Part shown: positions 1 through 64,000 of the stretch, one piece after another
Layout: each line of letters opens with the position of its first letter
How positions within the stretch are numbered: the stretch's first letter is position 1
Assembly (NCBI GenBank): GCA_963555705.1
Contig: OY743190.1
Location: forward strand, 14,235,501-14,299,500
From: Ligustrum vulgare
Lineage: Eukaryota; Streptophyta; Magnoliopsida; Lamiales; Oleaceae
Direction of reading: 5' to 3'
DNA: 64,000 nt
Translations under genes and position numbers: made by a program
Notes under the pieces: generated by a model
Database searches by the model: none
Told to the model about the DNA's origin: nothing
What the model saw: the letters and a program-made list of their open reading frames with translations, nothing else

Positions 1-591
1 ACTCACACCTTTCATGGCATAGAAGTACATCAATTTATTCTTAAAACTTGGGATACATCCTTTTTTGAGGAAACTAAAACTTACCACATTCTTCATTTAA
101 AATCATTTGACTTCCCCAACTCAATGAAAATGCATGCTTAACGATGCAATGACATGATAACATGTATGCTTAAACCTTCCCTTAATAACACATTCATGTA
201 TAAAGTTCATAGAAAGCACCACAAGCAAATAAATTTGAAGAATATAATTTAAGCCCATTAATTACACCTTGAACATTTAACTTCAATGAAAATAGGGGAA
301 GTTTACTTACATGAAGTTCTTAGTATTTACCATTTCTGAATTTGCAAGTGGAAAAGTCTTGAATGCCCGTGACGTCAATGTACCCAAATTCCTAATTATA
401 TCCATTCATAAATAAGGTATAACTTTAGATTTGAAACAACACATTCATCATCCTATTCAATATTATAAACAAAACTCATAACTGAGGTTAACAATCCTAT
501 TAGACTCAAAATTTAATTCAAATGTGTCCTTAACTCATGTCAAACACATATACTATCACATTCGAAATAAGTGTTTAAATTCAAGGGTAAG

Positions 592-1383
592 TGATGAGAT
601 TCGAAGCGCGGAAGAAACGCCGGAAAGTTCTGAACCCAGGTTGTGGTTGGACGGTGGAATCTTGACCCGATATTCACGACGCGATGGCTCGACGATGCGG
701 AATAAAGAACCAAGACTTTCGAAACGCCACAAGGAATTGCCCAATCTCCTTGATAAGTTTCTAGTTTTGAACGCCACAAATATTCTAGCAAATATTTGAT
801 AAGTTCGATATTTGAACGCCACAAGAAATATTCTTGATAAGTTCGAAAATATAGGAACCCACCTATAACTTTTATTGAATCCTCAATAAAACTGTTTTTA
901 ATCAAATCAAATCAAATCTCAAGTCTGAATTACAATGAATGGAAAGGAATATAAATAAGTAAAATAACCTAGCCGCTAATTGACTCAAAATAGAATTCTA
1001 ATTAGACTAAAATTTTAAAATAGGCAAACAAATAATTAAAAACAAAATTTAACCTAAAAATACGCAAAAACCCTAATTTAATTGGAAACAATAATAAAGA
1101 CAAAGTAAATATAATCCTATAATTAAGGAAATATAGTAAATTTCCGTCTGCATCATTGATTTGCCAATTTGAAGCCCTAAACGATGAAATTTGGCCCTAA
1201 AATCAATGGGCTTAAGGGCTTTAGCCCATAAGTCTTGCTCGGTGACCTGTTTCTACTCGAAAAACATATATTATTCATCCAATTCCGACATGGATGACTG
1301 GACTGCACTTTTATTTGGCTTGAATATTTAACTTTCTGTCAAGCCTGCTATGACTCCGATTGTCGAGGGTCCGGAACACATCA
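592..1383 (-). repeat. D0 3' LTR
   Basis: This 792-bp LTR matches 2878-3664. The 5-bp length difference is one extra AATCA-type repeat near 905. The reverse strand begins TGATGTGTTCCGGACCCTCG, the family-D signature also found at 6683, 8933, 15744 and 34223. Confidence 0.93.
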
Positions 1384-2428
1384 TACCCTCCTTCTTTAGG
1401 ATGATTCGTCCTGAATCATAGCTTTGTTCCTGTTGTTTCACTTCACCTCCTGGATCAAACGGGAAATTATTACTTCCACGCCAGAGGGATGACCAATAGT
1501 ATCCTGTAACTTGGGTCACATGAATGGATTGAAGTAGAAACTCTTGTGGGCATTGGTGGTGTTGCCCAAATTTCCAAGTACATTTAACCTGCAAGACAAA
1601 ATTAAATAAAGCGGGGAGGGAAATGTTAGGTTCATGAGGTACAAAGTATGGATCCTTGTATCCATGATTAATCACCATCTTCAATTCTTCTTTAAGAACT
1701 ACGAGACCCTCCTCTTCACCTCGTTCTTCCTTTGCATCTTCAACCACATTTTCAAAAGTTTTACTTTCAAATTCAACCACATCTTCTTCCTCCAATTTCA
1801 CAATTTCTTGTTTAACCACCACTTCTAATTCTTCATTCTCATCTTCAACAATTGCATGCTCAATCACTTTCTCGCTACCCAACTCTTTTTCCTCATCAAA
1901 TTTTGGAATTTGTTTAGTTGTTTTTAATTTCAAGAGCTCTCTTTCTTATCAATATCCTTATCCCCATGATGCCTCCTATTATACCACTTTTCACTCTCCT
2001 TCCTTACCCTCCGTGGATCTTCTGGTGCTTCCTCTAATGTCAACCCATATAGTGCGCATGTTTTCCCTTTCTTAAGGAATTTGTATATGTGCATACTCTT
2101 ATCATAAACAGCCTCCCTCCTATGTCTCCAAGGTTCTCCCAATAAAATATGATAAGATTTCAATGGCCACTACATCACACCATACATCCTCACTATACCT
2201 TCCCTAGGTGATAGACACTAGAACTTGTTTGGTTACTTTGAAATCTCCAAACTCTCTCATCCACGTCATCCTATAAGGTTTATAGTGTGGTTCTAGGGGC
2301 AATCCTAATTTTTCAACCACGGTGCTACTAACGAAATTAGTAAAGCACTTTCCATCAATTGTCAAACTGCACCCCTTATGATCCACATAACATCTAGTTT
2401 GGAATAAAGAGCCCGGATCATAATCCAT
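1384..2428 (-). pseudogene. D0 internal ORF relic: gypsy-type protease piece plus acidic region
   Basis: The 5' part (2428 to about 2163) encodes a retropepsin-like segment, with CSLTIDGKCFTN at the place of the gypsy active-site loop and HILLGEPWRHRR matching the conserved ILGRPW motif. The catalytic D is present, but the usual small residue after DG is K. Compared with D2, one CAG has become TAG and one extra base near 2166 shifts the frame. The 3' part (1933-1384) is Glu/Lys rich and leads to a conserved tail around WKFGQHHQCPQEF, then runs through a purine tract (about 1385-1396) into the LTR. RT, RNase H and integrase are absent. Confidence 0.75.
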
Positions 2429-2863
2429 TCTTATGTGACGTTAAAAAATTTCAAGAATGAAGAGGATTTAGACATCAAATAGCAAGATCGACTTTTATTG
2501 ACTTGGAAGGAAATGAATATCAAGAATTTTAAAGAAACTCAAGAAAGTAGTTCTTGAATTTGTAATAACTTTTTTTTTTTTTTTTTTTTTTGGGAATTTT
2601 AGGATGAATTTTCGGAATAAATAAAATAATAAAAATAATAATTTTTTTTTATAAATCCGAAAATTCGACAACGAACACGACAAAACAAACGAAACTTAAT
2701 TCGGATAAGAATTAAGCAAAACAAACACTTTTAAAGTTTTTTTGGAACGATTTTCTGGATTAAAGACTCAACAACAAGATATGGATAATTGTTACGACAA
2801 ACTCGATGATAAACATAAGAATTAAACTGGGTAGAATAAAAAAAAACCTGAATTCGGAGTCCA

Positions 2864-2875
2864 GCTTTGATACCA
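2864..2875 (-). other. D0 primer-binding site (initiator Met tRNA)
   Basis: The reverse strand reads TGGTATCAAAGC, one mismatch from the initiator-Met tRNA primer site TGGTATCAGAGC that is intact in other family-D copies. It lies two bases from the 5' LTR and sets the element's orientation. Confidence 0.88.
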
Positions 2876-2877
2876 GA

Positions 2878-3664
2878 TGATGAGATTCGAAGCGCGGAAG
2901 AAACGCCGGAAAGTTCCGAACCCAGGTTGTGGTTGGACGGTGGAATCTTGACCCGATATTCACGACGCGATGGCTCGAAGATGCGGAATAAAGAACCAAA
3001 AATTTCGAAACGCCACAAGGAATTGCCCAATCTCCTTGATAAGTTTCTAGTTTTGAATGCCACAAATATTCTAGCAAATATTTGATAAGTTCGATATTTG
3101 AACGTCACAAGAAATATTCTTGATAAGTTCGAAAATATAGGAATCCACCTATAACTTTTATTGAATCATCAATAAAACTGTTTTTAATCAAATCAAATCT
3201 CAAGTCTGAATTACAATGAATGGAAAGGAATATAAATAAGTAAAATAACCTAGCCGCTAATTGACTCAAAATAGAATTCTAATTAGACTAAAATTTTAAA
3301 ATAGGCAAACAAATAATTAAAAACAAAATTTAACCTAAAAATACTCAAAAACCCTAATTTAATTGGAAACAATAATAAAGACAAAGTAAATATAATCCTA
3401 TAATTAAGGAAATATAGTAAATTTCCGTCTGCATCATTGATTTGCCAATTTGAAGCCCTAAACGATGGAATTTGGCCCTAAAATCAATGGGCTGAAGGGC
3501 TTTAGCCCATAAGTCTTGCTCGGTGACCTGTTTCTACTCGAAAAACATATATTATTCATCCAATTCCGACATGGTTGACTGGACTGCACTTTTATTTGGC
3601 TTGAATATTTAACTTTCTGTCAAGCCTACTATGACTCCGATTATCGAGGGTCCGGAACACATCA
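2878..3664 (-). repeat. D0 5' LTR
   Basis: This 787-bp LTR starts with TGATGAG and ends with ACATCA. It is nearly identical to 592-1383, so the insertion is fairly recent. The primer-binding site lies directly to its left at 2864-2875. Confidence 0.93.
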
Positions 3665-4263
3665 GTAAGAAACATCGAAATCTTACTTATCAAATTATTC
3701 AAAAGTCAAAACTACTCAATATTATCACAACTTAATTGTCACATGGACAATTTCAATTAGCGTTCTAATTACTCATAAATCTGAAAATAACACTTATAAT
3801 AAAAATGTACATTAAAATTCAGTTTAAACAACCTGATTATTTGAAATCCCCAAATTTGAAAATTTCCATAAAAATCAACATTGAACCAATAGAAAGTCAA
3901 TTAAATAATATTATCATTTAAAGTCTGAAAGTTACATACATTCGATATCTATATTTATAGATATTAGTATCATCATAAAATTCCCAAATTTGAAATTAAT
4001 ACATAAAATTGCATTTTAAGCTAGCAAATTGAAATCTGGAAATTTCACATATATAATATGAATACATACATACATGCATAATAATATACACATTCACATA
4101 CATCAATACTCACAATCATAAACATCACTAAACCCTTAATTTATGGTAAAATTCGAAAATCAAACAAAATTAAAATCTGAAAATTGTGAAGAAAATACAT
4201 ATATACTTACATTAAATTCCATTTATACATCAACCTATACATACAATTCAACATATGAATGTC

Positions 4264-4267
<4 letters not shown>

Positions 4268-4301
<34 letters not shown>
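4268..4301. repeat. (TG)n microsatellite in the LTR
   Basis: An uninterrupted TG run of about 34 bp, with a second GT run at 4357-4378. It corresponds to the CA/TA microsatellite zone of the family-A LTRs read on the opposite strand. Confidence 0.95.
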
Positions 4302-4302
<1 letters not shown>

Positions 4303-4921
4303 AAACCCGTGTGCGCGGGTGGGTGAGTGACCGAGGAAAGGGTTGGGCTCGATTTCGTGTGTGTGTGTGTGTGTGTGAGAGGAAGGTGAAAAAGGGTCTT
4401 ACCGCCGGTGGGGTGGCGGTCGGCGGCTGCGTGAGGAAGGAGAGACTGAGAGAGGGAGAGCGGGTTGAGAGGCCGAGAGGAGAGATCGGGTGTGAGAGAG
4501 ACCGAGTAGAGAGAGAGAGCGTGAGTGAGTTAATTAGGTTAGGGTTAGGTTTTTAATCTTTTGGAATTTGCAATTCAGTCCCTCAAATCTCCTCTTTTGT
4601 TTAAGTAAGTCTATAAGTTCTATTTACCCTCGATTGTCACTAAACTTTCCCCCCAAATTTCAAATTAGTATGATAAAATAGAAAATAACATGTTTAGGCA
4701 ATAAAACAATTAATCACATAGAATTGCACGTAAATAATTAAAATAACTAATTTATAAACTTTCAAATTGGTACATTGATCGAGACGGCGTCTAAGGCCTT
4801 CCACTGCAAAATAATTCCAATTATAGACATTAAAGATCATAAATCTATAATTTATAATAACATTCACAAGAATATTACGTGAAATTTAAAATTGCACGTA
4901 AAAATGAAAAGCGGTCTTACA

Positions 4922-5800
4922 AAATTTGTAATTGTGACTCAATTGCAATTTTTGTGACCAACTGCTACTTAGAGGGTGGGGTGGTGTGGGGGTGAATTTT
5001 GCAAATAAATTTGTAATTGTGACCGAATTGTGACTTTGTGTGACAAACTGTGACTTTGCTAATGTGGTGGGGTGGAATGGAATGGGATGGGATGGGGTTG
5101 GGGTTGGGGTGTGGTTTGGCTGCGGTGAAATTTGATATCAAATTTATAATTGTGATTGAAATGTGACTTTGCGGGTGGGGTGGGGAACGTTGGGGTAAAT
5201 TTTGCCACTAAATTTGTAATTGTGACTGAACTGTAATTTTGTGTGACCAAATATGACTTTGCGGGGTGGGTGGGTGATTAGGAGTGGGATCAAGGTAGGT
5301 TGGGGCAAAATTTGCAATTAAATTTGTAATTGTGACTTTGTGTAACCAACTGTGACATTTACGAGCAGGGTGGGTGGGGTGATGTGGGAGCATGGTGGAA
5401 TTTACAGTAAATTTGTAATTGTTATTGAACTGTGACTTTTTGTGACCAACTGTGACTATACGTGGTGGGGTGGGTGTGGTAGAGGGTTAAATTTGCAATT
5501 GAATTTAGCATGTGTTTGGACCCCTTTTCTGGAAAACATTGTTGTTGTGGATAGTATTCTTAGGAGAATGTGTGATTAAAAAATATTTTGAAAAGTCAAA
5601 TATGGTAGGTCTGACTAAAATGAATGGTTGAGATTAAGTGTTGAATAAATCTTATTGTTAAAAAAATGGGGGTCAAACATGGGATTATATATGTGACTAA
5701 ATTGTGACTTCGTGTGACCAATTGTGACTTTTTGGGTGGGGTCGGGATGAGTGGAGTGGGGGTTGGGGGTGAGTGGAATGTAAGGGTGGGGACGAAAATA
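4922..5800. repeat. G-rich minisatellite
   Basis: A unit built around AAATTTGTAATTGTGAC, then GTGACTTTGTGTGACCAACT and then a run of GGGGTGGG, recurs at about 4922, 5008, 5139, 5210, 5319 and 5409, with a degenerate copy at 5690-5800. Unit length varies from about 70 to 130 bp. The stretch 5066-5115 is almost pure GGAAT, GGGAT and GGGGTT and could fold into G-quadruplexes. There is no credible coding content; the long frames on the minus strand are side effects of the base skew. Confidence 0.85.
5509..5681. mobile_element. Candidate MITE inside the minisatellite
   Basis: About 173 bp of AT-rich DNA bounded by imperfect inverted ends, CATGTGTTTGGACCCC at the left and GGGGTCAAACATG at the right. 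It interrupts the G-rich repeat, which resumes at about 5690. It has no ORF. The end sequence is reminiscent of short hAT or Mutator derivatives, but I cannot define a clear target duplication. Confidence 0.45.
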
Positions 5801-6331
5801 TTAAATGTGGGTGTTTTTGGGTAAAATTATATTACCTTTAATTTAAAATGTAATTGATAATTATTTTTATGTAATATTATATTTATTTGTTATAATTAAT
5901 ACCTGATTTTTAAAAAGAAATCTTAAGTTTGTTAACTTTAAAAAGTAATAGTTTTAAGTGTGTAATTATGTACTTTTCCCTTAATTAAGTTTTTAAAACT
6001 TAGCCCAACATGCACTTGTGCGAAAATTATGCAATTCAATTTACAGCACTAATTTTGCCACTTAATCCATCAAAATATATCAACATAAAAACCATTCTTG
6101 GGTCGACATCAAATGCCAGGAAACACTATATGAAGAAAAATAATAAGAGTATGTATGAGAAGTGTTTGTAAATGGTTTAAATTATTAATTAGAAAAAAAA
6201 GATGTGATAGATAGTTGAATAGTTCTTACTTCTTATGAATCTCTCTAATTACGTGGAATTTATTTTTTATTTGAATGTTTATGGACAGTTATAAAAAGGG
6301 GCATTTTGCACAAATATACAACTTTTGGTAT
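5801..6331. other. AT-rich DNA, nothing recognised
   Basis: Low-complexity AT-rich sequence between the minisatellite and the copia LTR. I see no ORF, repeat or RNA signal. The last five bases (GGTAT) should be the left copy of the copia target duplication; its partner lies beyond the window. Confidence 0.6.
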
Positions 6332-6682
6332 TGTTAACAATTTCTAGGGTTCGCGGTGATACAAGAAACACAACAGAAACCATAAAATAAAGAGCATAAA
6401 GACAATGAACATCAGAATTTCTGTCTGGAGGCTCGAGTTCGTCCAACCTCTGGCAACTTTTCGTTGAAGCTCCACAAATATGGATTATAACTTCAATTGT
6501 ATTGCAATATTCACAAAGAATCCAGAAATCATGTTACTGCTTGGATCTTCTTAGATCGTTCGATAAACAGAAACAATAGAACCTCGATCTCATATATCAA
6601 ACCGCACAACAATAGATCTATACATTAAACCTCACAACATTCACTCAATCTATACTAGAAAATAGTAAATCTCTGAGATTTC

Positions 6683-7450
6683 TGATGTGTTCCGGACCCT
6701 CGACAATCGGAGTCATAACAGGCTTGGCGAAAAAAGTTAAATATTCAAGTCAAATAAAAGTGCAATACAGTCAACCATGTCGGAATTAGATGCATAATAT
6801 GTGTTTTTCGAGTAGAAATTGGCCACTAAGCAAAACTCATGGGTTAAAGCCCTTGAGCCGACTGATTTTATGGTCAAATTCCATCATTTGGAGCTTCAAA
6901 ACAGCAAGTCAATTATGCAGACGGAAATTAGGGTTTTTGCGTATTTTTAGGTTAAATTTTGTTTTTAATTATTTGTTTGCCTATTTTAGAATTTTAGTCT
7001 AATTAGAATTCTATTTTGAGTCAATTAGCGGCTAGGTTATTTTACTTATTTATATTCCTTTTCATTCATTGTAATTCAGATTTGATTTGATTAAAACAGT
7101 TTTATTGAAGATTCAATAAAAGTTATATTTGATTTGATTAAAACAGTTTTATTGAAGATTCAATAAAAGTTATAGGTGGATTCCTATATTTTCTTTCGAA
7201 CTTATCAAGATCCAATCTTGTGGCGTTCAATCGAACTTATCAAATATTCGCAATAATATTTGTGGCGTTCAAAACTAGAAACTTATCAGGGAAATTGGGC
7301 AAATCCTTGTGACGTTTCGAAAGTCGTGGTTCTTTATTCCACATCGTCGAGCCATCGCGTCGTGAATATCGGGTCATGATTCATCCGTCCAATCACAACC
7401 TGAGTTCGGAACTTTCCGGCGTTTCTTCCGCACATCTTCGAATCTTATCA
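6683..7450 (+). repeat. D1 5' LTR with a private 47-bp duplication
   Basis: This 768-bp LTR runs from TGATGTGTTCC to TCTTATCA. A 47-bp tandem duplication at 7081-7174 (unit starting TTTGATTTGATTAAAACAG) fully explains why it is 47 bp longer than its partner, so the duplication arose after insertion. Confidence 0.93.
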
Positions 7451-7452
7451 TC

Positions 7453-7464
7453 TGGTATCAGAGC
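7453..7464 (+). other. D1 primer-binding site (initiator Met tRNA)
   Basis: TGGTATCAGAGC, the standard plant initiator-Met tRNA primer site, two bases after the 5' LTR. Confidence 0.93.
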
Positions 7465-7860
7465 TGGACTCTGAATTCAGGTTTTTCTATCCAGATTGAT
7501 TTTTATGTCTATCATCGAGTCTCATAAAAATCATTCATATCTTGTTGAGTGTTTTGTTTTCAGTTTTTTTTGGGTTCTTCTTGTTCTTGAGTTTGTTGGG
7601 TCTTTAATCCAGAAAATCATTCCAAAAAAATTCCAAAGTGTTTGTTTTGCTTAATTCTTATCCGAATTAAGTTCCGTTTGTTTTGTCGTATTCGTTGTCG
7701 AATTTTCGGATTTATAAAAAAAAAATTTATTTTTTTTTATTTTATTCCGAAAATTCAAAAAAAAAAAAAAAAAAAGAGTCCATTTAAGAACCACTTTCTT
7801 GAATTTCTTGATCTTTGTTTTCATTATTCTTTTCTGTGTCCTTCCACAAAAAAATTCACA

Positions 7861-8823
7861 ATGTCCAATTCTCAAGAAAACGCCAAAGATCGTATGTGGA
7901 GATTTTTGAATGAAGCTTTGATGAGGTTGGATAAACTAGATGAAAGGGAAAAGAAATTGAAAAATGAGCGATCTCAATCGGATTCTAGATCTAGGAGGGA
8001 ATATAGGCGTGATCCTAAACCTAGGGATGGAATCGGGGTTAAGAGAGGAGTCGAAATTGATCTAAAAGCAATTTTGAAAATTCAAAAAGAAATTTATAAA
8101 GAAAGATTGAGGTGTGAACGGGAGGCAGAAAGAAAATATTTGGCTAAATTGCGAAAGAAGAAGGATAAATGAAAGGCGGTGATTAAATGGTTAGAGGAGA
8201 GTGAAATACATGTTATAGTTGAGCCTTGGGATATGAATGTTAAAAAGAAGGAGGGAGGCTTGAAACATGAATTAGAAGTAGTTAAAGAGACCCCGAACTT
8301 TGTGGTAGGAGTTGAAAACGTGGAGTTAGGTGAACAAACTCCAAAATTTGATGATGAATTAGAAGTTGGGGTAGAAGTTCAAATTTTGAGCTTTGAATTG
8401 GAAGATCCACATTTGGATAGTGATGAGGTAGTGTCTGAACATGGTGATACGAATGTGGAGGTAGAAGATGTGGTTGAATTTGAAAGGAAAAAATTTGAAG
8501 AGGTGGATGAGCTAGAAAATCTTGAGTTAGAGGAAGTAACTGAGCTTGAGAGAAAAGAGATAGAGGGGGGCGAGCAAGAAGTTGCAAAAGGAGAACGAGG
8601 TGAAGAGAAGGGCCTCATGGTTCAAAAGGTGGAATTGACGGTGATAATTCATGAATACAAGGATCCATACCTTATACCTCATGAACCTAACATTTCCCTC
8701 TCAGCTTTATTTAATTTTGTCTTGCAGGTTAAATGTGCTTGGAAATTTGGGCAACACCACCAATGCCCACAGGAGTTTCTACTTCAATCCATTCATGTAA
8801 CCCGAGTTACAGGATACTATTGA
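7861..8823 (+). pseudogene. D1 internal protein: charged coiled-coil, one in-frame stop
   Basis: A single reading frame starts at ATG 7861 (MSNSQENAKDRMWRFL) after a long leader. Residues 1-103 are basic and helical with many K, R and E, like a gag-type coiled coil. TGA at 8170-8172 interrupts the frame, which continues to 8823 as a strongly acidic region rich in ELEVGVE and EEVTELE-type blocks. It ends with the conserved family-D tail PHEPNISLSALFNF, then WKFGQHHQCPQEF. In D0 the equivalent frame reads on through TGG where D1 has TGA, so the stop at 8821 is also a mutation. No enzyme domain is visible. I do not recognise the acidic protein. Confidence 0.65.
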
Positions 8824-8918
8824 TTATCCCTCTGGCATGGAAGCAATAATTTTCCGTTTGATCCAGGAGATGAAGTGAAACAACAGGAACAAAGCTATGA
8901 TTCGGGACGAATCATCCT

Positions 8919-8930
8919 AAAGAAGGAGGG
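8919..8930 (+). other. D1 polypurine tract
   Basis: AAAGAAGGAGGG lies two bases before the 3' LTR, the expected plus-strand priming site. The same tract precedes the 3' LTRs of D0 and D2. Confidence 0.85.
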
Positions 8931-8932
8931 TA

Positions 8933-9653
8933 TGATGTGTTCCGGACCCTCGACAATCAGAGTCATAGCAGGCTTGGCGGAAAAAGTTAAATATTCAAGC
9001 CAAATAAAAGTACAATACAGTCAACCATGTCGGAATTAGATGCATAATATGTGTTTTTCGAGTAGAAATGGGCCACTAAGCAAAACTCATGGGCTAAAGC
9101 CCTTGAGCCGACTGATTTTATGGCCAAATTCCATCATTTGGGGCTTCTAAATAGCAAGTCAATTATGCAGACAGAAATTAGGGTTTTTGCGTATTTTTAG
9201 GTTAAATTTTGTTTTAAATTATTTGTTTGCCTATTTTAGAATTTTAGTCTAATTAGAATTCTATTTTGAGTCAATTAGCGGCTAGGTTATTTTACTTATT
9301 TATATTCCTTTTCATTCATTGTAATTCAGATTTGATTTGATTAAAACAGTTTTATTGAGGATTCAATAAAAGTTATAGGTGGATTCCTATATTTTCTTTC
9401 GAACTTATCAAGATCCAATCTTGTGGCGTTCAATCGAACTTATCAAATATTCGCAATAATATTTGTGGCGTTCAAAACTAGAAACTTATTAGGGAAATTG
9501 GGCAAATCCTTGTGGCGTTTCGAAAGACGTGGTTCTTTATTCCGCATCGTCGAGCCATCGCGTCGTGAATATCGGGTAATGATTCATCCGTCCAATCACA
9601 ACCTGAGTTCGGAACTTTCCGGCGTTTCTTCCGCGCATCTTCGAATCTCATCA
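8933..9653 (+). repeat. D1 3' LTR
   Basis: This 721-bp LTR runs from TGATGTGTTCC to CTCATCA and follows the purine tract AAAGAAGGAGGG. It carries the single-copy state of the 47-bp segment duplicated in the 5' LTR. Confidence 0.93.
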
Positions 9654-9790
9654 GTTTCACTCAAAAAGCCACAAAGAGTCAGAGAGTAAGACTAAAGAGG
9701 CATAAGAGATAGCAACAGAAGGATCTAGAAGAAGAAGCGCAAGGGTTAGAGCATTTCTAACCCTAAATATCGTTAAGTGTAATTGGTATG

Positions 9791-9798
9791 TATTTATA
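9791..9798 (-). promoter_or_regulatory. TATA box of the copia LTR
   Basis: The minus strand reads TATAAATA in the middle of the assembled LTR, inside the near-palindrome GGTATGTATTTATACC (9785-9800). Its place in the LTR fits the start of the U3-driven transcript. Confidence 0.6.
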
Positions 9799-9997
9799 CC
9801 GTTAAGTGCATTTTACATGCACATTACATTTATGATATTATTTTTGGAGTAATTTGAGCAAATATCTACTCATTTGTGCATATTTTGTACCTACATAGGT
9901 TAGCATTCAAGTTTGATGTGAAAAAATCACAAAAGATGACCAATCTACGTTGAATTTTAGATTTAAGTAGCAAAATGTCACTTTTCAGAAGTTAAAG

Positions 9998-11064
9998 TGT
10001 AGCGATCAGAAATTTCTTGTTACTTTAAATAAAATAAAGATCGTGTCGCTATAATTTATCCCATTTATTTTTTTAAAGAATATTCGTCTAGTCAATTATT
10101 AAGAATTTATTTTAAATCGTAATCAATTCCAAATTTTATTTTAAAAATATTTCAAAAATCATTATTTTATTTTTATTCTATTTTAAATCCCAAAAAAATT
10201 AAAATTTAAAATTCTTAAAATCCAAATTTTTATCCAAAATTTAATTCCAGCTTAACTTCTTTTCAAATTCGAAATTATCCAAATTTATAAAATCCGAGTT
10301 TATAATTATCCTGAAAATTTGCGTGATTTACCCAAATTCAACAACATCAATTTCTTAATCCATGTTTATCTGATGAGGTTATGTAATTTTAATCCAACTC
10401 CATCACTACCTATCCAACCATATGATTCTGTTACTCCGGATTTCAGCATCCCAGAACAGGTAAATTTCAGCCTTCAGAAAGATCAATCTGCAGTTCATAA
10501 CCAGAAAACTCGAAATCAGCATCACCACCCAAACCTCCAAAATTTCCACACAATCACACCACTGCCTCTGCATCACCGTGAATTCACTGCAAACCCATTC
10601 CACCACATCATCACCGAGCCAACCATAATTACCAATGCTACCATTCTGCCTAAAAGCCCAAGAATCACCACCACTTCCAAATCAATGTTCAACCCAACCA
10701 CCAATCTGCCCAGTTCACCACAAACCGACCACCATCATCGTCGAGTATCACCGCCACGGCCGAACTCAAGAAAACCCCAACTTAAATCCCAATCAAAATC
10801 CAAAATCAAACCTAAAACTTAGCAATAAATGAAACTCAATACCTTTCCTTGAACTTCAACCACTCGATCGCAATTACAAACAAGAAACCGCAATTTTCAG
10901 CCTCGGTTTTAGCCCATCTCGCACCAAAATCGTTAAAATCAAACCCCATGTGCGCCTACGCTGTACACCGCCACTCGCCGGTGGTGTTTCGCAGGCAAAA
11001 TCGCCGGCAGCGGTGCCGGGCTTCGAGAGATGCCCCCTCCGTCGATCTCTCCCCTCTGTGTTGG

Positions 11065-11139
<75 letters not shown>

Positions 11140-11690
11140 TTGGGATCTTTATTTAAGTTTTGTTTTTGTCAAAATTGCCTTTAAATCCCAAGCTATTAAA
11201 ATTTATGCTATTCGGTCCCTTCTATTTTTAAAGTACTTCTAGCCAGTCCTCTTAGTTTCAAAATATTTTGTAAGCATTTTTTATTTTATTTCTTAGTTCT
11301 AAAGAATGTTTAATTCAGCCCCCGCATTTTTAAAAGGTTTCTGGTCAGCCCTAAGTTTTAAAAAATAACTATTTCAGTCCTAGACCTTCAAATTCCAATT
11401 TAACCCTAAAATTTTATTTTATCACTTAAGACTTTAATTTTTGAAATTCTAATTCAATTAATTTTCTTTTGCCTAGACGAACCATTTGGAGAACTAAGAG
11501 ATTGACGTGCTTTTCTGGCTCCATTTTCGTGAACTCGTTAAATTTGAGGTAGACTCGCCCCCACTAATTAGTTTAGATTATAATTGCATGTTTTTTTATG
11601 TGGATTTACGTGATTATATGCTTAATTGCATGAGAATATAAGAGAATATCTCTTGTGAGATAAATTGAGAATTTTGTCATGACTTATAAG
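9998..11690 (+). repeat. Family-B LTR fragment, plus strand
   Basis: It aligns in order with the reverse complement of the LTRs at 14683-11871 and 48775-45431: TGTAGCGA start, a block with GTGTCGCTATAATTT, TTCGTCTAGTC, a CA-rich stretch, the GA microsatellite, CTAGACGAA and TAGACTCGCCCC. The 3' half of the LTR is missing. Confidence 0.75.
11071..11134. repeat. (GA)n microsatellite
   Basis: About 64 bp of pure GA in the plus-strand family-B LTR fragment. It occupies the same LTR position as the CT run at 13359-13456 in the inverted LTR. Confidence 0.97.
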
Positions 11691-11855
11691 TATCCGAAAT
11701 ATTGAAATAACATTAAACATCATAAACTTATTTACCTCGAAGTTGGTGGGACGAGTGATGGCAATGGAAACCTTCATCAATAATAATTAAATAATGAAAA
11801 CTGTTTCTTGAAATTTCTTTTCGAAAATTTTGCCAGTCTACAGAAACGCAGATTG

Positions 11856-11867
11856 GCTCTGATACCA
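11856..11867 (-). other. Family-B primer-binding site
   Basis: The reverse strand reads TGGTATCAGAGC, an exact initiator-Met tRNA site, three bases from the LTR end. It is followed by the leader CAATCTGCGTTTCTG, shared with element B. Confidence 0.92.
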
Positions 11868-12305
11868 AGCTGTAGTGCCCCGAGTTCTAAATACTCGGTT
11901 CACCACGTCATCGTCTGATCTAACTTTTCAAATAATATTTTTGCCGAAGAAATAACTGAATTCATTTTTTTGCAACATTAAATAAACTCTAATGATCCAT
12001 AAAATTGAAAATATTTATGAAATAATTCGAAATAATAAATCGAGCCATTAATATTGTAAAGCAATTGACAATGTCATAATTTCTCAAATAACTGAAATTC
12101 TCAAAATTATCCAATGTTTGGAAATACGGATATCATTAAAATAAGGTTTTCAACCATTTAACGTCTATTGCCACAATCATCCATCACTTGCCACCCTCTC
12201 CGAAATCTGCAAATGTTGTTAAAATAGACATGAGCATTTCATAGAAATACTCAGTAGACTCATCGCCAATTAATTAATCTACGATATAATTGAACACATA
12301 AATGT

Positions 12306-12596
12306 AGGCTCTTTAGAAATCATAGGGTGTGGGTTGCTCTTCTCGTGCATTAAAGCACATGGCTTCTTCTTGAAAAATCATAGGCTCTTTAAAAATCATA
12401 GGGTGTGGGTTGCTCTTCTCGTGCATTAAAGCACATGGCTTCTTCTTGAAAAATCATAGGCTCTTTAAAAATCATAGGGTGTAGGTTGCTCTTCTCGTGC
12501 ATTAAAGCACATGGCTTCTCTTTGAAAATCATAGGCTCTTTAAAATCATAGGGTATGGGTTGCTCTTTCTTCTCGTGCACATAAGACACATAAGTT
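12306..12596. repeat. Tandem 76-bp repeat, about 3.8 units
   Basis: Units begin AGGCTCTTTA at 12306, 12382, 12458 and 12533 and contain CATAGGGTGTGGGTTGC and CATTAAAGCACATGG. The last unit is diverged and shortened. The array lies in the LTR where element B has a different repeat cluster (39290-39760), so this LTR zone expands repeatedly. Confidence 0.95.
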
Positions 12597-13355
12597 ATGC
12601 ATAATATCATCATTTATCTTGCAAGACATTCTTTTCTTTCTTTCTCATGCATAAAAGCATATAAGTTATGACAAGCATAACAATATAAATATTTCACAAG
12701 AAATATATTCTCATTTCAACATAAATATTTCCGAAGAAATACATTATCGTCTCTTTTCATAAAAATGACTTTCACATAAGTCACATAACATACACATTCA
12801 CATGCAATCATAATTTAAATCAATTAATAGGGGCGAGTCTACCTTAAACTTGACGAGTGCAAAGTTGAGCGGGAAACGACTTCAATTCTTTAATTATCCG
12901 TACGCTTCGTCTAGCCAATTTAGAAAATAAGTTAAAGTAGTCTTTTGAAATTTATAGTTTAAAAATGATTACTTAAAATTCAGGGATTGAAATTTCTGAT
13001 TTTGAAAGTTGAGGGACTAAAATGAATACTTTGAAAGTTGAGGGATTAAAATAAATACTTTGAAAGTAGAGGGACTAAAATGACTAATTTCAAAGTTGAG
13101 GGACTAAAACGAATACTTTTAAAACTTGGGGACTAAAATGGAGTTTTTCGAAACATGGGTTGCAACTCAAAATGGATATTAAACTGTAGGGATTGAAATA
13201 ATTGATTTTAACAATGAAAGGATTGTTTAAAACTATTTAAAAACTAAAAGGATTGAAATGATTAGTTTTAAAACAAAAGGGACTGAATTATATAACTTTA
13301 AAACTTGGGGACTAAAGTGTAAATTCTCAAAAATCAAAATATTAAAACTGAAACA

Positions 13356-13460
<105 letters not shown>

Positions 13461-15099
13461 ACACAGAGAAGAGAGGTGCGGCGATGGAAAATCGCCCTTC
13501 GTTCTGGCAACCACTGCCGGCGATCTGCCGGTGAAACGCCGCGATCGAGCGGCGACAGTCAGGGTAGCAGTGTGGTGGTGGCTGGAGGAAGATATTTGGG
13601 TGGTTTATTGTGTGAAACCGAGACCAAATCGAGGCTTGAAATCGAGATCGGAGTTGTGATTTCAGGCCAAATCTCCGGTGAAATGGCTCGACAGTGGAGG
13701 TAAGTATATGGGTTTATTTGATCCTTGGATTTTTGGTTTAATTTTGGGGTTGATTTTGAGTTGAGCTGGTTGTGTTGGTGGGTTGGTTTGTTGAAGGGGG
13801 CAGTGGTGATGGTGGAAATGGGTTGGGTTTTGTTGTGAGGCAGAAGTGGTTGATGGTGGTTGGGTTGTTGCATTTTGGTGGTGGCTGTGACTGACCACGG
13901 TGGTGGTGATTCTGACGGTGAAAGAGCAGTGGTGTTCGTTCGACATTGTGGAAGTAGCATTGGGTGTTGACTGGAACTTGGGCAGTGGTGTTCGGTGATG
14001 GAGGAGGGCTGTGGTGCTTGACTGGATTATGCAGTAGGCGGTGGTGATGCTTGATCATGGTTCTGTGAGTAGCGTGATGGTTTGGGCTTGGCAGAATGGT
14101 AGTGCTTGGTGTTGGGCAGCTGCGGTTTGGTAGTAGGGAAAGTGAGTTGGCTTCGAATGAAATCGAGGTTCGTGTGTGGCTTGTGAAATTGGTCGTGGAG
14201 TTGATGGTGGCTTCTTGCATTTGGTGGTTGGGTGGTGTGAGAATGCTGAGAGTTGGGTTTGATGTGGGTGATGATATTGATGATGATTGTGAAATGGTGG
14301 ATTGGAATTGTGGTAGGTGGAGTTGGTGATGACGTGGTGGGTGGAAGTTATGGTTGATTAGGGTAGTTTGGAAAACTTGACAAGCAAAGTACGGGATTCG
14401 AGATAAATAATACGCGTGAATCAACGGGGTCGGAAATGAATCTGATAAAAATGAGATTGACGTAATTTGGGATTTAAAGCGATTTTGAAAATAATAATTG
14501 AAATAAATAATTAAAATTTTGGAAATTCGGAATTTAATTTAAAATCGAACGAACTCGATATTTCTCGACTTGGCTAGACGAATGCGTCGTGAAGTTAACT
14601 TAAAAATGGGTGAGATCGCAGCAGCACGATTTTCGAAACTTTGAAATAATTATTAAATTGCGTAAAAATTCTTGGTCGCTGCATAAGGTGTAATTGGGTA
14701 AACAATCAACTTGGGATCGATAATCCGAACTCATTAGTCAACTATTACTTGTATGTGACTCGTGCACTTGCGATGTATTTTTAGCAAACATATACCACCA
14801 TCCAACAGCTCAGATAATTCATAGAAGATCAAGGGTCTAGATTGTGCCTCCAGAAAACACGTCTTTGTTTAAGTGATAAGGTGTAAATTTGAAACAAGTT
14901 TTTGCTCAAACAAATAAGGAAAGAGACTTATATCATTTTTCTACAAACTCCTCCTTGATATAATTATTGCAATCATGTCAGCCACAATCACCAGCTTCTA
15001 GTACCTATAAAAAAAAATAAAAAAAAAATAAAGAGTTAAAAAAAAAATTACACAAAGTAAAGGATGAAAGTAATTAGAACTTCAACTTACCCTTTGTCA

Positions 15100-15685
15100 A
15101 TGTTTAAGAGAAACAATTTTCGTACTTACTTACAGGTAGGGTTTTTGTACCCATGTCTACGGGATTAAATTGAGAAAGAATTTTCTCAAGAGTAACTAGT
15201 TTCTAGAGATAATATCTCTAATAAAATGCAACTTCACATCAATGTGCTTTGTTCACTAATTCACTAAGCAAACCTTTTAACCGAAGTAACTCTTTAATAG
15301 CTTCATTCATGGAAATGTATTCAGATTCAGTGGTTGAAAGAGCAACAATATGTTCTAATTGAAATTTCCAACTAACACATGCATCACAGATAGTAAACAC
15401 ATAAGAAGTAATTGACTTTCTATTAGTCCTATCACTAGCTTAGTCAGCATCAACATAACCTTTCAATTTTATTCCTTCAAAACTTCTTCTATAAGTCAAA
15501 CATATCTCTACAGATCCATTTAGGTACCCAAGTAACCATTTTAATGCTTCCCAATGGTTAGGGTCTTTTGTTGGCCATATACCTTCTGAACAGACTAATA
15601 GAATGTGCAGTATCAGGCCTAGCGCAGACCATAGTATACATTATAGGATAAATAGCATTTGAATAAGGCACATTTCTCGTATATT
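15100..15685 (-). pseudogene. Copia F RNase H and pol C-terminus
   Basis: On the minus strand the products include RNVPYSNAIYPIMYTMVCARPD, the copia RT/RNase H linker, then MANKRPNHWEALKW, SWKFQLEHIVALSTTESEY (RNase H core) and EAIKELLRLKGLLSEL. Stops and a frame change break it. The frame resumes across the C insertion at 60190, where SEEEFV directly precedes EYTRNVPYS. The catalytic YVDAD segment lies near 15445 with a stop following. The purine tract AAGGAGGAGTT is at 14946-14957. Confidence 0.85.
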
Positions 15686-15743
15686 CAAACTGTTGAGACC
15701 GTGCCCAAAATGGAGTACAGTGAACCACATTCGAGGGCCCAAT

Positions 15744-16552
15744 TGATGTGTTCCGGACCCTCGACAATCGAAGTCATAGCAAGTTTGACGGGAAAATTTA
15801 AATATTCAAGTCAAAACAAGAATTCAGCAGGTTTAACAAGCTTTGAAGATCAAACCATGTCGAAAAGAACCAGAAAATTAAGCAGAGTGCCTTTTACGAC
15901 CGTAATCGTTGGAATTACGGCCGTAACACAGCTATCGCAATTTTTGGGTAGAATGTGACTTTCGGCCGTAATCAAATTCGTCATGACCGTAACTGCGGTA
16001 TTAGTTTTGGACCAGAGAGGGGCTTACGGCCGTAAGCCCGATATTTACGGCCGTAACTGAGTAGCGGCCAGATTTATTGAGGATTTTTTAATTATTTTGT
16101 TTCCTTTTTGGTTTTTAGGTTATTTTCCTATTTTAGTATTTTAGCTTAATTAGAATTCTATTTTGAGACAATTAGTGGCTAGGTTTTTGTTTGCTTATTT
16201 ATACGCTTTTTCCATTCATTGTAATTCAGACTTTGATTTTGATATAAACAGTTTTTATTGAGGATTCAATAAAAGATATAGGTGGATTCCTATGTTTTCA
16301 AACTTATCAAGAATATTTCTTGTGGCGTTCAAATACCGAACTTATCAAATATTTCTTGAGAATATTTGTGGCGTTCAAATCAGAGACTTATCAATGAGAT
16401 CGGGCAATTTCTTGTGGCGTTTCGAAAGTCGTGGTTCTTTATTCCGCATCGTCGAGCCATCACGTCGTGAATATCGGGTCATGATTCATCCGTCCAACCA
16501 CAACCTGAGTTCGGAACTTTCCGGCATTTCTTCCGCGCTTCGAATCTCATCA
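15744..16552 (+). repeat. D2 5' LTR
   Basis: An 809-bp LTR from TGATGTGTTCC to CTCATCA. It differs from the D0 and D1 subfamily by a block with repeated TTACGGCCGTAA palindromes (15894-16056) in the U3 part, while the 3' part is shared. Confidence 0.92.
15894..16056. promoter_or_regulatory. Cluster of six TTACGGCCGTAA palindromes in D2 U3
   Basis: Exact or one- to two-base variants lie at 15894-15905, 15915-15926, 15960-15971, 15981-15992, 16024-16035 and 16045-16056. A 12-bp perfect palindrome repeated six times in 160 bp upstream of the likely TATA region (near 16197) looks like a protein-binding array. The right LTR keeps the cluster in part (about 34346-34512). Confidence 0.7.
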
Positions 16553-16554
16553 TC

Positions 16555-16566
16555 TGGTATCAGAGT
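16555..16566 (+). other. D2 primer-binding site
   Basis: TGGTATCAGAGT, one base from the initiator-Met primer site, two bases after the LTR. Confidence 0.88.
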
Positions 16567-17477
16567 TGGACTCTGAATTCAGGTTTTTCTATCCAGTTTA
16601 ATTCTTATTTTTATCATCGAGTCTGTCATAAGAATTATCCATATCTTGTTGTTAAGTCTTTCTTTTCTTGAGTGCTATTCATGCCAGTAATTTTTTTTCC
16701 AGTTTGATCCATATAAAAATTCAACAAAAAATCAAAAGTGTTTGTTTTATTCAATTCTTATCCAAATCCTGTTCCGTTTGTTTTGTTGCGTTCGTGTCGA
16801 ATTTTCAGGTTTATTAAAAAAAATTATTTTTTTTATTTAATTCCGAAAATTCATTATTCAAAAAAAAAAAAAAAAAAAAAAAAAGTTATTCCAAATTCAA
16901 GAACCACTTTCTTGAGTTTCTTTAAAATTATTGATATTCATTTCCTTCCAAGTCAATAAAAGTCATTCTTGCTATCTTCATTCTTGAATTTTTTTGAACG
17001 TCACATAAGGAATGGATTATGATCCGGGCTCTTTATTCCAAACTAGGTGTTATGTGGATCATAAGGGGGTACAATTTGGCGATTGATGGAAAGTGCTTTA
17101 CTAATTTCGTTAGTAACACCGTGGTTGAAAAATTAGGATTGCCCCTAGAACCACATTATAAACCTTATAGGATGACGTGGATGAGGAAGTTTGGGAATTT
17201 CAAAGTAACCAAACAAATTCTAGTGCCTATCACCCAGGGAAGGTATAGTGAGGATGTATGGTGTGATGTAGTGTCATTGAAATCTTATCATATTTTATTG
17301 GGAAAACCTTGGAGACATAGGAGGGAGGCTGTTTATGATAAAAGTATGCACATATACCAATTCCTTAAGAAAGGGAAAACATGCGTACTATATGGGTTGA
17401 CATTAGAGGAAGCACTAGAAGATTCACGGAGGGTAAGGAAGGAGAGTGAAAAGTGGTTTAATAGGAGGCATCGTGGG

Positions 17478-18196
17478 TGTAATACCGCTTTTTCGTTTTA
17501 CGGGATTTCATGGATTTCGCGTAATTTTTCTATTAATGCCTCTATTAATCATTAGTGACATTATTATTGTTGATAATTATTTGAATTATTTTGCAGTGGA
17601 AGGATTTGGACGCCGTCTCGCTCGATGTGCCAATTAGAAAATTATAAATTTGTTTACTTGCAATTTATGTGAATAATTGTTTTATTTCCTAAGCTTGCCA
17701 ATTTCTATTTTTGTCAAATTATTATAAGTGGTAAATTTTAGGGTATTTTGTAAATTTATGATAGATGTGTACTTAATTTTGAAACTTAGGGAGAATGAGG
17801 GACTAAATTGCAAATTCCCAAAATATAAACTTTAAACCTAATCTAATCCCTCAATCTCACAATCGACGTCTCACTCTCACTCTACGCTCTCTTTGCCTCT
17901 GTGCTCTCTCTGTCTCTCGCGGCTCTCTCTGTCTCTCGCCCTCACCGAACCTCTCCCGGCGACGGCGACCGCACACCTCGCCCACAACCACGGTGACTTC
18001 CCCTTCCCCTCTCACACGCTCACACACACAAAAATCGGACACACACACTCACGAATTTTCACACCCACACACACGGTTGAAAGTATTGACTATATGTATA
18101 TATTGATGCATATATGGAATTGATGTATATGTATACTTGTATATGTTTCTGTGTATGTATATATTGATGTATATGTATATTGTGTATGTGTGTGTG

Positions 18197-18246
<50 letters not shown>

Positions 18247-20093
18247 AAATTCAGATTTTTAAAATTATATGGATAGATTTCAAATCTCAAAATTCGTGAA
18301 ATTGTTAGTTTAATTGAAATGTTTAGTTGTATTTCGAATTTATGAGATTAGTTAATTGTTTAAATTTTTACTTTCTGATTGGAAATTGTAATTGTTAGAT
18401 TTAAGAGTTTATTTGGAACTTAAAGTTAGAATTTCAGATTTTTGGAATTTATTAATGCAGGTTATTTTAACTGATTTTATTTTTAATTTGAGACATTAAT
18501 TATAATCAGGTTGTTTGAACTGAATTTCAATGTATTATAATTGTTATTTTCAGATTTCTGAGTAATTAAGACGCTAATTGAAATTGTCCATGTGACAATT
18601 AAGTTGTGATAATATTGAGTAGTTTTGACTTTTGAATAATTTGATAAGTAAGATTTCGATGTTTCTTAACCTTGAATTTAAATACTTATTTCGAAGGTGA
18701 TAGTATATGTCTTTGACATGATTTAAGGACACGTTTGAGTTAAATTGTGAGTCTAATAGAAATGTTAACCTCAGTTATGAGTTTTGTTTATAATATTGAA
18801 TAGGATGATGAACGTGTTTGTTTCAAATCTAAAGTTATACCTTATTTATGAATGGATATAATTAGGAATTTTGGTACATTGACGTCACGAGCATCCGAGA
18901 CTCTTCCACTTGCAAATTCAGAAACGGTAAATTACTAAGGACTACAGGTAAGTAAACTTCCCCCTACTTTCATCAAAGTTGAATGTTAATGTGGAATTAA
19001 TGTGCTTAATTGACATTCGTGTTAATTACGGAATTTTAATGCTTTTGGTCTACCATGTGCAATTATGTGTAGTTAAGGAAATGTTCAAGCATGCACGTTA
19101 CATGTCATTGCACCATCAAGCATGCATTGGCATCGAAATGGGAAAGTCAAATGTTTTAATGAAAGGAATGTGTCAAAGTGCAATTTTTGTCAAAAATTAT
19201 GTATCCCAAGTTTTTGAAAGAATGGGTGTACTTCTATGTCATGAAAGATGCGAGTGGGAAATGGGGCGCGGGGGACCGGCGTACCCGAAGGTAATGAGCC
19301 GCTTTGCGGTGGAATGAAGTGAATGTTAAACCGCTTTGCGGTGGAAATGCGCATGTTAATCTGGTTCCAAATAAGAATGGCCCACTGTTATCTGATTGAC
19401 TAGAAGTTACATCAAGTGAGCTCACGATGGAATGAAGTGAAGTTTTGAAATGTTAAGTGAAAGTTCGAAAAGTTTGAAAGTTCTGGAAAGTAAAGTAAAT
19501 GGGGATACATACATGGAATTTTTGAAAAGCATTCATGTCATAAGCATGCATTCATGCATACAGTTTACTTACTGAGCTTTAGCTCACCCCAATCCCTCCC
19601 CAACATTTCAGGTGATGAAAGTTAGGTGATCCGAGGAGGGCACTCGGCAGCTGACTCAGGCTATACCCGCATCAACTCTTTTAAAATAAAGTTAAATTAG
19701 AATTTATTTCAATTTCTAATTATTAATCCTTTAATTCATGTATTATTGAGGTTAAATTATCTCTTATTTCATTTGCTAAAGTTTATTTACTTGGAATTGT
19801 ATTGTTGAGGAGTTTGGGACTTATTATAATGGTTTGGATGATGTTTGGGATGGAGTGAGTTGTGATGTGTATTTATAAATGGTTTTGATGCTCCTCTACA
19901 GGTTGGCTATGTCCAATTTATAGAGGAGACTCTGCCGAAATTTCGCTAAAATTTTATAATAGATAAAGAACATTTTTGTCGTGTAAACGATTTAAATTCC
20001 GCATCGTTTAATGTTTAAACGATTTATTTCCGCATTAAAAGAAAAAGGGAAGTTAACACCTAGGTTTAGGGTTCTTGAACTTGGGGTGTTACA
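17478..20093 (+). repeat. Family-A LTR 1
   Basis: A 2616-bp LTR with a CT-rich stretch (about 17870-17990), CA and TA microsatellites (18187-18243), and two ACCGCTTTGCGGT-type hairpins near 19300-19345. It lacks the 29-bp duplication found in LTRs 2 and 3. The 112-codon frame at 18979-19317 recurs in all three LTRs but has no recognisable features. Confidence 0.93.
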
Positions 20094-20098
20094 TATTT

Positions 20099-20110
20099 TG
20101 GTATCAGAGC
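20099..20110 (+). other. Family-A primer-binding site 1
   Basis: TGGTATCAGAGC, exact initiator-Met tRNA site, five bases after LTR 1. The second copy is at 26872-26883. Confidence 0.93.
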
Positions 20111-23100
20111 TAAGAGTTTTAAAAGCGATTCTGTAGACTTTTAAAATTTATTTGAAAATGGTTCGGGTACTGAGTCACGCCTCAAGTGCATCTTCCTCGA
20201 TCATCTGGTAAGTTAAATTTTGTTTAAATTATGAAATGTTAGTTGATGTTCCAATTATTGCAAATTCTTGCATGTTAATGTGTAATGTCGGAAAGTGAAA
20301 GGTTAAGAATGTTGTCAGTGATTATGACGAGTATATCTTGGTTATGTAAATGAGGAAGTGAGAAAGTAATGGTTATTAAAATTTTGGGTGCCGTTTATTA
20401 GATCTTTTTGTGAAATAAGAAATGGAGATGAATGGTATATCGGATCGAGAGTATACAATGTCCAAACGAGAAGTTGAGAAGTCATCGAACTTAGTATTAA
20501 GCACTTACCGTGTTTGATCTCGGGACTACCCACTTATTTGATGGTCCCACAATTATAGGAAAATTGATTTACCCATCTCAGTAGCTGGAGACCAAGTTTA
20601 TATTGTGAACGTCATTTGAAGAATTGTTGAATTAAAGTTATGTGTTGAGAAATGTCCCAATTATGGTGAATGGGAAGGAGTAGATGATGGATTTCATAAC
20701 ACTGAATACCCACAAACTTGATGTCATACTAGGAATGGAATGATTATTATGGTATAAGGTTTCAATCACTGGCTACGTTAAGGTGGTATTTAAACCTTCA
20801 AATGAAACCCTTTTCGCTTTGTTGAAGTAAAGGTGAAACTTTCTATTTCGATATTATCAGTGATGAAGGCTCGTCAATTGATGAATAAGAGTTATTAGGC
20901 CTACCTGGTTGCAATAATTGAAGTGTCTAAGTTGAATACTTCTCTCGAATAAATTTCTGCTATTCGAGAATGACTAAAGATGTTCTCAGAAAATCTTTGT
21001 GATTTACCGCCTAAAAGAGAAATTGAATGCGTCATCGATTAAGTGCACAACTCTAGTATCCAAGGTATAATGTCGGATGGCTCCTTCGTAACTTAAGAGA
21101 GCTCAAAGTGCAACTATAGAATCTCATGGACAAAGGTTTTGTTCGATCTAGCTTTTTGTCATGGGGTGCTCAGGAGCTATACATGAAGAAGAAAGATGGT
21201 TTTATGAGACTTTGCATAATTGAATTTTTGACATGGCAAAACCAGTTTTATGAAGTTGTGATGAGATGTTGAGATTATGAGTGATATAATTTTATTGAGA
21301 CTTCTATGAGGAAAATTATGAAAATTGAGATTTAAAGATTTGATTCTTAATTATTGGGAATTAAGGAATGGATATTGTGTTTGAGTAAGTGAATTATTCC
21401 TCTATTTTGAGAGAAATTTATAATGTTGTTTGGTCTTGTAACTAAGAAATTTTGGGATTATGATTTGTGTCATTTATAAGTATGACTAATGGGTGGTCAT
21501 TTGAGCCAATTAATGTATTGAAGGAAGTGAGATAGTGATATTGGAAACTATGATTTGAAATTGTTATGTTGAGGAATTAAGAATTGATTTTTCTAGGATA
21601 TCAAGGTATACATGAAGTTATGTGATGACTTGATGCGTATATTGGGAAATGATAAGTTATATTTTGAAAAGATGAGTGACGACAAGTATTATGGCGTTAT
21701 TGGGAAAAATCTTAATTATTCTTGGGAACAGATTGATCATTAGTAAGGAATGATCACTTGTATTGGAGAATATTATAAATTATAAGGATATGAGATAATA
21801 CTGTTGATTTATTTTGGAATTTGATCGGGAAGATATGTTAAAGATAAGATGATGATATTATGTTGATTTGTGAATAATATGTTATTGGATATACTACATA
21901 GAGAGAATATTCAGGTAATTTCTATCGTTTTAATTATTTTGGTGATATTTGGTGATAAAGAAGTTTTAGAGATGACAAATTATTATGGTTTGGTATGTTT
22001 TTAAAGAAATAGTAAAGATTTATTGAAATTTGGAGAGAATTTTCCATGGGCTTACAGAGATTAGTGAAGAGACGTGATGTCATTTGGGTTATTGAATAAT
22101 GACTTAAGTAATCAGCAAATATTTCTTTATACAGAGTTTAGAGGCTATGTTGAGAGCTTGCATTTTAGACCTTTGTGATGGTTAGGAAAACCATTTACCG
22201 TCTGTTGAATTTACATGTAATATGATTATTGGGATTAGTCAGTTATCATTATTGGGAGATATTGAAAGTATTTTATGGTGAGATGCCTTAAAGGAGTAAC
22301 CACTTATTCAAAGTGAGAAATTGGGGACATGCGATTGAATGTTTGGGATTATGTGAGATAATGATTGTCATAAGGTCAATTGTATATAAAAGGTATAATA
22401 GATGATTGTAAGGAATAATGTGATGATGAGAACTGAAGGTGATAATATATTGAAATTATGAAATAAGTTGACCATCCATGAATGAGTTATGTTGTATTTG
22501 GTTCTAAGTGGAAATTCAAAGAATGATGAATCTCAGTCATGGAAAATGAATCAGGATTTCCTCATAATGTGGATGATTCACTGATGTACATTAAGTTTTC
22601 AATATTGATGAAAGAAACTTTATCAGGTCCTAGATTTGTACAAGTATTGCAGAAGTAATGCATCTGATCGGAGGAAGGTTTATGATAGTACATACCAGGA
22701 AATTGTGGAGATTATTATTGATGGCATCTTGATTCAAAAATAAGAAATGAAATTTTGGGAAATTGTCCTTGTGGATAGGATTTGTGGAAAATGAGAATAA
22801 GACTTCACAATGATTATTTATTATGGAGTAGTGTGCAGAAAGAGTGGCAATGACAGAGTCCAAGATTTATTGAGTTTGAGAGATTGATATAAAATCTTAG
22901 TGAGTATATTGACATAAAAGGTTCGTGTGAAGGATATGATGGTTATTATGTTGTAATCTTAGAGAGATTGATATGATTAATTGAGGTCAGCTGTGTGACT
23001 TTTTATTATAATGAGATTGTATCTTTGGGTTAAGTAAACTTGATGAGGAACTTTATATGAATCACAAAAGTTTTATTCATTGGTGAGGTCAAGGATTTAT

Positions 23101-23639
23101 TTATAAAATACTTGGTTAGAGTATTGTTATGATGATTTTGAAAGCATGGATTCTTAAATTAGTACCTTGGATTTAGTTTTAAGATGAGGATATGATGTTG
23201 AATACTTGATTGCAATATATAAGTATGGATTACAGGATTTAAGTTGATACTCCGATTTTAAAAGAAATGTCTGCATGTTCAGAAAGGATTTCGTTTGTGA
23301 ATCTTTCCAGAAAGATTCTGTCAAAGGTTTAGTATTTCTACTATATATTTTGGTATGGACGTCAAGTTTCACTAATGCTGGGTTATAAAGTCTTATTCTG
23401 GTCAATCTTCTTGATTTTAGTTTTAAGAATGTGATCAATCAATATATATATTAAGGTTGAGACGTTAGAATATACTCTATGAAAGGCTGAAAATAGAAAG
23501 TCAGTGATGGGATAATGTCGGTTGATGATCTCTTACAACAAGAACTATCAAACTTCGATCTGTATTGAGTACTATGCAATAGGAAGTGTAGATCGTCACT
23601 TCACGAGGGTGAAGTAGGAGAAAGAAGATTATTGGGTCC

Positions 23640-24125
23640 AGAAATAGTACAGCAGACAACTGAAGTTGTTGAAAAGAGTCGTCAATGGATGAAAACGACA
23701 CAGAGTAGACAAAAGGGTTATGCGGACAAAAGAAGTAAACCTTTGGAATTCGTTGCAGGTGACATGATATTTTTGAAGGTAGCTCCAATGAAATGAGTTA
23801 TGAGATTCGGGAAGAAAGGAAAGTTAAGTCCGCGATTTTTGATCCCTTTGAGATAATTGAATGGGTAGGTGACTTGACTTATCAGGTTGCATTGCCATCA
23901 GCAATATCGGGAGTGCACAATGTTTTTCAAGTATCAATGTTGAGGAAATATATTTCGGATCCTTCTCATATCCTCAGTTACGAGTCGTTAGAGCTGCATG
24001 AGGATCTAACTTATGAAGAATCACCTATGAAAATCCTAAGGAAAGCCGACAAGGAACTTAGAAGAAAGAAGGTAACGTTAGTTAAGGTTCTTTGGAGGAA
24101 TTATGCAGTAGAAGAGGCTACTTGA
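23640..24125 (+). pseudogene. Chromovirus integrase C-terminus relic (copy 1)
   Basis: The translation includes VVEKSRQWMKTTQSRQKGYA, then KSAIFDPFEIIEWVGDLTYQ, SGVHNVFQVSMLRKYI and VLWRNYAVEEAT. This is the integrase C-terminal module followed by the start of the chromodomain-like tail of Tekay/Del elements. A TGA at 24123-24125 stands where a Trp codon is usual, and another shift lies near 23793. Confidence 0.85.
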
Positions 24126-24215
24126 AAACTTAAGGACGAAATGCGTACTAGGTATCCACGAGTTTTGGTAAATTTTAATTTCGAGGACGAAATTTATTTT
24201 TAGGGGGTAAGGAAT

Positions 24216-24934
24216 TGTAATACCGCTTTTTCGTTTTACGGGATTTCATGGATTTCGCGTAATTTTTCTATTAATGCCTCTATTAATCATTAGTGACATT
24301 ATTATTGTTGATAATTATTTGAATTATTTTGCAGTGGAAGGATTTGGACGCCGTCTCGCTCGATGTGCCAATTAGAAAATTATAAATTTGTTTACTTGCA
24401 ATTTATGTGAATAATTGTTTTATTTCCTAAGCTTGCCAATTTCTATTTTTGTCAAATTATTATAAGTGGTAAATTTTAGGGTATTTTGTAAATTTATGAT
24501 AGATGTGTACTTAATTTTGAAACTTAGGGAGAATGAGGGACTAAATTGCAAATTCCCAAAATATAAACTTTAAACCTAATCTAATCCCTCAATCTCACAA
24601 TCGACGTCTCACTCTCACTCTACGCTCTCTTTGCCTCTGTGCTCTCTCTGTCTCTCGCGGCTCTCTCTGTCTCTCGCCCTCACCGAACCTCTCCCGGCGA
24701 CGGCGACCGCACACCTCGCCCACAACCACGGTGACTTCCCCTTCCCCTCTCACACGCTCACACACACAAAAATCGGACACACACACTCACGAATTTTCAC
24801 ACCCACACACACGGTTGAAAGTATTGACTATATGTATATATTGATGCATATATGGAATTGATGTATATGTATACTTGTATATGTTTCTGTGTATGTATAT
24901 ATTGATGTATATGTATATTGTGTATGTGTGTGTG

Positions 24935-24990
<56 letters not shown>

Positions 24991-26866
24991 AAATTCAGAT
25001 TTTTAAAATTATATGGATAGATTTCAAATCTCAAAATTCGTGAAATTGTTAGTTTAATTGAAATGTTTAGTTGTATTTCGAATTTATGAGATTAGTTAAT
25101 TGTTTAAATTTTTACTTTCTGATTGGAAATTGTAATTGTTAGATTTAAGAGTTTATTTGGAACTTAAAGTTAGAATTTCAGATTTTTGGAATTTATTAAT
25201 GCAGGTTATTTTAACTGATTTTATTTTTAATTTGAGACATTAATTATAATCAGGTTGTTTGAACTGAATTTCAATGTATTATAATTGTTATTTTCAGATT
25301 TCTGAGTAATTAAGACGCTAATTGAAATTGTCCATGTGACAATTAAGTTGTGATAATATTGAGTAGTTTTGACTTTTGAATAATTTGATAAGTAAGATTT
25401 CGATGTTTCTTAACCTTGAATTTAAATACTTATTTCGAAGGTGATAGTATATGTCTTTGACATGATTTAAGGACACGTTTGAGTTAAATTGTGAGTCTAA
25501 TAGAAATGTTAACCTCAGTTATGAGTTTTGTTTATAATATTGAATAGGATGATGAACGTGTTTGTTTCAAATCTAAAGTTATACCTTATTTATGAATGGA
25601 TATAATTAGGAATTTTGGTACATTGACGTCACGAGCATCCGAGACTCTTCCACTTGCAAATTCAGAAACGGTAAATTACTAAGGACTACAGGTAAGTAAA
25701 CTTCCCCCTACTTTCATCAAAGTTGAATGTTAATGTGGAATTAATGTGCTTAATTGACATTCGTGTTAATTACGGAATTTTAATGCTTTTGGTCTACCAT
25801 GTGCAATTATGTGTAGTTAAGGAAATGTTCAAGCATGCACGTTACATGTCATTGCACCATCAAGCATGCATTGGCATCGAAATGGGAAAGTCAAATGTTT
25901 TAATGAAAGGAATGTGTCAAAGTGCAATTTTTGTCAAAAATTATGTATCCCAAGTTTTTGAAAGAATGGGTGTACTTCTATGTCATGAAAGATGCGAGTG
26001 GGAAATGGGGCGCGGGGGACCGGCGTACCCGAAGGTAATGAGCCGCTTTGCGGTGGAATGAATGTAATGAGCCGCTTTGCGGTGGAATGAAGTGAATGTT
26101 AAACCGCTTTGCGGTGGAAATGCGCATGTTAATCTGGTTCCAAATAAGAATGGCCCACTGTTATCTGATTGACTAGAAGTTACATCAAGTGAGCTCACGA
26201 TGGAATGAAGTGAAGTTTTGAAATGTTAAGTGAAAGTTCGAAAAGTTTGAAAGTTCTGGAAAGTAAAGTAAATGGGGATACATACATGGAATTTTTGAAA
26301 AGCATTCATGTCATAAGCATGCATTCATGCATACAGTTTACTTACTGAGCTTTAGCTCACCCCAATTCCTCCCCAACATTTCAGGTGATGAAAGTTAGGT
26401 GATCCGAGGAGGGCACTCGGCAGCTGACTCAGGCTATACCCGCATCAACTCTTTTAAAATAAAGTTAAATTAGAATTTATTTCAATTTCTAATTATTAAT
26501 CCTTTAATTCATGTATTATTGAGGTTAAATTATCTCTTATTTCATTTGCTAAAGTTTATTTACTTGGAATTGTATTGTTGAGGAGTTTGGGACTTATTAT
26601 AATGGTTTGGATGATGTTTGGGATGGAGTGAGTTGTGATGTGTATTTATAAATGGTTTTGATGCTCCTCTACAGGTTGGCTATGTCCAATTTATAGAGGA
26701 GACTCTGCCGAAATTTCGCTAAAATTTTATAATAGATAAAGAACATTTTTGTCGTGTAAACGATTTAAATTCCGCATCGTTTAATGTTTAAACGATTTAT
26801 TTCCGCATTAAAAGAAAAAGGGAAGTTAACACCTAGGTTTAGGGTTCTTGAACTTGGGGTGTTACA
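24216..26866 (+). repeat. Family-A LTR 2 (middle)
   Basis: 2651 bp. It shares the 29-bp duplication (near 26060) and the CCCCAATTCCTCC variant with LTR 3, and differs from LTR 1 at both. It serves as 3' LTR of the first unit and 5' LTR of the second. Confidence 0.93.
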
Positions 26867-29800
26867 TATTTTGGTATCAGAGCTAAGAGTTTTAAAAGCG
26901 ATTCTGTAGACTTTTAAAATTTATTTGAAAATGGTTCGGGTACTGAGTCACGCCTCAAGTGCATCTTCCTCGATCATCTGGTAAGTTAAATTTTGTTTAA
27001 ATTATGAAATGTTAGTTGATGTTCCAATTATTGCAAATTCTTGCATGTTAATGTGTAATGTCGGAAAGTGAAAGGTTAAGAATGTTGTCAGTGATTATGA
27101 CGAGTATATCTTGGTTATGTAAATGAGGAAGTGAGAAAGTAATGGTTATTAAAATTTTGGGTGCCGTTTATTAGATCTTTTTGTGAAATAAGAAATGGAG
27201 ATGAATGGTATATCGGATCGAGAGTATACAATGTCCAAACGAGAAGTTAAGAAGTCATCGAACTTAGTATTAAGCACTTACCGTGTTTGATCTCGGGACT
27301 ACCCACTTATTTGATGGTCCCACAATTATAGGAAAATTGATTTACCCATCTCAGTAGCTGGAGACCAAGTTTATATTGTGAACGTCATTTGAAGAATTGT
27401 TGAATTAAAGTTATGTGTTGAGAAATGTCCCAATTATGGTGAATGGGAAGGAGTAGATGATGGATTTCATAACACTGAATACCCACAAACTTGATGTCAT
27501 ACTAGGAATGGAATGATTATTATGGTATAAGGTTTCAATCACTGGCTACGTTAAGGTGGTATTTAAACCTTCAAATGAAACCCTTTTCGCTTTGTTGAAG
27601 TAAAGGTGAAACTTTCTATTTCGATATTATCAGTGATGAAGGCTCGTCAATTGATGAATAAGAGTTATTAGGCCTACCTGGTTGCAATAATTGAAGTGTC
27701 TAAGTTGAATACTTCTCTCGAATAAATTTCTGCTATTCGAGAATGACTAAAGATGTTCTCAGAAAATCTTTGTGATTTACCGCCTAAAAGAGAAATTGAA
27801 TGCGTCATCGATTAAGTGCACAACTCTAGTATCCAAGGTATAATGTCGGATGGCTCCTTCGTAACTTAAGAGAGCTCAAAGTGCAACTATAGAATCTCAT
27901 GGACAAAGGTTTTGTTCGATCTAGCTTTTTGTCATGGGGTGCTCAGGAGCTATACATGAAGAAGAAAGATGGTTTTATGAGACTTTGCATAATTGAATTT
28001 TTGACATGGCAAAACCAGTTTTATGAAGTTGTGATGAGATGTTGAGATTATGAGTGATATAATTTTATTGAGACTTCTATGAGGAAAATTATGAAAATTG
28101 AGATTTAAAGATTTGATTCTTAATTATTGGGAATTAAGGAATGGATATTGTGTTTGAGTAAGTGAATTATTCCTCTATTTTGAGAGAAATTTATAATGTT
28201 GTTTGGTCTTGTAACTAAGAAATTTTGGGATTATGATTTGTGTCATTTATAAGTATGACTAATGGGTGGTCATTTGAGCCAATTAATGTATTGAAGGAAG
28301 TGAGATAGTGATATTGGAAACTATGATTTGAAATTGTTATGTTGAGGAATTAAGAATTGATTTTTCTAGGATATCAAGGTATACATGAAGTTATGTGATG
28401 ACTTGATGCGTATATTGGGAAATGATAAGTTATATTTTGAAAAGATGAGTGACGACAAGTATTATGGCGTTATTGGGAAAAATCTTAATTATTCTTGGGA
28501 ACAGATTGATCATTAGTAAGGAATGATCACTTGTATTGGAGAATATTATAAATTATAAGGATATGAGATAATACTGTTGATTTATTTTGGAATTTGATCG
28601 GGAAGATATGTTAAAGATAAGATGATGATATTATGTTGATTTGTGAATAATATGTTATTGGATATACTACATAGAGAGAATATTCAGGTAATTTCTATCG
28701 TTTTAATTATTTTGGTGATATTTGGTGATAAAGAAGTTTTAGAGATGACAAATTATTATGGTTTGGTATGTTTTTAAAGAAATAGTAAAGATTTATTGAA
28801 ATTTGGAGAGAATTTTCCATGGGCTTACAGAGATTAGTGAAGAGACGTGATGTCATTTGGGTTATTGAATAATGACTTAAGTAATCAGCAAATATTTCTT
28901 TATACAGAGTTTAGAGGCTATGTTGAGAGCTTGCATTTTAGACCTTTGTGATGGTTAGGAAAACCATTTACCGTCTGTTGAATTTACATGTAATATGATT
29001 ATTGGGATTAGTCAGTTATCATTATTGGGAGATATTGAAAGTATTTTATGGTGAGATGCCTTAAAGGAGTAACCACTTATTCAAAGTGAGAAATTGGGGA
29101 CATGCGATTGAATGTTTGGGATTATGTGAGATAATGATTGTCATAAGGTCAATTGTATATAAAAGGTATAATAGATGATTGTAAGGAATAATGTGATGAT
29201 GAGAACTGAAGGTGATAATATATTGAAATTATGAAATAAGTTGACCATCCATGAATGAGTTATGTTGTATTTGGTTCTAAGTGGAAATTCAAAGAATGAT
29301 GAATCTCAGTCATGGAAAATGAATCAGGATTTCCTCATAATGTGGATGATTCACTGATGTACATTAAGTTTTCAATATTGATGAAAGAAACTTTATCAGG
29401 TCCTAGATTTGTACAAGTATTGCAGAAGTAATGCATCTGATCGGAGGAAGGTTTATGATAGTACATACCAGGAAATTGTGGAGATTATTATTGATGGCAT
29501 CTTGATTCAAAAATAAGAAATGAAATTTTGGGAAATTGTCCTTGTGGATAGGATTTGTGGAAAATGAGAATAAGACTTCACAATGATTATTTATTATGGA
29601 GTAGTGTGCAGAAAGAGTGGCAATGACAGAGTCCAAGATTTATTGAGTTTGAGAGATTGATATAAAATCTTAGTGAGTATATTGACATAAAAGGTTCGTG
29701 TGAAGGATATGATGGTTATTATGTTGTAATCTTAGAGAGATTGATATGATTAATTGAGGTCAGCTGTGTGACTTTTTATTATAATGAGATTGTATCTTTG

Positions 29801-30988
29801 GGTTAAGTAAACTTGATGAGGAACTTTATATGAATCACAAAAGTTTTATTCATTGGTGAGGTCAAGGATTTATTTATAAAATACTTGGTTAGAGTATTGT
29901 TATGATGATTTTGAAAGCATGGATTCTTAAATTAGTACCTTGGATTTAGTTTTAAGATGAGGATATGATGTTGAATACTTGATTGCAATATATAAGTATG
30001 GATTACAGGATTTAAGTTGATACTCCGATTTTAAAAGAAATGTCTGCATGTTCAGAAAGGATTTCGTTTGTGAATCTTTCCAGAAAGATTCTGTCAAAGG
30101 TTTAGTATTTCTACTGTATATTTTGGTATGGACGTCAAGTTTCACTAATGCTGGGTTATAAAGTCTTATTCTGGTCAATCTTCTTGATTTTAGTTTTAAG
30201 AATGTGATCAATCAATATATATATTAAGGTTGAGACGTTAGAATATACTCTATGAAAGGCTGAAAATAGAAAGTCAGTGATGGGATAATGTCGGTTGATG
30301 ATCTCTTACAACAAGAACTATCAAACTTCGATCTGTATTGAGTACTATGCAATAGGAAGTGTAGATCGTCACTTCACGAGGGTGAAGTAGGAGAAAGAAG
30401 ATTATTGGGTCCAGAAATAGTACAGCAGACAACTGAAGTTGTTGAAAAGAGTCGTCAATGGATGAAAACGACACAGAGTAGACAAAAGGGTTATGCGGAC
30501 AAAAGAAGTAAACCTTTGGAATTCGTTGCAGGTGACATGATATTTTTGAAGGTAGCTCCAATGAAATGAGTTATGAGATTCGGGAAGAAAGGAAAGTTAA
30601 GTCCGCGATTTTTGATCCCTTTGAGATAATTGAATGGGTAGGTGACTTGACTTATCAGGTTGCATTGCCATCAGCAATATCGGGAGTGCACAATGTTTTT
30701 CAAGTATCAATGTTGAGGAAATATATTTCGGATCCTTCTCATATCCTCAGTTACGAGTCGTTAGAGCTGCATGAGGATCTAACTTATGAAGAATCACCTA
30801 TGAAAATCCTAAGGAAAGCCGACAAGGAACTTAGAAGAAAGAAGGTAACGTTAGTTAAGGTTCTTTGGAGGAATTATGCAGTAGAAGAGGCTACTTGAAA
30901 ACTTAAGGACGAAATGCGTACTAGGTATCCACGAGTTTTGGTAAATTTTAATTTCGAGGACGAAATTTATTTTTAGGGGGTAAGGAAT
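26867..30988 (+). pseudogene. Family-A internal region 2, decayed gag-pol
   Basis: 4122 bp, the same length as internal region 1 and near identical, with the same stops. The primer site is at 26872-26883, the integrase relic at about 30413-30898, and the purine tract at 30975-30987. Identical damage shows that both derive from one already defective element. Confidence 0.9.
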
Positions 30989-31708
30989 TGTAATACCGCT
31001 TTTTCGTTTTACGGGATTTCATGGATTTCGCGTAATTTTTCTATTAATGCCTCTATTAATCATTAGTGACATTATTATTGTTGATAATTATTTGAATTAT
31101 TTTGCAGTGGAAGGATTTGGACGCCGTCTCGCTCGATGTGCCAATTAGAAAATTATAAATTTGTTTACTTGCAATTTATGTGAATAATTGTTTTATTTCC
31201 TAAGCTTGCCAATTTCTATTTTTGTCAAATTATTATAAGTGGTAAATTTTAGGGTATTTTGTAAATTTATGATAGATGTGTACTTAATTTTGAAACTTAG
31301 GGAGAATGAGGGACTAAATTGCAAATTCCCAAAATATAAACTTTAAACCTAATCTAATCCCTCAATCTCACAATCGACGTCTCACTCTCACTCTACGCTC
31401 TCTTTGCCTCTGTGCTCTCTCTGTCTCTCGCGGCTCTCTCTGTCTCTCGCCCTCACCGAACCTCTCCCGGCGACGGCGACCGCACACCTCGCCCACAACC
31501 ACGGTGACTTCCCCTTCCCCTCTCACACGCTCACACACACAAAAATCGGACACACACACTCACGAATTTTCACACCCACACACACGGTTGAAAGTATTGA
31601 CTATATGTATATATTGATGTATATATGGAATTGATGTATATGTATACTTGTATATGTTTCTGTGTATGTATATATTGATGTATATGTATATTGTGTATGT
31701 GTGTGTGC

Positions 31709-31753
<45 letters not shown>

Positions 31754-33626
31754 TTCAGATTTTTAAAATTATATGGATAGATTTCAAATCTCAAAATTCG
31801 TGAAATTGTTAGTTTAATTGAAATGTTTAGTTGTATTTCGAATTTATGAGATTAGTTAATTGTTTAAATTTTTACTTTCTGATTGGAAATTGTAATTGTT
31901 AGATTTAAGAGTTTATTTGGAACTTAAAGTTAGAATTTCAGATTTTTGGAATTTATTAATGCAGGTTATTTTAACTGATTTTATTTTTAATTTGAGACAT
32001 TAATTATAATCAGGTTGTTTGAACTGAATTTCAATGTATTATAATTGTTATTTTCAGATTTCTGAGTAATTAAGACGCTAATTGAAATTGTCCATGTGAC
32101 AATTAAGTTGTGATAATATTGAGTAGTTTTGACTTTTGAATAATTTGATAAGTAAGATTTCGATGTTTCTTAACCTTGAATTTAAATACTTATTTCGAAG
32201 GTGATAGTATATGTCTTTGACATGATTTAAGGACACGTTTGAGTTAAATTGTGAGTCTAATAGAAATGTTAACCTCAGTTATGAGTTTTGTTTATAATAT
32301 TGAATAGGATGATGAACGTGTTTGTTTCAAATCTAAAGTTATACCTTATTTATGAATGGATATAATTAGGAATTTTGGTACATTGACGTCACGAGCATCC
32401 GAGACTCTTCCACTTGCAAATTCAGAAACGGTAAATTACTAAGGACTACAGGTAAGTAAACTTCCCCCTATTTTCATCAAAGTTGAATGTTAATGTGGAA
32501 TTAATGTGCTTAATTGACATTCGTGTTAATTACGGAATTTTAATGCTTTTGGTCTACCATGTGCAATTATGTGTAGTTAAGGAAATGTTCAAGCATGCAC
32601 GTTACATGTCATTGCACCATCAAGCATGCATTGGCATCGAAATGGGAAAGTCAAATGTTTTAATGAAAGGAATGTGTCAAAGTGCAATTTTTGTCAAAAA
32701 TTATGTATCCCAAGTTTTTGAAAGAATGGGTGTACTTCTATGTCATGAAAGATGCGAGTGGGAAATGGGGCGCGGGGGACCGGCGTACCCGAAGGTAATG
32801 AGCCGCTTTGCGGTGGAATGAATGTAATGAGCCGCTTTGCGGTGGAATGAAGTGAATGTTAAACCGCTTTGCGGTGGAAATGCGCATGTTAATCTGGTTC
32901 CAAATAAGAATGGCCCACTGTTATCTGATTGACTAGAAGTTACATCAAGTGAGCTCACGATGGAATGAAGTGAAGTTTTGAAATGTTAAGTGAAAGTTCG
33001 AAAAGTTTGAAAGTTCTGGAAAGTAAAGTAAATGGGGATACATACATGGAATTTTTGAAAAGCATTCATGTCATAAGCATGCATTCATGCATACAGTTTA
33101 CTTACTGAGCTTTAGCTCACCCCAATTCCTCCCCAACATTTCAGGTGATGAAAGTTAGGTGATCCGAGGAGGGCACTCGGCAGCTGACTCAGGCTATACC
33201 CGCATCAACTCTTTTAAAATAAAGTTAAATTAGAATTTATTTCAATTTCTAATTATTAATCCTTTAATTCATGTATTATTGAGGTTAAATTATCTCTTAT
33301 TTCATTTGCTAAAGTTTATTTACTTGGAATTGTATTGTTGAGGAGTTTGGGACTTATTATAATGGTTTGGATGATGTTTGGGATGGAGTGAGTTGTGATG
33401 TGTATTTATAAATGGTTTTGATGCTCCTCTACAGGTTGGCTATGTCCAATTTATAGAGGAGACTCTGCCGAAATTTCGCTAAAATTTTATAATAGATAAA
33501 GAACATTTTTGTCGTGTAAACGATTTAAATTCCGCATCGTTTAATGTTTAAACGATTTATTTCCGCATTAAAAGAAAAAGGGAAGTTAACACCTAGGTTT
33601 AGGGTTCTTGAACTTGGGGTGTTACA
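30989..33626 (+). repeat. Family-A LTR 3
   Basis: 2638 bp. Carries the 29-bp duplication near 32820 and two private C-to-T changes (near 31620 and 32471). Its TA run is shorter than in LTR 2. Confidence 0.93.
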
Positions 33627-34222
33627 GTGGGGATAAGGATATTGAAAATAAGGAGGGGGAGTTGAAATTAAAAACAAATAAACAAACTCCAAAATTTGAT
33701 GAGGAGAAGGTGGAATTGGGAGTTGAGGTTGAAGTTCAAGATTTGAGCGTTGAATTGGACGATCCACATTTGGGTAGCAATGAGGTAGTGCACGAGCGTG
33801 GTGATAAAAATGTGGAGATAGGAGATGTGGTTGAATTTGAGAGTAAAATTTTTGAAAGGGTGGTTGAAGATGCAAAGGAAGAACGATGTGAAGAGGAGGG
33901 CCTCGTGGTTCTTAAATAAGAATTGGAGATGGTGATTAATCATGTTTACAAGGACCCATACCTTGTACCTCATGAAACTAACATTCCCCTCCCCGTTCTA
34001 TTTAATTCTTTCTTGCAGGTTAATGGTAGTGGAAATATGGGCAACACCACCAATGTCCAAAGGTGTTTCAACTTCAAGTCATTCACGTGATCCCCGTTGC
34101 AAAATATTTTTGGTTGATCATGTGCAATGGCAGGAGAAATTTTCCGTTTGATCCAGGAGGTGAAATGAAACAACAGAAACAAAGCTATGATTCAGGACGA
34201 ATCATCCTAAAGAAGGAGGGTA

Positions 34223-34960
34223 TGATGTGTTCCGGACCCTCGAATATCGGAGTCATAGCAGGCTTGACGGGAAAATTTAAATATTCTAACGAGTTTTGAA
34301 GATCAAACCATGTCGAAAAGAACCAGAAAATTAAGCAGAGTGCCTTTTATGGCCGTAACCGTTGGAATTACGGCCGTAACACAGCTATCGCAATTTTTGG
34401 GCAGAATGTGACTTACGGTCGTAATCAAATTCATCACGGTCGTAACTGCGGTATTAGTTTTGGACCAGAGAGGGGCTTACGATCGTAAGCCCGGTATTTA
34501 CGGCCGTAACTGAGTAGCGGCCAGATTTATTGAGGATTTTTTAATTATTTTGTTTCTTTTTTGGTTTTTAAGTTATTTGCATATTTTAGTATTTTAGCTT
34601 AATTAGAATTCTATTTTGAGACAATTAGTGGATAGGGTTTTTGTTTGCTTATTTATACGTTTTTTCCATTCATTGTAATTCAAACTTTGATTTTGATATA
34701 AACAGTTTTTATTGAGGATTCAATAAAAGATATAGGTGGATTCCTATGTTTTCGAACTTATCAAGAATATTTCTTGTGGCTTTCAAATACCGAACTTATC
34801 AAGGAAATTGGGCAATTCCTTGTGGCGTTTCGAAAGTCGTGGTTCTTTATTCCGCATCGTCGAGTCATCGCGTCGTGAATATCGGGTCATGATTCATTCG
34901 TCCAACCACAATCTGAGTTCGGAACTTTCCGACGTTTCTTCCACACTTCGAATCTCATCT
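34223..34960 (+). repeat. D2 3' LTR
   Basis: A 738-bp LTR following the purine tract AAAGAAGGAGGG. It is shorter than the 5' LTR through deletions near its start (after AAATATTC) and in the middle (after CCGAACTTATCAA). Confidence 0.9.
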
Positions 34961-35309
34961 CCAATAAAGGCCAAATGGACCTTGGCCCATTACTAAAGCT
35001 TAGGATATCTCCTTGGGCCAACTGCCGAGGTGGAACAGCACATGAACTTCTTTTGCCGAACTGATTTATGTCTAGCCGATGTGTTTTATGTTTAGCCGAG
35101 GTACTCTATGGTGACGCCTCAGATGAGTGATGGGACAATGGATGGAGTCAGAGATGTGACGCCGTCTTTATCAAAAAGTGACAGGCGCCCATCCCCTAGC
35201 AAATGTAGTAATGATTACTGTCAAAAAGTAAGATCTTCCTCTCCAACTGCTAGGGTAAATACACGTGTAAAGTCCACCACATGTCGCCATCCAAAATTAT
35301 AACTTCCCC

Positions 35310-35317
35310 TATAAATA
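35310..35317 (+). promoter_or_regulatory. TATA box of the C 5' LTR
   Basis: TATAAATA sits after CTTCCCC and before ACACTCCTTCC, about 285 bp before the LTR end. The 3' LTR has the same box at 59891-59898. Because D2 has moved the first 53 bp of the LTR 19 kb away, the box stays with most of U3. Confidence 0.65.
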
Positions 35318-35599
35318 AAACACTCCTTCCACCTAAAAGGGGGTTAGCATTTTCATACTCTTAACTGAATATTTTACTCTCACTCCCTTTTCTCTCTTTT
35401 ACACACTTATATTTCCTGCACTCAATTTATATTTGCTTGAAATGAGCACTGACTTTGGCATCGGATTGCAAACGGGAGCCACCTCGGCCCCCTTTGCAAA
35501 CTAATTGTTTGTCACAATGCTCAGAAGATCTACGTGTTCAAGAGGGAGGAGCTGAGACGTGTTGGTCCAAGGTCCAGTCGGATTTTGTAGTCAACATTT

Positions 35600-35612
35600 T
35601 GGCGCCGTCTGT
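35600..35612 (+). other. C primer-binding site
   Basis: TGGCGCCGTCTGT follows the LTR after three bases. TGGCGCCG is the start of the primer site typical of plant Tat and Athila elements (tRNA-Asp type), unlike the initiator-Met sites of the other families here. Confidence 0.75.
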
Positions 35613-35669
35613 GGGAAACCATACTGCTAACCACGAAAACGCATGGTAAAAAGCCGCACATAAAAAAGA

Positions 35670-35940
35670 AGAAACCTTGAAAAAATGCGAGTAACCTCTT
35701 GCAAAAGAGCGGAGAACTACAAGAACTTTGAAATATAAGTTTATTAACCTTGAAAAAAGGCGAGTAACCTCTTGCAAAAGAGGGGAGAACTACAAAAACT
35801 TTGAAACATAAGTTTATTAACCTTGAAAAGGGCGTAAAACTTTGGAATATAAGTTTATTAACATTGAAAAAGGCGTAAAACTTTGGAATATAAGTTTAAT
35901 AACCTTGAAAAAGGTTTAGATCTTTGAGATAAAAGTTCAC
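35670..35940 (+). repeat. Direct repeats in the C leader
   Basis: Variants of GTAACCTCTTGCAAAAGAG and of AAGTTTATTAACCTTGAAAA recur four to six times. They lie in the untranslated leader between the primer site and gag, where Ogre/Tat elements often carry repeats. Confidence 0.8.
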
Positions 35941-35983
35941 CTATCTTTGAAAGAAAAGATAAAACCAAGAAACCGTTCTGAAC

Positions 35984-37490
35984 ATGAATGAAAGTCACGA
36001 CGATGTTAACCCTCGTAGGAGTAGAAATGACCAACACAGTGAGGAAGAGGCTCCCCAGAGGCCTCGTGAGAACACAAATGAGGGGGTGGTCCAACCTAAC
36101 CCTCCACGCCGTCACCGAAATCGCCGCATGCTGGGATATATGACTCGCATGGCAGCCCAGATGTTGGAAATGCAGAAACAGCAGATAGAACAAACTGCTG
36201 CGATGAATGCCTAGATGGCTAGAGGGTATGTTTTTAATCGAATAGGATGGTAATTCAGGGGCAAGCGAGGGGGCCGATATGATCAAGGTCGGCGCAATGC
36301 AACTGAGCCTAGAATAGGCGAGAGAGACGAGCTAAAGAAGCCCGATCACGGAGCCCAATGCATAGAGACTAGTATGATACAGGGGCAAAAAAATTGGCCC
36401 CCGCACATGAGCCTAGGAATAGGCGGGAAAGAATGGCAGAAGCAGTTAGGACCAAATCTCATGATGGCCTTCCGACTTTTGAAAGGCCAAACTACGGCCG
36501 AGTTTTGCCACCACGAGGACAGGATTACGCTCAACGGCCCTACGACCCATACCATGACTCGATGCACTCCAACCATGAAGAAAACAATGAATTACCGTCA
36601 TACGAGCTGGATGATGAAGAGGAAATCAGCCCCTTTACGGAGGGCATCCAAAAGTGCCCAGTGCTCTATGACTTTGAAATGCCAGAAATAACAAAGTATT
36701 CTGGCCGAGGTGACCCCGATGATCACCTGTTAAACTATCGCGCTAGCATGGAAATAGTCGGAGCCACTCCGGCACTGAAGTGCAAAGCCTTTGCTTTGAC
36801 CTTTGAGGGAAATGCAATACGGTGGTATAAAAAACTCCCTCCTGGTAGCATACACAGTTGGAGAGATTTGAAGGCAGCCTTCAAAAATGGCTTTGTTTCC
36901 TCCAGGCCCGGCAAGCTCCCACTCCAGTGTCTTTAGGACTTAAGGCAAGGAAGGGAGGAATCTTTGAAAAGCTACCTAACTCGGTTTACTGAAGAGATGC
37001 ACATTTGTGAGAACATCACCGAGGCGGAGATGTTTTCTGCAGTGAAGGGAGGCCTAGACATGACGAGCATGTTTTGGAGGGTTGTCCGAAGCAGAAAGCA
37101 GAGGGATTACAATACCCTAGTAGATTTGATGAAGGAAGAGATCGTCTCATAAGAAATGGCTAGGGCCAGAGACAACCATCCTCAAGGGAGATACAATCTT
37201 GGATACCCCAATGAAGCGAACCATAGGAAAGGAGGTAATAAGGATAGGTTTGGCAGTAACTAAAGTGGAGCGCCACGTCTATTTCCTGGAACCGGGTCAA
37301 GTTATGCAGCGGAGATCACGGAGGCTATTCCTAACTTGCACTCCAATGCTCCCACCTCGAATCCCCCCACAGCTCATGGAAGAATGGAAGGTATCCGAAG
37401 TGGAAAGCAACCTATGATTGGGGCTTACTGCGCATACCATAGGTATTATGGCCACGCGACGAAAGATTGTAGGGAAATCCACATGTTAGC
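35984..37490 (+). pseudogene. C gag, copy 1
   Basis: The N-terminal part (35984-36214) is hydrophilic. After shifts, the Retrotrans_gag domain follows (36394-37150), with YSGRGDPDDHLLNYRASMEI, WYKKLPPGSIHSW and LTRFTEEMHI. The knuckle at 37429-37470, CAYHRYYGHATKDC, is the CX2HX4HX4C form typical of Tat/Ogre gag. TAG at 36934-36936 replaces a sense codon, and TAA at 37150-37152 is a second stop. The part from 36628 onward is repeated at 50272. Confidence 0.88.
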
Positions 37491-37850
37491 GGACCAAAAG
37501 ACACACTGAAGAAGGGGAGCTGACTTCTCTCCTGACAAAGGAAAGACGCAAAAGCCAGGTAACCAAAAGTTTAACCGAACTGACAGGCGAGCTCCGTGGA
37601 AGAACCCAACGAAGGAAAGGATTGACGTTCGTCAAAGAGACAGGGGCAAGGGTCATGAGAACTCCCCGGCACATGCTAAAGATACGAGGGAACCACCTAT
37701 GCCTAAAAATGATCCGTCGATTCACGAAATCGACACGATATTGGGAGGCCCCTATCCAGGTGGAAGCACAAATAACTCCCAGAAGTAGTATATCAGAGAG
37801 GCCAAGCAGCCCACCAACGTGAATATCACATCCATTCGCATTCTGTTGGG

Positions 37851-38216
37851 ATGCCTCGGATGGAATCTATCATATTTACCCAGGATGACGCTATTGTGGT
37901 GCATTTCCCGCATAATGACGCTTTGGTTATACGGGTAGTGGTAGCTCGGAATGGATTGTCACAAATGTTGGTGGATGATGGTGCCTCGGTAAACGTGATT
38001 TATGGAGTAACTTTTGATAAAATGGGGATTAGCACCCCACTCATCCCAGTCCCAGATCTAATATATGGATTCACTGGGGACAGGATAACTCCTAGAGGAT
38101 CCATAACCCTCATGACTGAGGTAGGGCAAGCACTAACTTTCTCCAGAATCCCCATGGAATTCTTGATTGTAGACAAAATCTCCTCTTATCATGGCATACC
38201 AAATACATTTGCATGA
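37851..38216 (+). pseudogene. C protease, copy 1
   Basis: A retropepsin-like domain: HFPHNDALVIRVVVARNGL, then MLVDDGASVNVIY at the active site (family VDGGSS/VDTGAS) and GFTGDRITPRGSI. It stops at a place where the usual ILGRP segment is missing, while the following frame resumes with KFPTEHGVATVKG. A small deletion and frameshift therefore lie near 38195. Confidence 0.85.
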
Positions 38217-38670
38217 AATTCCCTACAGAGCATGGCGTAGCAACTGTCAAGGGGAGCCAAACTGAATCACGGGCCTGTTACACAAACGCAATTCAGAAAT
38301 TTCAAGACCGGAGCTTGAACATGATTAGTGACGTGGCAATGGCCGAGGCTTCTCCAAACCCTGAAAGACTGGGTGAAGGGCCCTCAGAAAGTGAAGATGT
38401 TACAATGACGCCGGAAAAGGATCTAGCAGACCTAGACCCAAGAATAGTCGGGGACAATTGCTCTACCCCAGATTGGACTGGATTTGTCGATTGAGGACGT
38501 ATTTGCATGGAAACATGATGACATGATTGGAATTGATCCAAGAAGTCATAGGCACATGCAAAAAAGAAGACCGATGAGTTCTGATAAATATGAGGCCTTG
38601 AAAGAAGAGGTAACAAAGCTATTGAAAAATGGCTTTATTAGAGAATCTCGATATCCGAAGTGGGTATCAA

Positions 38671-41600
38671 TGTAGCGCCCCGAGTTCCGTATACCCGATT
38701 CACTACGTCATTTTCTGTCTAAATTTTTCCTTTAATATTTTTTTGCGGAAGAAATAGTTGAAATTCATTTTTGGCAACATTAAATAAACTGTAATGGCCG
38801 CTAAAATTGAAAATATTTATGAAACCATTTGAAATAGTAAATAGAACCATTAATATTGTAAAGAAATTGCCAATATCATAATTTCTCAAATAAATGAACT
38901 TCTCTAAATTATTCGATTGTTTGGAAAATACGAAAATCATTAACGTCAAACTTTCAACCGTTTAACGATTATTGCCACCATCATTCATCGCTCGCCACCG
39001 TCTCCGAAATCTGCAAAACTGTTAAAAAGTAGGGTGAGTATTTCATGGGAGAAATACTCAGTAGACTCATCGCGAATTAATTTAATTTATAAGATGATTA
39101 AACACATAAATCCCGGCTCTTTATAAAACGGGCATTGATAGAGCTTCTTTATAAAACGGCTCTTGATAAAACTCATATTTTGCATTACAGCACGGGACAT
39201 ATTTTGCAAATCATAGGCTCTTTGAAAATAGCTCTTTGAAAACCATATACTTATAAAAAACATTTTAATTATGCCAAGCATAATTTCTTTTGAAAGCATA
39301 ACATAAGATAGGATTGAAATCCTCATAAACATAATAAGACACAAGAACTTTACCGAACTTAGGTGGCAAGAATTCTTATGCAGTAAAATCATAATAACAG
39401 TAAGTTTTCATCATAACATAGGATAATATCGAAATCCTCATAAACATAAGAATTTTACCGAACTTAGGTGGCAAGAATTCTTATGTAGTAAGTCATAATA
39501 ACAGTAAGATCATAATAACAGTAAGATCATAATAACAGTAAGTATACCAAAACATAATTCATGAAATTCATAGGGATCATTTCCATCATAACATAAGATA
39601 GGATCGAAATCCTCATAAACATACGCGACAGGAATTTTACCGAACTTAGGTGGTAAATCCTCATAAACATATGGAAAGGCAGGAATTTTACCGAACTTAG
39701 GTGGTAAATCCTCATAAACTTATGGAGACACAGAATTCTACCGAACTTAGGTGGTAAGAATTCTTATGTGCATAGCAATGATCCAAAACATATAAAACAT
39801 TATCGTAAAAACATAGGGTATACTTACTTTTCATAAAAACATAAGGTATATTTACCTTTCATAAAACATACTTAATTTTCTTGAAAATTGACTTTCACAA
39901 GTCACATGACATTTATATGAAATCATAATTTAAATCAATTAATAAGTGCGAGTCTACCTCAAATCCGACGAGTGCAAAGTTGAGCGGGAATGACTTCAAT
40001 TTCTTTAAATTCTCCGTACGCTTCGTCTTAAGCCAATAAGTCACTTTAGTATATCGAATATATAGTTCAAAATGATAAATTATAATTTGAGGACTAAAAT
40101 TGATGTTTTGAAAGTTGAGGGACTAAAATGAATACTTTTGAAAGTTCAGGGACTAAAATAGATATTTTGAAAGTTGAGGGATTAAAATGAATACTTTTGA
40201 AACTTGGGCTTAAAATCAAATTAATAAAATCAGCAGGGACTGAAATAATAGATTTTGAAAATGAAAGGGCTGATATTGATAAGTTTAAAACTAAAAGGAC
40301 TGAACTAAAACATTTTCAAACTTGAGGACTAATTTGCAAATTCTGAAAAGTTAAAATATATTCTCAGATTTTCTTTCTCTCTCTCGACACTATTCTCTCT
40401 CTCACTCACCTCGCACGACCAGAGAAGAAAAGGGCGGAGGAGGCGATTCAAGCCAAAATCCGACCTTCAGCCGGTGACTCGCCGGCGCAACACCGGCGCT
40501 GGGTGCGGCAAAAGGTGGTTAAATAGGGTTGTCAAGTTTGGGTAGATTTGGTACAAATTTTGGTGCGAAATCGAAGAGTGACCCGAGGCTAGGGTTCGCG
40601 ATTTGGAGTTGCTGATTCACAGTGAAGGGAGCGGCGATTTGAAGTAAGTATTTGGGCTTGGCTTAATCTGGGTTTTGGGTTTTGATTTTGGATTGCGATT
40701 GGAGTTGGGTTTGATGTTGAGCAGTAGGCAGTAGGTGTTTTGGTGTATCGATTATGGCAGATTGAGGGATTTGATCGTGCAGTGGTGTTGGTGGAAGAGG
40801 TGATACAGATTGGTGGTGATTCTGGGGCAGTGACTGAGGTTCGATCGGCAATAGAGGTGGCTGCGAGCCATGGCAGTGAACTGGTTTGGCAGTGATGATC
40901 ATGGGTTGTGCAGTTAGTGAAAATCTGATGATGATGCTGGTTGATAGTGATGATGATGATTGATTACAGATTGATGTATATGATGAAAGTTGCGGCTGTG
41001 GGTTGTCTTGCAGGTTGATGCCAATACGATGATGATGAAAGTTCATGGCTGAAAAATTGAGTAATGACAGTGATGGTTGTATTGTTATAATGATGGAAAA
41101 TACTGATTGGGTGAAGGTGGTATTGATAATAGCAGCGTTGGTGGATGATGGTTGCTGCTTGATTCGGTGGTGGTGAATTGGCCGTGGCAGTGAGAAGTTT
41201 GGGTTGGGTTCTTGGTTGCAGGTTATGGTTGCAGTGAGGTTGGTTACAGCTGCTAGGCTGCAATGAAGTTGGAAGGAGGCTGTTGAAATGGAGTCTGAAT
41301 GTTGTGTTGGCCATGAATGAGGATGGTGAATTGTTGGTTGTATATGTATAGATTTTATCAGCCTAATTCCTATCTCACGATCTCCCAAACTTTCCAGTCT
41401 GTTCTCTCCATGTAGTGATAATGTGTAAAGAGAGGAAGCATATGAAAAAGAAAGAAAAAGAAAGAAAGAAAATGGTTAATGGGGTGGGGAATCATGATGA
41501 AGAATATTTGGTGTTTGCTTTGATGGTGGATATCATTGCTGTGAACGTGATGGGAAATTCACGGTAGTGTTTGGTGGAGATATAAGTTGAAAATGAGGTG

Positions 41601-42015
41601 GAAAGGAGAATAAAAAGAAATGCAAAACGTGGGAAGTAATCAACTGAAAATTAGACTAACTTTGATTAAGAAATGTATTTAAAACAGATATATTTTGGAC
41701 TGAAAAATACATTTGAGAAGTAAGTAAATTTTGAGATAAAATTGGATTTCGTATTTAGACTTGAAATAATTTGATAAGGATCATTGGGATATTTTAATAA
41801 ATTTGGAATTCAAAATGATTTTGAAAATAATATTAAAATAACATAATTTTAGAAATTCGGATTTTAATTTAAAATCGAACAAATTCGATATTTCTTGACT
41901 TGACTAGACGAATCCGTCGCGGCGTTAACTTCAAAATAATAAATGAAATAGTAGCGACACAATTTTCTAAATATTAAAATAATTATTTATTGCATAAAAA
42001 TTCTGAGTCGCTATA
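38671..42015 (-). repeat. Element B 3' LTR
   Basis: 3345 bp from TGTAGCGCCCCGAG to GAGTCGCTATA in plus coordinates. On the element's own strand it starts TATAGCG, so the first dinucleotide is TA rather than TG. It contains GGGACTAAAATG repeats (40080-40330) and a repeat cluster at 39290-39760. Confidence 0.95.
39290..39760. repeat. Repeat cluster in the B LTR with TTACC...GGTAA cores
   Basis: The core TACCGAACTTAGGTGG recurs at about 39351, 39455, 39637, 39689 and 39739. It is often preceded by CATAAGATAGGATCGAAATCC-type sequence and CCTCATAAACAT. The core has complementary ends (TTACC/GGTAA). The same cluster is in the other LTR at about 46050-46520. Confidence 0.85.
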
Positions 42016-42600
42016 ATCTTACCTCCTTAAAAATAATTTCGTCCTCGAAATTAAACTTACTTAATCTTATAATTTCTGAATACTTAATCAGAATCTCTTT
42101 TTCTTATCATCGAATTATTCTCAAAATAATCAAAACAATTCCCAATCGTATGTAAAAATTTCATCATATCTTGTAGTATCGTATCATGTGACCTCAAATA
42201 TTCGTATATATCTCTAAAATTTCAACAAATCTTTACTGACATATCGTATCATAATAATTTTTCCTTTCTTATCATCGAAAATTCCAAAAATAATCAAAGA
42301 ATTTCCTGAATATCTTCTCTACGTAATATACCCAAAACTAAGATTCTATACTTAAATGTCACCATATTTCCTGCAAAGTATTTCTTTCACTTGTATATAC
42401 GTATGAATTCTGATTCAATACGGTACTCATTTTACTTTCCACGTATCATCACACTATACCAAGATTATCATTATTAAAACAAAATATCAGTACCCATAAT
42501 CCAAGAAAATATTCCAAATCTCCAATCAAATCTCCTTTATCGATAAAATTTAACAGCGCATTACTTCTTGTCTCCTCTTTTCATTAAAATAATCCTGCGC
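42016..42600 (-). pseudogene. B internal region, 3' part, decayed family-A-like sequence
   Basis: Read on the minus strand, it resembles family-A internal sequence near 21880-22040 (both have TATATTACGTAGAGA-like and AGTAAAGATTT-like stretches in order). It contains no usable frame and ends in the purine tract AAGGAGGTAAG next to the LTR. Confidence 0.65.
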
Positions 42601-42646
42601 TTTCTTGCTGGTTACAACATCACGCGGATTCACTCAGATCCTTTGC

Positions 42647-42658
42647 GCTTTTAAATAG
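42647..42658 (+). promoter_or_regulatory. TTTAAATAG box before the cysteine-rich ORF
   Basis: GCTTTTAAATAG lies 33 bp before the ATG at 42691. The same box (GGCTTTAAATAG, 43497-43508) precedes the LOG ORF. It may be a TATA-like element or a signal from the source genome. The spacing is short for a TATA box. Confidence 0.4.
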
Positions 42659-42690
42659 TTCATGCTGAGAAGAGGTTGAATCATCAAACA

Positions 42691-43242
42691 ATGGATATCA
42701 TTCTTTCTAACATTCGCAAGTATTATTCCAGTCTTCCTATGAATGATCTGAGAAAGATCTATAAAATAAGGCTCGAAAGATTGAGGTTGCTAATGGCTCA
42801 TGATGTTCCAGAAGATGTTCGCTGGTTGATAGAAGCAAAGGTTCGACTATCTGGTGAATTACCATCAACATTTCCAAAGCACATGCCTGGTTTAGGCAAA
42901 AGCACGTTTGCAAAGAAACGAAGAGCAAAAAGACTGGGTGGTTGCTACAAATGTGCTCGTTGGAATTGTGATACTCGTTGCAAATCAGTAGGATATTCTT
43001 CTACTAATCGGGATGATAAAATCGAATTCATAAAGGGTGGACTGAGTAAGGAGTCTTTGGATGATATTCGACTGACTCTTGAGACGCACCCAAGTGGTTA
43101 TGTACAACGTGAACTTCTCTCCTTATACGCTCAGTTTAACGAGGACAAAAATCGTTATAGTCTCCAAAATATAATATCGAAAGATCCTGTTTGCCAGTCT
43201 GTTTTACAAAATGAGGCTTCTGGCAGTTCAGCAATGATATAA
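42691..43242 (+). CDS. Basic cysteine-rich protein resembling Betaflexiviridae nucleic-acid-binding protein
   Basis: An intact 183-codon ORF. The first in-frame ATG is 42691. Residues 70-82, GKSTFAKKRRAKR, form an arginine/lysine-rich block directly before four cysteines at 85, 88, 93 and 97 (CX2CX4CX3C). DDKIEFIKGG follows at 109-117. This block order (basic patch, zinc-finger-like cysteines, then a D-hydrophobic-F-[IV]-K-x-G segment) is that of the small nucleic-acid-binding proteins encoded near the 3' end of vitiviruses and carlaviruses, some of which suppress RNA silencing. The N- and C-terminal parts are longer than is usual there and I recognise nothing in them. The ORF is antisense to its carrier, element B. 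It is probably a captured viral gene; a cellular zinc-binding protein remains possible. Confidence 0.6.
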   Translation: MDIILSNIRKYYSSLPMNDLRKIYKIRLERLRLLMAHDVPEDVRWLIEAKVRLSGELPSTFPKHMPGLGKSTFAKKRRAKRLGGCYKCARWNCDTRCKSVGYSSTNRDDKIEFIKGGLSKESLDDIRLTLETHPSGYVQRELLSLYAQFNEDKNRYSLQNIISKDPVCQSVLQNEASGSSAMI

Positions 43243-43283
43243 GGTAAATCTTTTTAAAATATTTTGCTGCTTTCTTTCACGCG

Positions 43284-43385
43284 TTTTGGAAATAAAATAT
43301 ATTTTCCTTTCTCGAGGTTTGATAAAGCTGGAAATAAATATATTTTTCTTTTCTCGAGGTTTGATAAAGCTGGAAATAAATATTA
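43284..43385 (+). repeat. Duplicated 45-bp intergenic segment
   Basis: TTTCTCGAGGTTTGATAAAGCTGGAAATAAATAT occurs twice, at about 43306 and 43351, and the AAATAAA/TATATTTT part a third time at about 43288. It lies between the two ORFs, 100-200 bp upstream of the second TTTAAATAG box. Confidence 0.8.
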
Positions 43386-43496
43386 AATCGCCGAAAGGTG
43401 ACAGCCTCGATACGATAAAAATATTCAAAAGTGGGCTGATTTTGTCAAAAGTAAATCTTTACTTTTCAGAATCAATCAAAAACAGTAAATTTTTCC

Positions 43497-43510
43497 GGCT
43501 TTAAATAGCC
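43497..43510 (+). promoter_or_regulatory. TTTAAATAG box before the LOG-like ORF
   Basis: GGCTTTAAATAGCC is a small perfect stem (GGCT/AGCC) around a TATA-like core, 72 bp before the ATG. The spacing fits a plant TATA box with a leader of about 45 bp (about 43535-43582). Confidence 0.5.
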
Positions 43511-43582
43511 AAACATATTTCATAGTTCAGGCATCCCAAAATCACATCTTCTTCGTAAGTTTTCCTTTCTTTACTATCAAAG

Positions 43583-44236
43583 ATGGAAGCACCAAAACTT
43601 CGACAGATCAAAACTATTTGTGTATTTTGTGGATCAAAAGTGGGGAAAGGCTTCGGTTATCTAGAAGCGGCTGTAGATCTTGGAAAGAAACTGGGGGAAA
43701 AAGGTATCACTCTTGTATATGGGGGTGGTAGCAGTGGTCTAATGGGTTGTGTTTCCCAATCTGCTCTTGCAGAGAAATCAAAAGTAATCGGTGTCATACC
43801 TGTCCCTTTCGTAGATGTTGCAGGCAAAACACGAGGGCATGAAGTTCAAACCTTATCCATCCATGAACGCATAACTTGTATGCTATATGGTTCTGATGCC
43901 TTTATAGCCCTGCCCGGAGGTTTTGGTACCTTAGAAGAAATCTTTAACATTACCTCGTGGGCTCAACTAGATCTCCATACTAAGCCTATTGGGCTTCTGA
44001 ATGTTAACAATTTCTTTGATGGTTTGTTAACCTTTCTTGATTATGCTGTGGAACAGGGATTCATCTCTCCATTTTCCAGAAGGCTTCTTATTTCTGCTCC
44101 TACTATTGATGAACTACTGGATAAGCTGCAGTCATATATCTCAATACAAGATCCAGCAGGAGTTAAAATAGATTGGTCGCAAGGAAGGGGAATCAAGCGA
44201 AAATGGAGTCCGGTTAATGTAAACTTAACTCTTTGA
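43583..44236 (+). CDS. LOG-like cytokinin riboside 5'-monophosphate phosphoribohydrolase, intronless, inside element B
   Basis: An intact 217-codon ORF. LOG enzymes release active cytokinin bases from their riboside monophosphates in the cytosol. Visible family features: ICVFCGSKVGKG near the N-terminus, the Rossmann-type YGGGSSGLMG (46-55), Arg96 in HERITCM, and the signature PGGFGTLEE (111-119) with its catalytic Glu. TSWAQLDLHTKPIGLLNV and EQGFISP follow as in plant LOG proteins. Length is normal for the family. Plant LOG genes have several introns; this copy has none, which fits an RNA-derived copy. The segment 72-90 (IPVPFVDVAGKTRGHEVQT) differs from the usual plant sequence, so it is a divergent member. 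It has its own TATA-like box and polyadenylation signal and reads against the carrier element. Confidence 0.9.
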   Translation: MEAPKLRQIKTICVFCGSKVGKGFGYLEAAVDLGKKLGEKGITLVYGGGSSGLMGCVSQSALAEKSKVIGVIPVPFVDVAGKTRGHEVQTLSIHERITCMLYGSDAFIALPGGFGTLEEIFNITSWAQLDLHTKPIGLLNVNNFFDGLLTFLDYAVEQGFISPFSRRLLISAPTIDELLDKLQSYISIQDPAGVKIDWSQGRGIKRKWSPVNVNLTL

Positions 44237-44246
44237 ATCTTAGAAT

Positions 44247-44458
44247 AGGTGGGGGTAGAGTACGGAGTATTCTCACTCTCGAGACACCCCTCCATTTACT
44301 AGGATTTCCTTAATGTTTAAATCTTGTGTGTACTTCAAAGATTCCAGGTGGTAGATTACGGAGTATTCTTACTCTCGAAACACACCTCTTTGAAGGTTTC
44401 TTTATTTCCTCAAAAGATCAGAGGTGGTAGGATACGGCTACTCCGGAAACACATCTCT
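44247..44458 (+). other. Three related stem-loops downstream of the LOG-like ORF
   Basis: Stem-loops at 44247-44293, 44346-44387 and 44421-44458 share GGTGG, TAGA/TAGG, TACGG, GGAGTATTCT-like loops and AAACAC-ATCTC-type 3' arms. In the first, GGGGT pairs with ACCCC and AGAGT with ACTCT. In the second, AGGTG pairs with CACCT. In the third, GAG.TG pairs with CA..CTC and GGA with TCC. Pairing is kept although the sequence changes, which argues for a structured RNA 3' end. Confidence 0.6.
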
Positions 44459-44556
44459 CATTCTGAGGATCTTTCCATGTTTTTCTCTTATGCTTTCGTG
44501 TTTTTCATGTATTTCCTTTCCAGTGTGACTCTTGTGTGTTCTCCTTATGAGAAAAT

Positions 44557-44562
44557 AATAAA
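44557..44562 (+). terminator. Polyadenylation signal after the cassette
   Basis: AATAAA lies 320 bp after the LOG-like stop codon and about 100 bp after the third stem-loop, close to the estimated end of the foreign segment (about 44610). Confidence 0.5.
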
Positions 44563-44609
44563 ATCTCTGCTATCATCTACTAAATCTCGTTTGTGATGTA
44601 AATGATCTT

Positions 44610-45430
44610 GCATGTCTAACCTTAATTCCTTTAGTGGATGCTTATCATATTATGCTCTTAATTCCAAATGATAAAATTCTGGATAGAGTCTCCCTTGTAA
44701 TTTGGACTTATCCAAACCATAAGCATACTTCATAACTCACAATAATAAATAACTCCACATTTGATCACAACGATCTAAAAATATTGAAAACGATTCCAAC
44801 ACTTCAATATCATCAAAATATCCCATAATTCAATTCATAATTCCTCAACATAGAAATTTCAAATCATATTTTTCAATATCACAATATTACTTCCTTCCAT
44901 ACCTTAATTGGCTCAAAAGTTACTCATACTTATAAATATATGCCATAAATCATATTCCCAAAATTTATTCACAAAGCCAAACTTCATAATAAATTTCTCT
45001 TCAACATAGAGGCATAATAAATTAACTCAACATAATATCCATTACTTAATTCTCAATAAAATCATATTATTCCCATTATGCTCAACACTCGTTTTCTTTA
45101 AAAAAAATTTCTCATAATCATACATTAAAGCATATAAGTTATGACAAAGCATAACAACATCATTATTTTCGAAGAAATACATTCTTATTTCTCATAAATC
45201 ATAAATATCCGAAATACTCTTCATTCTTTCTCATAAATCAATAAAATGAGTATTCGAAATACTGAAATAACTTTAAACATTATAAACTTCTTTACCTCGG
45301 AGTTGGTGGAGCGAAATGATGGCAGTGGCAATCTTCATAAATAAAAATCTTATAATGGAAAATATTTCTTAAAATTCTTTTTGAAAATTTTACCAGTCTA
45401 CAGAAACGCAGACTAGCTCTGATACCAACT
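44610..45430 (-). pseudogene. B internal region, 5' part, decayed family-A-like sequence and leader
   Basis: On the minus strand, about 44940-44830 resembles family-A internal bases 21475-21590: both read TATAAGTATGA, then TTTGAGCCAATTAA, GGAAGGAAGT and GTTGAGGAATTA in order. Towards 45430 the leader next to the primer site matches that at 11691-11855. There are no coding frames. Confidence 0.7.
45416..45427 (-). other. Element B primer-binding site
   Basis: The reverse strand reads TGGTATCAGAGC, an exact initiator-Met tRNA site, three bases from the 5' LTR. Confidence 0.93.
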
Positions 45431-48400
45431 TGTAGCGCCCCGAGTTCCGTATACCCGATTCACTACGTCATTTTCTGTCTAAATTTTTCCTTTAATATTT
45501 TTTTGCGGAAGAAATAGTTGAAATTCATTTTTGGCAACATTAAATAAACTGTAATGGCCGCTAAAATTGAAAATATTTATGAAACCATTTGAAATAGTAA
45601 ATAGAACCATTAATATTGTAAAGAAATTGCCAATATCATAATTTCTCAAATAAATGAACTTCTCTAAATTATTCGATTGTTTGGAAAATACGAAAATCAT
45701 TAACGTCAAACTTTCAACCGTTTAACGATTATTGCCACCATCATTCATCGCTCGCCACCGTCTCCGAAATCTGCAAAACTGTTAAAAAGTAGGGTGAGTA
45801 TTTCATGGGAGAAATACTCAGTAGACTCATCGCGAATTAATTTAATTTATAAGATGATTAAACACATAAATCCCGGCTCTTTATAAAACGGGCATTGATA
45901 GAGCTTCTTTATAAAACGGCTCTTGATAAAACTCATATTTTGCATTACAGCACGGGACATATTTTGCAAATCATAGGCTCTTTGAAAATAGCTCTTTGAA
46001 AACCATATACTTATAAAAAACATTTTAATTATGCCAAGCATAATTTCTTTTGAAAGCATAACATAAGATAGGATTGAAATCCTCATAAACATAATAAGAC
46101 ACAAGAACTTTACCGAACTTAGGTGGCAAGAATTCTTATGCAGTAAAATCATAATAACAGTAAGTTTTCATCATAACATAGGATAATATCGAAATCCTCA
46201 TAAACATAAGAATTTTACCGAACTTAGGTGGCAAGAATTCTTATGTAGTAAGTCATAATAACAGTAAGATCATAATAACAGTAAGATCATAATAACAGTA
46301 AGTATACCAAAACATAATTCATGAAATTCATAGGGATCATTTCCATCATAACATAAGATAGGATCGAAATCCTCATAAACATACGCGACAGGAATTTTAC
46401 CGAACTTAGGTGGTAAATCCTCATAAACATATGGAAAGGCAGGAATTTTACCGAACTTAGGTGGTAAATCCTCATAAACTTATGGAGACACAGAATTCTA
46501 CCGAACTTAGGTGGTAAGAATTCTTATGTGCATAGCAATGATCCAAAACATATAAAACATTATCGTAAAAACATAGGGTATACTTACTTTTCATAAAAAC
46601 ATAAGGTATATTTACCTTTCATAAAACATACTTAATTTTCTTGAAAATTGACTTTCACAAGTCACATGACATTTATATGAAATCATAATTTAAATCAATT
46701 AATAAGTGCGAGTCTACCTCAAATCCGACGAGTGCAAAGTTGAGCGGGAATGACTTCAATTTCTTTAAATTCTCCGTACGCTTCGTCTTAAGCCAATAAG
46801 TCACTTTAGTATATCGAATATATAGTTCAAAATGATAAATTATAATTTGAGGACTAAAATTGATGTTTTGAAAGTTGAGGGACTAAAATGAATACTTTTG
46901 AAAGTTCAGGGACTAAAATAGATATTTTGAAAGTTGAGGGATTAAAATGAATACTTTTGAAACTTGGGCTTAAAATCAAATTAATAAAATCAGCAGGGAC
47001 TGAAATAATAGATTTTGAAAATGAAAGGGCTGATATTGATAAGTTTAAAACTAAAAGGACTGAACTAAAACATTTTCAAACTTGAGGACTAATTTGCAAA
47101 TTCTGAAAAGTTAAAATATATTCTCAGATTTTCTTTCTCTCTCTCGACACTATTCTCTCTCTCACTCACCTCGCACGACTAGAGAAGAAAAGGGCGGAGG
47201 AGGCGATTCAAGCCAAAATCCGACCTTCAGCCGGTGACTCGCCGGCGCAACACCGGCGCTGGGTGCGGCAAAAGGTGGTTAAATAGGGTTGTCAAGTTTG
47301 GGTAGATTTGGTACAAATTTTGGTGCGAAATCGAAGAGTGACCCGAGGCTAGGGTTCGCGATTTGGAGTTGCTGATTCACAGTGAAGGGAGCGGCGATTT
47401 GAAGTAAGTATTTGGGCTTGGCTTAATCTGGGTTTTGGGTTTTGATTTTGGATTGCGATTGGAGTTGGGTTTGATGTTGAGCAGTAGGCAGTAGGTGTTT
47501 TGGTGTATCGATTATGGCAGATTGAGGGATTTGATCGTGCAGTGGTGTTGGTGGAAGAGGTGATACAGATTGGTGGTGATTCTGGGGCAGTGACTGAGGT
47601 TCGATCGGCAATAGAGGTGGCTGCGAGCCATGGCAGTGAACTGGTTTGGCAGTGATGATCATGGGTTGTGCAGTTAGTGAAAATCTGATGATGATGCTGG
47701 TTGATAGTGATGATGATGATTGATTACAGATTGATGTATATGATGAAGGTTGCGGCTATGGGTTGTCTTGCAGGTTGATGCCAATACGATGATGATGAAA
47801 GTTCATGGCTGAAAAATTGAGTAATGACAGTGATGGTTGTATTGTTATAATGATGGAAAATACTGATTGGGTGAAGGTGGTATTGATAATAGCAGCGTTG
47901 GTGGATGATGGTTGCTGCTTGATTCGGTGGTGGTGAATTGGCCGTGGCAGTGAGAAGTTTGGGTTGGGTTCTTGGTTGCAGGTTATGGTTGCAGTGAGGT
48001 TGGTTACAGCTGCTAGGCTGCAATGAAGTTGGAAGGAGGCTGTTGAAATGGAGTCTGAATGTTGTGTTGGCCATGAATGAGGATGGTGAATTGTTGGTTG
48101 TATATGTATAGATTTTATCAGCCTAATTCCTATCTCACGATCTCCCAAACTTTCCAGTCTGTTCTCTCCATGTAGTGATAATGTGTAAAGAGAGGAAGCA
48201 TATGAAAAAGAAAGAAAAAGAAAGAAAGAAAATGGTTAATGGGGTGGGGAATCATGATGAAGAATATTTGGTGTTTGCTTTGATGGTGGATATCATTGCT
48301 GTGAACGTGATGGGAAATTCACGGTAGTGTTTGGTGGAGATATAAGTTGAAAATGAGGTGGAAAGGAGAATAAAAAGAAATGCAAAACGTGGGAAGTAAT

Positions 48401-48775
48401 CAACTGAAAATTAGACTAACTTTGATTAAGAAATGTATTTAAAACAGATATATTTTGGACTGAAAAATACATTTGAGAAGTAAGTAAATTTTGAGATAAA
48501 ATTGGATTTCGTATTTAGACTTGAAATAATTTGATAAGGATCATTGGGATATTTTAATAAATTTGGAATTCAAAATGATTTTGAAAATAATATTAAAATA
48601 ACATAATTTTAGAAATTCGGATTTTAATTTAAAATCGAACAAATTCGATATTTCTTGACTTGACTAGACGAATCCGTCGCGGCGTTAACTTCAAAATAAT
48701 AAATGAAATAGTAGCGACACAATTTTCTAAATATTAAAATAATTATTTATTGCATAAAAATTCTGAGTCGCTATA
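45431..48775 (-). repeat. Element B 5' LTR
   Basis: 3345 bp, the same length as the 3' LTR. Differences noticed include 40400/47180 and two changes near 40987/47747. The stop-poor CA-rich minus-strand frame present in the 3' LTR (40663-41388) is broken here by one of these changes, which argues against a functional protein. Confidence 0.95.
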
Positions 48776-49324
48776 ATCAAACCCTGTTTTGGTCCCAAAG
48801 CAGAATGGGAAATTGAGAGTATGTATTGATTTCTCGAATTTAACCAGGCATGCCCTAAAGACAGTTTTCCCCTGCCTCGGATTGATCAATTAGTCGACTC
48901 TACAGTGGGACATGAGGTGCTGAGCTTTATGGATGCATACTCCGGATACAATCAGATCCCCATGCATGAATCGAACGAGGAGCACACCTCGTTTATCACG
49001 GACAGGGGTCTCTATTGTTATAAAGCTATGCCGTTTGGTTTAAAAAATGCCGAAGCCACCTACCAAAGGTTGGTAAATCGTATGTTTTCAGAACAGCTGA
49101 GAAACACCATGGAAGTATATGTCGATGACATGCTAGTCAAGAGTATGGTCGCCACAGAGAATTTCCGCCTTCTATCAGAGGCCTTTGACATTCTGAGAAG
49201 ATATCGAATGAAGCTCAATCCTGCGAAATGCGCCTTTAGAGTAGCTTCCGAAAACTTTCTTGGATTCATGGTGAACCGAAGAGGAATTGAAGCCAATCTG
49301 GATTAGATCAAAGCTCTACTAGAC

Positions 49325-50271
49325 ATGCGCTCTCCCCGGAGCCCAAAAGAAGTGCAAAGCTTAATGGGAAGAATTGCGACCTTAAATCAGTTCGTTTCTA
49401 AGTCCACAGATAAATGCTTGCCATTTTTTAAAGTCTTGAAGGGAGGGAAGCGATTTCAATGGACCCCGGACTGTGAGCAAGCCTTTTCCGACCTGAAATC
49501 ATTCCTGGGGCAGGCTCCACTATTATCAAAACCAAAGGCTGGTGAACCACTCTCTCTGTATTTATCCATATCAAAAGAAGCTGTTAGCTCAGTATTGGTC
49601 AGAGAGGAGGATGGGAATCATTTCCCAGTGTATTATGTAAGCAAAGCTATGCTGGATGCAGAAGCACGTTACCCTGATATGGAAAAATTTGCTTTCGCGT
49701 TGATTACGGCAGCTCGCAAACTCCGCCCCTACTTTCAGTCGCACTCCATACATGTTCTCACAAACTTTCCTATGAGACAAGTATTACAGAAACCAGATGT
49801 ATCTGGGAGGCTAATGAAGTGGACGATAGAAATCAGCCAGTATGACCTACATTATGAACCTCGGACAGCTATAAAGGGTCAAGCATTAGCAGATTTCATA
49901 GTTGATTCACGCATCCGCCCGAGGTGGAAATGATTGATAACACGGAGGATAGCCGTGAGTGGAAATTGTTCGTTGATGGGTCCTCGGTTGAAGGAAGATC
50001 CGAGGTGGGAATACTACTAATGAGTCCAGAAGGATACAAACTGCACAGTGTGATCCGCTTCGACTTTAAAGCCTCAAACAATGTTGCAGAGTACGAGGCG
50101 CTCTTAGCTGGACTAAGGCTTGCGAAAGCTCTAAAGATTAAGTCTGTAGTGGCAAATAGTGACTCACAGCTTGTAGTAAGCCAGTTTAACGGGCAGTTTT
50201 CTGCCAAAGAGCCGGCCATGGTTGCCTACTTGAAGAAAGTGAAAGATTTAACCGTGCATTTCGGAAAAATA
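49325..50271 (+). pseudogene. C RNase H and archaeal-type RNase H, copy 1, truncated
   Basis: Residues from MRSPRSPKEVQSLMGRIATL through FQWTPDCEQAF and PVYYVSKAMLDAEARYP are the Ty3 connection/RNase H. WKLFVDGSSVEGRSEVGILL and NNVAEYEALLAGLRLAK are the second, archaeal-type RNase H of Tat/Ogre elements. At 50271 the frame jumps from VHFGKI into gag (SPFTEGIQKC), forming a chimeric 218-codon frame at the duplication junction. Confidence 0.9.
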
Positions 50272-51140
50272 AGCCCCTTTACGGAGGGCATCCAAAAGTG
50301 CCCAGTGCTCTATGACTTTGAAATGCCAGAAATAACAAAGTATTCTGGCCGAGGTGACCCCGATGATCACCTGTTAAACTATCGCGCTAGCATGGAAATA
50401 GTCGGAGCCACTCCGGCACTGAAGTGCAAAGCCTTTGCTTTGACCTTTGAGGGAAATGCAATACGGTGGTATAAAAAACTCCCTCCTGGTAGCATACACA
50501 GTTGGAGAGATTTGAAGGCAGCCTTCAAAAATGGCTTTGTTTCCTCCAGGCCCGGCCAGCTCCCACTCCAGTGTCTTTAGGACTTAAGGCAAGGAAGGGA
50601 GGAATCTTTGAAAAGCTACCTAACTCGGTTTACTGAAGAGATGCACATTTGTGAGAACATCACCGAGGCGGAGATGTTTTCTGCAGTGAAGGGGGGCCTA
50701 GACACGACGAGCATGTTTTGGAGGGTTGTCCGAAGCAGAAAGCAGAGGGATTACAATACCCTAGTAGATTTGATGAAGGAAGAGATCGTCTCATAAGAAA
50801 TGGCTAGGGCCAGAGACAACCATCCTCAAGGGAGATACAATCTTGGATACCCCAATGAAGCGAACCATAGGAAAGGAGGTAATAAGGATAGGTTTGGCAG
50901 TAACTAAAGTGGAGCGCCACGTCTATTTCCTGGAACCGGGTCAAGTTATGCAGCGGAGATCACGGAGGCTATTCCTAACTTGCACTCCAATGCTCCCACC
51001 TCGAATCCCCCCACAGCTCATGGAAGAATGGAAGGTATCCGAAGTGGAAAGCAACCTATGATTGGGGCTTACTGCGCATACCATAGGTATTATGGCCACG
51101 CGACGAAAGATTGTAGGGAAATCCACATGTTAGCGGACCA
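50272..51140 (+). pseudogene. C gag, copy 2, lacking its N-terminus
   Basis: It starts at the duplication junction (SPFTEGIQKC) and repeats the gag core, with the same TAG at 50578-50580 and TAA at 50794-50796 as copy 1. The knuckle CAYHRYYGHATKDC is at 51073-51114. The shared stops show that gag was dead before the duplication. Confidence 0.88.
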
Positions 51141-51494
51141 AAAGACACACTGAAGAAGGGGAGCTGACTTCTCTCCTGACAAAGGAAAGACGCAAAAGCC
51201 AGGTAACCAAAAGTTTAACCGAACTGACAGGCGAGCTCCGTGGAAGAACCCAACGAAGGAAAGGATTGACGTTCGTCAAAGAGACAGGGGCAAGGGTCAT
51301 GAGAACTCCCCGGCACATGCTAAAGATACGAGGGAACCACCTATGCCTAAAAATGATCCGTCGATTCACGAAATCGACACGATATTGGGAGGCCCCTATC
51401 TAGGTGGAAGCACAAATAACTCCCAGAAGTAGTATATCAGAGAGGCCAAGCAGCCCACCAACGTGAATATCACATCCATTCGCATTCTGTTGGG

Positions 51495-51860
51495 ATGCCT
51501 CGGATGGAATCTATCATATTTACCCAGGATGACGCTATTGTGGTGCATTTCCCGCATAATGACGCTTTGGTTATACGGGTAGTGGTAGCTCGGAATGGAT
51601 TGTCACAAATGTTGGTGGATGATGGTGCCTCGGTAAACGTGATTTATGGAGTAACTTTTGATAAAATGGGGATTAGCACCCCACTCATCCCAGTCCCAGA
51701 TCTAATATATGGATTCACTGGGGACAGGATAACTCCTAGAGGATCCATAACCCTCATGACTGAGGTAGGGCAAGCACTAACTTTCTCCAGAATCCCCATG
51801 GAATTCTTGATTGTAGACAAAATCTCCTCTTATCATGGCATACCAAATACATTTGCATGA
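51495..51860 (+). pseudogene. C protease, copy 2
   Basis: Same translation as copy 1, including the active-site MLVDDGASVNVIY and the truncation before the ILGRP segment. Acidic linker sequence follows at 51857-52138. Confidence 0.85.
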
Positions 51861-52127
51861 AATTCCCTACAGAGCATGGCGTAGCAACTGTCAAGGGGAG
51901 CCAAACTGAATCACGGGCCTGTTACACAAACGCAATTCAGAAATTTCAAGACCGGAGCTTGAACATGATTAGTGACGTGGCAATGGCCGAGGCTTCTCCA
52001 AACCCTGAAAGACTGGGTGAAGGGCCCTCAGAAAGTGAAGATGTTACAATGACGCCGGAAAAGGATCTAGCAGACCTAGACCCAAGAATAGTCGGGGACA
52101 ATTGCTCTACCCCAGATTGGACTGGAT

Positions 52128-52840
52128 TTGTCGATTGAGGACGTATTTGCATGGAAACATGATGACATGATTGGAATTGATCCAAGAAGTCATAGGCACA
52201 TGCAAAAAAGAAGACCGATGAGTTCTGATAAATATGAGGCCTTGAAAGAAGAGGTAACAAAGCTATTGAAAAATGGCTTTATTAGAGAATCTCGATATCC
52301 GAAGTGGGTATCAAACCCTGTTTTGGTCCCAAAGCAGAATGGGAAATTGAGAGTATGTATTGATTTCTCGAATTTAACCAGGCATGCCCTAAAGACAGTT
52401 TTCCCCTGCCTCGGATTGATCAATTAGTCGACTCTACAGTGGGACATGAGGTGCTGAGCTTTATGGATGCATACTCCGGATACAATCAGATCCCCATGCA
52501 TGAATCGAACGAGGAGCACACCTCGTTTATCACGGACAGGGGTCTCTATTGTTATAAAGCTATGCCGTTTGGTTTAAAAAATGCCGAAGCCACCTACCAA
52601 AGGTTGGTAAATCGTATGTTTTCAGAACAGCTGAGAAACACCATGGAAGTATATGTCGATGACATGCTAGTCAAGAGTATGGTCGCCACAGAGAATTTCC
52701 GCCTTCTATCAGAGGCCTTTGACATTCTGAGAAGATATCGAATGAAGCTCAATCCTGCGAAATGCGCCTTTAGAGTAGCTTCCGAAAACTTTCTTGGATT
52801 CATGGTGAACCGAAGAGGAATTGAAGCCAATCTGGATTAG
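52128..52840 (+). pseudogene. C reverse transcriptase, copy 2 (uninterrupted)
   Basis: Runs from DVFAWKHDDMIGID through ESRYPKWVSNPVLVPKQNGK to YVDDMLVKS, with the same one-base shift near 52400 and the same TAG at 52838-52840 as copy 1. The unoccupied target of element B, ATCAA, is at 52310-52314. Confidence 0.9.
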
Positions 52841-52858
52841 ATCAAAGCTCTACTAGAC

Positions 52859-53862
52859 ATGCGCTCTCCCCGGAGCCCAAAAGAAGTGCAAAGCTTAATG
52901 GGAAGAATTGCGACCTTAAATCAGTTCGTTTCTAAGTCCACAGATAAATGCTTGCCATTTTTTAAAGTCTTGAAGGGAGGGAAGCGATTTCAATGGACCC
53001 CGGACTGTGAGCAAGCCTTTTCCGACCTGAAATCATTCCTGGGGCAGGCTCCACTATTATCAAAACCAAAGGCTGGTGAACCACTCTCTCTGTATTTATC
53101 CATATCAAAAGAAGCTGTTAGCTCAGTATTGGTCAGAGAGGAGGATGGGAATCATTTCCCAGTGTATTATGTAAGCAAAGCTATGCTGGATGCAGAAGCA
53201 CGTTACCCTGATATGGAAAAATTTGCTTTCGCGTTGATTACGGCAGCTCGCAAACTCCGCCCCTACTTTCAGTCGCACTCCATACATGTTCTCACAAACT
53301 TTCCTATGAGACAAGTATTACAGAAACCAGATGTATCTGGGAGGCTAATGAAGTGGACGATAGAAATCAGCCAGTATGACCTACATTATGAACCTCGGAC
53401 AGCTATAAAGGGTCAAGCATTAGCAGATTTCATAGTTGATTCACGCATCCGCCCGAGGTGGAAATGATTGATAACACGGAGGATAGCCGTGAGTGGAAAT
53501 TGTTCGTTGATGGGTCCTCGGTTGAAGGAAGATCCGAGGTGGGAATACTACTAATGAGTCCAGAAGGATACAAACTGCACAGTGTGATCCGCTTCGACTT
53601 TAAAGCCTCAAACAATGTTGCAGAGTACGAGGCGCTCTTAGCTGGACTAAGGCTTGCGAAAGCTCTAAAGATTAAGTCTGTAGTGGCAAATAGTGACTCA
53701 CAGCTTGTAGTAAGCCAGTTTAACGGGCAGTTTTCTGCCAAAGAGCCGGCCATGGTTGCCTACTTGAAGAAAGTGAAAGATTTAACCGTGCATTTCGGAA
53801 AAATAGAGTTACATCAATTCCCAGAACTGAGAATTCCTATGCAGATGCTTTATCTAAACTAG
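52859..53862 (+). pseudogene. C RNase H and archaeal-type RNase H, copy 2
   Basis: The Ty3 RNase H (52859-53467) overlaps the frame of the second RNase H (53458-53862) by 10 bp. VDGSSVEGRSEVG, NNVAEYEALLAGLR and ANSDSQLVVSQFNGQF are the archaeal-type RNase H motifs, with D, E and D catalytic positions present. It continues past the duplication end into normal pol sequence. Confidence 0.9.
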
Positions 53863-53891
53863 CAAGCAGTAATGATTCCGAGCTTCACACT

Positions 53892-55203
53892 ATGGTTCCA
53901 ATTGAGCATTTGTCGACCTCTTCCATTGAGTCAGGAACAGAAATTTTGGCATTAGAAGAAGAAGGATCCTGGATGAGTCCTATACTTGCATACTTGAAGC
54001 ATCAAACAATACCAGACGAGCTGGAAGCAGATCAGAAATTGCAAAGATATGCCGCAAATTTTGTACTCTTCGATGATCTGCTTTATAAACGGAGTTACAA
54101 CTCTCCTTTGTTACGATATGTTGGACCCGAGGAAGGACAATGTGTAATGAAAGAAATCCGTGAGGGCATATGCGAAAACCACGCTGGGGCGCTATCGCTG
54201 GCTCGAAAAGCCTTCAAATAGGGATATTTTTGGCCAATTATGCGAAAGGATTCCCATGACTTCATCTGCAAGTGCGATAAATTTCAGAGGCATGCAACCA
54301 TACCGCATCAGCCGCATCAAAAATTGACTGTGGTAACTATCCCTTGGCCTTTCGCAAAGTGGGGGATTGACATGATTGGTCCTATGCCCAGAGGTGCTGG
54401 TAACAATTGTTTTGCAATAGTGGCAATTGACTACTTCACCAAGTTGGTCGAGGCGGAACCTTTGATGAGGATTACCAAGGCCGACACCACCAAGTTCATC
54501 TGGAAGAATATTATATGTAGATTTGGAATACCGCACTCATTGTTTAGTGATAATGCAAAACAGTTCAAAAACAGAAGCATTGATGAATTGTGCGACGATT
54601 TGGGAATTAAGAAATTATTTTCGTTCCCGGATCATCCACAAGCCAATGGGCAGGTAGAATCCGTGAACAAGACCATAAAAAACACCCTAAGGAGGAAGTT
54701 GGAATCCAAAAAAGGCGCATGAGTAGATGAACTCCCACAAGTATTATGGGCACTTCGGACCACCTCGCACACCGCCACTGGTGAAACGCCTTTCTCCCTG
54801 GCGTATGGATCCGAGGCGGTATGTCTAGTTGAAATTGGGGTGTCTTCTCTTCGTCAAATCCATTATGACGAGGCGGGAAACGAAGCACAAAGGACAAACT
54901 TGGATTTCCTCCTGGAAAAACGGAGTGACTCTCAAATAGTAATGGCCAAGTACCAAGAAAAAATGACCCGCTACTACAACAAAAGGGTAAAAGGGTCGGC
55001 ACTTTAACATTGGGAATTTAGTCCTTAAAAAGGTCCTTCCTTCTACTCAAGAACCAGGAGTAGGGACTTTAGGTCCTAATTGGGAAGGCCCTTACAAAGT
55101 CACCGCCGAGGTAGTACCCGGTACGCACATGATCGAAGACCTATCTGGGGTACCTTTGTGTAATCCTTGGAACACGGATCACCTTCGTCACTATTTTCAA
55201 TAA
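53892..55203 (+). pseudogene. C integrase
   Basis: The zinc-binding start has ENHAGALSLARKAF and CKCDKFQRHA, where the second of the HHCC cysteines has become Phe. The catalytic core follows: GIDMIGPMPRGAG, LFSDNAKQFKN and NGQVESVNKTIK provide the D, D and E. The C-terminal part has ALRTTSHTATGETPFSLAYG, GPYKVTAEVVPGT and ends WNTDHLRHYFQ before TAA at 55201-55203. TAG (54219-54221), TGA (54720-54722) and a one-base shift near 55003 disable it. Confidence 0.9.
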
Positions 55204-55836
55204 AATCGGATTCCTCTTCGATGATTACAATGTCTCCACGTAATTTAATGAGAATCTGAAGTGAGTTACGTTGAGGATTGCATCAAGTGCTATTCGGTAA
55301 ACATGGCGGATATTAAAAATGCCTAAATTATTTTGTTTATAGGAGAGTACAACTCCATTATACTTGAACTTTGTTAAAACAAGGGACTCTTATAGCTCGT
55401 ACTACGATCACTACGTATTGGTTGAACGTATTAACATCATCAGTAGGAGCTTGTCCAAACTAATAATCGTAAGGAGGAAGAATTGCAGGTGTTACGAAGT
55501 ATAATTCAAATATATTCAAATGTTTGTCAAAATCAGATCTAACCAGTAAACATGAATGCCTTAAGATACTTAGATCTGAGGTACTATCTTGATACAATGC
55601 GTTTAGAAGGCGCTCCCGTTTAGAAGGCGTTTGCGTTTAGAAGCATTCACACTTAAACAAATGATGTTGTACAAACCAAGACTTGTGTACACAACTGTCG
55701 AACTTTGCAAAATGATCAAAACATTGAGCTAAATAAATCATTACGTTTACAATTCAAAGTGTCATTACATTTACGATTTAAAATTCTAGAAATAAACTAA
55801 AAGCTAACTAGCCGCAACCACACTCTATTGCCACAT
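55204..55836. other. C spacer between pol and the antisense gene
   Basis: I see no ORF longer than chance. A short motif GTTTAGAAGGCG repeats near 55600-55640. The two convergent genes end on either side of this stretch. Confidence 0.6.
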
Positions 55837-58625
55837 TCATTGGGGGGGGTCTTTGGCAAAGTCTCTGCCTGGTACGATCTGGCAGGAGTCAAAGGGAACA
55901 TCAGTAGGAGGATCTTCCCCTAAATCTTGTGGCTTTGGATATAAGGCCTCGATCTGGGAAATGTCCAAATCTGGGAAAGCCTCTTTTAGATCTCCCAAGG
56001 CCATCCTAGCCCCAATGTTTCCAAAAACCCTCTGCATAGCTTCATACTCAGGGGTCTCTTCAAAAGTATCCTTGAAGTTCTGAACTGCCTTCGACACTTC
56101 GGCCCCCAAAACCTCCTTAACCCTGGCTGCAATAGTACGCTCCAAGGCCTCAACAATTTTGGAGTCAATATGTTTCTCCAAGGAGGCATAATCCTCATCA
56201 GCCTTCTTCCTAGCCTCTACCTCCCCTTGTAGCTTAGGGGTGACTTCTGCCAGCGTGGACTTCGTGGAGTTTACTTCTACTAAGGCTTCAACTGTGATGG
56301 ACTACGCATGGTTGAAGTCGTCAAGCTTCTTGCACAGAGTCGCCACATCTGATTCAAAGGCCCGGAGGTCATCCTTCAGTTTCTCGTTATCTTCCTGGAG
56401 GCGCTTCGCGTGAGCCATCTCCTCTGAGGAAAATTTGCGGGCTATGGACAGCTGAGTTTTAAGATCATTAATCTCCTTCAGCATGTTGTCCACATGACGG
56501 AGTGCAGTCTCAGTATCTTTCTTGTCCCACTGCGCCTCCTCCACTAAATATTCCACCTCATCAATAAGGGCCAGTGCTCTAGCATTCATAGCTTCGGCAG
56601 CAAGTAGCTTCCGGGATGGAGTGGCACTGGAACAGAAGGCAGACCAACCCTCTGTCCAAAATTGCTTGGTGACCAAGGCAGCCCTGGAAGGAGGAGAGTT
56701 GGGGGAGCCAAACAAAGTGGGATTGAAGTTGACGTCCTTGGGGAGGACACTGGCTTTAATCTGTTTGAGCTCTTCTGCCCCCGCAGGTGTCACTTCATAA
56801 GTCAGGCCTGGGATAGACACGGAAGGCTCGTCCCCCAAGTCTTGGGTCTCTGGTGGAGGAGGAGCAGAGGTGGTATCATTCCCCCTCCTGAGCCTCTTCA
56901 AAGGGGCGGGTTCCTCCTCGGATATAGGCTCGAAGATATCCTCGGATAGGGGAGATGACACCGAGACATTCTTAGACTCCCTTTCCCTCTTAGAGCCACC
57001 CCTATCTGACCTCTTTCCCTTCCTCGTTGTTGTGACCCTCCTAGGTTCAACCTCTTTTTCCAAGCTAGGCTGTTGGGGGCCTACCGGCAACAGACTGGGT
57101 GGCGGCAGCAATGCGAGAAGAGGACCTTCAAGTTGGGCAGTGGATGCTTCAGATACCTCCTTTGCCACCCCTACTTGTAGATTAGCAAGCACTACTTTCT
57201 GCCTCCTCTCAATCTCGCTGTCGTGGCGAAGGGCAGGAGGGATCTTCTTGGTCATAAGGCCCTTCAAGGAAATCTTCGGGAAGTTCTTGGAACCTAGCAA
57301 GAAAGAGAGAAGAATAAGGCTATGAGTGATTGAGGCATAAGCTAGGAAGGCAGTAAGAAAACAAACTCACTCATAGCTCGCATAAGGCCGTGCTTGACAA
57401 AAAGCTTGTTCTGTTGGATGACCTCCTGAAAAATGCCTCAGTAAGCGAACACTCACCGCACTGCCGCTAAATCTGCGTTGGAGAGAAGGCAGACAAAAGT
57501 GTCCCCTGTCATAAGCCAATAACGTGTAAAAACAGATAAAGAGAGATGGACAAAAATGAAAAGTGAATGACACACGACACTTAAGGACGCGAAAACAAAT
57601 ACAAGACTCACTAGGTGAGGAAAGAGTTCGGGGAACGGTGATTTCCGGACTAGGGTCCAAAGGCGAGCTCTGCCACTCCCCCGCAACCCAGAACCACTGG
57701 TTCCTCCAGTTCTTTATTGAAGTGGGATGACCAGTAATAATAGGAGGATATGAGCCTCTAGGGGACAAGTAGTACCAGTCCTTGACATACGACCTCACAT
57801 CCTTATCCCTTCTAACGGACTTCTTCAGGGTATATAAGGTGTGGATGATGTGCAACAAGATGGGGTAGTCAGGGTTGACCTCTTGCCACACCAGCCAAGT
57901 ACCCACGGCCTGCGTCCAGAAGTTAGGGGCCAACTGGTAGGGGCATAAGTTGTAACTCCTAAGCAGTACCCTGAAAAAGGGGTGCAGGGGCAGCCTCATC
58001 CCGCAGGATAAAGCATCATAGCATATGGCCACTTGACCTGGGGGAGGGCTACAAGGTCGGCAAGAAGGCGTGGGGCGCACCAATCAAACCCCTTCTGGTA
58101 TCTTGAATTTCATCGATGCTCCCGCCAAATCAACGCCTCGAATTTTCGTGGCAATCTCACTGCTTTCCCAAGATTCTGGGTTCAGATCAGGGTCCACATG
58201 ATACCCTGACACTTTATTCACTAGGTCCACCCAATCTTCAACCTGGGCTATTTCCTCCTCAGATAGCCCTAACTCTTCCCTATGTGCCCTAAATGGGGCC
58301 CTAATACTTACGTCGAGATCCTGATGACCCAAAGAAGAGCCCACTATCTCTCCTCTCTCTCCAAGTCCATATCCCGCTTGCTTCGAAGCTCCCGCAAAGA
58401 GGCCTCTTCGTCGGATGACAGATGAGCCATGTAGGTCTGGTTCTTCTCTTCTTCACTATCAGAATCATCCAAATAAATTATACCACTGCATTTCCTATTC
58501 CTCCTCTTAATCTGCTCCTTAAAGAAGCGGGAACTAAAAACCGATAAAGACAATGGGCATAAACCTCTGATAGGAATCGCCATTACCAACATTTCCTTTG
58601 AACCCGTTCCCCCAACTCTTTCCAT
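55837..58625 (-). pseudogene. Antisense gene of the Tat element, spliced, coiled-coil product
   Basis: Read on the minus strand. An N-terminal part (58625-58344) is rich in charged residues (YLDDSDSEEEKNQ). A one-base shift leads into VEDWVDLVNKVSGYHVD, then PPGQVAICYDALSCGMRLPLHPFF and WYYLSPRG, which resemble the 'putative gypsy type transposon' domain found in antisense ORFs of plant gypsy elements. Possible GT-AG introns lie at about 57611-57426 and 57370-57294. The last exon (57293-55837) has a basic, serine-rich part and then a long coiled coil (TETALRHVDNMLKEINDLK onward), interrupted by one in-frame TAG near 56306. Tat-lineage elements are known to carry such an extra ORF, often antisense. 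Its role is unknown. Confidence 0.75.
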
Positions 58626-58966
58626 TGTTTCTTAAAAATAGGTCAGACTCACCAAGAGGGAAACAAAATGCAAAACAAAATTTTTCAAACCCAGACTTGA
58701 AGATTAGAAATGAAAAAGTTTTGCACATGCAAAGGAAAAGAAATTTACCTTCAAAAGAATAAACGAACGTTCGAGGTTGTGCGCTCGAAGTGAAAAACAC
58801 GCCAAGGGAAGATGTTGAATGGTAGAGACGGTTTGCTGGGTGGAAAACCCTCGAAGAGATGCTGAAATACTTGCAAGAAAGGAAAAGGTGCTACAACCTC
58901 TTGCGAAAGAGTTACTATAAAAATTCTTAGAAAACGGTAAAGGAGAAATGATGGGAAGAAGGGGGC

Positions 58967-58972
58967 TTTATA
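58967..58972 (-). promoter_or_regulatory. TATA box for the antisense gene
   Basis: The minus strand reads CCCTATAAAGCCCCC, about 340 bp upstream of the first ATG of the antisense gene. No other feature explains it; the rest of 58626-59494 has no gene that I can support. Confidence 0.45.
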
Positions 58973-59494
58973 GGGACCCCAATAATCCAAAACCCTTGGT
59001 TTTTGAGCCACATGATTGATGCTGATAACCCACGTCTCTTGGGGGGAAGGCTAATCAAAGCACCAGCTGTCGGAGGAAGGGAAGAAACCATTCAGTTACC
59101 AAAGTGTTTACCACGCGCGGCAAGATGTCACCCCCCCCCTCGTCCCCTTCATATTTCTTGGGAACCAATATCAGCAGCCGCCTTATATTAAATGCGCCGC
59201 CTAAGAGATATGCTAGAATAATCCCAACTTTGGTCTGGGAGGGAAAGCAGGAGTGGGAGGTCGACTTTACCTTGAATCCGAGCCTCCCCTAAAGAACAAC
59301 GCTATACAATGATTCCCAGCTGATGGATGGCAGAGCAATTATAAAATGCTGGGTATAACAGATAATGAAATTAGGGCAAAACTGCAATCCTATGGTTGTC
59401 CAATTGTAGAACGTTATCAGAACAAGATTGGTGCTTCGAAACTATGACAAATTTGATCAGCCCATAAATGACCACATCGGATTTGAGGGACTAG

Positions 59495-60184
59495 TGTTGA
59501 GACCGTGCCCAAAATGGAGTACAATGAACCACATTCGAGGACCCAGTAGAGGCCCAATGGACCTTGGGCCATGACTAAAGCTTAGGATATCTCCCTGGGC
59601 TAACTACCAAGGTGGAACAGCACATGAATTTCTTTAGCCGAACTGATTTATGTCTAGCTGATGTGTTTTATGTTTAGCCGAGGTACTCTATGGTGACGCC
59701 TCAGATGAGTGATGGGACAATGGATGGGTCAGAGATGTGAAGCCGCCTTTATCAAAAAGTGACAGGCGTCCATCCCCTACCAAACGTAGTAATGATTACT
59801 GTCAAAAATTAAGATCTTCCTCTCCAACAGCTAGGGTAAATACACGTGTAAAGTCCACCACGTGTCGCCATCCAAAATTATAATTTTCCCTATAAATAGA
59901 ACACTCCTTCCACCTAAAAGGGGGTTAGCATTTTCATACTCTTAACTGAATATTTTACTCTCACTCCCTTTTCTCTCTTTTACACACTTATATTTCCCGC
60001 ACTCAATTTATATTTGCTTGAAATGAGCACTGACTTTGGCATCGGAGTGCAAACGGGAGCCACCTCAACCCCCTTTGCAAACTGATTGTTTGTCATTTGT
60101 CACAGTGCGCAGGAGATCCACGTGTTCAAGAGGAAGGAGCTGAGACATGTTGGTCCAAGGTCCAGCCGGATTTTTTGGTCAACA
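59495..60184 (+). repeat. C 3' LTR
   Basis: 690 bp from TGTTGAGACCG to TTGGTCAACA, preceded by ATTTGAGGGACTAG, a weak purine tract. TATAAATA at 59891-59898. It is uninterrupted and so shows the LTR sequence that D2 broke. Confidence 0.93.
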
Positions 60185-60189
60185 CAAAC

Positions 60190-61100
60190 TCTTCTTCAGA
60201 TTTAGTGTAAACATCTTTGCTCAAGATAAAATGATTTGCTAGAGGAACACAACATGTTTTTGCAGTAGACATGGCAAACTTATTCACAATCTTTAAAATA
60301 TAAGAAGTTTGTATCAATCTAAGAAGTGTTTAGACATGTTCCTTGTAATCTTTATGCTCAGAATTCTTTTAGCTCTCCCTAAATCTTTCATATCAAATTC
60401 AAAGAATAAAGCATTCTTTACAAGTTTAATCTGATTCATACATAGACTTATAAACAACATATCATCAACACATAACAAAAGGAACACACTTACATCATTT
60501 TCAGATTGCAACTTATAATACAAGTAATGATCATATTCACTTCTTTTAAATTTCAAAGTTAACACAAAAGTATCAAACTTTTTGTACCATTTTCTAGGGG
60601 ACTGTTTAAGGCCATACATGGATTTCTTTAAGAAACACACACTATCAGTTTTACCTTTTTCAACAAATCCCAAATGCTGGTTCATATATATTTTCTCATC
60701 TAGCTCTCCATGCAAAAAGGCAGTTTTGACATCTAACTTGTCTAATTCCTAGTCTAAATGAGTAACAAGAGCTAACACAACTTTAGATTTAGGAACTAAT
60801 TCCCAGTTATTATTAAGCCTCCAAGATTTCATTTCTTGACTCATGGCCTTAATCTATTCCTTAAAATGTTTACTAGCTACAACCTCCTCATAGGTTTTTG
60901 GTTCAAATTCACACAAATCTGAAAATTAAGGAAAGCAAAGGTAACATTATTAGCATACCAAAACTTTGTGGTTCCCTAATATTTCTTCCAACTCTATCCC
61001 TAGCCTGATAATCCCTTAGATTATTATTACCCATTTTACATTCAATTTCTAAGCCAATATCTCGAGTTTCAGCTAGAGAAGCTTGTTGTTCAGGTTCTAC
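60190..61100 (-). pseudogene. Copia F reverse transcriptase
   Basis: HGELDEKIYMNQHLGFVEKG, CFLKKSMYGLKQSPRKWYKK and FLLLCVDDMLFIS are copia RT motifs. The catalytic YVDD is CVDD here. Upstream, NNWELVPKS is followed almost at once by LALVTHLD, so about 60 residues of the RT N-terminal half are missing. Stops occur near 60750 and 60850. The C insertion at 60185-60189 cuts the end of this domain. Confidence 0.88.
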
Positions 61101-61106
61101 AGTTTC

Positions 61107-61700
61107 CTATTTAGTAATATTTAGCTCCACCTGGTCAGCTTCACTAATAATAGGTAAGTCTAAGTTAGAAATAGGCAGAACACTTTCTGTTTCTATACTA
61201 AGCTTCTCCCCAAGCTCCTTATTCTCTAAACAAGGCATCTCATTTTTATTAAATGTTACATCCTTACTTATAATGATCTTGACTCCACCTAAATCTCTAG
61301 CCCACAACCTATACCATTCAACACCTAGAGGCTACCCTAAAAAAACACATTTTTGAGCATATGTAGTAATTTTCCTTCATTTTGATGTGAATAGGTAGCA
61401 CATCCAAAAAGTTTAATGTGTAAATAATCAATAGGATGATCACTTCACATTTCAGTAAGTGTTTTATTCGATGGCATAGAAGGAGCTAAATTAACAATGT
61501 AGCAAGCAGTCATTACAGCTTTAGCCAAAAAAAAATTAGGAAGCCCAGACCACACCATCATGCATCTCACTCTATCTAAAAAGAGTTCATGCTCTCTGCA
61601 ACCCCATTTTGTGTCTAATAATACCATTATTATCACAAAATTTACTAAACCCAGTATTACAAAATTCCAACCCATTTACAGTTCTTGAGGTCTTAACTCT
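61107..61700 (-). pseudogene. Copia F integrase C-terminal half and linker
   Basis: LDRVRCMMVWSGLPNFFLAKAV and TACYIVNLAPSMPSNKTLTEM are the copia integrase motifs around the conserved MLxxAxLPxxFWxEA. The stretch DNNGIIRHK precedes them, but the usual TPQQNGVAERMNR with the catalytic Glu is missing. Frameshifts occur near 61440 and 61600. Confidence 0.82.
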
Positions 61701-61704
61701 TGGT

Positions 61705-62085
61705 AATTGACAATAGATTGAAACGTAGGCTCTTTAAAAAGGGCGCCTTCCGTCTATCTCATTCCCTTCCTATCCAGTGGACTTGCTTGTCCCCCCCCCA
61801 CTTACTCCATAGGGCCGTCCTTGTTATGCTTCCCTGGTATCTAATATTCCTAGCTAGTATGTTGCCAATTTACGATGTATCGTTGTGACGAGGAAGCTAT
61901 TGAGCCCTTTCTAACGCTCTGTTGTACAGGAAACTGTATCAAACTCGGAAGTACTGCTTCTGATGATAGCTATGCTGTAATCAAAGAATCTTGATCTGTA
62001 AGAAATGCGTATGAAAGCTGAATGTTGTCCTAAGCTTCGCTCAACCTGTGAAATGAGGGCAAATGGACTGTTTTTTTTTCTTTAA
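61705..62085. other. Foreign insert of about 380 bp in copia integrase
   Basis: It interrupts the integrase frame between LDLFVKEK (62085 side) and KTSRTVNGLEF (61700 side). Base composition is more balanced than the surroundings, there are no repeats matching elsewhere in the window, and a poly-C run lies at 61791-61799. The style recalls organellar DNA, but I cannot identify it. It has no LTR, primer site or clear target duplication. Confidence 0.45.
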
Positions 62086-62548
62086 CAAATAAATCCAAAC
62101 TTTTCTGGAAAAAATAATCAATTATTAATAAGAAATATCTACTATAACCCATTGTTGGAATAGGTGTATGTCCCCATAGGTCAGAATATATGTAATCCAG
62201 TACATTCTTAGATCTGTGGGTACCAATTTTAAAATGCAACCTATGATGTTTTCCTAAAGTGCAAGTTTCACAAAAAGACAAATTAGGCATACTGTCTTTA
62301 CCTAACACGCATTTTTTACTCAAAATTTTAAGGTCTTTTGTACTGACATGAGCTAACCTTTTATGCCATTTTAAGGTGTCATCGGTATTATTAATAGAGT
62401 TACATGCAGCAGTATGATCATTTAAAGAAGTAGCATTTACAACATAGATCTCATTCACTTTCAAACATTTGAAAGCAACAAGAGAACCTCTAAAATTTTT
62501 CATAACACAATTTTGAACAGATTCAGAAAAACCTTCATCATCTAACAT
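62086..62548 (-). pseudogene. Copia F GAG-pre-integrase and integrase N-terminal half
   Basis: LKWHKRLAHVSTKDLKILSK, CETCTLGKHHRLHF and NVLDYIYSDLWGHTPIP are the HHCC zinc region (H, H, C, C present) and the first catalytic Asp (SDLWG) of copia integrase. YFLLIIDYFFQKSLDLF is the normal SFIDDYSRK-type segment with one D lost. Confidence 0.88.
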
Positions 62549-62559
62549 ACCAACTCAAA

Positions 62560-62980
62560 AGATAGATTTTTCTTCATTTTAAGAACATAACTGACTTGTT
62601 TAAGATTATACACATGGCCATTATCAAATCTCAACGTAATATCACATATGCCAGGATCATTTCTCATGGTCACAATACCTAAATCTTTAGGCACAAAATT
62701 TGTAAACCAATCTCTTTTGGATGTAATGTGAAAAGAAGCAATTGAATCAATAACTCATTCATTATCTAACTTGCTAAGATGAGTTAAATTTGATTCAAAA
62801 ATTCTGCAGGTAGAGATGTAGTGACATATACTTCAGATAAGGCACGATCAGAGGTGGAAGCATGGTTGGAATTATGAGATGAAGCTACATTGGCTTCTTC
62901 ATTTCCTTTTTCTCTTAATTCATTTTTCTTTTTAATACAGTCTTTAATAAAATGCCCCATTTTACCACAACCATAACACT
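62560..62980 (-). pseudogene. Copia F protease and gag zinc knuckle
   Basis: The knuckle CYGCGKMGHFIKDC (62937-62978) is an intact CX2CX4HX4C. Protease sequence follows with IDSIASFHITSKRDWFTNF, where the DSGAS active site has become DSIAS, and LKQVSYVLKMKKNL. The frame is broken between the two. Confidence 0.78.
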
Positions 62981-63124
62981 TCCTGATCCAGTCCTAGATT
63001 TTGATCTAGACCTACCTCTAAGTTTCATTTTAAAACCATTTTGATTATTTGAATTATCAAAATCTCTAGATATAGGTCTGTTCCTTATATACAACCCTTC
63101 CCCTTTACCATTGTCAAAATTTTG

Positions 63125-63683
63125 CTATTGAATATTCAAGTTTTTGATCCTTAAGTAGTTAATAACAATTTCAAAAGTCAAAGCATCCCTACCATACTCA
63201 ATGACACTTCTAAATTCCTTATAGGCATCGGGTAAAGAATTTAATAAAACAATATCTTGATGTTCATCAGAAAATTCTTCAATAGAGCTAGCTGAATCTT
63301 GACACAATTTTGAAAATTGATCAAGATTAGTTTCAAGATGCACATAATAATCCATTTTATAACCAAAAAAAAACCTTTTAAGCAAATAAATCTTACTGGG
63401 AAGAGACTTAGTGTGATAATGCTTTCAAGTTTTGTCCAAAGTTCAGGAGTTATTTTACATTCAATGACTTCCCTTCTCACATTATTAGCTAAGTGCAATA
63501 TAACAAAACTATAGGCTTTTTCATTCATATTTTTTTGTTGTACACAAGTCATAGTAGCAAAGAAGATACCATATATAGCTTTAGACACTTTTAATTGAAC
63601 TAAGTTAGCTTTCATTTTCTATTTCCATATAAGGAAATCACCCTCCCATCAAAGGTCTCAAGATCAAATTTACTATCACCCAT
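63125..63683 (-). pseudogene. Copia F gag
   Basis: The start is ATG at 63683 (MGDSKFDLETFDGRVISLYG), the typical copia gag opening. A stop follows within 25 codons, and another frame continues with EKAYSFVILHLANNVRREV, then LPDAYKEFRSVIEYGRDALT, which match the UBN2-type gag domain. A shift lies near 63385 and the W of the opening SLW has become Y. Confidence 0.82.
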
Positions 63684-64000
63684 GTTACCACAGTTAAATA
63701 CACAGAGTATTAAGGTAAATGAAGGAATACAAGTAAAATACAACAAGGTATATTTCACATAGAAAATGCAACTTAGACAAATAGGAGAATGTGGATATAA
63801 TAGTAAAATAAATGCAGACTCACACATGCACATATGCAGTTTCTAAGTCACAGATATACACTATCCAAAAGACCCTAGGTTTCCATGAGACTCTTTGATG
63901 TGATCCGATACGGGGATCACCAAGAACACGCGGAATTAAAAGCCGGAAAGCTCTAAAATTCAAGATAGTAGACGGTAACAATGCAACCCCGACACCCAAA
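63684..64000 (-). other. Copia F untranslated leader, cut by the window edge
   Basis: It lies upstream of gag on the minus strand and has no ORF. The inverted repeat GTGATCC..GGATCAC at 63900-63920 could form a hairpin. I find no primer-binding site, so the 5' LTR lies further right. Confidence 0.55.

Follow-up and report, generated by a model that had tools for sequence, protein, structure and literature searches.

An antisense two-gene module with LOG-like and viral NABP-like ORFs in LTR retrotransposons of Ligustrum vulgare

LOG-type (YgdH) domains are already known in LTR elements of Citrus and Populus, where consensus sequences of LTR retrotransposons from Citrus sinensis, C. clementina and Populus trichocarpa were reported to contain a YgdH (LOG-family) domain (Alvarado-Marchena 2022, PMC9289625, citing Steinbauerova 2011). 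As far as the accessible portion of that paper goes, these plant elements are of the Gypsy type and the domain is one among those screened, and partner ORF, orientation, copy number and selection are not given. Conserved extra ORFs that run antisense to the element, the aORF-3R of Grande, RIRE2, Retand and PvRetro13, lie behind gag-pol, and the antisense-ORF region is expressed in Grande and Retand; in the excerpt available, they are without clear protein similarity, with none to other TEs or viruses (PMC7264820).

We analyzed a 64,000-nt stretch of DNA, hereafter the window, from Ligustrum vulgare (GCA_963555705.1, contig OY743190.1, 14,235,501-14,299,500, forward strand), which contains an LTR retrotransposon, element B, with a LOG-like ORF. 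Compared with the Citrus and Populus elements, element B lacks gag-pol and has a viral-type NABP as partner of the LOG-like ORF, a pair that occurs in two LTR families. Unlike aORF-3R, the ORFs do not stand behind gag-pol, and both proteins have named relatives. LARDs have long LTRs, lack gag-pol and are described as non-coding; element B shares the long LTRs and the absence of gag-pol and differs in coding on its antisense strand. In the open literature, searched by titles and abstract starts and with subscription papers mostly outside it, we found no report of a viral-type partner, of a joint occurrence of LOG and NABP, of an LTR element with NABP or of selection on such a module. The locus bears on where the extra antisense ORFs of plant LTR retrotransposons come from and what they do; here they involve a virus-protein family and a hormone-enzyme family. 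Since both ORFs belong to named families and are under clear selection, their function becomes testable with two proteins.

Structure of element B and its antisense module

Element B has the hallmarks of an LTR retrotransposon, namely an LTR pair, PBS, PPT and 5-bp TSD. Its 3΄ LTR (38671..42015) and 5΄ LTR (45431..48775), both on the minus strand, are 3345 bp each and differ by 3 mismatches (99.91% identity), and ATCAA is present on either side (38666..38670 and 48776..48780), in agreement with the near-identical LTRs and perfect target duplication described in an earlier sequence-only reading. The PBS, TGGTATCAGAGC (45416..45427, minus strand), adjoins the 5΄ LTR and is presumably of the tRNA-Met type, and the PPT with a chromovirus-type pol end (TTTCGAGGACGAAATTATTTTTAAGGAGG) is located at 42016..42055 (minus strand). 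Together, PBS and PPT show that the element is oriented along the minus strand; the LOG-like ORF, on the plus strand, is thus indeed antisense within a young element, as that reading had stated. Letters near-identical to this PPT/pol end were found 3΄ of the integrase fragment of element A, and the placement of element B among the Ty3/gypsy chromoviruses has just the PBS type and this common 3΄ end as its basis.

Queries with RT and integrase gave no match between the LTRs of element B, and no gag or pol was recognized there. The only open frames of at least 100 aa between the LTRs are ORF 1 and ORF 2. ORF 1 (42691..43242, 183 aa) is located on the same strand as ORF 2 (43583..44236, 217 aa), 340 bp upstream of it; this second intact ORF was overlooked when every retroelement frame around the LOG ORF was described as dead. 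The longest ATG ORF in 1000 first-order Markov simulations of the internal region (six frames) was 167 aa, and the 217-codon ORF therefore exceeds chance.

The block in common with the second LTR family extends over 42385..44512 (plus strand), at ~77-78% over 2.1 kb in long matches. The span originally proposed, 42600-44610, does coincide with a G+C-richer stretch and differs from this block. A TATA-like TTTAAATAG precedes ORF 1 (42650..42658, plus strand) and is present in all 16 measurable young copies. Upstream of ORF 2, the same TATA-like TTTAAATAG is located at 43500..43508 (plus strand), where most old copies shown have TTTAAAAAG, and an AATAAA polyadenylation-like signal follows at 44557..44562 (plus strand), which bears out the claim of an own TATA-like box and polyadenylation signal. 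Between the ORFs, a 43-bp tandem repeat of 2.3 units (43287..43383, plus strand) was found, and ~42 bases of this region are absent from most of 19 other copies. Three imperfect repeats of ~45 nt behind ORF 2 (44250..44470, plus strand) are hairpin-like by eye; an RNA structure in this region was rejected, as Rfam gave no match over threshold and folding was no better than that of shuffled sequences (z –0.59).

The reading that we favor, with moderate confidence for the explanation as a whole, is that element B belongs to the non-autonomous LTR retrotransposons of chromovirus type (Ty3/gypsy) and that the antisense two-gene module would have taken the place of its gag-pol. As the module shows, elements without gag-pol can carry selected genes.

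The two encoded proteins and their origin

ORF 2 is an intact, intronless frame of 217 codons with the motif ALPGGFGTLEE, as the LOG ORF had been described. It matched Pfam Lysine_decarbox (PF03641; E 3.4e-33, 115 bits, cut-off 27), TIGR00730 (162.5 bits, cut-off 96.35) and the solved structure of Arabidopsis At2g37210 (E 4.6e-57). Against the NCBI equivalog model NF058542 it scored 107 bits, below the cut-off of 300, a threshold that plant LOGs may or may not reach. The PGGxGTxxE motif and the catalytic Arg and Glu are present, with Arg96, Glu118 and Glu119 kept. Among 59 aligned element LOG rows, a few of which are misaligned or broken, Arg96 was found in 54 and Glu119 in 55, while the position adjoining the catalytic Arg is Ile97 rather than the adenine-binding Lys in 56. 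At the equivalent position, Lys is present in 78 of 80 bacterial LOGs (the other 2 unread), both Arabidopsis LOGs and both host LOGs. The roles of the catalytic Arg and Glu in LOG are given in the accessible part of PMC5379747, which also records that the K156A change in CgLOGII, at the Lys beside the catalytic Arg, abolished all activity on AMP. Conservation of Arg96, Glu119 and PGGxGTxxE suggests that hydrolysis is likely still carried out, and with Ile97 in place of Lys, cytokinin production by the element LOG is unproven. That the protein makes free cytokinin is possible rather than probable, and the active cytokinin production originally proposed is so far unsupported. Should the enzyme have kept its action on cytokinin, the thousands of mobile LOG copies would bear on plant development and genome annotation.

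An alternative, which we place slightly below an even chance, is that cytokinin activation is no longer the role of the LOG-like protein, which would instead use another nucleotide as substrate or serve as a nucleotide-binding sensor. The replacement of Lys by Ile, the inactivity of CgLOGII K156A on AMP (PMC5379747, in the part available) and a stem branch of 1.07 changes per site in the LOG tree all favor such a change, whereas the retained Arg96, Glu119 and PGGxGTxxE argue for continued hydrolysis. Predicted structures of both module proteins were too poor to use (mean pLDDT 43 and 34).

Plant type-I LOGs (At2g37210 and others) resemble the element LOG in fold family by sequence, in PGGxGTxxE and in the catalytic Arg and Glu; the element LOG differs in its Ile for Lys, its lack of introns, its long branch and its mobility. 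Its identity to Arabidopsis LOG3 (At2g37210) is 49%, no higher than to a Pseudomonas LOG. These identities hinted at a direct bacterial origin, which the tree did not support: it groups the element LOG with plant LOGs (support 99/98), in an analysis with an unsettled bootstrap and a very long row among the bacterial ones. LOG genes with introns are present separately in the host, outside the elements. Each of their exons shows 62-100% identity to At2g37210, compared with 49% for the element LOG, and a young host retrocopy was accordingly ruled out.

ORF 1 matched PF05515 (Viral_NABP; E 1.6e-7, 32 bits, Pfam cut-off 23) and PF01623 (Carla_C4; E 7e-6, 26.3 bits, Pfam cut-off 20.9). Within its family the best E values were 5.8e-11 for Viral_NABP and 3.3e-6 for Carla_C4, and all 18 chosen members matched both profiles (E up to 0.01). 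A basic AKKRRAKRL is followed by C85, C88, C93 and C97, invariant in the 18 aligned rows. ORF 1 thereby resembles the cysteine-rich proteins/NABPs of carla-, allexi- and mandariviruses, with their zinc-finger and basic-stretch core, as described in the available part of PMC12172455. In contrast to the viral proteins, ORF 1 has 183 aa and a profile match limited to residues 16-120, and it is located in a chromosomal LTR element, beside a LOG-like ORF, rather than in a viral genome behind a coat-protein gene.

These matches raise the possibility that the module is a piece of an unknown plant virus, comprising a viral NABP gene and a LOG acquired from a host, and that LTR elements spread it after its integration. 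NABP is a viral family apart from the present case, ORF 1 exceeds the Pfam cut-off, no NABP match was found in 14 control genomes and the two-ORF layout is compact. On the other hand, no further viral gene was seen beside the module, IMG/VR scans yielded no relative, although plant RNA viruses may be scarce in this collection, and the TATA-like boxes suggest DNA-templated expression. On balance, we consider a viral origin rather unlikely.

Copy number, a second LTR family and selection

A 32-base LOG pattern gave 6,493 matches in the genome (up to 3 mismatches; control 0), and the ORF is thus not a single decayed copy, a case that the sequence-only reading had considered. LTR/PBS junctions numbered 2,331 for family B and 3,495 for a short-LTR family (control 0 for each). 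At loci picked with the NABP profile, LOG-matching DNA was found downstream on the same strand in 20 out of 20, near full length in 17. Of 60 mismatch-free family B junctions on C1 below 56.3 Mb, at least 30 had a LOG copy at a distance of 0.3-2.6 kb, with side and strand as expected, compared with 1 of 300 shifted controls; this is a lower bound because the LOG lists are partial, and the figure does not extend to a LOG in every family B copy.

The short-LTR family has LTRs of 266 bp and is structurally different from family B, and here too the module is antisense. Module DNA was present in all 8 copies of this family that were picked by LTR junction. The ORFs of the two families align at 77-78% DNA identity, and most of B's inner flanks are unmatched in the old loci. 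LTR pair, PBS, PPT and 5-bp TSD are all present at one short-LTR locus (L045), and direct repeats were seen in 5 of 6 old loci. RT and integrase queries gave no match in any of the 6 old 10-kb loci, and no copia-type RT was seen in them. The PBS letters in 4 of the 6 fit what we take to be the tRNA-Ile anticodon arm. According to the available part of PMC6317226, a PBS to half tRNA-Ile is the rule for the Bianca lineage. The short-LTR family is probably copia-like, of the Bianca lineage. It is very probable that the module is common to two LTR families, and one gene module can thus be common to two kinds of LTR element. The proposed LOG cargo accordingly stands as a mobile LOG-like gene, yet it was incomplete, as the cargo comprises two genes and is also found in a second LTR family.

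As judged from codon substitutions, purifying selection is shown to act on both ORFs in a family that numbers thousands of copies. Between the window and 18 old copies (2 of 20 were too short), LOG had a dS of 0.38-0.68 and a dN/dS of 0.06-0.13, and the NABP-like ORF, compared with all 20 old copies, had a dN/dS of 0.15-0.22. Synonymous and non-synonymous differences in LOG numbered 27/6 among those fixed between subfamilies and 56/85 among singletons (P = 1.3e-5; 14 of 19 young and 12 of 20 old copies retained). For NABP residues 1-165, the corresponding values were 14/11 (fixed), 53/35 (shared) and 38/91 (singletons). Moreover, in 19 other copies picked on LOG identity, with the NABP ORF not a picking criterion, the NABP ORF was stop-free in all 19, and 15 of 36 variable codons were non-synonymous. 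Under the strict rule, LOG and NABP were each intact in 13 of 20 pattern-picked copies (1 of 20 was retrieved incomplete), and in 6 and 0 of the 20 old copies, respectively. Old NABPs end differently and, over codons 1-165, were stop-free in 9 of 18 retained. Many individual copies have decayed, with stops or frameshifts. We have little doubt that this is a real, selected two-gene module.

Possible action of the module and competing explanations

Under the favored reading, promoters of the module itself would drive its transcription, in the direction opposite to the LTR transcript, and RT and integrase would be supplied in trans by putative autonomous relatives. The NABP-like zinc-finger protein might act like its viral relatives, in suppression of RNA silencing and/or control of nuclear transcription; for an action of the NABP part on silencing or transcription, we see an even chance. 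The LOG-like enzyme may hydrolyze a nucleoside monophosphate, either a cytokinin ribotide or an altered substrate, and its action could make dividing cells or those of germ-line descent more permissive for the element. Selection probably serves the element's own spread rather than the host.

Alternatively, the plant might be served by a single domesticated source copy or a few of them, with selection there, rather than on transposition, keeping the ORFs and the burst being a by-product. This suits the finding that selection is visible only in the source lineage, while single copies drift and singletons are closer to neutral. However, both ORFs are kept in two LTR families that still amplified to thousands, and LTR-element sequence flanks the pair wherever flanks were read (the window, 19 of 19 copies and 10 of 10 ten-kb loci), which makes a benefit to the host improbable. 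Still less credible is a passenger, that is, a host LOG mRNA captured by chance and copied along without function. Plant LTR elements are known to capture genes (PMC7264820, in the part available), and the stops or frameshifts in many copies would fit, but the LOG dN/dS, at dS near 0.5, is far below 1, the value near which the earlier reading would have taken the ORF for a passenger. Moreover, the module is found in two LTR families, across which the catalytic residues and I97 are kept, and the 77-78% identity of the ORFs beside largely unmatched inner flanks also argues against this explanation. Finally, LTR arrays are hard to assemble, but an assembly artefact is practically negligible, given that intron-bearing host LOG genes exist elsewhere, which speaks against the misassembly that the earlier reading had considered, and given the thousands of copies, the perfect target duplication and, in a tandem-duplicated host Ty3 element within the window, an empty target site with a single ATCAA (52310..52314).

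An antisense pair of ORFs in element B

We examined the LOG-like ORF at 43583–44236 (plus strand) and, as the sequence-only reading had described, it comprised 217 stop-free codons with the motif ALPGGFGTLEE. In profile searches the ORF matched Pfam Lysine_decarbox (E = 3.4e-33) and TIGR00730 (8.3e-48), and the closest solved structure to its protein was Arabidopsis At2g37210 (E = 4.6e-57). That reading was correct for the LOG ORF but overlooked a second ORF of 183 aa on the same strand (42691–43242), 340 bp upstream, which was similar to Viral_NABP (1.6e-7; 32 bits against a cut-off of 23) and Carla_C4 (7e-6), both of which are families of carlavirus cysteine-rich proteins. The Viral_NABP match spans a basic stretch and a Cys cluster. 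When we simulated the internal region of element B 1000 times under a first-order Markov model, the longest ATG ORF obtained was 167 aa, shorter than both real ORFs (183 and 217). The G+C content was 36–41% within the two-ORF stretch vs 27–28% outside.

The predicted TATA-like box ahead of the LOG ORF was found as TTTAAATAG, 74 bp before its ATG, and the same sequence occurs 32 bp before the ATG of the NABP-like ORF. Before NABP it was exact in all 16 young copies measurable by script; before LOG it was exact in 35 of 52 measurable copies, while 15 had a variant, for example TTTAAAAA, and two had none. Three imperfect 45-nt repeats lie 3΄ of the LOG stop (44250–44470), with matches in the short-LTR family described below.

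The LTRs of element B (38671–42015 and 45431–48775; 3345 bp each) differ by three mismatches and ATCAA is duplicated on both sides, which agrees with the near-identical LTRs and perfect target duplication reported from the sequence. With 1.3e-8 substitutions per site per year as the plant rate, these mismatches correspond to an age of roughly 35,000 years. The Ty3 element struck by element B is a tandem duplicate, and its second copy contains the empty site, a single ATCAA at 52310–52314; since one copy is occupied and the other empty, element B probably inserted after the duplication (36623–38670 and 48776–53805; 3.5 kb, 99.8–100% identity). The PBS-like TGGTATCAGAGC adjoins the right LTR, which places element B on the minus strand and the LOG ORF therefore antisense within it, as had been proposed. 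Neither gag nor pol was recognised in the interval separating the two LTRs. On the element strand, both LTRs (42015 and 48775) are atypical at the 5΄ terminus, starting with TATAGCG, not TG, and ending with CTACA.

Genomic copies and a second carrier

We searched the genome (1.385 Gb, 51 contigs; the window is C23:14235501-14299500) for the LTR and LOG copies whose counting the sequence-only reading had proposed, and found both to be numerous: a 32-base LOG pattern had 6493 matches with up to three mismatches (reversed control, 0), and LTR/PBS junctions numbered 2331 for family B and 3495 for the short-LTR family (controls, 0). All 150 places scored among 9447 LOG candidates were full length and stop-free, and all 150 scored among 7081 Viral_NABP candidates exceeded the cut-off, while this profile had no match in 14 control genomes (0/14). 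At 20 of 20 loci picked by the NABP profile, LOG-matching DNA followed downstream on the same strand (near full length in 17, partial in three). A listed LOG copy stood beside at least 30 of 60 family B junctions on contig C1 (a lower bound, the LOG lists being partial), compared with 1/300 shifted controls.

These 20 loci, hereafter old copies, sit outside element B. In six of them (10 kb each, L041–L046), no match of more than 100 bp to the LTR or inner flanks of element B was found except reversed LTR pieces in L041; a finer search extended the common block to approximately 42385–44512, with one extra 68-bp match in L041. L045 contains 266-bp direct repeats (95.1% identity; TGTTGTG...CATAACA) and the target duplication ATTTC, and L042, L043, L044 and L046 contain direct repeats 90–98% alike, spaced 5.9–6.5 kb. 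A polypurine tract, AAGGGGGAG, and a PBS-side sequence, CTCGTGCTGATAACG, were each present in four of the six. We take CTCGTGCTGATAACG to fit the tRNA-Ile anticodon arm, and on this basis the short-LTR family is likely to be Bianca. Half-tRNA-Ile primers are described as a mark of this Ty1/copia lineage (Neumann 2019, PMC6317226). All eight short-LTR junctions selected on LTR and PBS letters alone had module DNA where expected (LOG in seven, NABP in three).

Selection on both ORFs

We calculated dN/dS (Nei-Gojobori) between the window copy and the 20 old copies, which were picked independently of LOG. For LOG, 18 of the 20 were usable and gave dS of 0.38–0.68, dN of 0.030–0.083 and dN/dS of 0.06–0.13; with six short-LTR-junction loci (two of the eight, with LOG absent or half, were left out) the ratio was 0.05–0.11, so that the comparison among copies proposed earlier yielded values far from neutral. 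For NABP, all 20 gave dS of 0.48–0.93 and dN/dS of 0.15–0.22. Because old copies have decayed after insertion, the true ratios in the source lineage are probably no higher than these.

Fixed LOG differences between the subfamilies were 27 synonymous and six non-synonymous; for singletons the counts were 56 and 85, respectively (P = 1.3e-5; five of 19 young and eight of 20 old copies were left out because of frameshifts or gaps). Across NABP codons 1–165 (16 of 19 young and 18 of 20 old copies kept), the corresponding counts were 14/11 fixed, 53/35 shared and 38/91 singleton. This pattern looks like selection in the source lineage together with drift in single copies. By a strict criterion of intactness, 13 of the 20 pattern-picked copies (one being a partial sequence) qualified for LOG and 13 for NABP, whereas among the 20 old copies six qualified for LOG and none for NABP; the old NABPs have different ends, and nine of the 18 kept were stop-free across codons 1–165. 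One old-type NABP front (locus L033) is followed by a young-type stretch further along, a mosaic that suggests recombination between subfamilies.

Origin and proposed action of the module

Ordinary host LOG exons were found at seven places (C11, C3 (two), C18, C13, C9 and C7; 63–86% identity to the At2g37210 segment used as query), and at two host loci At2g37210 matched six and seven exons, respectively (62–100% identity); the intron-bearing host genes with which comparison had been suggested are thus separate. The LOG of the retroelement shares 49% identity with At2g37210 and likewise 49% with Pseudomonas PA4923. In the phylogeny, also suggested earlier, of 90 rows with only four plant LOGs, it grouped with these (99/98) outside the Arabidopsis and host genes, with bootstrap not settled; the stem leading to it measures 1.07 changes per site. 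We therefore rejected a recent retrocopy as its origin, given the 49% identity and this long stem.

LTR elements with LOG-family (YgdH) domains have likewise been described from Populus and from two Citrus species (PMC9289625), and antisense extra ORFs of unknown function from several LTR families, with no viral similarity noted (PMC7264820). In searches of the open-access literature we found no report of an LTR element that carries NABP, nor any of a NABP and LOG pair.

The LOG ORF retains the catalytic Arg (96), Glu (119) and the motif. The Lys after the catalytic Arg is replaced by Ile in 56 of 59 aligned retroelement rows; bacterial LOGs have Lys there in 78 of 80, the other two being unread. 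In CgLOGII, Lys to Ala at the matching position abolished activity on AMP (PMC5379747), and the replacement may accordingly mean a changed substrate. Viral cysteine-rich proteins are described as RNA silencing suppressors, and that of chrysanthemum virus B as a transcription factor causing hyperplasia (PMC12172455). In our preferred reading, the module, present as a pair and under selection, would reduce silencing and alter cellular growth or nucleotide signalling, and the beneficiaries would be elements that borrow replication proteins.

Neighbouring elements

Family B was assigned to the chromoviruses by PBS type and 3΄ end alone, the latter being almost letter-identical to that of element A, another LTR element in the window, which has an integrase C-terminus. 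Element A (17478–33626) is non-autonomous and of chromovirus type, with the integrase C-terminus the only part recognised, and forms an LTR-internal-LTR-internal-LTR array with three LTRs of ~2.6 kb at 99% identity or more. Several LOG copies elsewhere in the genome are spaced 6.5–7.1 kb, which suggests that family B also occurs in a tandem form like this array. A diverged relative of the LTR and PBS junction of element B lies at 11371–14680; its matching segments are 73–82% identical, and it contains extended simple repeats of GA/CT.
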